Assembly (NCBI GenBank): GCA_031292555.1
Contig: JARLGV010000131.1
Span: 1 to 64,000, forward strand
DNA: 64,000 nt
Direction: 5' to 3'
From: Fimbriimonas sp.
GTDB lineage: Bacteria; Armatimonadota; Fimbriimonadia; Fimbriimonadales; Fimbriimonadaceae
Every line of letters begins with the position of its first letter. Positions within the stretch are counted from its first letter, which is position 1. The notes under the pieces were generated by a model. It was not told where the DNA came from. It ran no database searches and saw only the letters and a program-made list of their open reading frames with translations. Both the position numbers and the translations under genes were made by a program. Shown in pieces: positions 1 to 64,000 of the stretch.

Positions 1-44
1 TGCTCCCGCCGCCGGCGGCCAGTAGCGCCCTCGGCGCACAGGGA

Positions 45-128
45 TGGAGTGGTGGAGTGATGGAGTAGTGTTGGTCGAACGACCTTCACTGCTCCGTCGC
101 TCTCACTCCACGACTCCACGACTCCCTC
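45..128. repeat. Two mirrored short arrays of 8-bp units
   Basis: Positions 45-68 hold three 8-bp units starting TGGAGT (TGGAGTGG, TGGAGTGA, TGGAGTAG). Positions 105-128 hold three units starting ACTCC (ACTCCACG twice, then ACTCCCTC), which are the reverse-complement theme. Between them lies a small hairpin, GGTCGAACGACC at 73-84. The two arrays could fold back on each other. No gene is visible in 1-193. This is probably an intergenic repeat upstream of the halogenase operon; its function is unknown. Confidence 0.6.
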
Positions 129-193
129 TTTCCCTCTCTCCCTCCCGCTTCTCAGTCGCGCCCCGTCTGTCCCCCATTCCACCGGCCTACGCC

Positions 194-199
194 TATAAT
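194..199 (+). promoter_or_regulatory. Probable -10 box of the halogenase operon, near-leaderless
   Basis: A perfect TATAAT lies only 11 bases before the ATG at 211. Initiation about 7 bases after the box would leave a leader of about 5 nucleotides. This fits the absence of any Shine-Dalgarno sequence before this ATG. No good -35 hexamer is visible at the expected distance. Confidence 0.45.
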
Positions 200-210
200 T
201 GAACTCATCT

Positions 211-1944
211 ATGTCTGACTTGTACGACGTTGCCATCATTGGAGGAGGCCCGGCCGGATCGACGCTTGGGTCCATGATAAAGACCCACGCGCCCCATTTG
301 TCGGTTGCTATTCTGGAGAGAGAAACCTTCCCCCGGGAGCACATCGGGGAAAGCCTGCTGCCGACTACCGGGCCGATCCTCAATGAGATCGGCGTCTGGG
401 ACAAGGTGGAAGCGGCGAATTTCCCAATCAAGATCGGCGCTACCTACCGGTGGGGTTCCACCGACGATCTGTGGGACTTCAATCTGCTGGAGACGGCGAT
501 GATCAAGGAGGACGATCCTCGGCCAGGAAAGTACGACGGTTGGCGGATGAGCAGCACCTTCCAGGTCGATCGCGCAACTTTCGACAAGATCCTCCTCGAT
601 CACTCCAAATCGCTTGGGTGTGAGGTGTTCGAAGGCGCTCCGGTGGAGAAGATCCTCCTCGAAGGCGACTACGTCGCAAGCTTTGGGCTCGCCAACGGCG
701 ACCAGATCACCGCGAAGCACTATGTCGACGCATCGGGCAACGCGGGAATCATGCGCAAGGCATTGGGCATATCCGTCGACGAACCGCCAACCCTACGAAA
801 CATCGCGATCTGGTCGCATTGGGACGATGCCGACTGGGCCGTCAGCATTGGGACGAGCGCGACCCGCATTCAGATCATGTCGCTTGGCTATGGTTGGATC
901 TGGTTCATTCCGATCTCCCCGACGCGCACGTCGATCGGCTTTGTCTGCCCTGCCGACTTCTACAAGAAATCGGGCAAGCGGCCGGAAGAACTCTACATGG
1001 AAGCGGTGAGGACTCAGCCGCGCATCGCGAGTCTGATTGTCAATGCCACTCGCGTCGCGGACGTACAAGCGACGAAAGACTGGTCCTTCTATGCGGAGAG
1101 GATGGCCGGATCGAACTGGTTCCTCGTAGGTGAGGCAGCAGGGTTCGCTGATCCGATCCTTTCTGCGGGAATCACGATGACGATGGTGGGCGCAAGGGAA
1201 TGCGCTTACACGATCATGGAATTGGAACGGGCCGAGATCGATGCATCCTGGATGAAAGAGGTATTCGAGCATCGCCAAAAGCAGCGGATCTTCCAGCACA
1301 TCCGGTTCGCGAACTACTGGTATTCGGGAAACGGTCACTTCTCGGACTTGATCGAATACACCTCGGAGATTGCGAAGGATGCCGGCTTCAACGTTGACGC
1401 CAAATCGGCATGGCAGTGGTTGGGGACGGGAGGCTTCATTTCGTTGGAAACGTCTGGGCCTGGACTTGCCGGCCACTCGTTCGAACAGGTCAAGCACATC
1501 GAGTCGATGCTCTTCAAGCAAGAGTCGGCCTGGGAATTGACCAAATTCAATGTTTTCGACCTTAACGTCGACGGCGTGGTTGCCGACAAGACGCCGTTCT
1601 ACGACGGAGGCCGAATTCGCCTTGGCCGGAAACTGCGCAAGGGCGATAGCGAACTTCCTATTGCGGGAGGCTTCCGTACGGCGCTTGAGATCCTCCAGCG
1701 GGAGACGGAGCTTGGGCCGATTATTCAGGCCCTTCGGGGCGTATCCGCAACGTTGGGCCCGATTGTCGCGCTCAGTGCCATCGAAGCGCTGGAGGTGATG
1801 CTCAAAGAAGGCTGGATCACGGGGTCGTACGACCCGACCAAGCCTCTGCTCCGCCTCGAGGACATTCCTCGTACGCCAAATATCGATTGGAACAAGGACG
1901 AATCGGATCCCAAGGTTCGGATCTCGCCGATGATCGTATCTTGA
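211..1944 (+). CDS. Flavin-dependent halogenase, copy 1
   Basis: A 577-residue member of the FADH2-dependent halogenase/oxidoreductase superfamily, which uses reduced flavin, O2 and halide to halogenate an aromatic or other electron-rich substrate. The FAD dinucleotide motif GGGPAG is at residues 11-16. FPIKIGATYRWG at about 71-82 carries the candidate catalytic lysine K74. The halogenase signature WxWxIP is W229-I230-W231-F232-I233-P234, and GEAAGFADPILSAG is the second FAD contact. About 200 C-terminal residues extend past the flavin core. ATG 211 is preferred over an in-frame TTG at 199 because that TTG overlaps the -10 box. First gene of a four-gene plus-strand operon. The substrate and a flavin reductase are not evident nearby. 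Confidence 0.85.
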   Translation: MSDLYDVAIIGGGPAGSTLGSMIKTHAPHLSVAILERETFPREHIGESLLPTTGPILNEIGVWDKVEAANFPIKIGATYRWGSTDDLWDFNLLETAMIKEDDPRPGKYDGWRMSSTFQVDRATFDKILLDHSKSLGCEVFEGAPVEKILLEGDYVASFGLANGDQITAKHYVDASGNAGIMRKALGISVDEPPTLRNIAIWSHWDDADWAVSIGTSATRIQIMSLGYGWIWFIPISPTRTSIGFVCPADFYKKSGKRPEELYMEAVRTQPRIASLIVNATRVADVQATKDWSFYAERMAGSNWFLVGEAAGFADPILSAGITMTMVGARECAYTIMELERAEIDASWMKEVFEHRQKQRIFQHIRFANYWYSGNGHFSDLIEYTSEIAKDAGFNVDAKSAWQWLGTGGFISLETSGPGLAGHSFEQVKHIESMLFKQESAWELTKFNVFDLNVDGVVADKTPFYDGGRIRLGRKLRKGDSELPIAGGFRTALEILQRETELGPIIQALRGVSATLGPIVALSAIEALEVMLKEGWITGSYDPTKPLLRLEDIPRTPNIDWNKDESDPKVRISPMIVS

Positions 1945-1953
1945 GGCCCAGAT

Positions 1954-3816
1954 TTGGAGACGCAGCAACTCATTCAAGCAGCTAGCGCCGCCCATGCCGC
2001 GAACCAGTTTTCGGAGGCGTCACGTTTGTGTGCCCAAGTGCTGGAGGCCGAACCATACAATGTACAGGCCCTTCTCCTGACCGGCGTCATTGAGGCGAAG
2101 GTCGGCGATCCGGTCAGGGCGATCCAGGTTCTCGACGAGGTGCTGGGGATCGAGCCGAACTCGTACTTTGCCTCGTTCTGGCAGGCGCACGCCTGCAAGA
2201 AGATCGGCAAAGGAAACGAAGCACTCCACGCTGCCCGACGAGCGGTTGAGCTTAGTCCAAACGACCCGCAAGGGATCGCGCAGCTAGGCATATGCCAGAT
2301 GGACGTGCGCTTGCTGAAGGACGCGGAGGAGAACCTCAAGAAGGCGATCTCATTGGCGCCGAACGTCATCCCAATTCAGTACAACCTGAGCCAGTGCCTC
2401 TTTCTTCGAGGGAACCTCAAGGAAGGGCAGGCCGTGCTTCTCCAAGCACTCCGAAACTCGCGCCAGAACGTTGAGAGCCTCCTGAAACTCGCTCAGTTTC
2501 TCCTGACCCAGAACAATGCCCACGGCGCCGAAGCTTGTGTCCGCTATGCGCTTGACATCGCCCCTCGGTCGGATCTGGCCAACCTGTTGCTTGCGCGAAT
2601 TCTACTTGAGGAGAACCGATCGACAGAGGCGGAACCTTGTATCCGGGTGGCGCTAGAACAAGGGTCAACCGATGCGCAGGCCCACGCGATGTTGGGGATG
2701 GCGGTTCAGAGCCTTGGACGCCTCGATGAGGCGGTCGGGAGCTTCCGTAAGTCGATCGAACGAGAGCCTCGCCAGGGCTACGCCTATTTCACCCTCGTAC
2801 ATAGCAAGCGAATTGTCGAAGAAGACCGGCCGATGGTTGAGCGAATGCTCGAACTGGTCGACGACCCCGATCTTCCGACTGCTCAGATCACGTTCTTGCG
2901 TTACGGCATTGGAAAGGCGCTTGAGGATCTGGGCGAATACGAAGGATCGATGGCCGCTTTTGACGAGGCGAACCGCCTTGAAGCGACTCAGAAGTTCAAA
3001 GACCGGAAATTCGATAGGCGTCAGTATGCCGATTCGTTCGACCGGACCATTCGGCAGTTCAGTGCCAAGTTCCTCGCTCAACATCGAACCGCCGGATCGG
3101 AGAGCGATGTTCCGATCTTTGTGGTGGGCATGATGCGATCTGGAACGACCTTGGTTGAGCAGATCCTCTCGTGTCATTCAAGGGTTGCGGCAGCGGGCGA
3201 ACAGGTGTTCTGGTTGGACAACTGGCGCGAGGCGATGAACGAACCTCGTCACGAACTGAACGGAGATGGGTTGCGGTCGAGCGCCGAACGATACCTGGCA
3301 CTGCTCCAAACGATCGCTCCCGGAGCCGAGCGGATCGTCGACAAGATGCCCGTGAACTATGCCGGACTCGGGATCATCCATCTGGCATTTCCGAACGCCA
3401 AAATCATTCACACGCGACGGGATCCGGTCGATACCTGCCTGTCGATCTACACCACACCCAACCGGGCCTTAACCGAGTACGCCCACGTCCGCGAGAACAT
3501 CGTGTTTGCCTATCGTCAGTACCTCAAGGTCATGGAGCATTGGCGCAAGGTTCTGCCGGCCGATGCGTTCTTGGATGTGGATTACGAAGCGCTAGTATCG
3601 AACAGCGAACCGGTCATTCGTCAAATCGTCGACTTTTGCGGGCTGGAGTGGGACGATCGGTGTCTGCGTCCGCACGAGAACCCTCGGGCAGTCGTCACTC
3701 CCAGCGTTTGGCAGGTTCGCCAGCCATTCTATCGATCGTCGGTACAGCGGTGGCGAAGGTTCGAACCTTGGCTCGGCCCGTTTGGCGAACTTCTTCCCAA
3801 GGAAAGCTTGGGTTGA
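1954..3816 (+). CDS. TPR-repeat sulfotransferase
   Basis: A 620-residue cytoplasmic protein. Residues 1 to about 370 are a chain of tetratricopeptide-like helical repeats, for example the units around AEPYNVQALLLTGVIEAK and EPNSYFASFWQAHACKKIG. Residues from about 385 form a PAPS-dependent sulfotransferase domain: VGMMRSGTTLVEQIL is the 5'-phosphosulfate loop, and HTRRDPVDTCLSIY is the 3'-phosphate-binding region. It should transfer sulfate from PAPS to a hydroxyl or amine. The start is TTG 1954, 9 bases after the halogenase stop, so it is very probably co-transcribed. Together with the halogenases it suggests a halogenated, sulfated small molecule or a modified tyrosine/phenol; that link is inference. 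Confidence 0.85.
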   Translation: METQQLIQAASAAHAANQFSEASRLCAQVLEAEPYNVQALLLTGVIEAKVGDPVRAIQVLDEVLGIEPNSYFASFWQAHACKKIGKGNEALHAARRAVELSPNDPQGIAQLGICQMDVRLLKDAEENLKKAISLAPNVIPIQYNLSQCLFLRGNLKEGQAVLLQALRNSRQNVESLLKLAQFLLTQNNAHGAEACVRYALDIAPRSDLANLLLARILLEENRSTEAEPCIRVALEQGSTDAQAHAMLGMAVQSLGRLDEAVGSFRKSIEREPRQGYAYFTLVHSKRIVEEDRPMVERMLELVDDPDLPTAQITFLRYGIGKALEDLGEYEGSMAAFDEANRLEATQKFKDRKFDRRQYADSFDRTIRQFSAKFLAQHRTAGSESDVPIFVVGMMRSGTTLVEQILSCHSRVAAAGEQVFWLDNWREAMNEPRHELNGDGLRSSAERYLALLQTIAPGAERIVDKMPVNYAGLGIIHLAFPNAKIIHTRRDPVDTCLSIYTTPNRALTEYAHVRENIVFAYRQYLKVMEHWRKVLPADAFLDVDYEALVSNSEPVIRQIVDFCGLEWDDRCLRPHENPRAVVTPSVWQVRQPFYRSSVQRWRRFEPWLGPFGELLPKESLG

Positions 3817-3864
3817 GGTTCGGGAAAGGAATCGTGGCATCTTCCTAGAAACAGAGCGAAACAC

Positions 3865-5556
3865 ATGTTGAAGACGGATGTAGCAATCATAGGCGGAGGC
3901 CCCGCCGGCAGTACGGTCGGTACGTTTCTCCGGAAATACAACCCGAACTTGAGCGTCACGATTTTGGAGCGGGAGAAGTTTCCTCGAGACCACGTTGGCG
4001 AGAGCCATCTTCCGGCCATTTCCGCCATTCTCGAGGAAATGGAGGTCTGGGACAAGGTCGAAGCGGCCAACTTCCCGATCAAAATCGGCGCCACGTTCAA
4101 GTGGGGCGGCACAAAGGAGTTTTGGGACACCGACTTTCTCCATCACGAGCAGTTCCGCGACGAACCGCGCCCGGCCAGGTTCGAGGATCAGCGGCGCAAG
4201 ACCGCCTTTCAGGTTGACCGGTCGATCTACGATAAGGTCCTCCTCGATCACGCCCGGTCCATGGGCTGCCAGGTTTTCGAGGAAACTTCTGTCTCCGCAA
4301 TCGAAAGGGACGCCGACCGGGTCCTGGGTCTGAGAGTTGCATCAAAGGACGCAGAAGACCAAGCGGCATTTGGTAAAGATGGACGCGTCGAAGCCAAGTA
4401 CTACGTGGACTGCACTGGAGAGGGTGGCTTGCTTCGACGCGCGATGGATGTGGAGATCGAAGCTCCGACCGCGCTCCGCAATATCGCGATCTACAAGTAC
4501 TGGCAGAATGCCAAATGGGCGGTTTCGCTCGGGATCGGCGGAACGCGCATCCAGATCATGAGCATCGATTGGGGCTGGCTCTGGTTCATCCCAATCACGC
4601 CCACGCGAACTTCCGTCGGCTTGGTGCTTCCTGCCTCGTATTACAAGGCAAGCGGCAAGAGCGTCGAGCAGATCTATGCGGATGCCATCGCAGCGGAGCC
4701 GCTTATCGCCGGACTGCTCGCCGACGCCACTCCCGAACCGGAGATCACGGCCACAAAAGACTGGAACTTCCTTTCGAAGCGACTGGTGGGCGAGAACTGG
4801 TTTCTTGCGGGGGATGCTTGCGGCTTTGCCGATCCGATCCTCTCGGCAGGAATGACACTGGCCCATACGGGGGCTCGCAAAGTCGCATTCACTCTGCTCG
4901 AGCTCTTCCGTGGAGAACTTGATCCTGCATGGCTCAAGTTCGAATTCGAGGACGGACATCGCACCCAAATTCGTCACCACATGCAGTTTGCCGACTTCTG
5001 GTACTCATCGAACGGTCAGTTCACCGACCTTAAGGATTATTGTCGGGAGATCGCTGAGACGGCGGGGCTCTCTTTGGATCCGGAATCCGCCTTTCGGTGG
5101 TTAGCAACCGGCGGGTTCACAATTGACGAGCCTGGCGTAGCGGCGGCCCTTACGTACCGGGTGTCGGGGCTGAAACTGGTTGCTGTCCATCTAGGCGCGT
5201 CCAAACCAGAATGGGAGATCTCCAAGACGAACTTCTGGCGCCTGAATCTGGCGGATGCCGTGGAGGGCAAATTCGTCCGATATCTCAATGGGCGGGTGGT
5301 CCCGATACCCTGCCTCAAACGTGGTTCGAAGATCCTCCCCCTCATCGATGTGTTCAAGCACATCCACACTGCTTTCAAGAACAACGCCGACAGCATCATG
5401 ATCCTTGAGGATTGTGTCAACGCGATGATCGAAAAAGATGGAGTCGAACCGGGCGAAGCATCGCTGTTGGCGATCGAGGGTCTTGAATCGCTGATTCTCG
5501 AAGGCTGGATTCGAGGAAAGGTGGTTCCGAGCCGGCCATTCATAAAGGTCACCTAG
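3865..5556 (+). CDS. Flavin-dependent halogenase, copy 2
   Basis: A 563-residue protein with the same architecture as copy 1: GGGPAG at 10-15, FPIKIGATFKWG with candidate catalytic K73, WLWFIP (W238, W240, I242, P243), and GDACGFADPILSAG for FAD. It is closest to the next gene (same length, same motif positions) and more distant from copy 1. Its C-terminal 190 residues (through LAIEGLESLILEGWI) are also shared with copy 3. It starts at ATG 3865, 48 bases after the sulfotransferase stop, with only a weak ribosome site. A bare monooxygenase is the alternative role, but the WxWxIP motif argues for halogenation. Confidence 0.85.
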   Translation: MLKTDVAIIGGGPAGSTVGTFLRKYNPNLSVTILEREKFPRDHVGESHLPAISAILEEMEVWDKVEAANFPIKIGATFKWGGTKEFWDTDFLHHEQFRDEPRPARFEDQRRKTAFQVDRSIYDKVLLDHARSMGCQVFEETSVSAIERDADRVLGLRVASKDAEDQAAFGKDGRVEAKYYVDCTGEGGLLRRAMDVEIEAPTALRNIAIYKYWQNAKWAVSLGIGGTRIQIMSIDWGWLWFIPITPTRTSVGLVLPASYYKASGKSVEQIYADAIAAEPLIAGLLADATPEPEITATKDWNFLSKRLVGENWFLAGDACGFADPILSAGMTLAHTGARKVAFTLLELFRGELDPAWLKFEFEDGHRTQIRHHMQFADFWYSSNGQFTDLKDYCREIAETAGLSLDPESAFRWLATGGFTIDEPGVAAALTYRVSGLKLVAVHLGASKPEWEISKTNFWRLNLADAVEGKFVRYLNGRVVPIPCLKRGSKILPLIDVFKHIHTAFKNNADSIMILEDCVNAMIEKDGVEPGEASLLAIEGLESLILEGWIRGKVVPSRPFIKVT

Positions 5557-5563
5557 TTTTTGC

Positions 5564-5586
5564 GCGCCAAGTAGGGAACTTGGTGC
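5564..5586 (+). other. Intergenic hairpin between halogenase copies 2 and 3
   Basis: GCGCCAAGT and ACTTGGTGC pair as a 9-bp stem (one G-U pair) around the loop AGGGA, 17 bases before the ATG of copy 3. There is no T-run after it, so it is not a classical terminator. It may stabilise or process the polycistronic mRNA, or limit translation of copy 3. Confidence 0.35.
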
Positions 5587-5603
5587 ACGAATGAATCAAA
5601 GAC

Positions 5604-7295
5604 ATGCTCTATACCGATGTAGCCATTATTGGAGGGGGGCCAGCCGGAACGACGGTAGCCTCTCTACTCCGCAAATACGATCCGTCCCTCGATGTCACGA
5701 TCATCGAGCGGGAGAAGTTTCCGCGCGACCACGTAGGCGAAAGCCACACGCCGGCGATTTCGGCGATTTTGGACGAGATGGGGGTCTGGGACAAGATCGA
5801 GGAGGCCGACTTTCCGATCAAGATCGGCGCGACCTTCAAGTGGGGAGCAACCAAGGACCTCTGGGATACCGACTTCCTTCAGGCTGAGCGCTTTCGCGAA
5901 GAGGTGCGCCCCGCTCGATTTGTGGACCAGCGCAAGAAGACCGCGTTCCAAACCGATCGCTCCCTTTACGACAAGATCCTCCTCGACCATGCCAAGGAGT
6001 TGGGTTGCCGGGTGCTCGAACTAACCAAGGTGAGTTCGGTGGTCTACGACGGGGACACCGTCCTTGGGCTGAATGTGAGTACGGAAGATGCGGAAGCGGC
6101 TGCCGAGATTGGGGATGATGGTCGCATCGAGGCTCGGCATTACGTTGACTGCTCGGGTGAGATCGGCATCCTGCGTCGAGCCCTGGGCGTCACGGTCGAC
6201 GCTCCGACCGCTCTCCGCAACATCGCCTTCTACCAGTATTTTCAGGATGCGACCTGGGCGATATCGATCGGCATCGGCGGAACGCGCATTCAAATCATGA
6301 GCTTAGACTGGGGCTGGCTTTGGTTCATCCCGATCACCCCGACCCGCACTTCAGTCGGCTTGGTGCTTCCCGCCGATTACTACAAGGCGAGTGGTAAGTC
6401 GGTTGAGGAACTCTTCCATGAGGCGATCACGACAGAGCCTCTGATCAAGACTCTGCTGGAAAACGCCAAGCCCGAGTCTGATGTGTTTGCCACCAAGGAC
6501 TGGAACTTCCTATCCGACCGTCTTGCCGGCGACAATTGGTTCCTTGCCGGAGACAGTTGCGGCTTTGCCGATCCCATTCTGTCGGCAGGGATGACCCTTG
6601 CCCATACGAGCGCGCGCAAGGTCGCCTTCACGATCCTCGAATTGAATCGCGGGATCGTCGATCCCGATTGGCTCAAGCACGAATACGAGGAGGGGCACCG
6701 CACTCAGATCCGCCATCATATGCAATTCGCTGATTTCTGGTACTCGTCGAACGGCCAGTTCACGGATCTCAAGGAGTATTGCCAGGAGATCGCAGAGTCA
6801 GCCGGTCTGTCGCTCGATCCTGCCTCCGCGTTTCAGTGGCTCGCCACTGGAGGGTTCACCCTTGACGAGCCAGGCATTGCGGCAGCCTTGACTTACCGGG
6901 TTTCGGGCTTGAAATTGGTTGCCGTCCACCTGGGCGGTTCCATGCCTGAGTGGGAAATCACGAAAACGAATCGTTGGCGCTTGGATCGCGAGGGCGCTCG
7001 CGATGGCAAGTTCGTTCGATACCTAAACGGACGCGTGCTTCCGATACCTTGCTTGAGGAGGGATCTGAAGATCCTCCCTCTCATCGACTCATTCAAGCAC
7101 GCGATCAATGCTCTTAGGCGCAACAGCGACAGCATTAAAGTGTTGGAGGACTGTGTGAACGCGATGATCACGCAGGACCATATCGAGCCGACCGAGGCAT
7201 CGCTCTTGGCGATCGAAGCTTTGGAAACGATGGTACTGGAAGGCTGGATCGTAGGCGAGGTCGATCCTTCTCGCCCATTTGTCAAGGTGACCTGA
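5604..7295 (+). CDS. Flavin-dependent halogenase, copy 3 (tandem paralogue)
   Basis: A 563-residue tandem paralogue of copy 2, collinear over its whole length. It has GGGPAG at 10-15, FPIKIGATFKWG (K73) and WLWFIP at the same positions as copy 2. Differences are scattered (for example SHTPAISAILDEMG against SHLPAISAILEEME), which suggests an old duplication rather than a recent one. It is the last gene of the operon and converges on the SGNH hydrolase, whose stop lies 29 bases away. Keeping two full-length, motif-complete copies suggests distinct substrates or positions of halogenation; that is inference. Confidence 0.85.
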   Translation: MLYTDVAIIGGGPAGTTVASLLRKYDPSLDVTIIEREKFPRDHVGESHTPAISAILDEMGVWDKIEEADFPIKIGATFKWGATKDLWDTDFLQAERFREEVRPARFVDQRKKTAFQTDRSLYDKILLDHAKELGCRVLELTKVSSVVYDGDTVLGLNVSTEDAEAAAEIGDDGRIEARHYVDCSGEIGILRRALGVTVDAPTALRNIAFYQYFQDATWAISIGIGGTRIQIMSLDWGWLWFIPITPTRTSVGLVLPADYYKASGKSVEELFHEAITTEPLIKTLLENAKPESDVFATKDWNFLSDRLAGDNWFLAGDSCGFADPILSAGMTLAHTSARKVAFTILELNRGIVDPDWLKHEYEEGHRTQIRHHMQFADFWYSSNGQFTDLKEYCQEIAESAGLSLDPASAFQWLATGGFTLDEPGIAAALTYRVSGLKLVAVHLGGSMPEWEITKTNRWRLDREGARDGKFVRYLNGRVLPIPCLRRDLKILPLIDSFKHAINALRRNSDSIKVLEDCVNAMITQDHIEPTEASLLAIEALETMVLEGWIVGEVDPSRPFVKVT

Positions 7296-7324
7296 GTCCC
7301 CACGCCGTCCCTGCCTGACCGAGG

Positions 7325-8662
7325 TTAGCCCTTGGCAGGTTGGGGATCGATGGGCAACTTGAACGCGACGCAGTAGTTCGGTTGGGGAATGTGGGTCGTG
7401 TAGCCGACGAAGGGGTCGGAGTCCCTAAGTAGGCCCCATCGCTTTGTGCCGGGGTTCGGCGTTTGGCGGCTTGCGGAATCGGCGATCATTGCGTAGCTGA
7501 GGACGGCGCCTTCGGGCACCTCGCTTGCTCCTTCGATGGTCACGCTTCGTCCGTTTCGTGCGATCTCGACCGAAGCGATTGCGAGTTTGGCGCCGACCTT
7601 GTCTCGCAGTTCGAACCCCTTGCCGGCTGCCCATTCCGCGATCTGCGCGTGGGGCGTTCCCATTTCCCCAGCCCACTGCAGCTTTCCGACCGGCACGTGA
7701 AATTCCACTTGGATGGACTTGCCTAGTCGGCGTATTGCCACCGGTTCGAGCGGCTTCCACGGACGGCCCAGGATGCTCCGCTCGAAGAACACTTGTCCGT
7801 ACTTTTCGCCAAGCTCTTGATAGCCAACTGCCGTCAAGTGGACGGCATCGGCGACGTACGGATACTGATACTTCGGGCCTGAGCAGACGAACCGGTCCGC
7901 GTAGCGGACCCCCAACTCCCATTGGGTGGTCGTCGACGGCGCATCGTCCATCACGGAGTTCTGTTGGGAGGCGATCATCAGCACGTCGCGCGTCTGGCCG
8001 GTGATCAGCTTGATATCGCGATCGTAGTCCAGCGCGAGTTGCATCAACTCCTCGCCGTACTTGGGGTTGCCGCAGTCGGACTCGCCGTGGGTCACAAAGA
8101 TCGCGCCAATGCCGTATGTCTTGCCCGCCGCCTTAGCGAGGCGGGTGATCGCGGTCGTCTCGATCATCGCACCCTCGAAGGACCGGCCGTTGATTCCATG
8201 GTGGATAGCGCCCTTCTTCAAGTAGACGATCCCCTGGCCGTCTTCGCCGACCACGCTATGAACGGTCACGATCGGGGGCAGCTTGCGCTGCACCGCCAAA
8301 GCGCTGATTTCATTTGCCGCCGCCGTATGAGGGGTCTCGCCGTCGATGTTCTCCGGCCAACTGCTCGGATAGTTGGGCGCTTGCCTTCCCGCCGGCTCAA
8401 CGAGGGGGACCATCTTCAGTTTCGGGTCGTCGGCCAGGATCGGAAATGCCAGATCCCCGGTGTAAAGCCTGAGGTTGCCAAACGGTTGGCTGGTCGACAA
8501 GGCCGGCCACGCGCGAGCCCCAACCGACAGACTCTGCCCCGTCCCGATAATGCCGACCCAGTCCCATTGCTTCGGCCCTCGGGCGGAAGGTTGACTCGAA
8601 GCATGGTCGAAGATCGCGAAGCCCAACAATAAGGCTCCGGCGGCAAGCAAGGAGTTCGTCAC
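7325..8662 (-). CDS. Exported SGNH-fold esterase
   Basis: A 445-residue protein with an N-terminal signal-like segment (about residues 4-23). The GxGQS block has the candidate nucleophile S44, HGESD is at 192-196, and D272/H275 in ADAVHLTAVGY form the Asp-x-x-His pair. These are the blocks of SGNH/GDSL hydrolases related to sialate O-acetylesterases, which remove acetyl or other acyl groups from sugars. About 150 residues after the catalytic domain may form a beta-sandwich. The start is GTG 8662. It lies 70 bases downstream of the esterase 8733-9758 on the same strand, so the two are probably one operon of exported de-esterifying enzymes. Confidence 0.7.
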   Translation of the reverse strand: MTNSLLAAGALLLGFAIFDHASSQPSARGPKQWDWVGIIGTGQSLSVGARAWPALSTSQPFGNLRLYTGDLAFPILADDPKLKMVPLVEPAGRQAPNYPSSWPENIDGETPHTAAANEISALAVQRKLPPIVTVHSVVGEDGQGIVYLKKGAIHHGINGRSFEGAMIETTAITRLAKAAGKTYGIGAIFVTHGESDCGNPKYGEELMQLALDYDRDIKLITGQTRDVLMIASQQNSVMDDAPSTTTQWELGVRYADRFVCSGPKYQYPYVADAVHLTAVGYQELGEKYGQVFFERSILGRPWKPLEPVAIRRLGKSIQVEFHVPVGKLQWAGEMGTPHAQIAEWAAGKGFELRDKVGAKLAIASVEIARNGRSVTIEGASEVPEGAVLSYAMIADSASRQTPNPGTKRWGLLRDSDPFVGYTTHIPQPNYCVAFKLPIDPQPAKG

Positions 8663-8732
8663 AAACCAATTATGGCGACGTAAGCATCTGGCGCCGCATG
8701 CAAGTCATTGGCGCAGCCTTGCTCGTCTATTG

Positions 8733-9758
8733 CTATTCGCCCGCAACCTCCTTAATCGGCGCGCCAAGGACCCAGGAGATGCCTCGAACAATGCGCTCAG
8801 CGAGGTGATCGGAGTGGTGGCCAGGCGGGAAGTAAGTTGTGAACGTAACGCCCTTGCCCTTCAATCCGTCGGCTACCTTTTGGGCGCCGATGTTGGCTTT
8901 GAAGTCGTCTTGGGCGGCGCCCTCGAGGTAGACACGCTGATCCTTGGCGAATGGGTGGGCAGAGCGTTCGGCCAAAACAGCGGGGTCGTTGTTGCGCCAC
9001 TGCTCGTAAACTTCGGGCCGATAGTGGCCTTGGGCGTCGTATAGCCAATTGAACGTCCCGTCCTTGTTTCCGGCGTAGTCGGCGCATAGCGCCAGCGCGT
9101 ACCCCACATCTCCGCCAAGCGGCTCGATCGGCGCAAACCCGGGCGCTGAGACGGCCTGGATCTTGGCCAACCCGACATTCACAACCGCCGCATCCACGGT
9201 GAACGGTTTGTGCGTTACGTCGAAGTAGGAGTCCGGACTCAGCGCCACCACACCGCCGAACAATCTTTGTCTCGCCATTCCTAGCCGAAGCGCACCGAAT
9301 CCACCCGACGAGTGTCCGACAACTAACCGGTCGCGGAATCCTCTCCCGCACGTCTCTGCCTTTTCGAGGTACGGGGCCAGTTCGTCGCAGATATAGTCGA
9401 GGTATCGGCCGGATCCGCCGCTGTTCACGTATTGACTGCACACGTAACGATTCCGCCCGTCGACTACGGCGAAAACGACGTCGCACCCAGCATCGTGCAA
9501 GCCGCTGACAACCCCTTGCCACATCCCCTTGTTGGTAAGGGCGTCCTCGCTTGAACCGCCAAATCCGGGCAGATAGACGATCAACGGCAACTGCTTTCCT
9601 CGGGTGCCCGATGGCCTAAAAACCGCGATGTGCCGCCTCGTCGGATCCTTCAGAGGGTTGCCGATGAGGACTTTGCTGTCGAACAGAAGATCGTTGCACT
9701 CGACGGTGACACGGTAAGCAGAACTGAACAACAAGGACGCAAGCAGGCACCCGACCAT
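8733..9758 (-). CDS. Exported alpha/beta-hydrolase, CE1-like esterase
   Basis: A 341-residue protein with a short hydrophobic N-terminus (MVGCLLASLLFSSA). YLPGFGGSSED gives the oxyanion-hole region and VVGHSSGGFGALRLG holds the nucleophile elbow with S150. HHSDHLAERI near the C-terminus supplies the likely catalytic His. This is the putative esterase family (esterase D/feruloyl esterase type), acting on acyl groups of polysaccharides or on small esters. The gene reads away from the GH13 gene. Its substrate cannot be read from the sequence. Confidence 0.7.
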   Translation of the reverse strand: MVGCLLASLLFSSAYRVTVECNDLLFDSKVLIGNPLKDPTRRHIAVFRPSGTRGKQLPLIVYLPGFGGSSEDALTNKGMWQGVVSGLHDAGCDVVFAVVDGRNRYVCSQYVNSGGSGRYLDYICDELAPYLEKAETCGRGFRDRLVVGHSSGGFGALRLGMARQRLFGGVVALSPDSYFDVTHKPFTVDAAVVNVGLAKIQAVSAPGFAPIEPLGGDVGYALALCADYAGNKDGTFNWLYDAQGHYRPEVYEQWRNNDPAVLAERSAHPFAKDQRVYLEGAAQDDFKANIGAQKVADGLKGKGVTFTTYFPPGHHSDHLAERIVRGISWVLGAPIKEVAGE

Positions 9759-10114
9759 GCAGCGAGTCTACTTGAGACGAAACGAACAGTCTGCGGCGAC
9801 GTGAACATCGGGATATCGACCCGGCTACCCAAGGCACGACTGCCGGGAGATGTGCTCCATCAGCGGTTTCTGTACCAATCGATGTAATCTCAAACTACAG
9901 GTTTCGATGCTATGAAAAGCAGGATTCTGGGCGGTGTGCTTCCGATCGGAACGCCTTGGGTTAGGACGGAGTGAGACGATCGTCGATCGCGACTTGCCCG
10001 ACGCCGTCGCCCGTACGATGGCGTACGCTGGAGGGCACTATCGCGGGGCCGTCGTTTCAGATATTGGCGGCGTGCTCGCGACGCATGCCGTTGGTGGATA
10101 AGATAGGACGTCAG
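9759..10114. other. Intergenic region between divergent esterase and GH13 genes
   Basis: 356 bases between divergent starts. It must hold promoters for both directions, but I see no convincing -35/-10 pair. AGGA at 10105-10108 is a plausible ribosome site for the ATG at 10115. Open frames crossing this stretch have no recognisable content. Confidence 0.4.
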
Positions 10115-11683
10115 ATGCTTACATCCCAGGCTTTGAATCGTACGCTGCGCGTCTTGGTCGCTTGTCTTGGGCTGGCGGGGTTGTCCATTGATCCCGCGTT
10201 TGGCGATCAGTTCGATCGACGGATGAAGGACCCGACGGTCGGTCAGGTTGTGTATGAGCTCTGGATCGATCGATTCGTGCCCCCATCGAATCCAGCGCAC
10301 GCGGCAAAGCGATTCGCGCCGCCCCGTTCCTTCCATAAGTGGTCGGAACCTCCCGCCGTGCTTACCTTCGACAAGGCCGCCGGATATTGGTCGCATGAAC
10401 TTGCCTTTTGGGGCGGCGACATTCGAGGCGTGCGAACCAAACTCGACTATATTCGGGATCTGGGCGTCGACACCTTGTACCTCCGCCCCGTCTTTGAAGC
10501 TTTCTCGAGCCACAAGTACGATACATCCGACTATTTCCGCGTCGCGCCGGAGTTCGGCTCGAAGCAGGACCTCATCGGGCTGTTTCAAGACTGCCACAAA
10601 CGGAACATGAAGGTCGTTTTGGACGGCGTGTTCAACCACGTGGGAAAACGATTTGAGCCGTTTCAGCAAGCGCAGAAGGGCGGACAGCACCGCAACTGGT
10701 TTACGTTCGACAAAAAGTACCCGAACGGCTATCTGTCCTTTGCCGGAGTGCCCAGTCTCCCCTCATGGAACCTAGAGAACCCGGCGGTGCGGAACTACTT
10801 GTGGAACGGCAAGCGTTCGGTCGTGAGATACTGGCTCGACCAAGGGGCGGATGGCTGGCGCTTGGATGTCGCTTACGAGATCGGTCCGAAGTATCTAGAC
10901 GAATTGACTCGATCTGCCCATCGGGAGAAGCCGCAATCGACGGTAGTCGGTGAGATCCGCGGGTACCCGTCCGATTGGTTTCCGGCGGTGGACGGAGCCT
11001 TCAACTTCTATGCTCTCACTCTGGCCAAGCAAATGGTGGACGGCAAGATTTCCGGCCGGGAAGTCGGTCAGATGTACGAGGATATGGTTGCCGATGCCTC
11101 ATACGAGCACCTGCTGAAGTCGTGGTTGTTAACCGACAATGGCGACACGGTTCGGCTCGCGGACCAGGTTCCGGACCTCGCCTCTCGCAAACTCGTGGAG
11201 GCACTGCAGTTTTCACTGCCCGGTTCACCGGTCCTATACTATGGCACTGAGCTTGGGATGAGGGGCGCGAACGAGATTGCGTGCCGGGCGCCGATGCGAT
11301 GGGACCTTGTGAATAGCCGTAACGAGGACTATCGCTGGATAAAGACGCTGACATCGCTGCGTAGGCGCATGCCGGCTCTAAGGGTGGGCGAATTCAGAGT
11401 ACTCCGCACGAATGAACTGGTGGCGTACATTCGATATACGAACAAGCTCAAGCAAGCCGTCGTCGTTGTGGCGAACCCGACCGACCACCCGGTAACCGAA
11501 TCTTTTGGAACCCGCATTGGCCGGGCGATGAGCTATGCCACCTACCGCGACGCTCTATCCGGCGACTCGCTCCTTGCCGTCGACGGCATTTTGAAGCCCA
11601 CCATCCCTCCCAAGTCGGTCCGGTTCTATTCGATTGTCCCTCCGACTTGGTCTCCCTACGATCCCCACCGACGGATTGAATGA
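10115..11683 (+). CDS. Exported GH13 alpha-amylase-family enzyme
   Basis: A 522-residue glycoside hydrolase family 13 enzyme that cleaves or transfers alpha-glucosidic bonds. A signal peptide ends near residue 30 (DPAFG). The GH13 blocks are DGVFNH (170-175), GWRLDVAYE with nucleophile D251, VVGE with acid/base E280, and LLTDNGDTVR with transition-state Asp D344. In the last block the usual NHD is NGD, so the substrate-binding His is replaced by Gly343. A C-terminal beta domain follows. ATG 10115 is chosen because it gives a clean signal peptide and a nearby AGGA; an upstream GTG at 9971 would bury it. Confidence 0.8.
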   Translation: MLTSQALNRTLRVLVACLGLAGLSIDPAFGDQFDRRMKDPTVGQVVYELWIDRFVPPSNPAHAAKRFAPPRSFHKWSEPPAVLTFDKAAGYWSHELAFWGGDIRGVRTKLDYIRDLGVDTLYLRPVFEAFSSHKYDTSDYFRVAPEFGSKQDLIGLFQDCHKRNMKVVLDGVFNHVGKRFEPFQQAQKGGQHRNWFTFDKKYPNGYLSFAGVPSLPSWNLENPAVRNYLWNGKRSVVRYWLDQGADGWRLDVAYEIGPKYLDELTRSAHREKPQSTVVGEIRGYPSDWFPAVDGAFNFYALTLAKQMVDGKISGREVGQMYEDMVADASYEHLLKSWLLTDNGDTVRLADQVPDLASRKLVEALQFSLPGSPVLYYGTELGMRGANEIACRAPMRWDLVNSRNEDYRWIKTLTSLRRRMPALRVGEFRVLRTNELVAYIRYTNKLKQAVVVVANPTDHPVTESFGTRIGRAMSYATYRDALSGDSLLAVDGILKPTIPPKSVRFYSIVPPTWSPYDPHRRIE

Positions 11684-11788
11684 GACCTGGCTTGGCTGGT
11701 CCCTCTCACTTTCACACCTAGCTCCCATCAGAGCTTCGGCCTGCAAACTGCGGCAAATCCGTGCATGCGGAACATCTTGCCTTTGAGC

Positions 11789-11867
11789 CCAAAATCAGAA
11801 CCAAAAGAGCCAAAACGGACAAGTACGTAGCAATACTGAAGGTTTGATATCTTTTGGTCTATTTTGG
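11789..11867. promoter_or_regulatory. Cluster of five CCAAAA boxes before the GntR/LacI-type regulator
   Basis: CCAAAA occurs at 11789-11794, 11801-11806 and 11810-11815. Its reverse complement TTTTGG occurs at 11852-11857 and 11862-11867. The last two boxes form an inverted counterpart of the upstream pair and sit just before the AT-rich TGATATATT at 11878-11886, a possible -10 region. The regulator's ATG follows at 11911. The arrangement is what an autoregulatory operator would look like, but no footprint is known. Confidence 0.4.
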
Positions 11868-11910
11868 CCCGGCAGCGTGATATATTCCACACGTTGGGTT
11901 TCGGGACGTT

Positions 11911-13095
11911 ATGGATCACAAACCGGGCGGGCAAAGAAGGGCGGAGTTCCAGGTGGATTCGCCGTTGATCGCCGCAATCGCCGCGAAGATGGTGGAGCAG
12001 ATTGAGCACGGCCTGCTGCCTGCCGGTCGCCACCTGCCCAGTGAAAGGGAGTTGGCTGCTGACTTCGGAGCCAGTCGGGGCGTGATTCGAGCTGCGATCA
12101 AGGAGTTGGCATCAAGAGGCCTTATCGAGGTCAAGCCTCGTTGCCGCCCTGCCGTATTGGCCTTTAACTCAAACTTGGCGCCGCGAAAGGTGGGAAAGCC
12201 CAATATCGGAATCTGGCTTTGGCCTCACACCGGGGACTATGCTGCGGCAACGATTCTGAAGGGGATCCAGAGTGTAGATCTGGGACAGGAGATCAACCTG
12301 GTTGTCGCCAATGCCGTCGGTGGCGATTGGGACTCGATTTTTGATTCGGAGGCCAGATTCTTACGAACGGTGGCTGAGGATCCGCAGAGCGCGGGAGCGA
12401 TTTTGTGGTACCTGGGCGGACATCGGAACATCGCGGCACTTTGCGAACTCCGCAAGCAGGGGGTTCCGTTAGTCTTTGTCGACCGGTTACCGCCCGACGA
12501 GTTCGCCGCCGACTTTGTCGGCACCGACAACGAGGCGGCAGCCCATCGGGCGATCCGTCACCTGATCCAGCTTGGGCACCGTCGCATCGCGATCATCAGC
12601 AACATCGAAGCAGTGTCCAGCGTACGCGAGCGCGAGTCGGGATACTTGCGTGCTTTGAAGGAAGCTGGCCTGCCTGTGTGCGCGGAGTACATCCAGCACG
12701 ACCCGGTCGACGACGCTCGCGGCGTCGATTCAGTGCTGGATGCCTGGCTTGACTTGGCCGAACCGCCGACGGCTATCTTCGGCGTCAACGACCACATCGC
12801 CCTTCAAATCTGCGACGCGTTGCGCGATCGCGGTATTTCCGTTCCTCATCAAATGTCGGTCATCGGATTCGATGGCCTACTGCGCTGGGTGCCCGGAGGC
12901 GGGTACCTCACGACCTTAATGCAAGATTTTGAACGCATCGGCCGGCTGGCCGCCGAAATCGTCGCACAACGCATGGAATCTGGACCGACTACCGTGTTCC
13001 GGCATTTCATGCTTGATGCGCCGATTCTCGACCGGGGATCCACCGCCGAGCCACGCAAGAAAAATCGACCCCTGCAACGAGACCCTAATTCATAG
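11911..13095 (+). CDS. GntR-type HTH fused to LacI-type sugar-binding domain, transcription regulator
   Basis: A 394-residue regulator. Residues about 15-80 are a winged helix of the GntR family (LPSERELAADFGASRGVIRA, then AIKELASRGLIEVK). From about residue 95 a periplasmic-binding-protein-like effector domain of the LacI/AraR type follows, with IRHLIQLGHRRIAIIS, PTAIFGVNDHIALQIC and SVIGFDG blocks. This AraR-like architecture normally senses a sugar and represses utilisation genes. The next gene, a pseudopilin, begins 5 bases after its stop, and that gene's AGGAG ribosome site overlaps this stop codon. The pseudopilin and lipoprotein are therefore its immediate operon partners. Confidence 0.85.
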   Translation: MDHKPGGQRRAEFQVDSPLIAAIAAKMVEQIEHGLLPAGRHLPSERELAADFGASRGVIRAAIKELASRGLIEVKPRCRPAVLAFNSNLAPRKVGKPNIGIWLWPHTGDYAAATILKGIQSVDLGQEINLVVANAVGGDWDSIFDSEARFLRTVAEDPQSAGAILWYLGGHRNIAALCELRKQGVPLVFVDRLPPDEFAADFVGTDNEAAAHRAIRHLIQLGHRRIAIISNIEAVSSVRERESGYLRALKEAGLPVCAEYIQHDPVDDARGVDSVLDAWLDLAEPPTAIFGVNDHIALQICDALRDRGISVPHQMSVIGFDGLLRWVPGGGYLTTLMQDFERIGRLAAEIVAQRMESGPTTVFRHFMLDAPILDRGSTAEPRKKNRPLQRDPNS

Positions 13096-13100
13096 GAGAC

Positions 13101-14048
13101 ATGTCAATGACTTATTCCAAGCGACGAGGCTTTACCCTCATTGAACTACTAGTCGTCATAGCGATCATCGCGATTCTCGCGGCGATCCTGTTCCCGGTCT
13201 TTGCCCAGGCGAAACGAGCCGCCAAGGGCACGGCAGCCATCAGCGGCGCGAAGCAATTGGCCCTCGGCCAGTTGATGTACGCGGGCGATAACGATGACTT
13301 CTTCTCGCCGGTCATTCAGTTCACGGCTGGTTGGGAGTGCTACCCCTGGGAGTTTGTACAACAGCCATACATGAAGTCGTGGAGCTTGCTCCTCGACCCG
13401 ACGGGACCGAACCCACTCGACTTGAACTCTAGCGACGAGAACGCGGGCGACGCGCTTGCGCTTTACGGCCTGTGGGGTATGGCTCCGCAGAAGGTTGCCA
13501 CAAACGGTAACTACAGTTCGTATGTCTTCGGAACTTCCGGGGTCGGCAAGCTCATGACCAATGGCCAGAAATGGGTCTACGACGGCATCGGCGGCATCGC
13601 CAAGCCGGCTAATTCCTATCCATGGTCGTCCTACGGCTATAACGTAGGGAACACTCCGTCCTTGACGACCACCGCGGTCGCCAGTTCTGCCGATCAAGTC
13701 ATGTTGGCTCAATCGGCAAACTATGACTTCATGTGGCAGCAGGACAATGCAGACAGCTTCGACCTGTATTGGGGAAGCGCGATCTTCAACACGTACGGCG
13801 CCAAGTGCGTCACGACCGCGCCAGTCGCTCGCTTCAGAGATAACGATGCCACCGCGGTCGGTTACACCACGTTCACCGGTTCGGCCTGCAGCCCGGCGCC
13901 CGTATCTGAACCGACTGGCATTACCGTTTGGGCTGGTGTGGACGGCCACGTCAAGGCCACCAACTGGCGACAGCTGATGGGCACGACGATTTCGGCTCAG
14001 GGCAACACTCAGCTCGCGATCAAGGCCTTCTGGCCGTCTGGACAATGA
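13101..14048 (+). CDS. Type II pseudopilin-like protein, copy 1
   Basis: A 315-residue protein with a type III prepilin signal: a short basic leader (SKRR), cleavage after Gly, then [18 protein letters not shown] as the hydrophobic helix, with Glu5 of the mature protein present. A large extracytoplasmic domain of about 270 residues follows; it ends with an Asp-Gly-His segment (VWAGVDGHVKATNW), as in the DUF1559/H-X9-DG-type pseudopilins abundant in Planctomycetota and Armatimonadota. It should be processed by a prepilin peptidase and exposed on the cell surface or in a pseudopilus. It is coupled to the regulator upstream and overlaps the lipoprotein gene by ATGA (14045-14048). Confidence 0.85.
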   Translation: MSMTYSKRRGFTLIELLVVIAIIAILAAILFPVFAQAKRAAKGTAAISGAKQLALGQLMYAGDNDDFFSPVIQFTAGWECYPWEFVQQPYMKSWSLLLDPTGPNPLDLNSSDENAGDALALYGLWGMAPQKVATNGNYSSYVFGTSGVGKLMTNGQKWVYDGIGGIAKPANSYPWSSYGYNVGNTPSLTTTAVASSADQVMLAQSANYDFMWQQDNADSFDLYWGSAIFNTYGAKCVTTAPVARFRDNDATAVGYTTFTGSACSPAPVSEPTGITVWAGVDGHVKATNWRQLMGTTISAQGNTQLAIKAFWPSGQ

Positions 14049-14251
14049 AGACGATCCTCGTAATCCTTGCATGCGCCACGAGCCTTGCCGTCATAGGCTG
14101 TGGATCGGGCGACAACCAAAACTCGACCACCGAATCGAGGTTGAGGAAGGAGCTTTCTGCTCCTCCCAGCCTGAAAGGAGCGATGGGTGGCGGCGGTCCA
14201 AAGGCCGCCGGAACGCACAAACCGATGCAGCCTCTTGCGGGCGGACAGTAG
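14045..14251 (+). CDS. Small lipoprotein coupled to the pseudopilin
   Basis: A 68-residue protein: MKTILVILACATSLAVIGC is a lipoprotein signal with lipobox VIGC (Cys19). A polar, Gly/Pro-rich tail of about 50 residues follows (GAMGGGGPKAAGTHKPMQPL). The start overlaps the pseudopilin stop by 4 bp, which implies translational coupling. I recognise no family. Its position matches that of the 60-residue membrane protein at 52972-53154 in the second regulator-pseudopilin module. Confidence 0.7.
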   Translation: MKTILVILACATSLAVIGCGSGDNQNSTTESRLRKELSAPPSLKGAMGGGGPKAAGTHKPMQPLAGGQ

Positions 14252-14669
14252 CATCGTGCCCAGTGCCGGCGCCGGCTATCCCAGTCGGCCCGGCTTCTCG
14301 GGCGCTCCGCACACCCCACGTGGTTACGGAGAAGTATGGCTATTTGCGCGGAAGTCTGACACTTCCTGCTAGCCTACGGAGTCCATTTCCGATCCGAACC
14401 TTGAACGCGCAGCATCAATCGCCGCGTTTCGTTGTGCGATCATCGAAAGTGCACAGATCTCGATCGAACTTGACGGCCCTCGTCCCTGTCATCAGAATGT
14501 TTTTTTGGGCAGTTTGCGAGCTGGCTCCTACCTTGGGTGTCAGGAAACTAGATAATTATCCCGATAAACACTAGAATGAGATCGCAGTGCAATCCCCGTC
14601 AACCGGCTTGACTATCTGCTAATGGCCCTTTTGGTAAGTCAAAGGAAGAATCGAGTTAGGAATTACGAG
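14252..14669. other. Intergenic region upstream of the TonB receptor
   Basis: 418 bases with no convincing gene. It contains a GC-rich self-complementary stretch near 14265 (GCCGGCGCCGGC), possibly a relic of a terminator for the upstream module but without a T-run. An AT-richer stretch around 14500-14600 leads into the TonB receptor gene. The likely ribosome site is TAGGA at about 14656-14660. Confidence 0.4.
14470..14498 (+). promoter_or_regulatory. Candidate promoter of the TonB receptor-kinase operon
   Basis: TTGACG at 14470-14475 and CAGAAT at 14493-14498 are separated by 17 bases. The start codon lies 172 bases downstream, which would give a leader of about 165 nucleotides. It is a fair sigma-70-type match, not a strong one. 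Confidence 0.35.
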
Positions 14670-16646
14670 ATGAAACGCAATCGGGTTGCGGCAACCATGC
14701 TAAGCCTGTCCCTTTGTTCCGGAACCTTTGCTCAGGTTTCTGGGGGGGATACGGATCAGAGCGACTACACGAATCTGCCGATCGAAGATCTAATGAAGGT
14801 GGATGTAACGGACGCCTTCAAGAGTCCGATGCCACTCATGAGGGTGCCGGCCGCCATCTATGTTATCAATCAAGAAGCGATCCACCGGAGCGGGGCTACC
14901 ACGCTACCTGAGGCGCTCCGACTTGTTCCAGGCGTTGAAGTAGCGCGTATTGGTAGCGTCTATTACACTGTGTCGATCCGCGGCTTTGGCAATTACTTGG
15001 CAAGCAACAAGATACTAGTCTTGCTGGATGGAAGGACGCTCTATTCGCCCTATCAGAACACGGTCTACTGGGAGATCGAAGATACGGTCATGGAGAATAT
15101 CGACCGCATCGAGGTGATCATGGGGCCGGGAGGAAGCCTCTGGGGTTCCAATGCAGTAAACGGTGTGATCAACATCATCACAAAGCACACGAAAGACACT
15201 AAGGGAGGAATGATCGTTCAGTCAGCTGGCGATCTGATTAGGAATCGAAGCGTTTTTCAGTATGGAGGGCGAAGTTCCGACGATTCGACTTATCGGATCT
15301 ACGGAAAATACGGAATCGACCACGCCTCCGACAACGTTGATGGAACTTCTGCACAAGACGGTTCAAGCCTGTACTCGCTCGGATTTCGTTCCGATACAGT
15401 CATGGCCGGCAAAGCCTCGCTTCTCCTCGAAGGCGAGATCGCTCAATACCGGATCACCGAGTTTCAGCCCATTCCGTTAGTGACATCACCTTATCTCACG
15501 ACTTATACCAATACGGACAGTATCCAGACTCGTCACTTGCTCGCCAAATGGACGCGCGAGGGTAAGGAGGGCAGTCAAACCACTATACAGGCCTACTACG
15601 ATCTGATTGACTACCCGTACACCAACCAAGGCTCTAACGCAGAAATGTATGACCTTCAGGTGGATGAGCGACTGGCGAAAGCTCACGGGCAGGACGTTGC
15701 GTTCGGGGGCGGATTCCGCTACATGCTAAATGGAGGTATTCCAGGACCATCCGCGATTCTCATGCCAAACCAGAGGCGTGATACCATCCTGAATCTATTT
15801 GGTCAGGATATCTTCGATCTTTCGCCGCGAGACCGGCTGACCCTTGGCGCTAAGTTGGAATATAACAACACGGTCGGGTATGAGTTTCAACCGAACGTGC
15901 GCTATGCCCACACGCCTAACGAATCTCAGACGCTTTGGGCGGCGGTCGGTGAGGCGGACCGGACACCCAGCCAGAGTGAACTGAACCTGTTCTCGATCAA
16001 CGCGGTAACGCCGCCGCAAGGAGGGCAACCACTTCCAGTAGCCAGCGCGAACATCGGATCGCCCTACCTCCGACCTGAGACCGTCATCTCAAATGAAATT
16101 GGATTCCGCCAGAAGTTCGGCGAAAGGGCATCTATCGATTTAGCTGCATTCACTAACTTCTACAAAGATCTCATTTACCTGATGCCGGGCGCCTCGTTCA
16201 CGACGTCGCTCTTCGGGCCGCCCATCGTGGTTGATCCTAGCTATTTCCGCAACGGAGACAGCGGCCAGACCTATGGTCTTGAAGTCTCCGGGGATTACGA
16301 CGTCTCGCCAAAACTTCGGACGGACGTTTCCTTTTCAGCTCTCCAGCGAAGCCGCTTCGTCCAGGGTTCCGAACTTGCCGCTCCGCACTACCAGGCCAGT
16401 TGGCACATCGCATGGGACCCGACAAAGAGGCTGGAACTCGACAGCCGTCTGCATTGGTACGATGCCATCGTCGAAATGGGCGTCCCTGCCTACGTGAAGG
16501 CGGATCTGCATCTGGTATGGAAGATGTCCGATTCCGACGAACTAAGTATTGGCGGCTACGACCTCTTAACCTCTCGACATTACGAATTCGGCGATGGAAG
16601 CTACATCATTCGCAGCTTCGACGCCGAATACAAGCGGCGCTTTTGA
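14670..16646 (+). CDS. TonB-dependent outer-membrane receptor
   Basis: A 658-residue protein with a signal peptide (MKRNRVAATMLSLSLCSGTFA). The plug domain spans about residues 40-180 (RVPAAIYVINQEAI, GATTLPEALRLVPGVEV, IRGFG, VLLDGRTLYSP, IDRIEVIMGPGGSLWG, NAVNGVINIIT). A beta-barrel follows and ends in Phe (EYKRRF), as expected for BAM-assembled proteins. It should import or sense a ligand at the outer membrane with TonB/ExbBD energy. ATG 14670 is chosen over the upstream ATG 14622 because it gives a standard signal peptide and an upstream TAGGA. A YfiR-like protein and a kinase follow in the same operon, which points to a sensory role. Confidence 0.85.
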   Translation: MKRNRVAATMLSLSLCSGTFAQVSGGDTDQSDYTNLPIEDLMKVDVTDAFKSPMPLMRVPAAIYVINQEAIHRSGATTLPEALRLVPGVEVARIGSVYYTVSIRGFGNYLASNKILVLLDGRTLYSPYQNTVYWEIEDTVMENIDRIEVIMGPGGSLWGSNAVNGVINIITKHTKDTKGGMIVQSAGDLIRNRSVFQYGGRSSDDSTYRIYGKYGIDHASDNVDGTSAQDGSSLYSLGFRSDTVMAGKASLLLEGEIAQYRITEFQPIPLVTSPYLTTYTNTDSIQTRHLLAKWTREGKEGSQTTIQAYYDLIDYPYTNQGSNAEMYDLQVDERLAKAHGQDVAFGGGFRYMLNGGIPGPSAILMPNQRRDTILNLFGQDIFDLSPRDRLTLGAKLEYNNTVGYEFQPNVRYAHTPNESQTLWAAVGEADRTPSQSELNLFSINAVTPPQGGQPLPVASANIGSPYLRPETVISNEIGFRQKFGERASIDLAAFTNFYKDLIYLMPGASFTTSLFGPPIVVDPSYFRNGDSGQTYGLEVSGDYDVSPKLRTDVSFSALQRSRFVQGSELAAPHYQASWHIAWDPTKRLELDSRLHWYDAIVEMGVPAYVKADLHLVWKMSDSDELSIGGYDLLTSRHYEFGDGSYIIRSFDAEYKRRF

Positions 16647-16658
16647 CATCGGTGTAAC

Positions 16659-17198
16659 TTGAGACGACTTAGGACACTCACACGGACGATGGCTGCGAGC
16701 ATGGCCGTAGCCTGCCTGTCCGTGGTGAATCCTGCTTTTGCGGTGGACCGAGAGCATCAGGTGAAGACCGGCTTCATCTTTAGTATCGCAAAGTTCTGTG
16801 AGTGGGATTTCTCGAAGAGGCCCGGCAATCGGTTCATCGTTGGCGTCTACCGAACGAAGGCATACGACCTCGACATCGACGTACTGAACGGAAAGACGAT
16901 CTTTGGACGCAGCGTCGTAGTGGAGGAGATAAAGTCAGAAGCGGACATTCCGAACTGCCAAATCGTCGTTCTGGGAGACGTGGGTGTCGAGGTTATTCGG
17001 CATTATGCGTCCCTATGCAAGAACTCTGGCACGATGCTGATCGGTGAGTCGGAAGGATTTGCCAAGTATGGCGGCACGGTTGGCTTCATTCTTGAGGGGG
17101 GCGCCGTTCGGTTTCAGGTCAATCTGCAAACGGCCCAACTGGATCACGTTACTTTCCGCTCCAAGCTTCTGATCCTCGCGGAGCAGGTCTACAAATGA
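16659..17198 (+). CDS. YfiR-like periplasmic protein (DUF4154)
   Basis: A 179-residue exported protein. After the signal peptide (ending NPAFA) it has the YfiR family blocks: QVKTGFIFSIAKFCEWDF, VGVYRTK, CQIVVLGDV, MLIGESEGFAKYGGTVGFI and VRFQVNLQTAQLDHVTFRSK. In Pseudomonas YfiR binds the periplasmic domain of the diguanylate cyclase YfiN and holds it off. Here no YfiN is present; the next gene, overlapping by 4 bp, is a hybrid histidine kinase with a periplasmic domain that looks like YfiN's CHASE8. The start is TTG 16659 (basic n-region RRLRTLTR); ATG 16689 is possible but weaker as a signal peptide. Confidence 0.8.
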   Translation: MRRLRTLTRTMAASMAVACLSVVNPAFAVDREHQVKTGFIFSIAKFCEWDFSKRPGNRFIVGVYRTKAYDLDIDVLNGKTIFGRSVVVEEIKSEADIPNCQIVVLGDVGVEVIRHYASLCKNSGTMLIGESEGFAKYGGTVGFILEGGAVRFQVNLQTAQLDHVTFRSKLLILAEQVYK

Positions 17199-19534
17199 GG
17201 TTCTCCCGTGGGCCACTCTCGCTGCGGGCCAAGCTCATTCTAGTAACCTCTGCCGCGATTGCGATCGGGTTGACCGTTTGTGCCGGTTCACTCGCCATCT
17301 ATGATCGATGGAGCTTTAGCCAGCAACTCAACTACGAACTAGCCATCGAGGGCCAGGTGCTTGGCGCCAATAGCGCGGCCGCGCTTGAGTTTGGCGATCG
17401 TGCCGGGGCGGAGGAGGTTCTAGGCGCCGTATCGGCCAACCATCGCATCGATATCGTTGTTCTGTATGACAAGCACGGACTGGAGCTAGCTCGATTTACG
17501 CGCAAGGAGGCGTTGCGGAGGTTTCCGCATGGACTCACCCGCGATCAAATCCTGAGAGTAAGCCAATTCACTTCGGTCAACGCTATTCAGCATCAAGGCG
17601 AGTTCCTTGGAACCATCCTACTCGAAGGAGGCGAAGGAGACTTGGCCGCCAGAACCCGCACCTACTTTCTCGTGGCTGGACTCATGACTGCGATCGCCGT
17701 CGCCGTCGCAATCTCCGTCGCGATTCGTCTGCAACAGCGGATCTTCGGTCCAATCGCCAAGTTGGTGATCGGCATGGCGGAGATCACCCAGCGTAAAGAC
17801 TACTCGTTGCGCATCGAACACGAGGGCGACGACGAAGTTGGGCTTCTAGTCGGGACATTCAACGAAATGCTCTCCGAGATCCAGGACCGAGACAACGAGC
17901 TTGAACTCCGTGTGGAGGAACGAACAAAGGCGCTCGCATCCGAGGTCGCGGCCAGGAAGTCGCTCCAAGAGACTCAAGAGGCACTCCATGAGGCGCTCAA
18001 ACAGGCCAATGCCGCGAACGAAGCCAAATCCCTCTTCTTGGCAAAGATGAGCCATGAGATCCGAACGCCAATGAACGGAGTTCTTGGCATGACGGAGGTG
18101 TTGCAGGGAACTGAACTCGATGACCTGCAGGCACAATGCGCCGAAACGATCGAAGTGAGTGCCCGAAACCTGTTGGACATCATCAATGACGTCCTGGATT
18201 TCTCGAAGATGGAGGCTGAAAAGCTCAAACTCCAACTCGAGCCGTTCGAGTTGGAAGCGCTGATCGGCGACGTCGCCGCGATTCTGGCTCCTTCGGCCGG
18301 CAAGCGATCGTTGGATCTCAGTTGCTGGTGCTCGCCTGAGGCTCCCATCTCCGTCAAAGGAGATCAGGGACGCCTTCGACAGATTCTCCTCAATCTCGTG
18401 GGAAACGCCGTTAAATTCACCGAGAAGGGGCGAGTTGCGCTCAGTGTTCTTGCGCTCGGGACAGCGGATTCTCGGGCAAAACTGCGGTTCGAAGTCCGGG
18501 ACACTGGAGTAGGTATCCCGGCAGACCAGCACGACCTGATTTTCCAGGGCTTTATGCAGGCGGACACGAGCCGAACTCGACGGCAAGGTGGGACCGGCTT
18601 GGGATTGACGATCTCCCGCCAACTCGTCGAACTCATGGGAGGAGAGCTTTCCCTAACAAGCGAACTGGGTATGGGCTCGACATTCGCATTCGAGATTGGA
18701 TTGGAAATCGTGACGCCGGCGAGCATCCGATCCGGATTGGCGGGCAAGAGGCTGCTCCTCGCCCTTTCGAACGCTGAGTTTGGGGGAAAGCTAGCCGAAA
18801 CGTTCCATTTCCACGGCGTAGAGTGCGTATACGTAGACGATGGCTCTGCCGCACGTCGTCTCCTTGAGTCGGGGTCTGCGTTCGACTTTCTCGCCGCCGA
18901 CGTAACGCTTCCGGCATTTGGCGGTACCGAACTGGCGGAAATTGTAAGGACTGGCAGGGAACCGACGTTGCCCATCATTTTGATCTCAGACTCTTCTAAT
19001 CAAGTCCCTGCCTCATTGGCAGCCAAACTTGGCATCTCGGCGGTTTTGGTGAAGCCGTTTCCTGCCGGCAAGCTAATTGATTCGATGGCTCCAGCCACTG
19101 GCAAATCTGCTCGGTCCAGGGAAAGGGGACCCCTTCCCATCTACGGCATAGGGGTTCCCAATATCCTGCTCGTCGAGGATAACGAGGTCAATGCCTTGGT
19201 CGCATCGCACTTTCTGACCGCGCTCGGCTGCCGATTCAGAGTTTCGGCCGATGGAAAGGAGGCGGTCGACGCCATGTTGAGCGAGCCATTCGATGCCATT
19301 CTGATGGACGTTCAACTGCCAATCATGGATGGCTTGGAGGCCACGAGAATCATCCGGTCAAACAATGAACCGACAATTCGGGACGTCGTCATCGTTGCTA
19401 TGACGGCCAATGCCTTAGCGGACGAGCGCGTGGCGTGTTTTGATGCGGGCATGAACGACTACCTGACAAAGCCGGTTTCTCAAGCCGACTTGGCGAGAAT
19501 GCTCGAAAAGTGGTTGGGAAAACCGCGAACTTGA
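17195..19534 (+). CDS. Hybrid histidine kinase with CHASE8-like sensor
   Basis: A 779-residue inner-membrane kinase. Order: TM near 10-32; periplasmic CHASE8-like domain to about 145 (EGQVLGANSAAALEFGDRAG, DIVVLYDKHGLELARF); TM near 155-178; HAMP; coiled coil; HisKA with H287 in SHEIRTPMNG; HATPase with NAVKF, DTGVGIP and GTGLGL; a first receiver-like domain lacking the usual acidic pair (LLLALSN instead of VEDN); then a complete receiver with VEDN and phosphoacceptor D705 in MDVQLPIMDG. It overlaps the YfiR-like gene by ATGA. No output regulator or cyclase is fused, so the signal must pass through an unlinked phosphotransfer protein. Confidence 0.85.
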   Translation: MRFSRGPLSLRAKLILVTSAAIAIGLTVCAGSLAIYDRWSFSQQLNYELAIEGQVLGANSAAALEFGDRAGAEEVLGAVSANHRIDIVVLYDKHGLELARFTRKEALRRFPHGLTRDQILRVSQFTSVNAIQHQGEFLGTILLEGGEGDLAARTRTYFLVAGLMTAIAVAVAISVAIRLQQRIFGPIAKLVIGMAEITQRKDYSLRIEHEGDDEVGLLVGTFNEMLSEIQDRDNELELRVEERTKALASEVAARKSLQETQEALHEALKQANAANEAKSLFLAKMSHEIRTPMNGVLGMTEVLQGTELDDLQAQCAETIEVSARNLLDIINDVLDFSKMEAEKLKLQLEPFELEALIGDVAAILAPSAGKRSLDLSCWCSPEAPISVKGDQGRLRQILLNLVGNAVKFTEKGRVALSVLALGTADSRAKLRFEVRDTGVGIPADQHDLIFQGFMQADTSRTRRQGGTGLGLTISRQLVELMGGELSLTSELGMGSTFAFEIGLEIVTPASIRSGLAGKRLLLALSNAEFGGKLAETFHFHGVECVYVDDGSAARRLLESGSAFDFLAADVTLPAFGGTELAEIVRTGREPTLPIILISDSSNQVPASLAAKLGISAVLVKPFPAGKLIDSMAPATGKSARSRERGPLPIYGIGVPNILLVEDNEVNALVASHFLTALGCRFRVSADGKEAVDAMLSEPFDAILMDVQLPIMDGLEATRIIRSNNEPTIRDVVIVAMTANALADERVACFDAGMNDYLTKPVSQADLARMLEKWLGKPRT

Positions 19535-19605
19535 GTCGCGCGTTTTGGAATGACTCGGGGAGGGCGCGGTGTAACCGCCGCGTAAGGCGGATTCAATGCC
19601 TAACT

Positions 19606-20835
19606 CTACCTAGGCGCCCCCAAAACCGAATGATCGGCACAAATGAGGCGCAACTTCTTGGCCGGCAAGCAGTCGCTCACGATCGCTCGGCGAACGCCCT
19701 TCTCGATCCTAATGTCGTCCTTGTCTTCCCGAAATTCGCATCCTCGAACCAGGATCGAGCCGCCGATGGCATGAATCGCGGCGCGACCAAGCTTTTGCCC
19801 ATCCCATTGCACGAACGTGCAGTCATTGAACCCAACGGTGCCTGACCCTGCTACGTCGGCGATCTGGTTACACGGGCCCCAGAAAGAGCAGTTCGAGAAC
19901 CGCACGACTCCAGAATTCGTTGAGCTCACTACAACCATCGTCGGGTCTGGGCCATGGAAGGCAGTGAACTCGCCATTGGTGATGAGCAAGCCGAACGGCG
20001 CCGATTGTTCGACCTTGACCGAGGCGTAGCAGTCATCCGCGCCGATTCCGAGGAAATTACCGTTGCACGCTCCTGTCTTCGATTCGATGAAGCGATAGCC
20101 GACGTTGTAGCCGAAGCAGAACGTGTTGAGGACGTACTCCCAATCGGCACGACCGAAGATGAACGCCTCTCCGTGTTCTTGTTGCCACTTGAAGAGCTTT
20201 GGCTTCATGCTGAACCAGGGATTGAAGTGGACGTTCTCGATCCGGCCGATATCGTAGATCGAATCCACGAACACGCCCCGGCGCAGCGGCTGACCCTGGA
20301 TGTTCCGGATCAGGTGCCGCTCGTTGTCGCTCGCATCGATTCCGTTGTACGGATTGAGCAGTTCGACGTCGAGAATGGCCGGGTTCTTGCCCCGCATGGC
20401 GATTGTGTACGGGTATGGCGTCGGGACGTCGTCGGTCGACTGCTTCGGATAGAAGACGACCACCCCCTTGAGCGTCGAATTGGTGTTAAGAGTGAGAAAA
20501 GCGCCTGCTTCGGTGCCCTCTCCCGACTCGACGAGAAACGTTGTGCCCCCGTCGGTTGGTTTTGGAAGTCCGGGATCTCGAATGCCGTTGTGGGCAGGGA
20601 CCGATTCCCATGAGCCCTTGAGCGCGACGCCATCCGGCACGTTCACACGGCCAAGAAAGCGGTAGTTTCCCGATCGGGCAACCACGTTCACATGCTGTTT
20701 GGAGGCCGCATCGAGCGTGGTCTGAAACGCGGCGGTGTCGTCGGCAACACCATCGCCTTTGGCGCCGAAGGATGCTACATCTAGATCGGCGCCGCCCGAC
20801 AGTGCAAATGCCGCAACGAGAATTCCCATGACCAT
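19606..20835 (-). CDS. Exported pectate-lyase-fold (beta-helix) protein
   Basis: A 409-residue protein with a short signal peptide (MVMGILVAAFALSGG). The N-terminal block DVASFGAKGDGVADDTAAFQ is typical of the pectate_lyase_3 family of right-handed beta-helix proteins (GH28/GH55 and phage-tailspike relatives). Short parallel-strand repeats follow, such as NSGVVRFSNCSF and GTVGFNDCTF. It likely binds or cleaves a polysaccharide. ATG 20835 is chosen because the frame further upstream runs into the divergent GH31 gene; this leaves 52 bases between the two divergent starts for both promoters. Confidence 0.7.
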   Translation of the reverse strand: MVMGILVAAFALSGGADLDVASFGAKGDGVADDTAAFQTTLDAASKQHVNVVARSGNYRFLGRVNVPDGVALKGSWESVPAHNGIRDPGLPKPTDGGTTFLVESGEGTEAGAFLTLNTNSTLKGVVVFYPKQSTDDVPTPYPYTIAMRGKNPAILDVELLNPYNGIDASDNERHLIRNIQGQPLRRGVFVDSIYDIGRIENVHFNPWFSMKPKLFKWQQEHGEAFIFGRADWEYVLNTFCFGYNVGYRFIESKTGACNGNFLGIGADDCYASVKVEQSAPFGLLITNGEFTAFHGPDPTMVVVSSTNSGVVRFSNCSFWGPCNQIADVAGSGTVGFNDCTFVQWDGQKLGRAAIHAIGGSILVRGCEFREDKDDIRIEKGVRRAIVSDCLPAKKLRLICADHSVLGAPR

Positions 20836-20887
20836 GTCGCTAGTTTGGCCGATGGTCACAACGGCGATGACAAGTATCATTAGCCCT

Positions 20888-23200
20888 ATGAGACGGTCCT
20901 TCGCTTTTCTCTCTGCGATCCTGATTTCGGCTATGGCAGTCAGCCAAACGGTGAGAGCGGACGGGAAGCGACTGACGGCAACTGAACTGGGCGGCACGCT
21001 CGTTCTACAAGCCCCAAGCGATGACTTGCTGCGGATCGATTTTCGCCCGAACGGCGTGTCGGCAGTTCCGACCGAGACGATGGACCCACGTGGCTTGCGC
21101 ACCGCTCGACCGGTCGGCATCTCCGACGGAAACGAAATTGTGACGTCCGCTATGCACGTGGTTCTCGGTCCTGACGTGATCACCGTCGCCAAATCAAATG
21201 GCGAGCGAGTTGCCACTATCGAGTTAGCGTCGCTCGCCGAGGGCCGTGTTCGGATCCATTACACGGTTGGCGAGAACCTCTACGGAATGAGGGGCAACGG
21301 CCTGTTCGGGGCGCGTGACCCGCGTACCGCGTTAGCCAGAGGTTTGCTTCGGAACGATGGCGCAACTGTTGCGGCGGGAGCTCAAGGTGATGGGGGCGCA
21401 CCACTCGCCTATTCCACGCATTGGGGTGTGCTAGTGGATTCAGTTGACGGAAAGTTCTCGACCGAGGAGGGCGTTCTCGAGTTCTCGCATGGATCGCGAA
21501 AGGACGTGGAAGCTTACTTCGTGATCGGCGCGCCCAAGCGATCGATTCAGTTGATTGCCGCCCTTACCGGGCATCCGGCGATGCCCCCGAAATGGGCGGT
21601 CGGCTTTATGAACAGTCAATGGGGAACCGACGAGAAGTCGGTGCTGGATATTGTGGCGGAATACCGGCGACGAAAGATCCCCCTCGACGCGTTCATCTTC
21701 GATTTCGACTTCAAGGCTTGGGGCGAGGACAACTATGGTGAGTGGCGTTGGAACAGCACCAATGGACCTGGCAACGTGGGGCCGATGAAGTATCCGAACG
21801 GGCAGAACGGAAAGTTCGCAAAGGCAATGGCGGATCGAGGCGTCCATCTTGTCGGAATCATGAAGCCGAGAATCCTCACCCAGACCGTCGATTTAAAGCC
21901 GACCAAGGCGTCTGCAGAAGCCGACGCCCATCACTGGTGGATGCCTAACAAAAGGCCCTACGAGGACTACTTCTCGCATCGGCTGGCCAACGACTTCGAC
22001 TTCTCGAAGCCGGAAGTTCGGAAATGGTATTGGCAGCATTCCAAGAACTTGTTCGATACCGGCATCTCGGGATGGTGGAACGACGAAGCCGATGACGGGT
22101 TCGATAGCCTTGCCTTTCTCCATATGCAGCAGTCGCTATTTGATGGGCAGCAAAGCGTCTCAAACCGAAGGGTCTGGTCGCTCAATCGTAACTTCTATCT
22201 CGGGGCTCAGCGATTTGCGTTCGGGACCTGGTCGGGGGACATTCGCTCCGGATTCGCTTCAATGGCAGCCCAGGAGACGCGCATGCTCGACCTAATCGAT
22301 CTGGGACAGTCGCAATGGAGCATGGACGCGGGGGGCTTCGGCGGCCATCCGGACCCAGAGAACTTCGCGCGATGGATGGAGTTCGCCGCCGTCGTGCCGA
22401 TCATGCGGGTACATGGCACCTACGGCGAGCGCCGCCAGCCTTGGCTCTATGGAGACGTTGCCGAACTTGCCGCCTCCAAGGCGATCCGATGGCGGTATGC
22501 GATGCTGCCGTCTTTCTATTCCTGGGAAAGGCAAGCGAACCGCACCGGCATAGGGATCGTCCGACCACTGTTCTGGGAGTTTCCCAACGATCCAGGCAGC
22601 GCGAATGTCGTCGACGCTTGGATGCTTGGGGATGGACTGCTCGTATCGCCGGTAATGACTAAAGGCGAGACGTCAAAGCGCGTTTATCTGCCTCCGGGCC
22701 GGTGGTATGAACTTGGTTCAGATCGACCATACGAAGGCGGAGATTCAGTAGAGGTTCAGACCGATTCGATCCTTTGGTCCGATATCCCGATGTTCGCCCG
22801 TTCCGGAGCCATCCTCGCCTCTCAGCCAGTGTTACAGTTCGTATCCGAGCGTCCGGTCGAAACGATCACTCTCGACGTTTGGCCGGACGACCACCGCCGG
22901 GCCGGATTCGAGGTCTATGACGACGACGGAGAGACCCGACACTACGAGCATGGCGACTATTTCTCGCAGCACGTTGAAGCCTGGCGGGACCAGAAGGGCG
23001 TGACGGTAGACCTGGACGAGCCCGACGGTATCTTTCGAACGTCGATCAAGCACTATCGAATTCGCGTTCACGGAGGAACCGCTCTGGGGATCAAGTGGAA
23101 CGGGTTCGACGTGACGGGAACCCAGAGCAAGGGGGTAGCGGAAGTCGAGATTCCGGCTGGGCTGCCTGGCCGGCTCACACTTCCGTATAATCCCTTGTAG
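20888..23200 (+). CDS. Exported GH31 alpha-glycosidase
   Basis: A 770-residue protein with a signal peptide (RRSFAFLSAILISAMAVSQTV). After an N-terminal beta-sandwich the GH31 (beta/alpha)8 barrel starts at PPKWAVGFMNSQWG. DAFIFDFDFKAWG is the strand carrying the substrate-binding Asp. GWWNDEADDGF carries the candidate nucleophile Asp, and FGTWSGDIRSGF the acid/base Asp of WSGD. The C-terminal sheets include a DUF5110-like part (DVWPDDHRRAGFEVYDDDG). Activity is probably alpha-glucosidase, alpha-xylosidase or alpha-galactosidase; which one cannot be read from the sequence. It is divergent from the beta-helix protein and may share regulation with it. Confidence 0.8.
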   Translation: MRRSFAFLSAILISAMAVSQTVRADGKRLTATELGGTLVLQAPSDDLLRIDFRPNGVSAVPTETMDPRGLRTARPVGISDGNEIVTSAMHVVLGPDVITVAKSNGERVATIELASLAEGRVRIHYTVGENLYGMRGNGLFGARDPRTALARGLLRNDGATVAAGAQGDGGAPLAYSTHWGVLVDSVDGKFSTEEGVLEFSHGSRKDVEAYFVIGAPKRSIQLIAALTGHPAMPPKWAVGFMNSQWGTDEKSVLDIVAEYRRRKIPLDAFIFDFDFKAWGEDNYGEWRWNSTNGPGNVGPMKYPNGQNGKFAKAMADRGVHLVGIMKPRILTQTVDLKPTKASAEADAHHWWMPNKRPYEDYFSHRLANDFDFSKPEVRKWYWQHSKNLFDTGISGWWNDEADDGFDSLAFLHMQQSLFDGQQSVSNRRVWSLNRNFYLGAQRFAFGTWSGDIRSGFASMAAQETRMLDLIDLGQSQWSMDAGGFGGHPDPENFARWMEFAAVVPIMRVHGTYGERRQPWLYGDVAELAASKAIRWRYAMLPSFYSWERQANRTGIGIVRPLFWEFPNDPGSANVVDAWMLGDGLLVSPVMTKGETSKRVYLPPGRWYELGSDRPYEGGDSVEVQTDSILWSDIPMFARSGAILASQPVLQFVSERPVETITLDVWPDDHRRAGFEVYDDDGETRHYEHGDYFSQHVEAWRDQKGVTVDLDEPDGIFRTSIKHYRIRVHGGTALGIKWNGFDVTGTQSKGVAEVEIPAGLPGRLTLPYNPL

Positions 23201-23224
23201 CCTTCTGTCCCACTAAATATCGTT

Positions 23225-24022
23225 ATGTCCCAGCCACATCAGATTATCCAGGTGAGGAATCTCGCCAAGACCTACCCTGGCGGTACCGAGGCCGTCCGAG
23301 GAGTGTCCTTCGAAGTGAGAGAAGGCGAGTTCTTCGGTTTCCTCGGCCCAAACGGCGCCGGGAAGTCGACGACAATCAACATGCTCGTCAATCTGGTGAA
23401 AAGGACCTCCGGTTCAATCGTCATCGACGGAATGGACCTCGAGCACAACGGAAGCGAGATCTATTCTCGCATTGGTTTTGCAATGCAGGAGATTGGGTTG
23501 GATGAGACCGCCACCGCACGAGAGATGCTTCAGTTGCACGGTCGCCTGTACCATATGCCCACCGCCAAGATCGACGAGCAGATCGCCAAACTGCTGAAGC
23601 TGGTTGAGTTGGAAAAGGTTGCCGATCGCTATGCTTCGACTTACTCGGGCGGCATGCGCCGTCGCCTAGATCTTGCCCTGTCGCTGATCCACGAGCCCCG
23701 TGTTCTGTTTCTCGACGAACCGACGCAGGGATTGGACCCGCATGCCAGGCAGTTGATCTGGAATCATCTTCGCGACCTTAACCGTCAGGGGATGACGATC
23801 TTCCTCACGACCCATTTCATGGACGAGGCCGAACAGCTGTGCGAGAGGATCGCGATCATGGATAGGGGGCAGATCGTTACCCAAGGGACTGTTCCAGAGC
23901 TCTTGGCTCAACATTCGGCCAAGAACCTGGAAGAGGTCTTCCTAAAGACGACGGGAAGCACCATCGCCGAGGAAGAGGTCAACTTCAATGCTCCCGACCC
24001 GTATGCTCGCCGCCGAAGATAG
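23225..24022 (+). CDS. ABC exporter ATP-binding protein
   Basis: A 265-residue ATPase of the ABC-2 (drug/antibiotic-export, DrrA-like) type. Walker A GPNGAGKST is at 41-49, the signature is YSGGMRRRLDLAL, Walker B is VLFLDEP, and the switch His is in LTTHFMDEAEQL. A TATAAT at 23186-23191, inside the end of the GH31 gene, may be the -10 box of a promoter for this gene and the following permease. The exported substrate is unknown. Confidence 0.85.
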   Translation: MSQPHQIIQVRNLAKTYPGGTEAVRGVSFEVREGEFFGFLGPNGAGKSTTINMLVNLVKRTSGSIVIDGMDLEHNGSEIYSRIGFAMQEIGLDETATAREMLQLHGRLYHMPTAKIDEQIAKLLKLVELEKVADRYASTYSGGMRRRLDLALSLIHEPRVLFLDEPTQGLDPHARQLIWNHLRDLNRQGMTIFLTTHFMDEAEQLCERIAIMDRGQIVTQGTVPELLAQHSAKNLEEVFLKTTGSTIAEEEVNFNAPDPYARRRR

Positions 24023-24067
24023 TTCTTCTGGCTCTTTGAAATCTCCCGGCTCACGACACAAGACACG

Positions 24068-24835
24068 ATGAACTCCTTCATTTCCGACTGGTACTACCTC
24101 TCGATCCGAAACATTAAGCAAATCTGGCGCCCCTTAATGGCGTTGATCCCGTCGCTGTTCATCCCGTTGTTCTTCTTTCTAGTGAACTCGACCTCTTTCT
24201 CAGCCTTCTCGCAGGTCAAGGGGTTTCCACACGTCTCTTACCGGCAATTCATCGCCCCCGTGGCGATTTTTACGGCCATCTTTTTCTCGTCCGGCAATGC
24301 AGGCATCGAGTTGGTTCAGGACATCTCGAATGGGTATCTCAAGAAGCTGATGATCATGCCGATCCACCGGTTGACCATCGTGCTAGGGAGATTGACCGAA
24401 GTAGCGGTGCTTGCAGTGTTTCAGGGGACCGTCGTGCTGATTCCATTGATGATGATCGGGGTTCGGATCAACACCGGTATCTTGGGCGTGATCGCAATGT
24501 TCACGATGCTCATCCTATTTGCGATGGCATGGAGTTGCATCGGAATGATCACCGCGCTGCGAACTCAGAACGCACGCTTGGTCCAGTCTCTGTTTATCCT
24601 CGTATTCCCGTTCCTGTACATGACGACATCACAGGCGCCGAAAAACCTCCTGCCTGGTTGGTTTGCCGTAGTTGCGACGCTCAATCCGGTCACTTCGATC
24701 ATTGAGGGGGTTCGCGCGCTGGTGCTGGACGGGTGGGGCAATCCGGCGATCCTTCAGGGGTTCATAACTGCTATCGTGCTTTTCACGGTCATGGTTGGGT
24801 TCACTGTGAGTTCGTTCAGGCGGGCCCTCAAGTAG
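24068..24835 (+). CDS. ABC-2 type exporter permease
   Basis: A 255-residue membrane protein with six predicted helices (first at about 22-42). The conserved ABC-2 region includes DISNGYLKKLMIMPIHRL, an NGxxxxL-type motif common in DrrB/NodJ-like permeases. It begins 45 bases after the ATPase and is the obvious partner of that gene. Its last 8 bases overlap the end of the convergent kinase gene. Confidence 0.8.
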   Translation: MNSFISDWYYLSIRNIKQIWRPLMALIPSLFIPLFFFLVNSTSFSAFSQVKGFPHVSYRQFIAPVAIFTAIFFSSGNAGIELVQDISNGYLKKLMIMPIHRLTIVLGRLTEVAVLAVFQGTVVLIPLMMIGVRINTGILGVIAMFTMLILFAMAWSCIGMITALRTQNARLVQSLFILVFPFLYMTTSQAPKNLLPGWFAVVATLNPVTSIIEGVRALVLDGWGNPAILQGFITAIVLFTVMVGFTVSSFRRALK

Positions 24836-27443
24836 AGTTCTTGGCTTTGGCGCGAGAAGGAGCATGGCGGAATAGCATCTCCCGCAGTGCCGCCTTCGAG
24901 AACGGCTTGACGAGGTAATCGTCCATGCCAGCTTCGTAACAGGCTTCCTTCTCCTGTGATAGGGCCCCTGCGGTTAGGGCGATGATCGGAATGTGGCGGT
25001 TAGTTTGGAACTCTGCCTCGCGGATCTGTCGCGTTGCCTCAAGTCCATCCATAACGGGCATCCGCACGTCCATCAGAACTAGGTCGAACTCGAGTCGAGC
25101 AAGGAGGTCTAGGGCGATCTGACCATCCTCGGCAAGCGAGATCTCGCAACCGAGCTGAGTGAGCATTCCCTCAGACACCAGAACATTCACGGAGTTGTCC
25201 TCAACGAGCAGGACTCGCAACCCGTCGAAGCGGATCTCCTCTCGAATTTTAGGCACCCCGTCCCCGTATCCCTGAATGTTGCCCTTGATGATAGGAAGTT
25301 CGAACCAAAAGAGACTCCCCTTTCCACGAGTGCTCGTGACTTTCAGTTCGCCGCCCATGAGGTCGACAAGTCGGCGGGAAATCGTGAGACCCAGTCCAGT
25401 GCCGTCGATTCCGTCTGCCTCCGAACCGGCGCGTTGAAAGGGTTCGAAGATCGATTCGATCAAGTGGTCCGGCACCCCGACCCCGGTATCGCTGATCTCG
25501 AAGCGGAGTTTGTCACCCGCAATCGTCAAGCTCACAGCAACCGAACCCTCGCGAGTGAATTTGATCGCATTGCCGATCAGGTTGGCGAGCACCTGGCGGA
25601 GGGAAGTGCCGTCAAGGATGACGACAGTCGGCACGTCGGATTCGATCTGAGTGGTCAAAACGACGGCAAGCGACGAAGCTCTGCCCTCGAAGAGATCGAC
25701 AACCTCTTGAATCAGGTTTCGAATCTGGATCGGAGACGCATTGATCTGCATCTTCCGCGCTTCGATCTTCGACAGGTCCAAGACGTCACCGATTACCTTG
25801 AGCAGGATCGCGCCGCTTGAGGCGATCCCTTCCACGTACTTCCGTGCCACCGGGTCCAGATCAAGTTCTCTAAGCAACTGAGCCAAGCCGAGCACGCCGT
25901 TGATGGGGGTCCGAATCTCGTGGCTCATGTTGGCAAGGAACTCCGTCTTTGCTCGGTCGGCTTCGCTTGCCGTTTGGGCAGCAAGTCGAAGGGCCTCTTC
26001 GATCTTTCGGCTGCTCGTGATATCTCGCAACGTCAGTACCGCGCCATTTCCTGCTGGGGCGACGCGTCGGGCATACCAAACGGTGTTGCCTTCCTGGCTG
26101 AGGATCTGAATCTCATCCTCGTAAGTAGCGCGGTTGCTCACCGCCTCGGGAAGGCGATCCCGTAGTCCGTCAAACACTGGAACATCTACGAGGTCGGCCA
26201 TCAGGCGGACTTCGTTGGGGTCGAGCCCGAGCAGATTGTTGGCGGCCGAGTTCCGGAACTCATTGATGAGGTCACCGTGACCTGCGTCAAGACCTTCGCG
26301 GATGTCGAAAACAAAGAACGGATCGGCGCTTCCTTCGATTGCCTCTTCGAGGCGAGTGGCCATCCTTCTTTCGCGCGAGACTTGCAAGGCGTTTCCAATC
26401 AAGTCGTTCCAGTCCATCACCCGCATCGCGCCTTCGAACGCCTCGGATTTTGCCCATCGCTCGGCCAATTCGCGACACTTGCGGTAGGACTCGGCGTCTC
26501 CTGCCTTCTGAAAGAGGGTGGCGAGGGCCATCTGATTCTCCAGCATCATTGGTCCCATCCCGCATTCCTCAGCCTCTGAGATTGCCTTACGAAGGTGTTC
26601 GAGCCCTTCGTCAAAGCCGTGAGGGCGCGGTGGGGCGAAGGTCATCCGATAGAATTCCCCCAAGCCGCCAGTGCTGCGGATACGCTGGGGACGGTCCCCA
26701 ATAAACGTGGACCAGTCGATCGAAAGCTGGAATAAATCGGCGACGGATTGCCGATATCCCTGGTCGCGAAACGCGAATGCCGCGCAGCCGAGCAACTGGT
26801 TCAAATACCGCCATTGATTCGCTTCCGCCGCGACCCTAAGTCCGTCATCCACGTATTCCAATGCGCGGAAGTAGTATCCGTCGCCCGATGTCACGCTCGA
26901 AAGCCCGACCAGGCACCGAATTCGGCCCGCCGGGTCGTCAAGTTCTCCATATAGTTGAAAGGCTCGATTGAATCGATCGGTAGCCTCGTTGAACTCAAAC
27001 GATGTACTCCCGACCGATCGGAGGAGTAAGTTGGCGTATGACTCCTCGTACATTGCCATGACCGTTTCGGTATCCGGTCCAAGGGCAAGGCCGGGCAATT
27101 CGGCGAGCGTTTGCCTGGCTGTCAAGTAGTTGCCCTGGAGAATCTGGATCGTCGTACGGATCACATAGGCACGTGCGAGATCGAGGCCCGATCCCGTCTG
27201 TTGGGCGATCTCTACCGCCTGTCCGATGTAGGCGAGAGCGGCAAACATGCGGCCTCGATTCCGCTGCAAGGCAGCCATATGGCACAACCAAGAACTCGAC
27301 CGGGCCTCCACTTGTGCCAGCAGTTTCTGTTCGCGTATGCCGCCGGCCAAGTCATACGCCGAATCGGAAGGCGTCAACTGTTCAAGGACAGGAATCGGAA
27401 TTTGGAGGAAGGTATCGAGCGGTGAGGGTGGTTTCCGCAGCAT
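24828..27443 (-). CDS. Cytoplasmic hybrid histidine kinase with TPR and PAS domains
   Basis: An 871-residue protein without membrane segments. Residues 1 to about 340 are TPR-like helical repeats ([40 protein letters not shown]). A PAS domain follows ([11 protein letters not shown] to [16 protein letters not shown]), then HisKA with H508 ([14 protein letters not shown]), HATPase ([22 protein letters not shown]) and a C-terminal receiver with D792 ([10 protein letters not shown]). ATG 27443 is preferred; TTG 27461 in frame is possible. Neither has a strong ribosome site. TPR-kinase fusions of this kind may sense a partner protein rather than a small ligand. No cognate regulator is adjacent. 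Confidence 0.8.
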
Positions 27444-27503
27444 GTCTCGGGAGTCAATCAAGTGCTTCGTGAGTCTACAGTCTCAGTATTATCACTGTGG
27501 GAT

Positions 27504-27521
27504 CTAATGATTCCTAATGAT
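27504..27521. promoter_or_regulatory. 10-bp-period direct repeat between the divergent kinase and GH5 genes
   Basis: CTAATGAT occurs at 27504-27511 and 27514-27521, separated by TC. The 10-bp period puts both copies on the same face of the helix, as in response-regulator boxes. It lies in an AT-rich 184-base region between the divergent starts at 27443 and 27628. Confidence 0.3.
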
Positions 27522-27627
27522 GACACCTTCATGTTATCGCGCATCTTCGTTTGCCGATATCACAAATTGGAAAATAATGTGCCAAGACCTCCGTCCTAGT
27601 TTCAACTCAATAGAGCAGAATCCTTAG

Positions 27628-28605
27628 GTGAATTCCACCGGTTTCAACTTTCAGTGGATGATGGCTTGGCAAGAGGGGCGGCAACCCGAACTTGCCGACG
27701 AACGGGCGCTCGACTTTCTCGCCAAACATGGCTTCCGCTTTGCACGTCTGACGTGCGACTATCGATTCTGGACTCGAGATTTCGATTACCTCAACCCAAT
27801 TGAATCGGTGTTCGAGTCGATCGATGGCTATATCGAGGCGTGCCGGACGCGGCAGATCCACTTCTGTCTCAACATGCATCGTGTACCCGGGTATTGCATC
27901 AATCGACCAGAGATCGAGAAGCATAATCTGTGGCTGGACCGAGAGGCGCAGGACGGACTCGTATTTCAATGGGAAGCTTTCGCCAAGCGGTATCGAGGAA
28001 TTGCAGGCGATCACCTCAGTTTCGATCTCATCAATGAACCACCGGACGTCGGCCAATACGGGATGACGCGTGAAATCCATGCGGCGCTGATTCGCCGGAT
28101 CGTGGGCGCGATTCGCGAGATCGATCCCGCCCGTCCGATCGTTATCGATGGTTTGGAGGGCGGGCATATCGCCATTCCGGAGTTGGCCGACCTAGATGTG
28201 ATCCATTCGACTCGCGGCTATCAACCGATGTCAGTCAGCCATCACAAGGCAGGCTGGTTCAAGGGATGGGAGGGACATGAACCGGTCTATCCTGGCGGCG
28301 ATTGGTGGGGCCAAGCGTGGGATCGTGCTGCGATCCACGAGTTTTATGCTCCGTGGCGGGAGGTCGGGGCCAGGGGCCGCACGATACACGTGGGAGAGTT
28401 CGGGTGTTTCGATCAGACGCCGAACGACGTTGCCCTGCGCTGGCTTGCCGATCTGTTCTCGCTCTGGAAGGAGTACGGTTGGGGGTGGGGCATGTGGAAC
28501 TTCAAGGGTCCCTTTGGAATCATCGGCCACCACCGGTCCGGCGCCCGGTTCGAAGAGATGGACGGTTACATGGTCGACCGAGATCTCTTTGAACTGATGG
28601 TCTAG
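27628..28605 (+). CDS. GH5-family glycoside hydrolase, cytoplasmic
   Basis: A 325-residue (beta/alpha)8 hydrolase of the cellulase superfamily. Strand 4 carries FDLINEPP with acid/base E137, and strand 7 carries HVGEFG with nucleophile E257. RLTCDYRFW and WGMWNFKGPFG are typical flanking blocks. There is no signal peptide, so it likely acts on imported oligosaccharides. The start is GTG 27628, directly after an in-frame TAG; ATG 27658 would remove the first strand (STGFNFQW), so GTG is preferred. Candidate activities are beta-glucanase, beta-mannanase or beta-glucosidase. Confidence 0.75.
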   Translation: MNSTGFNFQWMMAWQEGRQPELADERALDFLAKHGFRFARLTCDYRFWTRDFDYLNPIESVFESIDGYIEACRTRQIHFCLNMHRVPGYCINRPEIEKHNLWLDREAQDGLVFQWEAFAKRYRGIAGDHLSFDLINEPPDVGQYGMTREIHAALIRRIVGAIREIDPARPIVIDGLEGGHIAIPELADLDVIHSTRGYQPMSVSHHKAGWFKGWEGHEPVYPGGDWWGQAWDRAAIHEFYAPWREVGARGRTIHVGEFGCFDQTPNDVALRWLADLFSLWKEYGWGWGMWNFKGPFGIIGHHRSGARFEEMDGYMVDRDLFELMV

Positions 28606-28740
28606 GGGCGTTCGCGTGGCGCTGGTCGTTGGCCCCGTGGCGCGCAACGGATTCTCAGCCGACATATATTGTGATCTAGTTAAGTAAGTCGGCTTCGGCT
28701 AAGCGACCTTGGGCACATGGGATCGACTGTGCCAAACTCG

Positions 28741-28763
28741 GGGGAGAGGATCAGCCTCTCCCC
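28741..28763. other. Perfect 9-bp hairpin before the aldo/keto reductase gene
   Basis: GGGGAGAGG and CCTCTCCCC pair around the loop ATCAG. It ends 29 bases before ATG 28793. No T-run follows on either strand, so a terminator is doubtful. It would sit in the 5' leader if transcription starts upstream; the 187-base gap 28606-28792 holds no other clear feature. Confidence 0.4.
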
Positions 28764-28792
28764 TCAGCCCACGACCTGCTCCCCACAGAGAA

Positions 28793-29773
28793 ATGCAATA
28801 CACAAACCTTGGAAAGACCGGACTCAAAGTTTCTCGCCTCTGCCTTGGATGCATGACCTACGGCATTCCGGACCGCGGGTTCCATCCGTGGACCCTCAAC
28901 GAAGAAGAGAGTCGGCCGTTCATTCGGGAAGCGTTGGAGGTCGGGATCAATTTCTTCGATACCGCCAATGTGTATTCGGACGGGACGAGCGAGGAGATCC
29001 TTGGTCGTGCGGTTCGGGATTTCGCCCGGCGCGAGGATCTCGTAATCGCTACAAAGCTTAACGGTCGCATGCGCCCGGACGTGAACGGCGCCGGTTTGTC
29101 GCGCAAAGCAGTGTTTTCGGAGATAGACGCCAGCCTCACCCGGTTGGGCATGGATTACGTAGATCTCTATCAGATTCATCGATGGGATTACGAAACGCCG
29201 ATCGAAGAGACTCTCGAGGCGCTAAACGATGTGGTCCGGGCCGGGAAGGTCCGCTATATCGGCGCCTCATCCATGTTCGCATGGCAGTTCAGCAAGGCGC
29301 TCCACGTATCGAGCCTCAACGGCTGGGCGAGATTTGTGTCGATGCAGAACTACTACAACCTGCTTTATCGGGAAGAGGAGCGCGAGATGATGCATTTGTG
29401 CGCCGACGAAGGAGTCGGCGTGATTCCTTGGAGCCCTATGGCTCGCGGCAAGTTGACCCGCGACTGGAATGAAACCACCAGTCGGTCTGAAACCGACGAA
29501 TTCGGAAAGAGGATCTACTCGGCCATGGTCGATGCCGATCGCACAGTGGCTCAGCGCGTTGCGGAAGTCGCCGCCGACCGAGATGTGCCGCGCGCCCAAG
29601 TCGCCCTCGCTTGGGTCCTGCAACGTCCGCCGGTCACTTCGCCGATTATCGGGGCCTCGAAGCCTCGCCACATCTCAGACGCCGTCGCGGCACTTTCGCT
29701 GAACCTAACTGCCCAGGAAATGGAGAGGCTCGAAGAAGCCTATATTCCACATCCGGTGCTAGGTCACACCTAA
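28793..29773 (+). CDS. Aldo/keto reductase
   Basis: A 326-residue NAD(P)H-dependent oxidoreductase of the AKR superfamily. The catalytic tetrad is visible: D56 and Y61 in FFDTANVYSDG, K88 in IATKLNG, and H129 in LYQIHRWDYETPIEETLEAL. The cofactor loop is SPIIGASKPRHI. The length fits the YajO/Tas-like group. ATG 28793 (MQYTNLGKTGLKVSRLCLG) is the canonical family start; upstream in-frame codons are spurious. Its last 15 bases overlap the convergent idi gene. Its substrate is unknown, and a link to the carotenoid genes is not shown. Confidence 0.85.
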   Translation: MQYTNLGKTGLKVSRLCLGCMTYGIPDRGFHPWTLNEEESRPFIREALEVGINFFDTANVYSDGTSEEILGRAVRDFARREDLVIATKLNGRMRPDVNGAGLSRKAVFSEIDASLTRLGMDYVDLYQIHRWDYETPIEETLEALNDVVRAGKVRYIGASSMFAWQFSKALHVSSLNGWARFVSMQNYYNLLYREEEREMMHLCADEGVGVIPWSPMARGKLTRDWNETTSRSETDEFGKRIYSAMVDADRTVAQRVAEVAADRDVPRAQVALAWVLQRPPVTSPIIGASKPRHISDAVAALSLNLTAQEMERLEEAYIPHPVLGHT

Positions 29774-30352
29774 GGCAGACAAGTCGAATGCATCCTGTAA
29801 CTCGCCCGCAAATCGAGCGAGGGCAGGTGGGCATTTCATGCTGCCCCGACAGTGGCACGCCAGTTCCTTAAGGATCTGGCGGAACCAGAATGCGAATTGC
29901 TCAGGGTCCGCAATGAGCCGAAGAACGAGGTCGCCCGAACTAACCCATTCGGTAGTCGACACCTCGTTCGGATTTGGACGGACCTCGCCCGACCAAACCG
30001 CCGTAAGAACGTGGTCGTATTCCTGCTCCGTCAGCCCCGAAGTAGGGTCATGGGCCTCATACGTGAACTGAAGGACCTCGGTCAAGGTTGCCTCAACCCC
30101 GAGTTCTTCTCGAAGGGCACGGCTGCCGGCATCTTCGATCGACTCTCCTACGAGCGGGTGGGTGCAGCAGGCGTTTGCCCACTTGCCTGCGAAGTGGTAT
30201 TTCGCATCGGACCGGCGCTGAATGAGCATGCGTCCTGCCTCGTCGAGCAGCAGGACGGACACCGCTCGGTGGAGAGATCCCCCTTCGCGGTGGGCATCGA
30301 TCTTGTCGGCGACGCCGATGGTTTGGCCTTCGGAGTTAACGAGTTGAAGCAT
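29759..30352 (-). CDS. idi: Isopentenyl-diphosphate delta-isomerase, type 1
   Basis: A 197-residue Nudix-fold enzyme that interconverts IPP and DMAPP, the building blocks of carotenoids. Catalytic Cys63 is in NACCTHP and catalytic Glu111 in EQEYDHV. The Nudix-like helix is SRALREELGVEA. It is the last gene of a minus-strand run, 39 bases after crtB, and supplies DMAPP for that pathway. About 25 C-terminal residues extend beyond the usual length. In the MEP pathway Idi is dispensable, so its placement here suggests a need for high carotenoid flux. Confidence 0.9.
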   Translation of the reverse strand: MLQLVNSEGQTIGVADKIDAHREGGSLHRAVSVLLLDEAGRMLIQRRSDAKYHFAGKWANACCTHPLVGESIEDAGSRALREELGVEATLTEVLQFTYEAHDPTSGLTEQEYDHVLTAVWSGEVRPNPNEVSTTEWVSSGDLVLRLIADPEQFAFWFRQILKELACHCRGSMKCPPALARFAGELQDAFDLSALGVT

Positions 30353-30391
30353 GGTGTCTTACCTGGCGTGGGGTTCTGCTTACTGTTTGGG

Positions 30392-31318
30392 TTATTGTTT
30401 CGGGGCGGTTGGACGGGCAACTTCCGTCCTAGATGTTCGAATCTTGGCTTGGCGGGGCCTAACCGTCACCTTTGCTGCCGCCCATATCTTTTCGCACTTG
30501 GTGGTTCGAGCCCTTTGCGTGAACACGTCGTAGCCTTGTTCTTCGATCTTGTCTAGAATCTTGGCGTAGAGAGTGCGAGCGAGAAGCACGGGACGACGAA
30601 TCTGGCTTGGAAGGCTGTCGATTCCTCGATCGGACTCGCAATACAGATCCCGTGCCCGGGCTATCTCGTATCTCATTAACTTCTTGAAGGCAGGAGTGCA
30701 GCACTTCTGAGCAATCCCCAGTTCATCTACGCCGAAGCGCTCCATATCCTCTTGAGGCAGGTAGATTCGGCCACGGAGATAATCCTCGCCGATGTCGCGC
30801 AGGAAGTTCGTGAGTTGCATCGCCTCCCCTAGCGCTTTCGCTGATTCGACAATCTCCTCGTCGCACGTGACTCCCATTGCCGAACACATTAGGATTCCGA
30901 CTGCGCTCGCGCTGCCTCGCATGTAATGCCTCAACTCGTTGAAAGAGGCGTAGCGACGACGATCGATGTCCATGAGCATCGCATCCAAGAAGCAGTGGGC
31001 CTCGCGGATTGGCATATCGCATTCGCGGAACGCATCGCAAAAAACACGCAAGACTGGGTGGTTTGGGCATTTTCCAGCGACGCCGGCAACCATCTCTTTG
31101 CGCCATGTTTCAATAAGATTTCGCTGCTGGCACGGTTCGATGCCATCCGGGTTATCAACCCACTCATCGGCTATCCTCACAAACGCATAGAGTCCATGAA
31201 CCCGCCATCGGATGGAGGCTGGAAATCGACGGGTTGAATAGTAGTAGGTCGTGCCGTGCGCCTTGTGGATCTTCCGGCATAGCTCGATGTCTTGCGGTGA
31301 CGAGTAATGGTCTTTCAT
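30392..31318 (-). CDS. crtB: Phytoene/squalene synthase-family enzyme, probable phytoene synthase
   Basis: A 308-residue prenyl synthase that condenses two GGPP (or FPP) head to head. Its first Asp-rich motif is DEWVDNP and the second is DIGEDYLRGRIYLP. YYYSTRRFPASIRWRVHGLYAF is the entry block of the family (only part is needed to recognise it). ATG 31318 is chosen because it overlaps the acyltransferase stop by ATGA, like the other junctions of this operon; an in-frame ATG at 31345 lies further upstream. No GGPP synthase is present in the window. C30 versus C40 product cannot be settled by eye. Confidence 0.85.
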   Translation of the reverse strand: MKDHYSSPQDIELCRKIHKAHGTTYYYSTRRFPASIRWRVHGLYAFVRIADEWVDNPDGIEPCQQRNLIETWRKEMVAGVAGKCPNHPVLRVFCDAFRECDMPIREAHCFLDAMLMDIDRRRYASFNELRHYMRGSASAVGILMCSAMGVTCDEEIVESAKALGEAMQLTNFLRDIGEDYLRGRIYLPQEDMERFGVDELGIAQKCCTPAFKKLMRYEIARARDLYCESDRGIDSLPSQIRRPVLLARTLYAKILDKIEEQGYDVFTQRARTTKCEKIWAAAKVTVRPRQAKIRTSRTEVARPTAPKQ

Positions 31319-31983
31319 CCGGTCGGAAGTCTCCTCATGTTCCATCGCTCGTTCACGTCCGGCGTGCCGTCGGCTAGCACGTCGAACGGTTCGTCGCGTG
31401 CGATCTCAGCGCGCAAATCGACTAGCTGCCTGGTCAGCCTGTCCTGGCAATCAAGCAACCCCCCGAACGAGTGTTTCGAGCCAGTCGAGATCCACGCCTC
31501 GGGGCGTTCATGTATGGACAACTCGTATCGAATTGCGACTGGAACAAGTTCGACGCCCGGTACGTGCCTGGCCATCGTCTCAAGCACCCTCCCAAATGGC
31601 AGCAAGTCTGGCGGTCGATGAAGTTGTTGCTCGGGGAAGATCACGAGCGACCGACCGTGATCGTTCATGAGCCGGATCGTCTTGCGGATCGTGCTAGCCC
31701 GGCCCAGAATGTCTCCTTTGCTAAATCGCAGACCGCCAACCATGGCGAACAAGGGAAATGTGTCGAACTCCTCGATCCAGTCGACGCAGTTCAACCCCAG
31801 TCGCATGACGAGGTGAAACATGAGATAGCCGTCCATCCAGCCGTGATGGTTGGCGTACAGGATTGTCGGCGAGGTAAGCAGCTGCTCTCGCTTGCGCCAA
31901 TAGACTCGGCGAAAACGCGTACGCACCGATCGGCGAATCATGCCGCCGACAAGGAACCCGAGTACTCCTGACTGCTGACTCAT
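31315..31983 (-). CDS. PlsC-family acyltransferase of the carotenoid operon
   Basis: A 222-residue lysophosphatidate-acyltransferase-like protein. The catalytic motif is NHHGWMD (HxxxxD form). Block II lies near FSKGDILGRASTIRK, and FPEQ stands in place of the usual FPEG. An N-terminal hydrophobic part suggests membrane association. It sits between the desaturase and crtB with 4-bp overlaps at both ends. In carotenoid clusters such enzymes esterify the sugar of a carotenoid glycoside with a fatty acid, which is the likely role here; phospholipid synthesis is the alternative. Confidence 0.75.
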   Translation of the reverse strand: MSQQSGVLGFLVGGMIRRSVRTRFRRVYWRKREQLLTSPTILYANHHGWMDGYLMFHLVMRLGLNCVDWIEEFDTFPLFAMVGGLRFSKGDILGRASTIRKTIRLMNDHGRSLVIFPEQQLHRPPDLLPFGRVLETMARHVPGVELVPVAIRYELSIHERPEAWISTGSKHSFGGLLDCQDRLTRQLVDLRAEIARDEPFDVLADGTPDVNERWNMRRLPTG

Positions 31984-33434
31984 GCTGCGATCAACCCCTC
32001 TTGGATGAGGCGGGTCTCAACCAATTCGGCGGAGATCAGAACCATCGGCAATCCGTTGCCTGGCACGGTGCTGGCGCCCACGTAAAACAGGCTCGGGTTC
32101 GATTGGCTCCGGTTCTGGGGCCGCATGAAGGCGCTCTGGAAGAGGTCGTGACTGATGCCAAACGCGGCACCTCGGTCGAGGTTGAACTCCTGCTTCCAGT
32201 CGGAGGCAGTCCGGCGCTTAATGTGTCGGACCTTTGAATGGTCAAATCCGACCTCGGAGCGAAGCCGTTCGAAGACATCTTCCTCCATCTTCCCAATCGA
32301 TGCATCTCCCAGGTCGCCGTCCAGATTGGGGGTCGGAACGAGGATGAACAGGTTCAGGTGTCCCGCTGGGGCGACCGTAGTATCTGTCCGGCAAGACAGA
32401 CATGTGTAGAACGCTGGATCGGAAGGAACTTGCAGGCGGTGAAACAGCGAGTCGAGGTTGCCCTTGAAGTCTCTGCCAAAGAACACATTGTGGTGCTCGA
32501 GGTCCTCGATTTCGCCTTCGTAGTCGAGGTACATCAAGTGTGCCGAGCAGGAGTAACGCAGCTTCCGCCTTGGCGCGACTTTGGCAAGTTCTCGTTCGAC
32601 GTACGGCAGGTCGGGGTTGGCGATCACGATGTCGGCTTGGATTCTCTCTCCGTCGGCGAGGAGTACGTCAGAGCCTGCAATCGATGCAACGTGGGTACGC
32701 AAGCGGATCGTGGCCCCACGGTCTTCGGCTAGACGGGCGATCGCTTCCGAGATGGAAGGTAAGCCGCCTTTGGGGTACCAGATTCCTTCGCCATACTCCA
32801 TGTAGGCGAGGGTCGCATAGACCCAGGGTGCATCGTAGGGAGACAGCCCCAGGTACATGGTTTGGAATCCGAACAGCATGCGCAGACGCGGGTCTGCGAA
32901 GCGCTTTTCCAAACGCTTGGCTAGATTCCCGAGCATGTGATTGCGAATGACCCGGCGCAGCTGTCCCGGGCTCGCGAAGTCCCAGATCCTTCGGTAGTTT
33001 CGCCTAACGAAGTTCGGGATCGACTCTTCGTACAGTTGTCTAAGTTCGTTCAAGAAGGCCGGGTATCGGGCGGCATCCTCGGAACCGCTCATCATGTCGA
33101 TTCTCCGGGCCATCTCGGCTTGGTTTGTGGTTGCATCGAGGCGCGTGCCGTCCGAGTAGAAGACCCGGTAACTCGGATCGCAAAGCTGAATGTCCATGTG
33201 CCGGTCGAAGTCCTCTCCGACGTCAGCAAACAGCTTTCGGAAGGGATCGAGCATCATCAAGAGGGTCGGTCCACCGTCGAAATGGCATTCACCGCTCGTC
33301 TCGCGGCAGTTCCTGCCGCCAACGAAACCATTCTTCTCAAGGACCGTGACAGAGTGTCCGCGATGAGCGAGACGCAACGCGGCGCCGAGCCCTCCGACTC
33401 CAGCTCCTACGATGACGATGCGCTTCGATTCCAT
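31980..33434 (-). CDS. crtI: CrtI/CrtN-type carotenoid desaturase or related oxidoreductase
   Basis: A 484-residue FAD enzyme. The dinucleotide motif is VIVGAGVGGLGAALRLAHRG, and TVLEKNGFVGGRNC with HFDGGPTLLMM is the phytoene-desaturase N-terminal signature. The C-terminal FAD block is FYVGASTVPGNGLPMVL. It desaturates phytoene or a downstream carotene by dehydrogenation at the membrane. It is the first gene of the overlapping set crtI-acyltransferase-crtB-idi, with a good promoter 52 bases upstream. Only one desaturase-family gene is present, so the chain may need further enzymes encoded elsewhere. CrtN, CrtO or CrtD function cannot be excluded. Confidence 0.8.
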   Translation of the reverse strand: MESKRIVIVGAGVGGLGAALRLAHRGHSVTVLEKNGFVGGRNCRETSGECHFDGGPTLLMMLDPFRKLFADVGEDFDRHMDIQLCDPSYRVFYSDGTRLDATTNQAEMARRIDMMSGSEDAARYPAFLNELRQLYEESIPNFVRRNYRRIWDFASPGQLRRVIRNHMLGNLAKRLEKRFADPRLRMLFGFQTMYLGLSPYDAPWVYATLAYMEYGEGIWYPKGGLPSISEAIARLAEDRGATIRLRTHVASIAGSDVLLADGERIQADIVIANPDLPYVERELAKVAPRRKLRYSCSAHLMYLDYEGEIEDLEHHNVFFGRDFKGNLDSLFHRLQVPSDPAFYTCLSCRTDTTVAPAGHLNLFILVPTPNLDGDLGDASIGKMEEDVFERLRSEVGFDHSKVRHIKRRTASDWKQEFNLDRGAAFGISHDLFQSAFMRPQNRSQSNPSLFYVGASTVPGNGLPMVLISAELVETRLIQEGLIAA

Positions 33435-33485
33435 GGTCTATCCGTGCTTCGCGATGTCCGCCGAAGCTATACAAATACTGTACGA

Positions 33486-33514
33486 AATGTAGACAGATCT
33501 GTTTCGATCGACAA
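33486..33514 (-). promoter_or_regulatory. Promoter of the crtI operon with a palindrome in the spacer
   Basis: Read on the minus strand: TTGTCG (33514-33509), a 17-base spacer, then TACATT (33491-33486). The spacer contains the 10-bp palindrome ACAGATCTGT (33493-33502). A repressor bound there would block RNA polymerase, as light- or stress-responsive repressors do for many carotenoid operons. Initiation near 33479 gives a leader of about 45 nucleotides before ATG 33434. The rest of 33435-33670 holds no gene. Confidence 0.5.
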
Positions 33515-33670
33515 TGAGAGGTTTTCGGAGTCCGCGACGCCGAACGGGCCAACGGCCCGTGTCATCGATCATCTAGGCAAACGCCAACTAATGAAGGAAT
33601 TGGGTGTTGCCCTCGATCTCAAATGCTATTGTCATGGGATTGCCAGGCCGGCTTGTCCGCGCCTGCTGCG

Positions 33671-34447
33671 CTACACGTCGCCCCCAACCGATCTCCCAGG
33701 AAGGCTGCCGGCGAGCCAGATGGCGACGCCTAGCAATGCCAGCAGAAACCAAGCTGCCTCGAGGCCGCCTAACGTTCCCGAAAGGGCTATGAAACCACAG
33801 AATAGTGCCAGGACGCGGGGAGAATAGCCACCGGCTGTTTCGCCCTGGCGGTTCCTAAGGCTGGCCGCAGCGAGTAATCCGACCGCCAGCCATCCAAGCG
33901 TGTTGGTCAAAGGGACGCCGAAGACTGGACCCGCGGCCCTCCAAGCCCAGTAATGAAACGTGGATGTCATCGCTCGCTCCATCGGCGCGTCGATCGCCGC
34001 AGCCAATACTGCGGCGAGCGTGATCGCAAGCCATCCGCTCGCGAATGGCCGCACGGTGAGATAGCAGCCTCCAACGATCAGGATCCAAGCGAATGGGAGA
34101 AGGAGAGGGAAATTGTGAGAGGACCCAATCGGAATGGACGGCCACCAGCGGCCGGTGTAGTCGTACCTGCCGAACGGGAAGCCGGTCAGCATACCGAGAC
34201 ACTCCAAAAGTGAGGCGACGCCGGCGATCCAAACAACCGGTTCCCACCGACCAATCTCGACGGCTACGCAGACCGAACCTGTCAGAATCAGGCACAATCC
34301 GGCGAGCGGAGCGATCGGACCGGGATCGATACGGTACCCGGCGGAAAGGCATGAGCCGGCGACTGAGAACAAGACGAATCCGGCAAAGGCGACGTAGAGC
34401 CGATACGAGATCCGCAACCGGTCGATCGTCCTTTGTTTGTTGCCCAT
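33671..34447 (-). CDS. cruF: CruF-type carotenoid biosynthesis membrane protein
   Basis: A 258-residue membrane protein with about seven helices, of the CruF/DUF422 family (carotenoid 1',2'-hydratase in cyanobacteria and Deinococcus). The family blocks LLECLGMLTGFPFGRYDYTG and GSSHNFPLLLPFAWI are present. Hydration of the psi-end creates the hydroxyl that is then glycosylated. ATG 34447 interlocks with the ATG of the divergent glycosyltransferase; TTG 34417 is an alternative, with AGGA about 11 bases before it. The pairing with a glycosyltransferase supports CruF rather than another carotenoid enzyme. Confidence 0.75.
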   Translation of the reverse strand: MGNKQRTIDRLRISYRLYVAFAGFVLFSVAGSCLSAGYRIDPGPIAPLAGLCLILTGSVCVAVEIGRWEPVVWIAGVASLLECLGMLTGFPFGRYDYTGRWWPSIPIGSSHNFPLLLPFAWILIVGGCYLTVRPFASGWLAITLAAVLAAAIDAPMERAMTSTFHYWAWRAAGPVFGVPLTNTLGWLAVGLLAAASLRNRQGETAGGYSPRVLALFCGFIALSGTLGGLEAAWFLLALLGVAIWLAGSLPGRSVGGDV

Positions 34448-35486
34448 GCTCATCCTCTTCGTCCTATACGGTGGCCTGATCTTGATTGCCGTCACCAACA
34501 TCGCGGGAATGCGGCGTCCGTCGGGACATGCTCCAGTGTGCCTCGAAGTGATGATTCCGGCAAGGAACGAAGCACACAACCTGGAGTTGGCGATTCCTCC
34601 CTTGATTTTGGGCGGCTCGTTCGTAACCGTCTTCGACGACGAATCCACCGACGGAACCGGCGAGGTCGCCGAACGCCTCGGCGCCAAGGTTATCCACCCA
34701 GAAGGGCCGCTTCCGCCGGGATGGACGGGAAAGAATCGGGCCACCCACGAGTTGTCGGTGGTCGCCGTCGCCGAGTGGGTCGTGTTTCTCGATGCCGACA
34801 CAATTCCTTGCCCCGAGTTCGTTGGCCGCCTTTCCGCTTTTCTGGCGAGCCGCCCAGAGCGCGTGCGGGTCGTCTCCGGCTTTCCACGGATGCTTCCCGG
34901 ACGCGGGATCGAGCCGGCCTACCTGAGCTGGGTGCCATGGATACTTCTCGCCGCCAACCCTTTCGGCTTGGTCGCCCGTACCGGATGGGGGCATGGCCGA
35001 TTCACCAACGGCCAGTTCGCGGCTTGGCGCCTGGACACTCTGCGCGAGGTTCGCCCGTTCGAGGCCCTTCGCGGAGAGGTTCTTGAGGACGTTAAAATCG
35101 GCCGCATGCTTGCCAAGCGCCGTATCCGCGTGGAGATCGCCAACTTGAGCGGGATACTCAGCGTTCGGATGTATTGGAACTTGAGGGAGGCGATCGACGG
35201 CATGTCGAAAAACTCCGGCCATATCGGGGGGAGTGCCTTGGGATCGATAGTATTCGCCCTTGCCTTGCTCGTCCTCGGCTGGGCTTGGGTCTTGGGGGGA
35301 GCGATGGCCTGGATTCTGCTTGGGATGCTGATGGCATCCAAGTTCATCACCGATCGTACGGTCCGTGGCCCCTGGTGGACGTTCCCATTCATCCCGCTTA
35401 CCGTCCTTGCCGCCGCCCTAACGGTCTTTCGTTCTCTCGTATGGATCCGCAAGAAGCAAGTGCATTGGAAGGGACGTGTTTACTAG
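34446..35486 (+). CDS. GT2 glycosyltransferase, CruG-like
   Basis: A 346-residue membrane-bound family 2 glycosyltransferase. TM1 is at about 1-20. The catalytic domain starts at VMIPARNEAHNLE, with DDESTDGT as nucleotide-sugar binding, FLDADT as the DxD, and further helices after about 245 (ALALLVLGWAWVLGGAMAWI). It resembles CruG, which adds a sugar to the carotenoid hydroxyl made by CruF. It reads divergently from cruF, and the two start codons share the tetranucleotide CATG at 34445-34448. The end overlaps the convergent GNAT gene by 4 bp. Confidence 0.75.
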   Translation: MLILFVLYGGLILIAVTNIAGMRRPSGHAPVCLEVMIPARNEAHNLELAIPPLILGGSFVTVFDDESTDGTGEVAERLGAKVIHPEGPLPPGWTGKNRATHELSVVAVAEWVVFLDADTIPCPEFVGRLSAFLASRPERVRVVSGFPRMLPGRGIEPAYLSWVPWILLAANPFGLVARTGWGHGRFTNGQFAAWRLDTLREVRPFEALRGEVLEDVKIGRMLAKRRIRVEIANLSGILSVRMYWNLREAIDGMSKNSGHIGGSALGSIVFALALLVLGWAWVLGGAMAWILLGMLMASKFITDRTVRGPWWTFPFIPLTVLAAALTVFRSLVWIRKKQVHWKGRVY

Positions 35487-36451
35487 GTGAGATCTCGCCT
35501 GTAGAACGCGTACCGCCGGTCGATGTGGCAACCGGCTCGTTCGTAGAATGAGAGATTTCGGCCGCCAGCCCAGCCGAACCATAGCTCTTGGGCGCCCCGC
35601 TTAACGACATGCTCGATGACCTTGTAGAAGATCGCCGATCCAAGACCCACACCGCGCAAGTCGGGCCGGACGCCGAACGGCCCGAACCGCCCGGGTGCGC
35701 CGAGGGGAGGGTCCGTCAGTGGGTTCTCCCACTGGGCGAAGCCCAATACGTCCTTACCGCGAATCGCGACGAAGACGTTGTTGCGCTCGCTTTGCAGTCC
35801 GGCGAGAAGGCTCTGGTGCCAGTAGTCGAAGTGGGTCTCCGCGAACTGGAGCAAATGGAGTGTGTCGCTCATCTCAAACAAGCGAATCGCAACTCCATCC
35901 TGGGCCAGGGCGGCCAACCTGGCCACCACATCGGGTGGGGTCACCGCATCCTGTAAAGACATCCGCATTGCAACCGGATCAGCGACCTTCTTGAAGCCGG
36001 CCGCTTCCATGAACCTTCGCGCGTCTCTATACTCGACGTCGATCCCGGGCGAAACATAGTACGGCGCGTACCCGTTGCACGAGACCGTCCGGCAACCGTG
36101 ACCACGCAAATAGTCTAGCCCCCGATCCATCAGCGTTCGCCCAATGCCGTTTCGGCGGTGAGCGGGATCGACGAAGAAGACTGTGACATAGCCGTGGGTC
36201 GAAGAGGCTGTGTGAATTCCATCCGACACTCGACGGGCAATGGCCTGCAGAAAGCCAACGATCTGGTTGTCCAACTCAGCCACGAGAGTTCCGTCCGGTC
36301 GAAAATTCGGATCGAGGAGGAACAGCCGCCAGAACCGATCTGTATCGATGGCATCCTTGTTCAGGCAACGATTCCACAGAGCCACAATCGGGTCCAAGTC
36401 ACGACTTTCGAACGAGCGAATCCGAATCTGGCTAGAATGGGGTGACGACAT
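35483..36451 (-). CDS. Tandem-domain GNAT acetyltransferase
   Basis: A 322-residue protein with two GNAT-fold halves. The first (about 1-160) has the acetyl-CoA loop FVDPAHRRNGIGRTLM. The second (about 180-320) has FGVRPDLRGVGLGSAIF followed by LWFGWAGGRNLSFYERAGC. Both loops keep the R/QxxGxG/A-like core, so both halves may bind acetyl-CoA. The substrate is unknown. ATG 36451 lies 12 bases from the divergent start of the PIG-L-family gene. Upstream in-frame codons would overlap that gene and are not used. Confidence 0.75.
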   Translation of the reverse strand: MSSPHSSQIRIRSFESRDLDPIVALWNRCLNKDAIDTDRFWRLFLLDPNFRPDGTLVAELDNQIVGFLQAIARRVSDGIHTASSTHGYVTVFFVDPAHRRNGIGRTLMDRGLDYLRGHGCRTVSCNGYAPYYVSPGIDVEYRDARRFMEAAGFKKVADPVAMRMSLQDAVTPPDVVARLAALAQDGVAIRLFEMSDTLHLLQFAETHFDYWHQSLLAGLQSERNNVFVAIRGKDVLGFAQWENPLTDPPLGAPGRFGPFGVRPDLRGVGLGSAIFYKVIEHVVKRGAQELWFGWAGGRNLSFYERAGCHIDRRYAFYRRDLT

Positions 36452-36463
36452 GAGGATAGACCT

Positions 36464-37159
36464 ATGAGGATTCTGGCACTTGGGGCCCATGCGGCCGACC
36501 AGGAACTATCGGCAGGAATGATTTTGGCGAAATATGCCCGCGAGGGGCACGATGTGACGATCCTCAGCCTGACTGCCGGCGAGAAGGGGCACGCAAAACT
36601 GAGTTCGGACGAGTACCGGGAACAGAAGATTCGCGAAGCACACGCCTGCGCCAATATTTTAGGCGTCCAGACCCGGATTCTGGGCTATCTCGATGCGGAG
36701 TTGCCCGTTAGCGACGGGGTGATCGCCGAAGTCTGCGACGTTATTCGCGAACTGAAGCCGGACATCTTGATCACGCACTGGGAGAATTCGATCCATCGCG
36801 ATCACCGGAACGCTCATCGGATCGCGCTCGACGCGCGGTTCCATGCCGGCCTACGCCGCATCGAGCGAGTGCTGCCTTCCCACTGGATTGGCCGCGTTTA
36901 CTACTCCGAGAACTGGGAGGACATGGACGGCTATGTGCCTGACGTTTATGTGGATACGACCGACGTGTTTGAGCAGTACTGCGAAGCGCTCAGTCAATTC
37001 GAGCTATGGAACGGCGGAACCGGCTGGCCCTACGCGGATTACTACAAAAGCCTCGCCCGCATGCGCGCTTGCGTCGGCTTTGGCATGAGGGCAACCTATG
37101 CTTGCACATTGGCACGCCCCAGGGAGGAGAAAGTCATTTGTACTTCTGGGTTGCCGTAA
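36464..37159 (+). CDS. PIG-L/LmbE-family protein with altered catalytic motif
   Basis: A 231-residue member of the PIG-L superfamily of zinc enzymes, which usually N-deacetylate sugar amines. The first metal motif, normally AHPDDE, is A8-H9-A10-A11-D12-Q13-E14. The metal ligands His9 and Asp12 remain, but the Asp acting as base in deacetylases (second residue after His) is Ala. HRDHRNAH retains the third ligand. HAAD is also seen in the GalB-type 4-oxalomesaconate hydratases of this superfamily, so deacetylase activity should not be assumed. GAGGA at 36452-36456 is a good ribosome site. The stop abuts the stop of the convergent gene. Confidence 0.7.
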   Translation: MRILALGAHAADQELSAGMILAKYAREGHDVTILSLTAGEKGHAKLSSDEYREQKIREAHACANILGVQTRILGYLDAELPVSDGVIAEVCDVIRELKPDILITHWENSIHRDHRNAHRIALDARFHAGLRRIERVLPSHWIGRVYYSENWEDMDGYVPDVYVDTTDVFEQYCEALSQFELWNGGTGWPYADYYKSLARMRACVGFGMRATYACTLARPREEKVICTSGLP

Positions 37160-39673
37160 TCACCTACCCGTAAACGTCTCGTTCAACCACCGTTCGGCTT
37201 GAGGCAGTTTGAGTTGGGTGAGATCGATGGCTACGCCCGGAATCACTGAACCTTTGGCATTCCGGTGGGCCATATAGCTCAGGATGAGGCGGGTCGGATC
37301 CTTGTCGTCGTCCGCCACCGTCATATGGGCAATGTACTTCGCGTAATCGGGAATCCCTCCGCGTTGCCCTTCCGGTATTTCCGGCAGCGGCTCGCCCGGC
37401 TTCCAGGCGATGAGCCCGACGCCGTACCGCACGTTCGAGTTCGTTCCAGTGGTGATCGCGTCCATCAGAATGGGTAGCTGAGGGGCGCTTCGCGTGATCC
37501 CTCCCAAAAGGGACTTGAGGCCGTCTCGATTGAGCTTGGCGAGCCAAGTGGCATAGGCGTCGAGGATCCCCTCCATCGCCGGATTCGGATTATCCGTGCC
37601 GTCGTAGACCGACGTGGAACCTCGCAGGGCGTCGTCCAGAAAGAAGGGCTGACGCAAATCGGAGTTGGTGTAGACGTTGCGCGGGCAGAGGTCGATCGGG
37701 TCGACGCTGGAAAGCCTTATGAATCCGACTCGTAATTCTGCAGCGTAACCAAAGTTGCCTTCCTCCATGAAGAGGGGAGAAGGGAAGCTTAGGTACTTCA
37801 CCCGTGGCCCGTTGTAGCCGTGGGGAGTCGAACCCATGATCCGTACGCCGGTTAGGCCGGCCGACTTCGCCATTTCGATCACCGTTTGAACTCGCGTTCG
37901 GAAACTAGAGGACAGGGGAGAGATGGGGCCAAGTTCCTCGGGTGGGCGGGTCGCGTCCTTTTGATACGTGTCCCAATCTGGGGCAGCCATGCGCCGCTTG
38001 AGCGACTCAGGCGGGGTGTCGAGGAACAAGGTTCGGTCGGCGTCTCGGTCGTCCGTTGGTCCTCGATAGTTGAAGGGCCGTACCGCAAGGGCAATGTGAA
38101 CGGACGCGCCTTCGCCAATCTTGATAGCCACCTTCAGTGCTTCAGGGGACAGAGTGTCCAGCCAAAGCTCCTTGATGCCGTGGTTGGCTGCCAGCCCCAC
38201 AACCGCTTGGGCTTCTTCGATCGTGTTCGCGGTGTCGACCAAGTAGATTGGGGTGTCGGATTTGGCGGCGTCGAGTTTGGGTGTGTTGGGCAATTCGGGA
38301 GTTCCCTGCCGATTGCCGTTGGCACCATGGAAAGCCTCGATGGAGCCAAGAGAGTCGAATTCGGGTCGGGTTTGGTCGCCGTTCGGCAACACAAACGAAT
38401 AATCGAACGAGGACGTTACAGTCGCTCCCTCTGCCGTCACCTGTTGTGTCCGGTACATCCGGTTCTGCCGGTCGACGAATTGCCGCAACCCCTCTGAGAG
38501 GTCGGAGGCCGTCACCTTCGCTGCAGAACTGCGGTCCAACTGATCGAGTTTCTTCAGCAGACTATCGGTGGGCGTCAGAGCATCGTCCCCCCGGAATTTG
38601 ACTGAGTTCAAGTGGCCGCTGCCATAGATCTGGCCCTTCCACAGCGATTCCTGGTTCCAGAGCTTCCGGTTCAGTTGGGCGTCGTATTCGGCCATCCGCA
38701 TCTTGCGCGTGCCCATGCCGATGAGATCCGAGGTGAGGATGTAGCATGGGCCGACTTTGCGATACGTCCCTGTCACCGAAAGGGCGATCGCACGAAGGGC
38801 GCTCGCGACTGGGACAGATCGACCGAAGCAAGCCATCGGCCGGTCCTTGATTCGAAGATCGGCATAAAGTTCCAGCCCAGTGGCGGCGCCGATGCGTTCG
38901 AGTAGAGCAGCGATCGTTTCATCGGCGTGGAGCGCAATCGATCCGCGCAGGGAAGGGGCGTGGTAGTCAAGGTCGCTTGGCTTCTGCTGGTTTGGAACGA
39001 TTTGGCGGATCTTGACTCCGAACGACTCCTGCGGTCGAAAGTCAGCGTCGGAATCTCGCTCAACCACCTTGCTGCCCGGCTTTCCGTAGTCTCTTGTCGT
39101 GTTGCGTGGCGTGATCCCTTGCTGACCGACGATCGGCATCATGAATTCCAGGCTTCGGTCGACATGGAGGCGGACGCCTTGCCGATCGGCATCGGACAGT
39201 GCCATAGCCGGCGCGCTTGGCTGTGGGTCGCCCTTTTGATCCGCCGTAAAGGTGGCGACCTTGAAAGGTTTGGGCAGGATCGATTCGAGCACCGGCCTCT
39301 GACTGGCATTCAGATCCTGGAACCCAAGCCCCTGCCCGGTAATCGCCGACCACTGGGCTCCGTTTAGCGTGGACATCAGGTAGAGCACCTTCGAGTGCCG
39401 TGGCAGCCCGTCATACATGTTTGGCGGCTGCTGCATGCTGTCGTCGATGATCACCATCGTATCCGGAACGATCGCAGTGAGACCTGGCAGCGAGGTCCTC
39501 GTTCGGCCGTAGGCGATCAGACCTTGCAGATCCTTCTTGGTGGTCACGGTTTGCGGCTCCAAGACCATCAACGGACCCTTGCGTGCGGCATCCCAGTTCA
39601 TTGCCTGAACGTAGTCGGCGAGGCTATCGCCGGAGATCGTGAAGGCAACGGCAAGGAGTGGTAGGAGGATCAT
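37160..39673 (-). CDS. Large exported protein of unknown function
   Basis: An 837-residue protein with a hydrophobic N-terminus (ILLPLLAVAFTISG). About residues 250-325 resemble the short STN domain of secretins and TonB receptors (SIALHADETIAALLERIGAATGL, ALRAIALSVTGTYR). The C-terminal half (from about 475) reads like a TIM-barrel: VGLAANHGIKELWLDT, VHIALAVRPFNYRG, GLTGVRIMGSTPHGYNG. No catalytic signature is certain. A peptidoglycan- or polysaccharide-directed enzyme is possible. I do not recognise the family as a whole; it has the look of a lineage-specific protein. Confidence 0.55.
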   Translation of the reverse strand: MILLPLLAVAFTISGDSLADYVQAMNWDAARKGPLMVLEPQTVTTKKDLQGLIAYGRTRTSLPGLTAIVPDTMVIIDDSMQQPPNMYDGLPRHSKVLYLMSTLNGAQWSAITGQGLGFQDLNASQRPVLESILPKPFKVATFTADQKGDPQPSAPAMALSDADRQGVRLHVDRSLEFMMPIVGQQGITPRNTTRDYGKPGSKVVERDSDADFRPQESFGVKIRQIVPNQQKPSDLDYHAPSLRGSIALHADETIAALLERIGAATGLELYADLRIKDRPMACFGRSVPVASALRAIALSVTGTYRKVGPCYILTSDLIGMGTRKMRMAEYDAQLNRKLWNQESLWKGQIYGSGHLNSVKFRGDDALTPTDSLLKKLDQLDRSSAAKVTASDLSEGLRQFVDRQNRMYRTQQVTAEGATVTSSFDYSFVLPNGDQTRPEFDSLGSIEAFHGANGNRQGTPELPNTPKLDAAKSDTPIYLVDTANTIEEAQAVVGLAANHGIKELWLDTLSPEALKVAIKIGEGASVHIALAVRPFNYRGPTDDRDADRTLFLDTPPESLKRRMAAPDWDTYQKDATRPPEELGPISPLSSSFRTRVQTVIEMAKSAGLTGVRIMGSTPHGYNGPRVKYLSFPSPLFMEEGNFGYAAELRVGFIRLSSVDPIDLCPRNVYTNSDLRQPFFLDDALRGSTSVYDGTDNPNPAMEGILDAYATWLAKLNRDGLKSLLGGITRSAPQLPILMDAITTGTNSNVRYGVGLIAWKPGEPLPEIPEGQRGGIPDYAKYIAHMTVADDDKDPTRLILSYMAHRNAKGSVIPGVAIDLTQLKLPQAERWLNETFTGR

Positions 39674-39747
39674 CTTCGGCTTTGGAAGTCACGAATACCG
39701 TGACCGATGCGTAACGATTGTTGGACGGGATCGGATCGTGCCACGTT

Positions 39748-39775
39748 TTGGCCTTTTACCGATACGCCGTATAAT
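39748..39775 (+). promoter_or_regulatory. Sigma-70-type promoter of the thioredoxin-TPR gene
   Basis: TTGGCC at 39748-39753 and a perfect TATAAT at 39770-39775 are separated by 16 bases. A strong ribosome site, GGAGG at 39792-39796, precedes ATG 39807 by 10 bases. This is the clearest complete expression signal in the window. Confidence 0.65.
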
Positions 39776-39806
39776 TTAGACAAGATTCCCCGGAGGATTT
39801 CGATCG

Positions 39807-40646
39807 ATGAAGCGCTTTTTACTCCCCTTGTTACTGCCGGCGGTAGCGGTGATGACCGCCTATGCCGGCTCCAGTTCCATAAACTGGAAGAAGACCTACC
39901 CGGTTGCCGCCGCTGAGGCGAAGAGCTCCGGCAAACTCATGATGATCGACTTCTACACCGACTGGTGCGGTTGGTGCAAGAAGCTTGATGCAGATACCTA
40001 TCCCGCCGACGCGGTGGTGAAACAGTCGGATAAGTTCGTCTCGATCAAGCTGAATGCCGAGAAGGACGCCGATGGCATCCGTCTGGCCAAGAAGTTTGGG
40101 ATCAACGGCTATCCGACGATTCTCTTTCTCGATTCCAACGAGACCCTGGCGTACAAGGTCGTCGGCTATGAACCGGCCAAGGACTTCGCCGATTCGATGG
40201 TAAAGGCGGCGACGATCAGGCAGGATTCGGCACGATTCAAGGCAGCCCTGAAAGCGAACCCGAACGACTTCGAGGGGTTGGTAGGAATGGCAGGAATCGA
40301 AGCGAGTATGGGGAATGCCGACGCGGCAGCCAAGGACGTGGATCTAGCGGCAAAGTCGGTTACTGGCACCAACCGGGGCAAACTGCTCACCGCCTATAAC
40401 AATGTCGGCGATGGCTATCAAAACACGAACCAGTACGACAAGGCGATTCCGTACTTCTCCAAGGCGATTGTTGCCGGTTTCGACGATCAGTCCGCATACG
40501 CTCGGATCAGCATCGCCGTTTGCTATGCCTCGACCGGCAAAATCGCCAGCGCGAAGCCGTTCCTCCAGGACCTCCTCAAGATGGACAAGGCCCCCAAGGA
40601 GTATGTCGACCAGGCGAAAGACATGCTCAAGCAGCTAGGAAACTAG
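39807..40646 (+). CDS. Exported thioredoxin-fold protein with TPR tail
   Basis: A 279-residue protein. The signal peptide ends near TAYAG. The thioredoxin domain spans about 25-150 and has the redox motif WCGWCKK in FYTDWCGWCKKLDADTYP, with the cis-Pro in INGYPTILF. TPR-like helices follow (SRAL-like packing in NDFEGLVGMAGIEASMGNAD, AYNNVGDGYQNTNQYDKAIP). It probably reduces or forms disulfides in the periplasm, with the repeats binding a partner. The gene stands alone, with its own strong promoter. Confidence 0.75.
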   Translation: MKRFLLPLLLPAVAVMTAYAGSSSINWKKTYPVAAAEAKSSGKLMMIDFYTDWCGWCKKLDADTYPADAVVKQSDKFVSIKLNAEKDADGIRLAKKFGINGYPTILFLDSNETLAYKVVGYEPAKDFADSMVKAATIRQDSARFKAALKANPNDFEGLVGMAGIEASMGNADAAAKDVDLAAKSVTGTNRGKLLTAYNNVGDGYQNTNQYDKAIPYFSKAIVAGFDDQSAYARISIAVCYASTGKIASAKPFLQDLLKMDKAPKEYVDQAKDMLKQLGN

Positions 40647-40657
40647 GTGCGGTTCGA

Positions 40658-40691
40658 GGGCTGGACCCAAAGACCATGTTGGGCCTAGCCC
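40658..40691. terminator. Candidate bidirectional terminator between convergent genes
   Basis: GGGCTGGACCCAA and TTGGGCCTAGCCC form an imperfect 13-bp stem (11 of 13 paired) with an 8-base loop, between the ends of the thioredoxin-TPR gene and the GH16 gene. It covers the GH16 stop codon. No long T-run follows, so efficiency is doubtful. Confidence 0.35.
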
Positions 40692-42541
40692 TTCTCCAGC
40701 AAATCCTTGCGCTGCCAGACTCGTACGTAGTCAATCGTGAAATCGGCGGGAAGGAGCGCGTCGTTGAGTGCGTTGTTGTCCCATCCTCCCATCGGCATCG
40801 TGAACATAAGGTCCGATTGGACGGTCGAAACGCGGGGGCTCTCCCAGCGGAGCACCTCGCGTCCGTTGCAGAAGAATTCCACGTGACCTGGCACCCAGAG
40901 CAGGCCACATGTAATAAAGCCTTCCTTGTCGGGCTCGACGTAGACGCGGTCAGACCCGATCTGCTTGTGGTCCTTCTCGTACCCGTCGTAGTGCATCGCG
41001 ATGTTGTATCGGTAGGGCCCCCAACGGGTGAGGTGTTCCATGATGTCGAACTCCATGCCGCCGTTCGCGGTGTCCTGGCGCTTCCATTGCTCCGGTCCGA
41101 CACTCAATCCCCGTTCCGGCATCATCCAGAACGCGGGCCACAGTCCAGGCGACCTCGGCAACTTCATGCGTGCCTCGAAGTAGCCGTACTTCTGGGTCCA
41201 CAATCCGTAGGTGTCGAGATACCCCACCGCGTACGGACTTGCCGGTCGCTTGGGATCGTCGTTGTGGAAGCCGGTCTTCTTCTCGTACCGCAGCCTGACC
41301 ATCCCGTTTCCAAGCAGGACATTCTTGGCCGACCAGTGGCTCGACTTGTCGTAGTAGTTCTCTCCTGTGACCTTCCAAACACGAGAATTGAGGGTTTTGC
41401 CGTCGAATTCGTCGTCGAGAGTTTTGACCCATTCGCCCGCTACCGGCGGTCGAGACCCGAGCCACGACGGGATGGACGCGATCTTCATCGCCGCTTTGAT
41501 CGATCGGATATCCAACCGCTGGTCTTTGGCGGAAGGCTCCGCGGCGATCACGACGGACGAAACGGCATCGCTCGTGATGGGACCGGTGAGCGATTGGTGG
41601 TTGAGGTCGATGGCATGGGCAAAAGGCAGCACGTATTCGAACACTGCCCCGGGGGCCAGGGGTTTGCTTGAGAGGAACCAGTCCGATTGACCGCCATTGC
41701 TCTCGATGCGCAGGCGAGGAGTGACCGGCGTCGTTCCGGTGTTGCGAAGGACAACGTCGACCTCAGTCTGTTCGGTCAAATCCCAGCGCCCTACTTGAGG
41801 CGAGACGCGCACGATTCCCGTGGTCGAGGAGGCGGGGAAGACGGCGACGGAACCGGTCGGTGTCGATTGCTGGGACGCTTGGCCCTCGTCGATCACGCGA
41901 ACGCTCTTTCCGTCTCGTAAGCTCGGGCTGAAAAGTACACCGTTCACCGGCTTCGTACGCGTGTCTTCTGGCGCGACCGATGGTTTCTCGTGGGCCTGAC
42001 CTCCCGCCTCGAGCGATTCGATCCGAAATGACTGAGGTGAATCGGCTTTCAAGGCGAAGATCTGAACGTTGACGACCGACGACGAGTCCAGCGCGAACCC
42101 GGGCTTGAACCCATACGAATAGCCGAAGATCGCTTTGACAGTTGCTGACTTGCCTGGGTCGATGATCGCCGACTCGGTGTCCCAGGGGTTGTCCTGCCAT
42201 CTTCCGGCGTTGTCGATCCGCAGCCCCACATGGATCGGCTGGGCGCCTGTGTTGAAGATCCGCGCTTCGACGTGGCCGTACGCAGATAGATTCCATGTTC
42301 CCGAAGTAGGCTTCACGCCGATTCCTGGATAGGCGTCGCTCCCCGGAGCGATCGAAACGACGAATGCCGTCGTCCCGTTGCCACTCCTCGGATAGACCGT
42401 CACCTGGTTCGAACTTGGCGTCGACACCACTCCCGCGAGCAGCGACTTGGTCTGGTTTGATCTTCCCCACGTCGCGCCATGCGACAAGCCGCCGCCGAGT
42501 CCGATGAATAGACAAATCTGGAATGCAACACTGCGGTTCAT
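40685..42541 (-). CDS. Exported GH16 glycoside hydrolase with N-terminal beta-domains
   Basis: A 618-residue enzyme. The signal peptide is at residues 1-21 (ends GLSHG). About residues 25-360 form two carbohydrate-binding-like beta domains; both contain the phrase pattern RLRIxxxG / GLRIDNAG. The GH16 jelly-roll begins at DDEFDGKTLN and holds the ExDxxE catalytic motif as E497-F-D499-I-M-E502. Supporting blocks are YGYFEARMKLP and WPAFWMMPE. It should cut beta-1,3- or beta-1,3/1,4-glucans or agar-type galactans outside the cell. ATG 42541 is chosen for the signal peptide. Confidence 0.85.
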   Translation of the reverse strand: MNRSVAFQICLFIGLGGGLSHGATWGRSNQTKSLLAGVVSTPSSNQVTVYPRSGNGTTAFVVSIAPGSDAYPGIGVKPTSGTWNLSAYGHVEARIFNTGAQPIHVGLRIDNAGRWQDNPWDTESAIIDPGKSATVKAIFGYSYGFKPGFALDSSSVVNVQIFALKADSPQSFRIESLEAGGQAHEKPSVAPEDTRTKPVNGVLFSPSLRDGKSVRVIDEGQASQQSTPTGSVAVFPASSTTGIVRVSPQVGRWDLTEQTEVDVVLRNTGTTPVTPRLRIESNGGQSDWFLSSKPLAPGAVFEYVLPFAHAIDLNHQSLTGPITSDAVSSVVIAAEPSAKDQRLDIRSIKAAMKIASIPSWLGSRPPVAGEWVKTLDDEFDGKTLNSRVWKVTGENYYDKSSHWSAKNVLLGNGMVRLRYEKKTGFHNDDPKRPASPYAVGYLDTYGLWTQKYGYFEARMKLPRSPGLWPAFWMMPERGLSVGPEQWKRQDTANGGMEFDIMEHLTRWGPYRYNIAMHYDGYEKDHKQIGSDRVYVEPDKEGFITCGLLWVPGHVEFFCNGREVLRWESPRVSTVQSDLMFTMPMGGWDNNALNDALLPADFTIDYVRVWQRKDLLEKG

Positions 42542-42558
42542 GTCTACGGTCAGTATGT

Positions 42559-42584
42559 CGTTGGCACTCAGACCGCTGCCAACG
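42559..42584. promoter_or_regulatory. Inverted repeat upstream of the GH16 gene
   Basis: CGTTGGCA and TGCCAACG are perfect 8-bp arms with a 10-base spacer, 18 bases before the GH16 ATG. It could be a regulator site or a hairpin in the mRNA leader that covers the ribosome site. The rest of 42542-42759 holds no clear feature. Confidence 0.4.
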
Positions 42585-42759
42585 AATACACGAGGAGATG
42601 GATACAAACTTGATGCGGACCCATCCAGTGCACTATGGAATCATCACCTTCGACACGACTTAAGACCATCGACTACCCACGATCAAGTTAAGCTGCCACT
42701 ACTTGACCTGCAGGATTCACAATCCTCAACCAGTCGGTCAATCGCCGGCCATGCGCCGA

Positions 42760-43260
42760 TCAGGAGTTCCAGTGCCATACGTCGTCGCCGATTAGGGTCT
42801 GGATGTAGTTCAGCTGGCCGCTGTGGTACCACATATGGACTGTCGCGAAACGGATGCGTTCCAAGCGTGTGGTGACGGCCTCGCCGGTGTCGAACGGCTC
42901 GCACAGGGCAGCGCCGGAGAACGATTCAGCCGTTTCGCCGAAACGGTCCGACGATACGCGGAACGCCTCAACAACCGCTTGCTTGCTGTCAAGGTCCTCA
43001 GGCGCCTTGATCCAGCCGCCCTCCGGCCAGTCGAACGGCTTCTCGCCGCGGATGACCATCCCAATGTGGTCGTTCACTAGGTTCACCTCGTACACGATGT
43101 CCGCCACCGTGCGAGTCTTCGGGCCGAACGGATTGGTGAACGCCTCTTCCGGCAACGCTTCGAGATCCTTGAGCATCAGCTTCGCAATGCCGCGATACCC
43201 CTTGACCGCCAAAGAAACGACGTCGATCGGATGCAAATTGGAATCGGGACTGGTTTCCAT
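42760..43260 (-). CDS. DinB-family protein
   Basis: A 166-residue four-helix-bundle protein of the DinB/YfiT type. The metal-binding His pattern is present: NDHIGMV in the first part and TVHMWYHSGQLNYIQTLIGD near the end, the conserved H-x3-HxGQL block. Members bind a divalent metal; some are thiol-S-transferases (bacillithiol or mycothiol), most are uncharacterised. ATG 43260 starts the recognisable domain; more upstream in-frame codons run into the repeat region and are not used. Confidence 0.75.
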   Translation of the reverse strand: METSPDSNLHPIDVVSLAVKGYRGIAKLMLKDLEALPEEAFTNPFGPKTRTVADIVYEVNLVNDHIGMVIRGEKPFDWPEGGWIKAPEDLDSKQAVVEAFRVSSDRFGETAESFSGAALCEPFDTGEAVTTRLERIRFATVHMWYHSGQLNYIQTLIGDDVWHWNS

Positions 43261-43311
43261 GGGCGGTAGGTTACCAGCGTGGCTATGCTTAGGGTCGATG
43301 CCCTCCCTGCA

Positions 43312-43404
43312 TGGCAGATGCTCGCCCGCTTGGGGCTGAACGTATCGGGTAGCGCCGAAGGTGCGAGGCTCTGCCAGCAAGGGCGCCAGGCCCGGTAGCC
43401 AATC
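43312..43404. repeat. Structured intergenic repeat, copy A (degenerate)
   Basis: This 93-bp unit aligns with 43555-43650. Shared landmarks in order are TGGCAG, CTCGCCC, TTGGGGCTG, GTAGCGCC, AAGGTGCGAG, CTGCCAG and an AATC end. Outer arms TGGCAG (43312-43317) and CTGCCA pair, and CTCGC pairs with GCGAG inside them. The inner stem that is perfect in copy B is broken here. It lies in the 407-base gap between DinB and the UroD-like gene, which otherwise holds nothing I can identify. Confidence 0.6.
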
Positions 43405-43533
43405 GCAGGCGATCTCCTCGTCCTGAAGGGGCGGATTCAACGGCCGATCTTGGTCATCGAACCGTTCGCACGAATCGCCTTCATGGCCGTCGAATCGTCC
43501 CCTTCAGGGCCGGTTTGGCCGGCGGCGTCCGTT

Positions 43534-43650
43534 CCCAGGGCTTTCGCCCTGGGCTGGCAGTGTCTCGCCCCGTTGGGGCTGCAAACGCCTGGAGTAGCGC
43601 CAAGGTGCGAGCTTCTGCCAGCCAAGTAGCGTCAGGCCTGGAGGGAAATC
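43534..43650. repeat. Structured intergenic repeat, copy B (REP-like)
   Basis: It begins with a perfect hairpin, CCCAGGGC-TTTC-GCCCTGGG (43534-43553). Outer arms GGCTGGCAG (43552-43560) and CTGCCAGCC (43615-43623) form a perfect 9-bp stem, CTCGC (43564-43568) pairs with GCGAG inside it, and GCCCC-GTT-GGGGC (43567-43579) is an inner stem. The pattern resembles REP-type elements mobilised by IS200-like transposases in other bacteria. No transposase is in the window. It is directly downstream of the UroD-like gene stop (43668), so it might also end that transcript. Confidence 0.6.
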
Positions 43651-43667
43651 TCAATATGCCCTCGCAG

Positions 43668-44693
43668 TCAGGGCTGATGCTCCTGCGCGTAGGATGCCAT
43701 GGCACGGATGTTCTCCGGCGGGGTAAACGGGGAGACTTCGCAGCCGCTGCCGACGATGAACTTGGGACCTACTTTTGCGTGGCACTTGGCCACTGCTTGA
43801 GACACCGAATCGGGAGTGCCGTGGATCAACTCCGTGACGGTGGACACATTTCCGCTGATGACCTGCTGAGGGGAGAGCTTTCGGCGCGCGTCGGTTAGGT
43901 CAACGGGGAAGTCGAGCTCGACGATGTCGGTGGGCAATTGGGCCATCAGATGAAGGAGCGGATTGGTGTCGCCGCACATGTGGACGCGGGTCAACACTTC
44001 GGGGAACCGGGACTTGATGCTCCGGAGCACTCGTATTTGCCTGGGGAGAACGAACCGTTCGTACAGGGCCGGCCCGATGAGGCTGGCGGCCGCATCGCTC
44101 ATGCCGATCGTGTCGGCTCCAGCCTCAACCTGCGCCGGCGCATAGGCGATCGCCACTTCACTCGTGAAGTCCAGAAGGTCCTCGACGAACTTCGGGTCGT
44201 CGAAGAAGTCCGTCATGATCCGATTCAATCCCCGCAGTTCTTGGGCAAGCGCCAACGGTCCCTCAACCCACCCGACGATCGACAGATGGTTCCCGGCGGT
44301 TAGGCGCATCCGTTCAATGGCCCGAACCCGATCGTGCATCCGGCCCCCCGGCTCAACCCCCGGGACTCGAAACCCGATGAGATCTTCAGGGTTGGCAAGA
44401 GCGGCATGCTCCTCATCGATGACCGGTCCTTGGTCCTCCAGCCAAACGACCGAGCCCTCGCCGGCGATATCGACTACCTCCCGGGCGGGATCCGAGCAGG
44501 TCAGCAAGACGTCAACGCCGAAGTCCTCAGCGAATTTGAGCTGGGCGTCTGCCATGACGAGACCGTCCCGGGTGTAGTCGATAAACGAAATGCCAAAGTG
44601 CCTTGCCGCCATCATCATCACCATCGGCTGGGCCGAAAGGTGGTCGACCTCATTCCCCCGGCAGAGCCGGTGGATGCGCTCACGCGGCGTCAT
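43668..44693 (-). CDS. Uroporphyrinogen decarboxylase-like protein (methyltransferase type)
   Basis: A 341-residue protein of the UroD superfamily, more like MtaA/CmuA-type cobalamin methyltransferases than haem UroD. Zinc-ligand candidates are His and Cys in RVHMCGDTN and the Cys in VGSGCEVSPFTPPENI. True UroD substrate arginines near the N-terminus are not evident. It is the last gene of a five-gene overlapping operon for glycan breakdown; its start ATG 44693 overlaps the previous stop by 4 bp. UroD-like proteins recur in sugar loci of Planctomycetota and Armatimonadota with no known reaction; demethylation of methylated sugars is one possibility. Confidence 0.75.
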   Translation of the reverse strand: MTPRERIHRLCRGNEVDHLSAQPMVMMMAARHFGISFIDYTRDGLVMADAQLKFAEDFGVDVLLTCSDPAREVVDIAGEGSVVWLEDQGPVIDEEHAALANPEDLIGFRVPGVEPGGRMHDRVRAIERMRLTAGNHLSIVGWVEGPLALAQELRGLNRIMTDFFDDPKFVEDLLDFTSEVAIAYAPAQVEAGADTIGMSDAAASLIGPALYERFVLPRQIRVLRSIKSRFPEVLTRVHMCGDTNPLLHLMAQLPTDIVELDFPVDLTDARRKLSPQQVISGNVSTVTELIHGTPDSVSQAVAKCHAKVGPKFIVGSGCEVSPFTPPENIRAMASYAQEHQP

Positions 44694-46864
44694 TGCGGAT
44701 TCCTTCCTCCTTGTGAGGTCTGGAGGTTGGGCTTATCCGATTTGCTCCCAGGCGAACTAGCCAGGAGGCAGGCCCGGTGAGCTCCGAGGCTGATTCGAGT
44801 GACGTCGTGGGCAACTGCCATCTTGCCAGGCATTCCTATCGTCGAATCGACTGCAGTCGTAGGAGTAGAGAGCGTTCCGGACACGCAGAATTGGGAGCTT
44901 CCCGTAACTCCGGTCTCGAGGTTGGCAAGCAAGATCGTGCGTTCGCCTGAAGCATAGCGCCAAGACAGGAAGCAGATGGGTCGCGTCCAGTCTTCGTTTT
45001 CCCAGCGAATGGCGTCCGTACCCCAACCGCGTTCACCAATTGCAGTTGCCACCGCGAGGTACGTCTGAGGGCTCTGGATCGACTGGTTTGTCATGTGAAG
45101 AATGAAAGGCGTCCCCCACTCAGGGGTCTCCCATACCCAGCACGACTGACCGACGGCCTTAGCGAATATCGGCCCGTCAAGATTCGATATTAAGGGACGG
45201 ATCCCATCGGAGTCGGCAAGGGTCCGCCTTCGCTGATTAACAAGCAGACCCGATGTCCCGATCCTGCATGCGAGATCCTGCTCGACAATTGCAGCCGAAG
45301 GCAGTGATGCGAGACGAGGTTCGGATTCGATCGCGATTCCCAATGCGTCACGGAGTTTCTCGTCGATTCGGGCGGCCTCGCCGATCAAAAGGAGGGGCTT
45401 TCCCGCCGAGACTTCGTGGCGAAGAAAGTTCGTCTCATCGGAGGTCAGCTTCGAAGCGAGCGGGCAGATGTAGCCGTCCGCCGTTACGGACGTGAGCCAC
45501 TTTGCGCGCGTGATCGACAGGATCGGCGCTCCGAACTTTGCGAGCATCGCCGCCCAGTCGTCGATTTCTTCGCCCCTGCTTTGGGCCGCGGGCTCGGCAA
45601 GCGACGCCTCCATCGCTTTGCGCGAATAAACGATACAAGGGCCGTCGGGAATCGGTTCTCGTTCAATGTCGACCGCTGCGGCGCCCAACGTCTCGCGAAG
45701 GAAAGTCACCGTGTCTTCGGGAAGGAGGTTCTCTCGGCGGTTCATCCATGCGATGTAGCATCCAGCCGATCGGGCGACTCGTCCGCCAGGAAGAAGGACG
45801 GAAGCATGGCTATAGGCCCAGATCTCCCATGCGACTTTGCTCGGGTACTGATGGATGCTGTCCCACGGTTCCCATGCGTCGAAGGTCTCTACAAGAAAGA
45901 GATGCTTGCAGGGCGTGTCCGCCAGCATCGCCTGATGAACGAGGGCGTTCATGAGTTGAAACGTGAAGCCCATCGAATGGGCGGGCCAGTAGTCTCCCCA
46001 AGCGGAGGCCCACGTTTGGGTGATCCACAGATCCAGGTGACCGGATCGGGCCACTCGTTCCAGGTCGAAACCATGTGAGCGCCATTCCTCGATCGAGGAG
46101 GTGCCGGAGCTGTACCCGATCATGATCAGGTTCGGGTCATGACTCTTGACGCGCGCCAACATGGCAATGATTGCCTCGTTCCAAGCCTCCCTCGATGCGG
46201 GCGCCATGTATCGAGCCTTTCGGTTGCCTCGAATGTAGGCCCTCGTGAAGATATGGTCGCGCAAGACGACGGCGTCGAACCCAACCGTTCGGGTCACTGC
46301 GGCGAGCTTGTCGGCGAAGTACTCGCCAAAGGTCGGCCGTTGCTGGCGGCAGATGGTTTCCCCATTGGGAACCTTGACCGGCGCGCCGAAGAAGAAGATG
46401 TCGAACCGGTCGTCGTACACTTCCGGATGATCGAAGAACCAGCGCCCCTCAATGTCGTATCGTGCTTTGTCCTCCTGCTCCTCGGTGCGACCGCTCCAGC
46501 CCTCGCACGCGCTCTCGGGGAACGACTGCGTTTCGATGCCCATCAGAAGCAGAGCGACGTGGAAGTCAGGCATTCCTCGGCGAACCGCCTCTTGCTTGAT
46601 CTCGGTGACGAGTTCGGCAAGACGGCGATACGTCCATTCTTCGTAGGTTGGCGATTGGCAGCAGGGAATCACCTCATCCGGATCGCCGTTCCAGTAAAGG
46701 ACCATGTCGAAGAGCCATCCGACACAGAGCGAAAGCCCCGTTCGCGTGGCGGGCGACCGCCCCCAGAGTGGCAGTAGCCTTTCGAAAAGCTGGTGAGCCC
46801 TGACCTGCGGCGGTTCTCCTTGGAACCAATAGAGATCGATTTCAAGCCAACATTCCTTGTTCAT
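44690..46864 (-). CDS. Unknown protein, probable sugar-active TIM barrel
   Basis: A 724-residue protein without a signal peptide. The N-terminal two-thirds read like a (beta/alpha)8 barrel with many aromatic residues (LSLCVGWLFDMVLYWNGDPD, CCQSPTYEEWTYRRLAEL, WITQTWASAWGDYW, FLVETFDAWEPWDS). The C-terminal part from about 400 looks like a Rossmann/GATase-like domain of the kind seen in GH42. I do not recognise a named family. A glycosidase or an inactive carbohydrate-binding relative is likely from its context. ATG 46864 overlaps the preceding stop by ATGA. Confidence 0.55.
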   Translation of the reverse strand: MNKECWLEIDLYWFQGEPPQVRAHQLFERLLPLWGRSPATRTGLSLCVGWLFDMVLYWNGDPDEVIPCCQSPTYEEWTYRRLAELVTEIKQEAVRRGMPDFHVALLLMGIETQSFPESACEGWSGRTEEQEDKARYDIEGRWFFDHPEVYDDRFDIFFFGAPVKVPNGETICRQQRPTFGEYFADKLAAVTRTVGFDAVVLRDHIFTRAYIRGNRKARYMAPASREAWNEAIIAMLARVKSHDPNLIMIGYSSGTSSIEEWRSHGFDLERVARSGHLDLWITQTWASAWGDYWPAHSMGFTFQLMNALVHQAMLADTPCKHLFLVETFDAWEPWDSIHQYPSKVAWEIWAYSHASVLLPGGRVARSAGCYIAWMNRRENLLPEDTVTFLRETLGAAAVDIEREPIPDGPCIVYSRKAMEASLAEPAAQSRGEEIDDWAAMLAKFGAPILSITRAKWLTSVTADGYICPLASKLTSDETNFLRHEVSAGKPLLLIGEAARIDEKLRDALGIAIESEPRLASLPSAAIVEQDLACRIGTSGLLVNQRRRTLADSDGIRPLISNLDGPIFAKAVGQSCWVWETPEWGTPFILHMTNQSIQSPQTYLAVATAIGERGWGTDAIRWENEDWTRPICFLSWRYASGERTILLANLETGVTGSSQFCVSGTLSTPTTAVDSTIGMPGKMAVAHDVTRISLGAHRACLLASSPGSKSDKPNLQTSQGGRNPQ

Positions 46865-48912
46865 CGGGTTACTCCTGAGGCTTCGCCACACCGCCCGATA
46901 GCCGAGTGCCACTGATCGGACGCAGCGCCTCCAAAGATCAAGCGGAATCGAAATCTCGCATCGTCAGAGCACCACATCGGGAAATTCGTGCCCCACACGA
47001 TGTTGTACAAATTGAAGTGGATGCCCTTGCGAAGCGGAGGCCTACGGTCGTTGAAATCCAATAACGACGGCTCGCCAGGAGCAACCAGGGGAGTATCTAC
47101 CGTCTCCGCCAGGAACTCGCCATGAGCATCCCAGTAACGCACGTATCGATTCACGGCATGCAGCTTTCGATTTCCCTTCCGCACGACATCAAGGGGCGAG
47201 ACCGCGCGGCCCATCTTGTCGAGCGTCCAGCCGTCGGCACGGACCTCGCGCGGCGCCAGGCTCATCCAGATCGCCTCCGGTAGTCGCGATGCAGGCTTAT
47301 CGAGCCATTGGGAATCGAGATGAAGGATGGGGGCGTCGGTTGCCGCGTCCACTCGGAGCGTCATCCGGCGCGGGCACCCGTGGGGTGAATCGGCGGGCAT
47401 GTACATCTCGGCGATGAAGCTTGTTCCGTTTTCGTGTCGCAGAAGTCGACTCAAGACCGGCCGCCAGATTCCGCTTTGCCGTTGGGCCGACTCCATCCCG
47501 GGCTTGGTCAGGTCCTTGAGAGCCCAGTCCGGCTGATTGGTAGCGTACTGGCGGAAGTATCGGGCGTAGTCTTCGGCTGAGAACACCTGGTAGCCCAATT
47601 GGGCAAGCCGATGATTCTGGTCGGACCAGACGCGTCCGTTGGCATGCTCCCTTAGGTAGGCAATGGAGCCGTCCACACCAAAAGCGAAGGTTAGGTGAGC
47701 GGTTTGGATTCGCGCCAGGGCATCCGTGACCTCCGTGTACCCAGTCAAATCCAGGTTGTGGGGTTCGCCCGCAAGCAGCCGCTCCAGAGCCTGAACCGCC
47801 AAATCCGATGTCCCCAATGCGCCAATGGCCTCGTCTAGATAGGCACGCTGCTCCTCCCAGGACGACTCGAAATGCCGGCACCGATCTTGTTGGCGCAACG
47901 CCTCGAATGCCTTCGGTTCGTACGCCTCGAAGTCGCCCAAGTGAGTCTTTTCATCCATGCCCCAGGTGTGTTCGGCAACTGCGAGGAGGGGGAGGCTGAA
48001 TGATCGGTGCAAACGGCTGTTCAATGCCATGGCGCCGCACGCGAGCCATTCCTGTCTCAGTCGAGTCAGTTCTCTGAAGCGGCGGACCTTAGTCGGATCG
48101 GTTCCTACACCATGGATCCATGTGTCGCCGATCTCGGACGTGACCACCGGCAGCGACGATCTCAACTGCACCAGGCGTCTGGCGACTCCATCCAACGTCG
48201 AGGCATGGATCGTGGCTTTCGGGAAGCTCAAAGCAAGGCGACGATAGACCTTTCCGACTTCGGGCATCGAGATGGGGCCTTGATTGTCCCCGGTGAAGCT
48301 GACGGCGACCGCCGTCTGACCGTCCGGCAGGATCATGACGTCGCCGTAATCGTGCTGAACCATGACGATGAGCTCGGCGCCGTCTGGCTCCTGCCATCGG
48401 AACAGCGGCGGTACCTTCGCCGGAGGACACGCGGGGTTGACTCCTATGTGAAAGAATTCGACGCCGGCTTCCGCCATCAATGGGATCATCGAGCGTGTGT
48501 GGCCGGGAACGTCCGTCATCTTCGCCCCTGTCGTCTTGAATCCGAAACGCGCGTCGAGATCCTGGGAGAGGCTCAGGCCGAACCGAAACAACGATGGATC
48601 CATCAACTCGGTGTGAGTCGTAAACGGCAGAGCGTGCCACGAGAAATCGCCGATGGCGATTGCCCGCTCCATCGCGGCTCGGCCGGCGGCATCCGCCGTT
48701 TCAAGGAACTGATGCACCAGCCAGGATCCTGTCGTCCAAACGAATCGCTCGGCGGGATTCACCATGCGGGACTGCTCGGCGAGTCGTAACGCGTTTGGAA
48801 TGTAGTCGTCCACGTACCGTCGCACGACGTTCTTCGCCAGATCGGTGAATCCAAGATCCAGGTGGGTCTTGAAGATCACATGTACTTCTTTGACTTCGGT
48901 GTTCGATTTCAT
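46861..48912 (-). CDS. GH38-like protein (DUF5054)
   Basis: A 683-residue cytoplasmic protein. The N-terminus VHVIFKTHLDLGFTDLA has the His-x-Asp metal pair of the GH38 alpha-mannosidase/GH57 fold. TDVPGHTRSMIPLM holds a candidate catalytic Asp and GVEFFHIGVNPACPP follows, as in the DUF5054 family. Large beta-sandwich domains follow the barrel. It probably hydrolyses an alpha-linked sugar, but no member's substrate is known to me. 4-bp overlaps on both sides (48909-48912 and 46861-46864) show strict coupling to its neighbours. Confidence 0.7.
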   Translation of the reverse strand: MKSNTEVKEVHVIFKTHLDLGFTDLAKNVVRRYVDDYIPNALRLAEQSRMVNPAERFVWTTGSWLVHQFLETADAAGRAAMERAIAIGDFSWHALPFTTHTELMDPSLFRFGLSLSQDLDARFGFKTTGAKMTDVPGHTRSMIPLMAEAGVEFFHIGVNPACPPAKVPPLFRWQEPDGAELIVMVQHDYGDVMILPDGQTAVAVSFTGDNQGPISMPEVGKVYRRLALSFPKATIHASTLDGVARRLVQLRSSLPVVTSEIGDTWIHGVGTDPTKVRRFRELTRLRQEWLACGAMALNSRLHRSFSLPLLAVAEHTWGMDEKTHLGDFEAYEPKAFEALRQQDRCRHFESSWEEQRAYLDEAIGALGTSDLAVQALERLLAGEPHNLDLTGYTEVTDALARIQTAHLTFAFGVDGSIAYLREHANGRVWSDQNHRLAQLGYQVFSAEDYARYFRQYATNQPDWALKDLTKPGMESAQRQSGIWRPVLSRLLRHENGTSFIAEMYMPADSPHGCPRRMTLRVDAATDAPILHLDSQWLDKPASRLPEAIWMSLAPREVRADGWTLDKMGRAVSPLDVVRKGNRKLHAVNRYVRYWDAHGEFLAETVDTPLVAPGEPSLLDFNDRRPPLRKGIHFNLYNIVWGTNFPMWCSDDARFRFRLIFGGAASDQWHSAIGRCGEASGVTR

Positions 48913-51224
48913 TTCGTGGTTCCCGCGTTGAGGAGAATCCGCTTCCGGAGAGCATATAGGGTCGGCGGGTCAGCCTCCGTGGCGCTTGGGTTGATGGCGT
49001 GCTGTTCCATCAGTGGGAAGAGGCCGCCGTGTGACCGATAGATCGCAGCAGTCCAATGTGGGGGCGATCCGGCGTTTCTCCACGCTAAGCAAAGCGAATC
49101 CCTGCCGCTCAACTGCTCATCCAACGCACAGATCAAGAAGTCGGTCATGTTCTGGGGAGTGGAGACGAGGGGGGAGGAGGCGTCAACGCCATCAATCTTG
49201 GTAGTGACCGCCAGTCCAGTTTTGGATCTCACCACAACCGCAAGCCGGTCCGTGCTCCGAATGCCGTTGGCGAGGATTCGGGCGTCAGACCTCATGCCCT
49301 CGATTCCGACGTAGGTTTTCGCGTGAAGCGAGGCGGCATTGATAGTGCTCGCGATGAGCGTGCGGTTTTGGTCGTCCGACACCGCTTCATACCGAAAGGA
49401 AGTCCGGTCGGCGGAAGCCGAAGTCATCTTGTACACGCGGAGACGAATCGAATCCCCGTTCGCTGGTCGCCGGGCAACGACGATCTCGTCGGGATCGCCT
49501 TGTCCGACGATTTCCGGAATCAGGTTGGCCGTCGTGAGGCCGACAAACGTTCCGTCCGCCGTGTCGCGAGCGATCGATAGATCCTCGCCGAGCCGTCCGC
49601 AGTTCTGGTTATAGAACGTGACCCTGCGGACCCCGTCCCTTTCCGGTTCGATAGTCAGGAACTCGTCGACCCCGTCGCCATCGATCTCGATGCGATGGAT
49701 CGCCTGCGTTGGCGACCGGAACAGCCAATCTCCCAGCCGGTTCTCGCTTTGGTCAAGCCAACGAATTCCGTAGGAGTAGAAATCGAACCATGCGTGGACG
49801 GGCTTAGTCCTTTGACCCAACCAACTGAACCCCAGCGTCGTTTGAGCATAGTCGATCGGCGGATCGGAGACGTCGTTCTCGTGGAACCGTTGTTGATTGC
49901 GATCGAACACGACGTCCAGGCGGTCGGGGGCGTTGGCCGTTCCGCCCGGGTCGAGTAACGCCTGCCGGAGTCTCTTGAGGGCCAAACGCTCGGAGTGATC
50001 GGGAGCTTGCTCCCAGGCGCCGGAGAAGTCCGGCTTTCCGTGCATCGGCTCGTTGAAGAAAAAGGAACCGGGCTCGAACTGCAGAATCGACGCGCCTTGC
50101 CGAAGGCCATCCTTGACGTAGGCGGCCATGATCTCCTCAGGGCATGCGAGCTCACCGGATAGATAGTAGTGGCCAGTCAGCGTATAGGTCAGTTCGTGCC
50201 AGAACCAGCTTTGAATGGACATGCCCCACTGAGAATTCGGAGTGGTCTTGAGCGGGAACTGAGTGTACGGCATGTCGAAAAAAAGCCAACTCGGGGTCGG
50301 CCGCGTGACGCCGGGCTTGCTGGGACCGATCTTCGCCGTCAGGAACTCGAGGTTCGGCGTGTAGTGATAGTTGTTGTTCGCCCAGCTGAAGCATAGGAGG
50401 CTGCCAAGCTTCTGCTCCGCCTCGTTCTGGAGTGTTCGGTAGGGCTCGGCCTCGAAATAGGGACGGTGATTGGGATCGTAGACGTAATGGGGCTCGTCGG
50501 TGACCGGCGGGGATTTCATGAGCCAATTGGAGTCGCTCCAAAGGAGACGCAATCGCTTCCTTCGGCACAACTCGATGCATCCACGGATCACCTGTTCGTC
50601 CGTGATGAACCCATGCTTCCACGTGGGCTGGGCCCTCCAACCCGCGTCGGAGCCATAGACTTCGTGGAAGCGGATTCCTTTCAGCACATCCGGATAGGCG
50701 TCTGACAACGCGCCGAACGTCTGCATGTCCATCGAGAGGCCCAGGCGCGGATGATCGCTTGGGCCCGCGCCAAGGAGCGGAATGGGCCTCTTGTCAAGCT
50801 CGCCGCTTTGCTCAGTGGCGACGCCCGATGAGTACGCCTCCAGGAAGACGTCGATATGCGGTTCGCCCGCAGATCTCTTCCCAAAAAAATCGAGGAGGCG
50901 CCGCAAGGCAGGCTGGACAGAGTCGAGCCCCCCATTCGGGGCCGCCGGGGAGTAGGCCTGGCATGGGTAGACGAGAACTGCGACGTCGTACTTAACGGCA
51001 AGGGGAGCCAACCCGGTTCGGATTCGGCCCAGACACTCATCGAGGCCCTTCGGATCGCTTCGAAACGCCCCGAGAAGACCGTCGGAGAACCCTTCGTCGA
51101 TCTCAAAGAGCAGGAGCGGCTTCGCAGGCTTGGCGGCAAACCCTACTGGGCTGGCATTGCCGATACCGACGGTCAGCCAGAGCGCAAACATGGCAGCAAC
51201 CGGTCCCTTCGTCAACGTGTTCAT
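48909..51224 (-). CDS. Exported unknown protein of the glycan operon
   Basis: A 771-residue protein with a signal peptide (AAMFALWLTVGIGNASP). About residues 35-420 look like a TIM-barrel (LLLFEIDEGFSDGLLGAF, IDVFLEAYSSGV, RLRLLWSDSNWLMKSPP, SLLCFSWANNNYHYTPN, ASILQFEPGSFFFNEP). The rest is beta-rich, perhaps a propeller-like or binding part (VDEFLTIEPERDGVRRVTFY). No catalytic pair is certain. It likely acts on, or binds, the glycan outside the inner membrane. ATG 51224 overlaps the upstream stop. Confidence 0.5.
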   Translation of the reverse strand: MNTLTKGPVAAMFALWLTVGIGNASPVGFAAKPAKPLLLFEIDEGFSDGLLGAFRSDPKGLDECLGRIRTGLAPLAVKYDVAVLVYPCQAYSPAAPNGGLDSVQPALRRLLDFFGKRSAGEPHIDVFLEAYSSGVATEQSGELDKRPIPLLGAGPSDHPRLGLSMDMQTFGALSDAYPDVLKGIRFHEVYGSDAGWRAQPTWKHGFITDEQVIRGCIELCRRKRLRLLWSDSNWLMKSPPVTDEPHYVYDPNHRPYFEAEPYRTLQNEAEQKLGSLLCFSWANNNYHYTPNLEFLTAKIGPSKPGVTRPTPSWLFFDMPYTQFPLKTTPNSQWGMSIQSWFWHELTYTLTGHYYLSGELACPEEIMAAYVKDGLRQGASILQFEPGSFFFNEPMHGKPDFSGAWEQAPDHSERLALKRLRQALLDPGGTANAPDRLDVVFDRNQQRFHENDVSDPPIDYAQTTLGFSWLGQRTKPVHAWFDFYSYGIRWLDQSENRLGDWLFRSPTQAIHRIEIDGDGVDEFLTIEPERDGVRRVTFYNQNCGRLGEDLSIARDTADGTFVGLTTANLIPEIVGQGDPDEIVVARRPANGDSIRLRVYKMTSASADRTSFRYEAVSDDQNRTLIASTINAASLHAKTYVGIEGMRSDARILANGIRSTDRLAVVVRSKTGLAVTTKIDGVDASSPLVSTPQNMTDFLICALDEQLSGRDSLCLAWRNAGSPPHWTAAIYRSHGGLFPLMEQHAINPSATEADPPTLYALRKRILLNAGTTK

Positions 51225-52882
51225 CGGACAGTCTCCTCAAACGTCAGGCGGATCACGGCCGGATGGTCTGTCTCGACGACCGTCAGGCCGTTCTGCTCGA
51301 CGACCGTTGCCGGTCCACCGGGCTTCCACGTGTCGCCGTCGAAGCGACCACGCTCTGCGTGAACCTTCGCGATTCCGCCGATGGCAATTCGTCCCTTCGG
51401 CAGCGCCAAGAACAGATCCTTCGGACCGGTACGCACAACGATTCCGGCATCGCTTCCGCTGACTTCGAGCGACAAGGTCCCCAGGTGAAGCGTGAACTTG
51501 CCCGAGCTCCCAGTTCGCGTAGAGGCGCCTTCCCGAACGAACCATCGATCGGCTTCTACGGGTGACTCGTCCGCCTTCCTCGGAACGAAGTTGCCGAAGA
51601 CGTCGGTGCTCAGCCCGGCCCGAATGTCGCGAATGGCGTACCAGCCGACGAGCCGCTCGGTTCCTCTGGCGCGGGCGATCGGGGCCCGAGCCCACTTGAG
51701 GGGATACAGGGCGTCGGCATACCGTTGCTTGGCCACCGGATCGTCGACGACGGTAAACGGGGGATGGCATTCCCAAAGCAGGTTTCCAAGCCCCTGCTGC
51801 CCAATGATCGTGTAGTAGGGCAGTACATCCAGGTTCAGCCGAACCTCGGAGTTCTCAGTAGGGTTCTCGGCAGCTAACGCGATGTTGCGATCCAGCAGCG
51901 AACGCGACAGCCAATTCGGCTCGCGCGGGCTGAGTATCCCGTCGATGCCGACGAATGCCAAGTTGGGGCACCTCGTCAGGAAGATGGGGATCACACGGGG
52001 CGGCCACCATGGGCTGTTCACGTAGAGCGGAATGGGATAGACCCTTGTGATGGAGTCAGTCAGAACGCGCACGTAGTCCGCGAAGCTCTTGAACATGAAC
52101 TCCTCACCGTTCTCATAGGATCCTGACCTCCACTTTGTCATGCAGTTTGTGCACTGGCACCGAATGGCAAGCTCTTCTGCGCTGCCATCGGCCGGACGCT
52201 TGCCGTCCCACTGCTGATAGTAGAACTCGTTGTCCAGTTGCATCATGATCACGGTTCGATGCAGGTCCGTATCTCGAAGGTGCTCCGCCACTCGGGTTAC
52301 CAACCGCCGCTCGCGCTCAAGCGTCATCGGGTCGTTTGGACACATCGGGGGGCCGGCATCGACGTACTTGTATGGGTAGGGAAGCACCATGCGGTGGTAC
52401 TTCTGAGGAGCTTTCAAAATGTAGTCGGGCGTGTAGCCTGGGTAGACGGATGAACCGACGCCTTCGCCGACTTTGCCGCATACGTTCGTGTTGAACAGGT
52501 TCACAACCAGCTTGAGTCCGTTTGACTCGGCCTTTCGAATGAACCAATCGAGAAACTGAAAGTCGTACTTGTCTTCTGTGTTCTCGATCTTGGACCAGGG
52601 AATGCCCACCGAGACTGCGGTGGCATTCATCTCTCGATAGCCCTCAAAGAATTCCGATGCCTTCGCGTCTTGCTTGGTGCTCCGCCAAACGTCGCACTGC
52701 GCCCCGACCAACAAGAACGGCCGGCCATCCACCACTAGAGTCTCGATACCGTTGATTTTTGAAATGCGGGCGACAGGATGCTTGGTTTTAGGCGGATGCG
52801 AGTTCATGGAATTCAACACAATCTGAGAGCCGGCGCTTGCGAGGCGGACGACAAGAAGGACGAAGAAGGCGAAGGCACGCAC
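51221..52882 (-). CDS. Clan GH-A glycoside hydrolase, beta-galactosidase-like
   Basis: A 553-residue protein resembling GH35/GH42. SVGIPWSKIENTEDKYDFQFLD is the usual strand 2-3 region of such enzymes (only the pattern 'W..E...G.YDF' matters). MMQLDNEFYYQQWDG gives the Asn-Glu acid/base, and NLLWECHPPF holds a possible nucleophile Glu. A C-terminal beta domain follows. GTG 52882 gives a good signal peptide (RAFAFFVLLVVRLASAGS); TTG 52897 is equally possible, and ATG 52807 would remove the signal. First of the five overlapping genes, after a strong hairpin. Confidence 0.65.
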   Translation of the reverse strand: MRAFAFFVLLVVRLASAGSQIVLNSMNSHPPKTKHPVARISKINGIETLVVDGRPFLLVGAQCDVWRSTKQDAKASEFFEGYREMNATAVSVGIPWSKIENTEDKYDFQFLDWFIRKAESNGLKLVVNLFNTNVCGKVGEGVGSSVYPGYTPDYILKAPQKYHRMVLPYPYKYVDAGPPMCPNDPMTLERERRLVTRVAEHLRDTDLHRTVIMMQLDNEFYYQQWDGKRPADGSAEELAIRCQCTNCMTKWRSGSYENGEEFMFKSFADYVRVLTDSITRVYPIPLYVNSPWWPPRVIPIFLTRCPNLAFVGIDGILSPREPNWLSRSLLDRNIALAAENPTENSEVRLNLDVLPYYTIIGQQGLGNLLWECHPPFTVVDDPVAKQRYADALYPLKWARAPIARARGTERLVGWYAIRDIRAGLSTDVFGNFVPRKADESPVEADRWFVREGASTRTGSSGKFTLHLGTLSLEVSGSDAGIVVRTGPKDLFLALPKGRIAIGGIAKVHAERGRFDGDTWKPGGPATVVEQNGLTVVETDHPAVIRLTFEETVR

Positions 52883-52925
52883 ACGATGGGCCGCCAACCG
52901 CTTCGACGCGATCGATGGGTGCGGT

Positions 52926-52956
52926 CCCCCTGCCCTGCGGAATGCAGGGCAGGGGG
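52926..52956. other. Perfect 13-bp hairpin between the pseudopilin module and the hydrolase genes
   Basis: CCCCCTGCCCTGC and GCAGGGCAGGGGG pair perfectly around GGAAT. It lies between the small membrane protein gene (ends 52972) and the first hydrolase start (52882). Neither strand has a T-run after the stem, so it is not a standard terminator. It may be a repeat element, or an RNA-stability or processing hairpin that separates expression of the regulator/pseudopilin part from the enzymes. Confidence 0.6.
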
Positions 52957-52971
52957 GTGGTCCGGGATGGG

Positions 52972-53154
52972 TCACCGACTTGGCGCGATCCCGCCGGCCG
53001 GAGGCACCGGAGGAGCCCCCGTCCGTTGAGGGCGCTGTAAGGCGATGCTCTCGACAACAGGTCCGCTCGTCTTTTGGTATATGAACAGAGCGACGCCTCC
53101 GAGCACGATGGCAACAACAACCGCAACGACCCAAGGTGGTATCTGTGCTTTCAT
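52972..53154 (-). CDS. Small single-pass membrane protein coupled to the pseudopilin
   Basis: A 60-residue protein: short N-terminus, one transmembrane helix (VVAVVVAIVLGGVALFIY, about 9-26), then a Pro/Gly-rich tail (APPVPPAGGIAP). It starts 19 bases after the pseudopilin stop, with AGGAG about 13 bases before the ATG. I know no family. It occupies the same place as the small lipoprotein at 14045-14251 in the other module, and both have a membrane anchor plus a Gly/Pro-rich tail. Confidence 0.6.
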   Translation of the reverse strand: MKAQIPPWVVAVVVAIVLGGVALFIYQKTSGPVVESIALQRPQRTGAPPVPPAGGIAPSR

Positions 53155-53173
53155 AGGGCTCGATTAGCTCCTG

Positions 53174-54013
53174 CTAGTACAACTCTGGGTGCTTGTACGG
53201 GTCGACGTTGCAGTCGTCCTGAATCGTCCATTCGCAGGGGAACGTCATGCCCCATTGGCGAGTCGATGCGTGACCATCGAACCACAACAGGTTGTCCATC
53301 TTGCTGAACACGCCGGTGACGCTTGGGTCCTTCGAAGTGCCGCCCTTGCCGGAGAAGGTCTGGGGCATATAGCCTCTGAACATTGCATAGTCGGTGCTAT
53401 AGTCGTCGTACGTCACGAGCGAGATGCCGTTCTCGATGAGGATCATATCCGACGGCTGTTCGACCACCGACTCATTGTCGTGATCCCACCACCGCAGACC
53501 CCAGTGCAGGCCGCCGTCAGCGTTCCATGACCAGCCACCGTACTTGCTGGCAAAGGGCGCGACGATTCCCCACTCTCCGCCCCAGAACTCGCCTGCCGAG
53601 TTCATGTTATAGGACATCTGCGCGGTGTTCGTCTGCCAGTTGATGTTCGCGAAGTTGTCGGCTGGGCACCACCAACTTGGGATTGTCGTCTTATTGATGT
53701 TTCCCGGTGAGAGGAATACCTGGTCGCTCTTGGTGTACGGCATGAGCTTCGTCGGCCAGTATGCATAGTAATCGCCGGCGCATTGCCCGGTCGCTTCGGA
53801 GTGCCACAGGTAGGCCTGGGCCATGTAGGCGTCGTTATCGTTGGAGTACATGAAGTACGCCAAGCCGATCTGTTTGATGTTGCTGAGATCCACCGCCTTC
53901 TTGGCGGCCAATTTCGCCTGTGCGAAGACTGGGAAAAGGATTGCCGCTAGAATCGCAATGATCGCGATTACTACGAGCAGTTCTATAAGAGTAAATCCAG
54001 TACGCTTTGTCAT
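53174..54013 (-). CDS. Type II pseudopilin-like protein, copy 2
   Basis: A 279-residue protein with leader TKRTG, then [18 protein letters not shown] and [17 protein letters not shown], nearly identical to copy 1 over the first 45 residues. The globular part differs strongly and is rich in Trp and Tyr ([20 protein letters not shown]), which could suit sugar binding. The C-terminal WFDGHAST segment matches the DGH block of copy 1. ATG 54013 overlaps the LacI stop by 4 bp. The strong conservation of the helix fits use of a shared prepilin peptidase and assembly machine encoded elsewhere. Confidence 0.85.
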
Positions 54014-55059
54014 GGTGAAGGAGCCTCCTTTGGCTCTGATATCGAGGGGGTTCGCGGTGCGGCCGTGGATCCCCTAATGGCGAGAGTTGTCTTGCAAATA
54101 TGCTGTTGGAGCGGAATCGCCGGATCCGCCATCCGGCGCTTCAGGAATTCCCAGCCCATCGCGCACATCGCTTCGACCGGCTGAACGATCGTGGTGATTG
54201 GGCACTCCAGATACTCCGTGTCCTCGATGCCGTCGCATCCGACGATGGCTACTTGCTCGGGCACCTGTATTCCCAGGTCGCAAAGACCGCGGTAGACACC
54301 GATGGCAGTGTCGTCGTTGTGGCAGAACAAGCCGTCCGGGCATCCGTACTTGGCGATGTATTCGCGAATTCCTTGCCTTGCGCCAGCCCGAGAGGGGCTG
54401 GGAACCACGATGTCTTCCGTGGGCCGTCCGGCAGCCTTCATGCCATCTGCGTAGGATGTCGTTCGGGCGTCCTGAAGGCCCCTGGGCGCTTCTTCGTGAA
54501 CATAGGCGATTCGGCGACATCCTATCCCGAGTAAATGGTCGATCGCGTCCCGCGTGCCTCCGTAAAGGTCGACGCCCACGTAATCGACCTGCTCAAGATG
54601 AAATGCTCCAATACTGATGATAGGCGTGTGAAGGTCTGGATGCCGGTGAAGGAAAGTATCCATGTGCTCCGGATACTCGATCGAGATAATGCCGTCTCCC
54701 GGCCAGAGCCCGGGCGCTTGAGTGCTAATGCTCGTTTCGATATCCGAAATCAGCATCTGAAATCCGCTCGCCTTGATCTGGTCCCGAAGGTGAGTCGTGA
54801 TCATCGCGTAGTAGGGCGAGAGGCTGCCTGCCCACAGTGATACGACTTGAGTCGTTCCAGTGACGAGCGCTCGAGCGGCCCGATTCGGCCGGTATCCCAA
54901 CTGCTTTGCCGCGTCCAAGACCCTTTCGCGGGTGGCCGGGGCGATCACGATATCCTGCCTCCCGTTGAGGACATAGGACACCGTGCAACCAGACACGTTC
55001 GCAAGCGCAGCGACATCATTTCGCGTCGGGCGCTTCAGAACGTTGGGGCTTGTGTCCAT
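54010..55059 (-). CDS. LacI-family transcription regulator
   Basis: A 349-residue repressor. The HTH at about 10-65 ([32 protein letters not shown]) includes the hinge. The effector domain has [34 protein letters not shown] and [15 protein letters not shown]. It should respond to a sugar and control the divergent ABC transporter and its own operon. The 41-bp palindrome 5 bases upstream of its start is the obvious operator. It overlaps the pseudopilin gene by 4 bp, so repressor and pseudopilin are made from the same message. Confidence 0.9.
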
Positions 55060-55063
55060 GTCA

Positions 55064-55104
55064 GTGTTATACTACACGTGTCAGTAACACGTGTAGTATA
55101 ACAC
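55064..55104. promoter_or_regulatory. Large perfect palindrome: operator with outward-facing -10 boxes
   Basis: The arms GTGTTATACTACACGTGT (55064-55081) and its exact reverse complement (55087-55104) flank the spacer CAGTA. Each arm contains ACACGTGT, itself a palindrome (55074-55081 and 55087-55094). Each arm also holds a TATAAC that reads outward: 55097-55102 on the plus strand and 55071-55066 on the minus strand. So one symmetric element can give both the divergent promoters and two LacI-type sites 13 bp apart. This is direct sequence observation; binding by the adjacent LacI protein is inference. Confidence 0.8.
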
Positions 55105-55213
55105 CGTTTCTGGTTTTTTGGAGCATTTCTCAAACGTCGTTTCGCCGCTGAGATTCCCCTGAGGCCACGATACGAATGCGTCTCGTGTGAATGAGCAATG
55201 TGGCGATTTCAGC

Positions 55214-57592
55214 ATGAAACTCCTTCCTGCCTTGGTTATCGGGTGGTTGGCAGCGACGGTTCGAGCCGACACGCACCTGGCCGTCTGGGGCGCGCCGCAG
55301 GGGCCTGATTCGATCGCGATCGCCCAAGCGTTCGAGTTGAAGCATCCTCACGTGCGCGTTCGAATGCTCGGCATGGGAGTTGGGCAGATGAACCCGCAGA
55401 AGCTGCTGACCGCGATCGTCGGAGGGTGTCCGCCCGATCTCGTGTACCAAGGGCGCTTCAACATCTGCGACTGGGCAAGTCGAGGGGCCTTCATTGCGCT
55501 CGATGATCTTTTAGCGCGAGACTGGGCTGCCACCGACTGTCCAAGGCGAGAAGATTACTACGATGCTGCCTGGAGCGAGGACGTCTTCGCCGGTCACGTT
55601 TTCGGCGTTCCAACCGAGGCCGACGATCGCGCGCTGTATTGGAATCGCGGGATGTTCCGCCAAAAACGTCATCAGCTTGAGATGGCCGGGCTCGACTGGC
55701 AGCGCGCTCCCCGGACCTGGTCCGAACTACTGCGATACTCGAAAGTTCTGACCGAGAAGGGCAAGTGCCTGGGGTTCATTCCGAACTTCGGAAACGCGTG
55801 GCTCTACTTGTACGCGTTCCAAACCGGCGCGACCTTCCTGTCACCGGACGGTCGCCAATGCACCCTTGCCTCGCCTGAGGCCGCCGAGGCGCTCGACTTC
55901 ATGAGGCAGGGGTACGAAGTCGTGGGCGGCTACTCGTCGGCCAACGTGTTTCAGTCGGGATTCCAGGACGGCGAGAACGACCCGTTCATCGCGGGACGGG
56001 TCGCGATGAAGATCGACGGCGACTGGTCGCTTGCCGGGCTCGCCCGCTATGGCTTGGCCCTCGATTTTGCGGTGGCGCCCCCTCCGACCCCCGATGATCG
56101 ATACGCCAGAACCGGACGGTTTGCAGGCGTTCAGGACCGCTTCGTCACATGGACGGGAGGCTGGTGCTACGCCATGCCGAGGGGCTGCCCACACCGGGAG
56201 CTGGCCTGGCAATTCATGAAGTTCGCCACGAGCTTGGAGGGGAGGCTGATCGGGAATCGAGCCCTCGCGATGGCGGATCGGGCGAAGGGACGCGTCTACA
56301 TTCCGCGCATTCAAGGTCTTAAGGCTGCCAACGAAGTGCTTTACCGGCTTTATCGGCCCGCCGACCCACGGTTCGCCGAAGCGATCAAGGTTCATATCGG
56401 CCTGATGAACGTCTCGCGGGTTCGTCCGCCGACGAAAGTGGGCCAGCTTCTTTGGGACGCTCACGTGCGGGCCACCGAGGAAACGCTTCTGGGCAAGGCG
56501 TCTGCGCTAGCCGCCCTAACTGTGGAACAGCAGACTGTTCAGCGCGAACTGGACCTGCTTAATGGAAGGCATAGGTACCCGGTGGTGTCGATGGCGTGGA
56601 TGGGTGGCATCGCTTTCCTCGCATTCCTTGTCGCGCTTGGCGTGTCGATCGTGTCCTGGCGCAAGGCACGTCTCGGCCGGCTTGCCAGGCACGAAGCGCG
56701 GTGGGGTTACCTCTGCATAGCGCCGTGGGTGATCGGCTTTCTCGTTCTGACCGTCGAGCCGATGCTGGCTTCGCTGTTCTTCAGCTTCACCGACTACGAC
56801 GTACTATCGCCTCCCCGGTGGGTTGGCGCCAGGAACTACCTCGATATGGTCGGGCCGGATCATGGCAACGTGCTCAAGGCGTTCGGCAACGCCGCATATT
56901 TGGCGGGAGTGGGGGTTCCTCTCGGAATCGTATCCGGCCTCGCGGTAGCCCTCCTTTTGAACTCGGGCGTTCGCGGCATCCGGTTTTACAGGCTGGTCTT
57001 CTATCTCCCCGCGATCGTTCCGGTCGCCGCGAGTTCGGTGCTTTGGATCTGGTTGCTGACGCCCGACACCAAGCAAGGGCTCATCAACTCCCTATGGTCA
57101 TCGACGATTGGGACTTGGTTGTCTCTGCCATCCCCGGGATGGCTGACGGCGGAGGCCTGGGCGAAGCCCGCATTGATTCTGATGGGAGTTTGGGGCGCCG
57201 GAAGCGGTATGGTGCTTTGGCTCGCCGGTCTCAAGGGCGTTCCGTCTAGCCTATATGAGGCGGCTGAGATCGACGGGGCGAGCCCCGTGTGTTCGTTTCG
57301 CAACGTCACTCTTCCGATGCTGAGTCCGGTTCTGTTCTTCAACATCGTTATGGGCTTCATCGGGGCGATTCAGGAGTTTGACCGGGTCTATATCATGAGC
57401 CCGGAAGGAACGAACGGCCCGAGCGACTCGCTCTTGGTCCCTGCCAAATACCTGTTCACCAACGCCTTCACCTACTTCAAGATCGGCTACGCCAGTGCTC
57501 TGGCATGGACGATCCTGGCCGTCATCCTCTTGATCACCCTGGTCCAATTCCGTCTCGCCCGGTTTTGGGTCCATGAGGAGACAGGCAAGTGA
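55214..57592 (+). CDS. Sugar ABC transporter: substrate-binding protein fused to MalF-like permease
   Basis: A 792-residue fusion. The signal peptide/anchor is at 1-18 (MKLLPALVIGWLAATVRA). An extracellular solute-binding domain spans about 20-450 (family 1, with VPTEADDRALYWNRGMF and FIAGRVAMKIDGDWSLAG). A linker helix near 460-485 leads to a MalF-type permease at about 495-792, with WGYLCIAPWVIGFLV and the EAA loop EAAEIDGASPVCSFRNVTLP. These parts are normally two proteins. The fusion fixes one binding domain per transporter. Divergent from the LacI gene and behind the palindromic operator. ATG 55214 is chosen because it gives the signal peptide. Confidence 0.85.
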   Translation: MKLLPALVIGWLAATVRADTHLAVWGAPQGPDSIAIAQAFELKHPHVRVRMLGMGVGQMNPQKLLTAIVGGCPPDLVYQGRFNICDWASRGAFIALDDLLARDWAATDCPRREDYYDAAWSEDVFAGHVFGVPTEADDRALYWNRGMFRQKRHQLEMAGLDWQRAPRTWSELLRYSKVLTEKGKCLGFIPNFGNAWLYLYAFQTGATFLSPDGRQCTLASPEAAEALDFMRQGYEVVGGYSSANVFQSGFQDGENDPFIAGRVAMKIDGDWSLAGLARYGLALDFAVAPPPTPDDRYARTGRFAGVQDRFVTWTGGWCYAMPRGCPHRELAWQFMKFATSLEGRLIGNRALAMADRAKGRVYIPRIQGLKAANEVLYRLYRPADPRFAEAIKVHIGLMNVSRVRPPTKVGQLLWDAHVRATEETLLGKASALAALTVEQQTVQRELDLLNGRHRYPVVSMAWMGGIAFLAFLVALGVSIVSWRKARLGRLARHEARWGYLCIAPWVIGFLVLTVEPMLASLFFSFTDYDVLSPPRWVGARNYLDMVGPDHGNVLKAFGNAAYLAGVGVPLGIVSGLAVALLLNSGVRGIRFYRLVFYLPAIVPVAASSVLWIWLLTPDTKQGLINSLWSSTIGTWLSLPSPGWLTAEAWAKPALILMGVWGAGSGMVLWLAGLKGVPSSLYEAAEIDGASPVCSFRNVTLPMLSPVLFFNIVMGFIGAIQEFDRVYIMSPEGTNGPSDSLLVPAKYLFTNAFTYFKIGYASALAWTILAVILLITLVQFRLARFWVHEETGK

Positions 57593-59250
57593 GTTCCAAC
57601 CTGCTGGTTGCCATCGGTACTCTGTCGGCCTGGATTGGCGCCGTCTGCTTGCTGCGCGGTCTCTACCTCGGCCTGAGCCACCGGCCGGGATTCGGGTGGC
57701 CGGCAGGAGTGGGAGGATCTCTCTTTCTTTTGGCGGCCTCGTTGCCGACCTTCGAGGGGAGGTTGGAGGTCCCGTTGATTTGGGTCGTCCTGCCGTTCAC
57801 CGGATGGATGGCGGTGATGTTCGGCTTGCTGGCAGCGGCCTATACCGGAAAAGCGGTGTTGGACTCGAATCCGAAGCTGCTTCTGCGAGCGGGAGTGTCC
57901 CTGGCGGCAGCGATCCTGCTCGTGGCCCTCTATCGCGCGGATCCAGAGAACCGGTTTGTCCTCTTGCGCGGAAGCATTCGTTTGTCCGCCGAGGGGGCGC
58001 TCGCGATCGTGGGGTTTGCCGCCGCCGCCGTGGCGGTCATGGCAAGCGCTGGCCGCCGAGCCCGGGAACGTGGGCGGCTTTGGGCGACCCATGCGACGCT
58101 GTTGGCCGGTTGCGTCGTGTTCGGCATGCCGTTTGCGTGGTTGATGGTGACCAGTTTCAAGGAAGACCGGGACATGGCCAGTCCAAACGGCATCGTCTGG
58201 ATTCCGCGCGTTCAACGAACGGTGCCGTACATGGACCGGAAAGATCCGCTTTTGGAAGGCGAGTTCGAGGGGAACTGGGTCCAAGCCACACTGGCGGGCA
58301 AAGACGCGACCGGGAACTACATCGTCGAGGTGCAGAGGCCCTACAGCTTGCGCGGGGTCTCGTTCACAGGGCGCCCAAGCTCCTTTCGCGTCGTCGAGAA
58401 GGACGCGCCGATGGTCTCCGGGGTTGGGTTCACCGGATTTGTCGTTCGCGAGCTCAGTGACGGCCGGAGGGTGGTCCAATTCCTGTCGCCTCCCGCCGAC
58501 AAGGGAAGTCAGAGAACGTATCTGGCATCCGAGCTGGAGCCGATTCGCGATATCGGTCTGAGGACACAGAACTATACGGAGGCGATGGAGGCGATGCCGC
58601 CGGAGACCCGGCACGGTCTCGTCTATTTGAAGAACACATTGATTCTGGTCGTCATGGGCGTCTTTGGCACGCTGCTCAGTTCGTCGCTGGTGGCGTATGG
58701 CTTTGCTCGCCTCCGGTTTCCCGGTCGGGACCTGATCTTCAAGATCCTGCTCGCCACGATGATGCTGCCCGGGGCAGTGACGCTGCTTCCCCAGTTCCTT
58801 TTGTTCCGATCGCTGGGATGGATCGATTCTCTTCTTCCGCTATGGGTTCCCGCGTTCTTCGCCAGCGCATTCAACGTGTTCCTCATTCGGCAGTTCTTCG
58901 TTCAAATCCCGACCGAGTTGGAGGACGCGGGGAAGATCGACGGCGCAAGCGTTTTAGGCATCTTCTGGCGGATCATGCTCCCCCAGATCAAGCCGGCCCT
59001 GGCTGTCGTCGCGATCTGGACGTTCATGGGCGCCTGGAACAACTTCATGGGACCGCTGATCTACGTGAACAGCCCCGAGAACATGCCGCTCAGCTACGCA
59101 CTGCAGCTATTCCAAACCGAGAAAGGCGGCAACCCGGGGCTGATGATGGCATTCGCCACGCTGACCGTCCTCCCCGTCATCGCCCTCTTCATGTTCACTC
59201 AGAAGTACTTCATCGAAGGCGTAACCCTCTCGGGATTGGGTGGGCGCTAG
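57589..59250 (+). CDS. MalG-like sugar ABC permease with extra N-terminal helices and a large insertion
   Basis: A 553-residue protein, about twice the usual MalG length. Residues 1-150 hold about four extra helices. The MalG fold then begins (PFAWLMVTSFKEDRDM). About 150 extra residues, probably periplasmic and beta-rich, are inserted before NYTEAMEAM. The core continues with YLKNTLILVVMGVFGTLLSS and the EAA loop EDAGKIDGASVLGIFWRIMLP. GTG 57589 overlaps the previous stop (GTGA). No ATPase gene lies nearby, so a shared MsiK-type ATPase encoded elsewhere must energise it. Confidence 0.8.
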   Translation: MSSNLLVAIGTLSAWIGAVCLLRGLYLGLSHRPGFGWPAGVGGSLFLLAASLPTFEGRLEVPLIWVVLPFTGWMAVMFGLLAAAYTGKAVLDSNPKLLLRAGVSLAAAILLVALYRADPENRFVLLRGSIRLSAEGALAIVGFAAAAVAVMASAGRRARERGRLWATHATLLAGCVVFGMPFAWLMVTSFKEDRDMASPNGIVWIPRVQRTVPYMDRKDPLLEGEFEGNWVQATLAGKDATGNYIVEVQRPYSLRGVSFTGRPSSFRVVEKDAPMVSGVGFTGFVVRELSDGRRVVQFLSPPADKGSQRTYLASELEPIRDIGLRTQNYTEAMEAMPPETRHGLVYLKNTLILVVMGVFGTLLSSSLVAYGFARLRFPGRDLIFKILLATMMLPGAVTLLPQFLLFRSLGWIDSLLPLWVPAFFASAFNVFLIRQFFVQIPTELEDAGKIDGASVLGIFWRIMLPQIKPALAVVAIWTFMGAWNNFMGPLIYVNSPENMPLSYALQLFQTEKGGNPGLMMAFATLTVLPVIALFMFTQKYFIEGVTLSGLGGR

Positions 59251-59410
59251 AGAGGGATTTCAATAGGAGCGGCGGTAGCGCACGCGATTCGCTGCAAGAA
59301 AATTTCTTTTGGGGGGGGCAACACTCTCCGAGTGGTACAATGAAAGCCCTCCTCCATAGGGAGAAGAGAGCGATCCCGTTGCGGGAGCGATATGGAACTT
59401 CGCAGGCACG
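59251..59410. other. Leader region of higBA with a G8 tract
   Basis: This gap holds AAGAAAATTTCTT (59296-59308, a small inverted repeat), a run of eight G at 59311-59318, and TACAAT at 59336-59341 as a possible -10 box. A small hairpin GATCCCG-TTG-CGGGAGC lies near 59372-59388. The G run lies where a spacer upstream of the -10 box would be, so length changes in it could alter expression. No clear -35 is visible. Confidence 0.35.
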
Positions 59411-59710
59411 ATGCACGTCATAGCTAAACGAACCCTGCGCGAGCATTGGGAAAAGCCGGGTCGAGAGGACTCCCAGGAACCTCTCGAAGCTTGGTATGCC
59501 GAGGCGAAGTCCGCTCTCTGGAGGAATTTCGGCGACATCAAGCAGACGTCGGCGACCGCCAGTGGCGTGGCCAATAACCGCGTGGTGCTTAACATCGGCG
59601 GGAACAAATACCGGCTGATCGTGAAGATCAACTATCCGGGAGGGATCGTTTTCATCCGGTTCGTCGGCACTCACCAGGAATACGATCGAATCGATGCGAG
59701 GAGCATATGA
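59411..59710 (+). CDS. higB: HigB-type toxin (mRNA interferase)
   Basis: A 99-residue RelE-superfamily toxin of the HigB group, which cuts mRNA on the ribosome. Typical blocks are MHVIAKRTLREHWEK near the start, LEAWYAEAKSALWRNFGDIK, NKYRLIVKINYPGGIVFIRF and GTHQEYDRID. The length is normal for the family and the motifs are intact. The stop overlaps the antitoxin start by ATGA (59707-59710). The toxin-first order is characteristic of higBA. Confidence 0.9.
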   Translation: MHVIAKRTLREHWEKPGREDSQEPLEAWYAEAKSALWRNFGDIKQTSATASGVANNRVVLNIGGNKYRLIVKINYPGGIVFIRFVGTHQEYDRIDARSI

Positions 59711-60912
59711 ACAAAACCCACATCCGACCCATCCGTAATGACGAGGATCACTCGTGGGCCCTTGCTCGCATTGAGGAATTGATGGACGCGACTCCGGAAA
59801 GCCCCGAGATGGACGAGCTTGAGGTTCTGGCTCAACTAGTCGAACTCTATGAGGATCAACGTTGGCCGATTGGGATGCCTACTGCGATTGCCGCCATAAA
59901 ATTCCGAATGGACCAAGCTGGCCTAACCCGGCGTGACCTCGAACCTTACATCGGCAGTTCGGGAAAGGTCTCGGAAGTCCTCAGTGGCAAGCAACCCTTG
60001 ACCCTCAAAATGATCCGGGCCTTGCACCGACACCTTGGAATTCCCTCCGAGGTTTTGCTTGGATCTCCTGACAGTCAGCTTGCTGATGATGGTTTAGCCG
60101 AGGATGCCGACAAGTATCCGCTTCGAGAAATGGCGGCCAAAGGGTGGTTTGACGGCTTTGGTGACGTCAAAGGTCGTCCTGAGGAGGCTATTCGTTGGCT
60201 ATCCGCGCGGGCGGGAGTGGCTCCCGGAAAGCTCGCCGCCTATTGTCGCAAGAATGACGAAGTGCGGCAGAACGCCAAAATGGACTCCTACGCCTTCCAG
60301 GCTTGGTGTCTTCAGGTGTTCGCTCGGGCGGCTGAAGTGCCACTTCGCACCCGGTATGAGTCTGGCTTTATCGACGACGAAGTTCTTCGCCAGGTTGCGA
60401 CGCTCAGCGTCCTTCCAGAAGGCCCTAGGAGAGCCCAAGAGTTCCTTGCCCAACTTGGAATTCGACTGGTCATCGTCGAGCACCTCAAGAGAACCTATCT
60501 CGACGGAGCCGCCATGCTCATGACCGACGGATCTCCGGTCATCGCCCTGACACTTCGGTACGATCGGATCGACAGTTTTTGGAACAACCTGGTTCACGAA
60601 CTGGTGCACGTGAAGAATGACCTGCAAGGCGACTGCGACATCGTCTATGACGACTTCAGCATTCCTTCCATAGGTAGCGAGATTGAGCGACGCGCGGATA
60701 CTGAAGCCGCCGACGCGCTGATCCCGCCAGGCGTGTTGCCAAAGAACGTCGAGGTTCTTGAAGACCTCGACACCGACGACCTCGTCGTCTACGCCCGCCG
60801 TGCCCGAGTTCACCCTGCGATCATTGCCGGGCGAGTGCGAAACGATACGGGCAACTGGAAGAAATTCGCGCGACTCGTCGCGCACGAAGAAGTGAAATCC
60901 TACTTTGCGTGA
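59707..60912 (+). CDS. higA: HigA antitoxin fused to ImmA/IrrE-type zinc metallopeptidase
   Basis: A 401-residue protein. Residues 1 to about 120 are a COG5499-type HigA antitoxin with an HTH (AIAAIKFRMDQAGLTRRDLE, SSGKVSEVLSGKQPLTLKMI). Residues about 210-400 are a zinc peptidase of the ImmA/IrrE family, with H297-E298-x-x-H301 (HELVH) and E327 in IERRADTEAADALIP as probable third ligand. Normal HigA is about 100-140 residues. The fusion could let the protein cleave itself or another repressor on stress and so release the toxin, or it could degrade a phage protein. Motifs look intact, so activity is plausible. Function beyond antitoxin is inference. Confidence 0.85.
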   Translation: MNKTHIRPIRNDEDHSWALARIEELMDATPESPEMDELEVLAQLVELYEDQRWPIGMPTAIAAIKFRMDQAGLTRRDLEPYIGSSGKVSEVLSGKQPLTLKMIRALHRHLGIPSEVLLGSPDSQLADDGLAEDADKYPLREMAAKGWFDGFGDVKGRPEEAIRWLSARAGVAPGKLAAYCRKNDEVRQNAKMDSYAFQAWCLQVFARAAEVPLRTRYESGFIDDEVLRQVATLSVLPEGPRRAQEFLAQLGIRLVIVEHLKRTYLDGAAMLMTDGSPVIALTLRYDRIDSFWNNLVHELVHVKNDLQGDCDIVYDDFSIPSIGSEIERRADTEAADALIPPGVLPKNVEVLEDLDTDDLVVYARRARVHPAIIAGRVRNDTGNWKKFARLVAHEEVKSYFA

Positions 60913-61175
60913 CGAATTCTGAGTCGAGCCCGGCGGATATAGAGGCGAGCGGCATTTTACTAGGGGATTACGAGACCGAAGGCGGCGGAAATGGCCCACT
61001 CGCGAAATATCGAAACAGGGATTGCGTACGCGCTAAGTATCCTTGACGGCGCACGGCGTCTGGCAAAGAGGCGTCCAGGGCTTGAAAGAGAAGAAGGAAC
61101 CTCCCCAACTTGTTTCCGCGTGACAATTGAGGCGGGAAGCCATAATTTTAGGGCTGTACACGTCTGAGAAGTCCC

Positions 61176-61451
61176 ATGCACCAAGTCCAAATCGCCGATC
61201 AGCTCTACCAAGAAGCCGAGAAACGTGCTCGTGTTGCCGGCTTTGCCACCGTCGACGAGTACGTCGCCGACGCTCTGGCCGCTGACTTGCACGAGGAGGG
61301 CTTCGACCACCTGTTCACGCCGGAGCGTATCGCACACTTCGACCGAATCTCCGCCGAAGTGAAGGCAGGCGGCAAGACTTACACGCCCGATGAAGTGCGC
61401 GAGCACTTCCGCAAGAAATGGGAAGGATGGCCAGAAAACCCGACAAGCTGA
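61176..61451 (+). CDS. Small antitoxin-like protein
   Basis: A 91-residue protein. The first 45 residues (VQIADQLYQEAEKRARVAGF, TVDEYVADALAADL) read like a ribbon-helix-helix DNA-binding antitoxin. The C-terminal half (HFDRISAEVKAGGKTYTPDE, VREHFRKKWE) is a typical toxin-binding tail. It overlaps the start of the broken RelE/ParE-like gene that follows by 25 bases. It therefore looks like the surviving antitoxin of a second toxin-antitoxin pair next to higBA. Confidence 0.65.
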   Translation: MHQVQIADQLYQEAEKRARVAGFATVDEYVADALAADLHEEGFDHLFTPERIAHFDRISAEVKAGGKTYTPDEVREHFRKKWEGWPENPTS

Positions 61452-61768
61452 CCGTCTCTTACACTCCCAAAGCCGAAGCAACCCTGGACGATAACTGGGA
61501 GTGGAACGCTCACCAGTTCGACCGCGACCACGTGATGCGATAAATCGACTTCCTCCGTGCCGAGACCGACAAACTCGAAACCGGCTACCTTCGCGGCAGA
61601 CGGGTTCCCACCCGTTCGGGCTACCGTTACATCACCATCAAAAGACGCACCAAAGGGCACGGACATGTTGTGGTTTATGAAATCATCGGCGCCATCATCC
61701 AAATCCTTGATTACTTCCACACCCGTCAAGACTGGAAAAATAAGCTCGCAGAAGGGCAGCAACCATGA
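61427..61768 (+). pseudogene. RelE/ParE-like toxin with one in-frame stop
   Basis: From ATG 61427 (GGAAGG just upstream) an open frame of 113 codons runs to TGA 61766-61768, except for TAA at 61541-61543 (codon 39). The first part reads ARKPDKLTVSYTPKAEATLD and EWNAHQFDRDHVMR. After the stop come IDFLRAETDKLETGYLRG, VPTRSGYRYITIKRR, then GHVVVYEI and ILDYFHTRQDWKNKL. That is the order and spacing of RelE/ParE toxins, including the last strand. The single stop and otherwise clean frame suggest recent inactivation. Confidence 0.7.
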
Positions 61769-61839
61769 GGTTTGACGCCCTGGCCAGTTCGCCGTACGGT
61801 GACCCAAGTGCTGTGTGAGGCCCGTTTGGAATCATACAG

Positions 61840-61974
61840 ATGGGAAACGTCGAGCGTGACACAGTGGGTGAGGTCTTCAAAGCGCTCTAGGAGATCGAGG
61901 CCGGCGCCGCGGTCGCGCCTGTTCCGAGGACTCAACGAATCACGTACCTGCCGATGGCAAGGCGTAGAGCCTGA
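61840..61974 (+). pseudogene. Possible short coding remnant
   Basis: From ATG 61840 the frame reads MGNVERDTVGEVFKAL, a TAG stop, then EIEAGAAVAPVPRTQRIT and YLPMARRRA before TGA. The composition looks protein-like across the TAG, but I recognise no family and the stretch is short. The remaining sequence between 61769 and 62065 shows nothing else. Confidence 0.2.
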
Positions 61975-62065
61975 TGGCGACGGAGTGCCTAGAGGCGCCA
62001 CGATTGCCTGTCCTTCGTGGCTCGAAGCCTTAAGGCCGCTTGCCCTATGCTGACCGAAGAGGCGG

Positions 62066-63079
62066 TTAGCAGCCTGAGCACACGTCGCAGCAGGATGCGG
62101 CTTCGCAGATGCAGCAATCGCACGCGCAGTCGCTGCAGCAGTCGCAGGCGCACGCCTCGCAGCAGAAGCAGCAGCTCGGACGGGCGCCCTGGCGGTCGTA
62201 TCCGCGTGAAGTCGTCCGGATGCGCGACCGGCGGGCCATATTCAATTGCGTTTCGCCAAGCAAGATGGGAGCCAGGTTCGATCTCAGGCGAGACGCAAAG
62301 ACCATTCGGGTCGCTTCATCGATCGGCAGCGACCTCAGGCATTCCAGCATCGCCGCCTGCCACTCACGCAGGATGCATGTCGCCTGGGCACGGGAAGTTC
62401 CGGTGGCGGCCAAGGCGTTGAAGGTCCCCTTCTTTCGATCCTCTTCTACGTCCTGCATAGCGTCGACCAGGTAGGCGATCTTGCCGAACACGAAACCGAG
62501 GTCGGCCATCGCATCCACCGTCGCGCAATCTGCCCCCGCCTTGATTGCTCCGTGGCTAAACACCAGCCGGGTGGCATCGGCGGTCGGCTCCGCCAGTCGT
62601 TCCAGCGTCGGCGTGGCCTCTTTCTCCCGGTCGATCTGCCTCGACATGACGGCATACAGTTCCTTCACCGGGAACTGGAAGGCTACGAGCGAAAGCCCCG
62701 CCTTTCGGAACTCCCGTGAGTAGAGCCATCGCGCCAGCCGGTACACCTTCGACCCGGAATCCGCGATCTGATCGAGAACCTTGATCTGGGCTAGGACGAC
62801 GTTTGCGGTCGCCGCGTACTTCAGTGCCCATGGAATTTGGCTCCGCGACGGCAGGGAAAGGCAGTTTCTCGAACCGTACGCCGGGGCCAATGCGGCAGGC
62901 TGCGGCTGCAGCGCGTACAGCATTTCGCCCAGAAAGACCGCGTCGTAATTGAGCAGGACCCGCGCCTTCTGTCCGTACATTCGGCCGATCGTCTTGCACG
63001 TCCCGCAATAGTGAACACGCTGGAGCTCGATCTGCTCCGGGGTCTTGTTGCACGAACACGACTTCATTAATCCGAACAT
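62066..63079 (-). CDS. DUF5685-like protein with extreme Cys-rich tail
   Basis: A 337-residue, mostly helical protein. The N-terminus MFGLMKSCSCNKT followed by QRVHYCGTCKTIGRMYG and LNYDAVFLGEML matches the start of the DUF5685 family (YCGxCK-type Cys pair). AYLVDAMQDVEEDRKKGTFN in the centre resembles an Asp-rich motif of prenyl-synthase folds, but the function is unknown. The last 35 residues (CCFCCEACACDCCSDC and on) contain 17 cysteines, a metallothionein-like density. It may bind zinc, copper or an Fe-S cluster. The gene stands alone, divergent from the next one. Confidence 0.65.
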   Translation of the reverse strand: MFGLMKSCSCNKTPEQIELQRVHYCGTCKTIGRMYGQKARVLLNYDAVFLGEMLYALQPQPAALAPAYGSRNCLSLPSRSQIPWALKYAATANVVLAQIKVLDQIADSGSKVYRLARWLYSREFRKAGLSLVAFQFPVKELYAVMSRQIDREKEATPTLERLAEPTADATRLVFSHGAIKAGADCATVDAMADLGFVFGKIAYLVDAMQDVEEDRKKGTFNALAATGTSRAQATCILREWQAAMLECLRSLPIDEATRMVFASRLRSNLAPILLGETQLNMARRSRIRTTSRGYDRQGARPSCCFCCEACACDCCSDCACDCCICEAASCCDVCSGC

Positions 63080-63291
63080 TGCTGCCTACCTCGGTGAATC
63101 ACGATACCTAACCGAACCAAGAGTACATCGCTGCCATCGGCCCGAAAAGACCTTGCAGGAGGTTCACTTTTCGTTGCAGTGGACACAGGTCTCATCCCTT
63201 GTGCGTGGGGTTTGAGCGGGTTTGGCATTGACGCAGCGATGACCCTAAACTTACCGACTGGATGGCGCAGATCTATCATGAAAAAAAGAGA

Positions 63292-63320
63292 TTGGCGTTG
63301 GCGATGAACTGCCGTACAAT
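63292..63320 (+). promoter_or_regulatory. Promoter of the exported protein at the window end
   Basis: TTGGCG at 63292-63297 and TACAAT at 63315-63320 have a 17-base spacer. The ATG at 63332 begins 11 bases after the -10 box, so the transcript would have only about 5 leader bases. No ribosome site is seen between them. The remaining part of 63080-63291 holds no gene. Confidence 0.5.
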
Positions 63321-63331
63321 CATCCTAAGCC

Positions 63332-64000
63332 ATGAAGAGCTTACTTTCGGTCCTCATCTTCGTCTGCATGGCAACGTGCGCCCATGCACAGTACATTTTG
63401 TCATCGATGTCTGGAGGCTCTGCCTCAGTGGCGATGGGTTACTCCAATGTTAGTAACACCGGCCCCAACACACGAACGGCGGTTGGAGCCGGGAGCGTGT
63501 GCCATGCAAGCGGCGCCTTTACCTTCACTTGGACTTGGGTTGGCCCAGAGCCGGCTCCGCTAAACGCAATCGTGACCTATACTCCGAGCGGTTCGTGGGC
63601 GGGCGCCGCAAACGGGGGATCTTGCACGGACGGCATGGGGGATCCAGCGAATCCGCCTTCCGGAAATCCGCTGACTGGCCAAGGATCCTCGGCGACACAC
63701 TATGCGGTTAAGCCTGGGGGTGACACCGTCACCCTTACCTGCAACCCTACCGCTTCCAGCATTGGCGGAACCGCCGTGGCATCGCTCACGGCATCGATCT
63801 GTCCGGTAACTATCACCCTGGGCGGAACGATTCAGGACTCGGGCGGGCACGACGAATGCATGATCGGGAAAGGGATAACCGGCACGTTAAACGCCCAATA
63901 TCTGATCAGCGACTATAGCTGGACAATCGGTGGAAACATCTTTAAGTCCTACGTGGCGACTCAGGCCCAAGGTAAATTGTATTTGATCCAGCCATCGGAT
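63332..64000 (+). CDS. Exported protein of unknown function, truncated by window end
   Basis: An open frame from ATG 63332 to the window edge, 223 codons with no stop. A signal peptide is clear (MKSLLSVLIFVCMATCAHA, cleavage near residue 19). The rest is rich in Gly, Ser, Thr and Pro, with beta-strand character (SGAFTFTWTWVGPEP, GGDTVTLTCNPTASSIGG, TVASLTASICPVTITLGG-like repeats) and several Cys. It may be a surface or adhesin-like beta-sandwich protein. No family is recognised, and the C-terminus is outside the window. Confidence 0.6.
   Translation, partial: MKSLLSVLIFVCMATCAHAQYILSSMSGGSASVAMGYSNVSNTGPNTRTAVGAGSVCHASGAFTFTWTWVGPEPAPLNAIVTYTPSGSWAGAANGGSCTDGMGDPANPPSGNPLTGQGSSATHYAVKPGGDTVTLTCNPTASSIGGTAVASLTASICPVTITLGGTIQDSGGHDECMIGKGITGTLNAQYLISDYSWTIGGNIFKSYVATQAQGKLYLIQPSD

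Follow-up and report, generated by a model that had tools for sequence, protein, structure and literature searches.

The minus-strand cluster at 43668-52882 is likely to be most of a LacI-controlled glycan-utilisation operon, containing two unclassified glycosidases (here called unkA and unkB) and a lineage-specific methyltransferase possibly acting on methylated sugars. This reading draws on gene order, co-occurrence across phyla, resemblance of folds, conserved residues of active-site type, an operator-like repeat and a zinc triad, from which we infer the enzyme activities, export, the identity of the sugar, regulation and the role of the methyltransferase. All coordinates refer to the 64-kb stretch of DNA that was analysed (the window), and the features of the locus are collected in Table 1. 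The cluster consists of five genes, whose reading frames and coordinates were all verified. An earlier sequence-only reading of this DNA had delimited the same five genes correctly but had overlooked the small gene upstream of them, and the transcription unit probably starts at the LacI gene (55059), which would give it eight genes rather than five. The start of the first glycosidase gene (GTG at 52882), which has no clear ribosome-binding site, is a guess. Neither Rfam matches nor tRNAs were found in the 64-kb window.

Table 1. Features of the probable glycan-utilisation locus, in order of position in the window.
Feature	Coordinates	Strand	Basis or position
MtaA-like (UroD superfamily) zinc methyltransferase homologue, not HemE	43668-44693	-	closest solved chain and zinc triad
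unkB, unclassified GH42/GH164-like three-domain glycosidase-type protein, without signal peptide	44690-46864	-	structure model
DUF5054 protein with GH38-type active site, without signal peptide	46861-48912	-	Pfam
unkA, unclassified, GH98-like barrel and C-terminal beta-rich (propeller-like) domain; apparent signal peptide (by eye)	48909-51224	-	structure model
GH35/GH42-like clan GH-A glycosidase, apparently secreted, 554 codons	51221-52882	-	Pfam; signal peptide by eye
Perfect 13-bp hairpin, GC-rich, without T-run	52926-52956	-	in the gap from the small gene to the first glycosidase gene
Small single-TM protein, 60 aa	52972-53154	-	between the pseudopilin and glycosidase genes
Pseudopilin-type protein with N_methyl motif	53174-54013	-	Pfam PF07963
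LacI-family regulator	54010-55059	-	Pfam LacI and Peripla_BP_3; 4-bp overlap with the pseudopilin gene
Predicted LacI operator, 18-bp inverted repeat, two ACACGTGT cores	55064-55104	.	between lacI and the transporter
Sugar ABC transporter, fusion of solute-binding protein and permease	55214-57592	+	Pfam SBP_bac_1, SBP_bac_8 and BPD_transp_1
Second ABC permease, 553 aa, long N-terminal extension	57589-59250	+	Pfam BPD_transp_1 at 369-542; NCBIfam UgpE/MalG-like

Glycosidase-type proteins of the cluster

The sequence-only reading had held that the products of unkA and unkB match no family and had proposed structure prediction for both. This remained true of the sequence libraries, as neither protein had a match in Pfam or NCBIfam, but the structure models placed both in known fold groups, unkA with a GH98-like barrel and unkB as a GH42/GH164-like three-domain enzyme.

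The model of unkA, built on an alignment of five sequences, is of moderate to weak quality (pLDDT 62.5); with this limit, its barrel aligned with GH98 at a VIA-align Z of 19.1 (rmsd 3.8, 266 residues) compared to 15.8 for the next family, and it appears to resemble GH98 clearly better than the other families. Members of GH98 include the endo-beta-1,4-galactosidases Sp3GH98, Sp4GH98 and RgGH98 and the endoxylanase BoGH98. While unkA shares the barrel with this family, it differs from it in having another C-terminal domain, only 14-20% identity to GH98 chains from streptococci and no match by sequence profile: none of five homologues matched Pfam at E values up to 10, and a profile search of solved structures found no GH98 chain. 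Four residues of active-site type, E129, E188, D231 and E384, are invariant in 14 homologues and are placed at barrel strands or directly behind them. The unkA homologue of Cohnella silvisoli, a protein of 1,781 aa, carries F5/8C, fn3 and three SLH domains and, because of its F5/8C and S-layer anchoring domains, is presumably extracellular.

The better model of unkB (pLDDT 74.4, pTM 0.82) contains a barrel, a GH42-type trimerisation-like domain and a C-terminal beta domain, the architecture of GH42 and GH164. Foldseek returned E values of 1e-13 to GH42 and 9e-13 to GH164, and the structures aligned with a VIA Z of about 15 over 518-545 residues, a length over which unkB shares all three domains with the GH42 beta-galactosidases and the GH164 beta-mannosidase Bs164. 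It differs from both families in its low identity (9-13%), in the lack of any profile match (no GH42 match in any of seven homologues against Pfam at E values up to 10, and nothing found by a sequence search of solved structures) and in an Asp in place of Glu after strand 4. E326, which follows strand 7 (residues 320-325) and is invariant in 8 homologues, occupies the nucleophile position of GH42 and GH164. D203, which follows strand 4 (residues 198-202), is also invariant, and the acid/base Glu of the two families is absent there. In GH164, the nucleophile is likewise a Glu after strand 7 and the acid/base after strand 4 is Glu160 (PMC7105311), for which reason a parallel between D203 and the GH164 acid/base was dropped.

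The other two glycosidase-type genes fall closer to described families. The product of the first gene passed the Pfam cut-offs for both GH42 (PF02449, 34.3 bits for a cut-off of 21) and GH35 (PF01301, 27.5 bits for a cut-off of 27) and scored far under the cut-off of the NCBIfam GH35 model; its orthologues occur in 9 of the 291 genomes of the phylum, at 42-64% identity. The third gene codes for a clear member of DUF5054 (PF16477, 189.6 bits, well above the curated Pfam cut-off of 37.6), a group on which a literature search found no paper. This protein shares with GH38 the H-x-D, D and H residues, here H17, D19, D134 and H315, all of them invariant, which in GH38 make up the metal site and the nucleophile; D134 aligns with the aspartate of a GH38 protein from genome G086. 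It differs from GH38 in its Pfam GH38N score of 16.2 bits, under the cut-off of 25, a cut-off that a DUF5054 homologue from an uncultured member of the Bacillota (G294) exceeds with 39.6 bits.

Recurrence in other genomes and proposed function

Homologues of unkB were found in seven genomes, namely that of the window, G097 and G089 from the same phylum, Cohnella silvisoli, a Sumerlaeota genome (two copies) and two uncultured Bacillota. The sequence-only reading had envisaged that homologues might prove to be scattered and never co-occur. On the contrary, unkA is present in all seven genomes with unkB, full-length unkA being found in only 3 of the 291 genomes of the phylum, and a DUF5054 gene lies on the same contig in five of the seven, from Armatimonadota, Sumerlaeota and Bacillota. 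Since DUF5054 is absent from G097 and G089, and the GH35/42-like gene of G089 is on a separate contig, the gene set appears modular; its members nonetheless look clearly associated. Within or close to the locus there are ABC transporter genes in Cohnella, at both Sumerlaeota loci and in both uncultured Bacillota. The Cohnella locus comprises unkB, transporter genes, the 1,781-aa unkA, a two-component system, DUF5054 and two proteins weakly similar to the GH35/42-like protein. In G086, DUF5054, a GH35/42-like gene (50%) and a pseudopilin gene are adjacent, without unkA or unkB. The proposal of a pathway for one glycan is supported for four of the five genes, as the glycosidase-type genes recur across phyla with sugar ABC transporter genes. 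The UroD-like gene, which encodes the MtaA-like protein, falls outside the conserved set.

Absent from Pfam and NCBIfam, with invariant residues of active-site type and a joint recurrence with their partners in three phyla, the unkA and unkB families make good candidates for glycoside hydrolase families not yet described, and their partner genes and operator offer a direct route to the substrate. Several loci hold further genes of note. In Sumerlaeota and Cohnella, genes for proteins of DUF6259 and DUF4978, possibly further glycosidase families, adjoin homologues of unkB or unkA (L014 11127-13220 and L100 1509-5970). At L095 2873-16887, in G294, four unkA homologues and two DUF5054 genes stand side by side, and the same genome has ten unkA match segments on four contigs.

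Several elements upstream of the glycosidase genes recur in two other genomes of the phylum. The LacI regulator has orthologues (53-56%) in the same place in G089 and G097, and in both genomes a pseudopilin gene lies beside lacI in the same position. For the small single-TM protein, G097 encodes a 67-aa counterpart in syntenic position whose N-terminus matches (phmmer E 0.0015-0.016); in that genome a similar small gene also follows another pseudopilin gene. The inverted repeat lying between the lacI and transporter genes is the probable LacI operator. Paired sites of this type (CTAC[A/G]CGTGTAG) occur just upstream of the orthologous lacI genes in G097 and G089, and the exact 10-mers tested were found only at these sites in 1.49 Mb of sequence. 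The hairpin downstream of the small gene is a possible mRNA processing or stability element. With known LacI-controlled clusters of sugar ABC transporter and glycosidase genes the locus shares the regulator, the divergent transporter and a combination of apparently exported and cytoplasmic glycosidases; it differs from them by the pseudopilin and single-TM small protein placed between regulator and enzymes and by the fusion of solute-binding protein and permease.

We thus propose that the GH98-like unkA and the GH35/42-like protein, exported if the signal peptides recognised by eye are functional, would cut a complex polymer beyond the cytoplasmic membrane, and that the resulting oligosaccharides would enter through the divergent ABC transporter (55214-59250). 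These could then be finished in the cytoplasm by the GH38-type DUF5054 enzyme, by homology a metal-dependent retaining alpha-glycosidase, and by the GH42/GH164-like unkB, by fold a clan-A-type retaining beta-glycosidase. LacI, bound at the palindrome, would keep both arms repressed until it binds an inducing sugar, and the MtaA-like methyltransferase would have been added in this lineage, perhaps handling the methyl groups of methylated sugars. Because of the GH35/42-type partners and the F5/8C domains, our first guess is that the polymer is probably a beta-galactoside-containing glycan.

The methyltransferase gene

The closest solved chain to the product of the last gene is MtaA (4ay7, E 4.7e-24; 32% identity over 229 aligned residues), and its residues H238, C240 and C318 align with the H-x-C and C of the MtaA zinc triad. 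By this identity and this triad it resembles MtaA, the soluble CoM methyltransferases (SCMT) and the MtaA-like proteins (Mlp). Proteins count as Mlp when their identity to a characterised SCMT exceeds 25% (PMC10418091), as the identity to MtaA does here; the NCBIfam score, 163 bits as against 235, is under the cut-offs. The haem enzyme HemE was rejected as an assignment, given an equivalog score of 76.7 bits for a cut-off of 302.95 and the presence of the zinc triad. The same genome has 22 URO-D matches altogether, including a far stronger one at C33:31981 (E 3.4e-125).

The zinc-triad family to which the gene belongs occurs in 54 of the 291 genomes of the phylum, with the triad kept in all 23 family rows checked, and of 12 neighbourhoods sampled, 7 have it next to a corrinoid activase gene. 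In the genome of the window, contig C59 (L032 5363-15333) contains activase, MtaB-like, corrinoid, several UroD-type and homocysteine-methyltransferase-like genes, a content similar to that of published mlp gene clusters (PMC10418091). From such clusters the gene in the window differs by its sugar-operon setting, with neither a corrinoid protein nor an activase among the annotated genes neighbouring it. Its nearest homologue is the only copy in G086 (57%), with which it forms a sister pair with full support in the tree. That copy lies in another sugar cluster, along with LacI, a GH29 fucosidase and two carbohydrate-esterase genes, and G086 encodes an MtaB homologue elsewhere in its genome. To judge from this sister copy in a sugar cluster, the sequences suggest a role of the MtaA-like gene with methylated sugars, and its presence in two sugar clusters raises a possible link of glycan use to corrinoid methyl transfer. 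A literature search for UroD proteins with polysaccharide loci or in Armatimonadetes found no paper.

The UroD-like gene was also considered as a member of the conserved set and rejected, as the UroD-type genes near the G089, G225 and L013 clusters are distant (23-26% identical to that of the window) and lack a complete HCC triad. Alternatively, the gene may be an unrelated one attached behind the other operon genes, with no part in glycan use, a possibility that we take seriously while regarding it as somewhat doubtful. It has the last position in the operon and no orthologue in the other clusters with unkA and unkB, and the corrinoid cluster on C59 has its own, second copy of the family; against this, it is coupled to unkB by a 4-bp overlap, has a strong ribosome-binding site of its own and groups with full support with a homologue that is likewise in a sugar cluster.

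In a further reading, the operon would demethylate as well as degrade an O-methylated glycan, the MtaA-like enzyme stripping methyl groups from sugars or from released methanol together with the corrinoid protein, MtaB-like protein and activase of C59. The zinc triad, the corrinoid parts encoded in the genome, the family members beside corrinoid activase genes and the setting of the G086 homologue, in a genome that also has an MtaB homologue, are in keeping with such a scheme, which we nevertheless think unlikely: the cluster lacks a corrinoid protein and a methyl-donor methyltransferase, the gene is not conserved alongside the other four, and the type 1 mlp clusters of the literature have been given a role in methyl-sulfur or methyl-selenium metabolism (PMC10418091). 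It is rather improbable that the locus as a whole is an O-methylated-glycan operon whose last gene codes for a corrinoid-dependent methyltransferase for sugar-borne methyls, using corrinoid parts encoded elsewhere. If true, this would add to the two undescribed glycosidase families a way of demethylating sugars that differs from the P450-based one described for 6-O-methyl-galactose.

Gene overlaps and other features of the window

The sequence-only reading had pointed to five consecutive genes joined by ATGA overlaps, and all four junctions (51221-51224, 48909-48912, 46861-46864 and 44690-44693) are indeed present. Six more 4-bp junctions of ATGA type lie elsewhere in the window (17195-17198, 31315-31318, 31980-31983, 54010-54013, 57589-57592 and 59707-59710). 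A simple gene caller based on codon usage, applied to 493 kb of this genome (6.46 Mb), gave 338 adjacent pairs, 71 of them close and on the same strand. Exactly 4 bp of overlap was found in 29 of these 71 (41%), making it the commonest overlap length in this genome by that sample. When junctions were reshuffled, at least one run of four arose with P of about 0.06 in the sample; as the sample covers about 1/13 of the genome, about one such run is expected genome-wide. The run of four ATGA overlaps is therefore no more than chance in this genome and is an ordinary pattern.

Three of the four downstream genes have Shine-Dalgarno-like sites of their own (AAGGAGG before 44693, AGGAG before 46864 and GAGGAG before 51224). 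The corresponding orthologous pairs have 39-121 bp between their two genes in G097, G089 and G086, while other gene pairs in Sumerlaeota and Bacillota show a few 4-bp overlaps. Given the genome-wide frequency of such overlaps, the separate Shine-Dalgarno-like sites and the non-conserved spacing, the overlaps point to an operon and not to fixed stoichiometry. The earlier proposal that uniform overlaps impose fixed protein stoichiometry, which the four successive ATGA junctions had prompted, thus fails on all three counts and is very improbable, all the more as the gene products appear to act in two compartments.

Two further groups of genes were noted on the plus strand of the window. Three paralogues resembling flavin-dependent oxidoreductases or halogenases, with an IIGGGPAGST motif, lie near one another at 211-1944, 3865-5556 and 5604-7295. 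A second regulator and pseudopilin module occupies 11953-16646, with a GntR/periplasmic-binding-type regulator and a pseudopilin, after which comes a TonB-dependent receptor plug protein.
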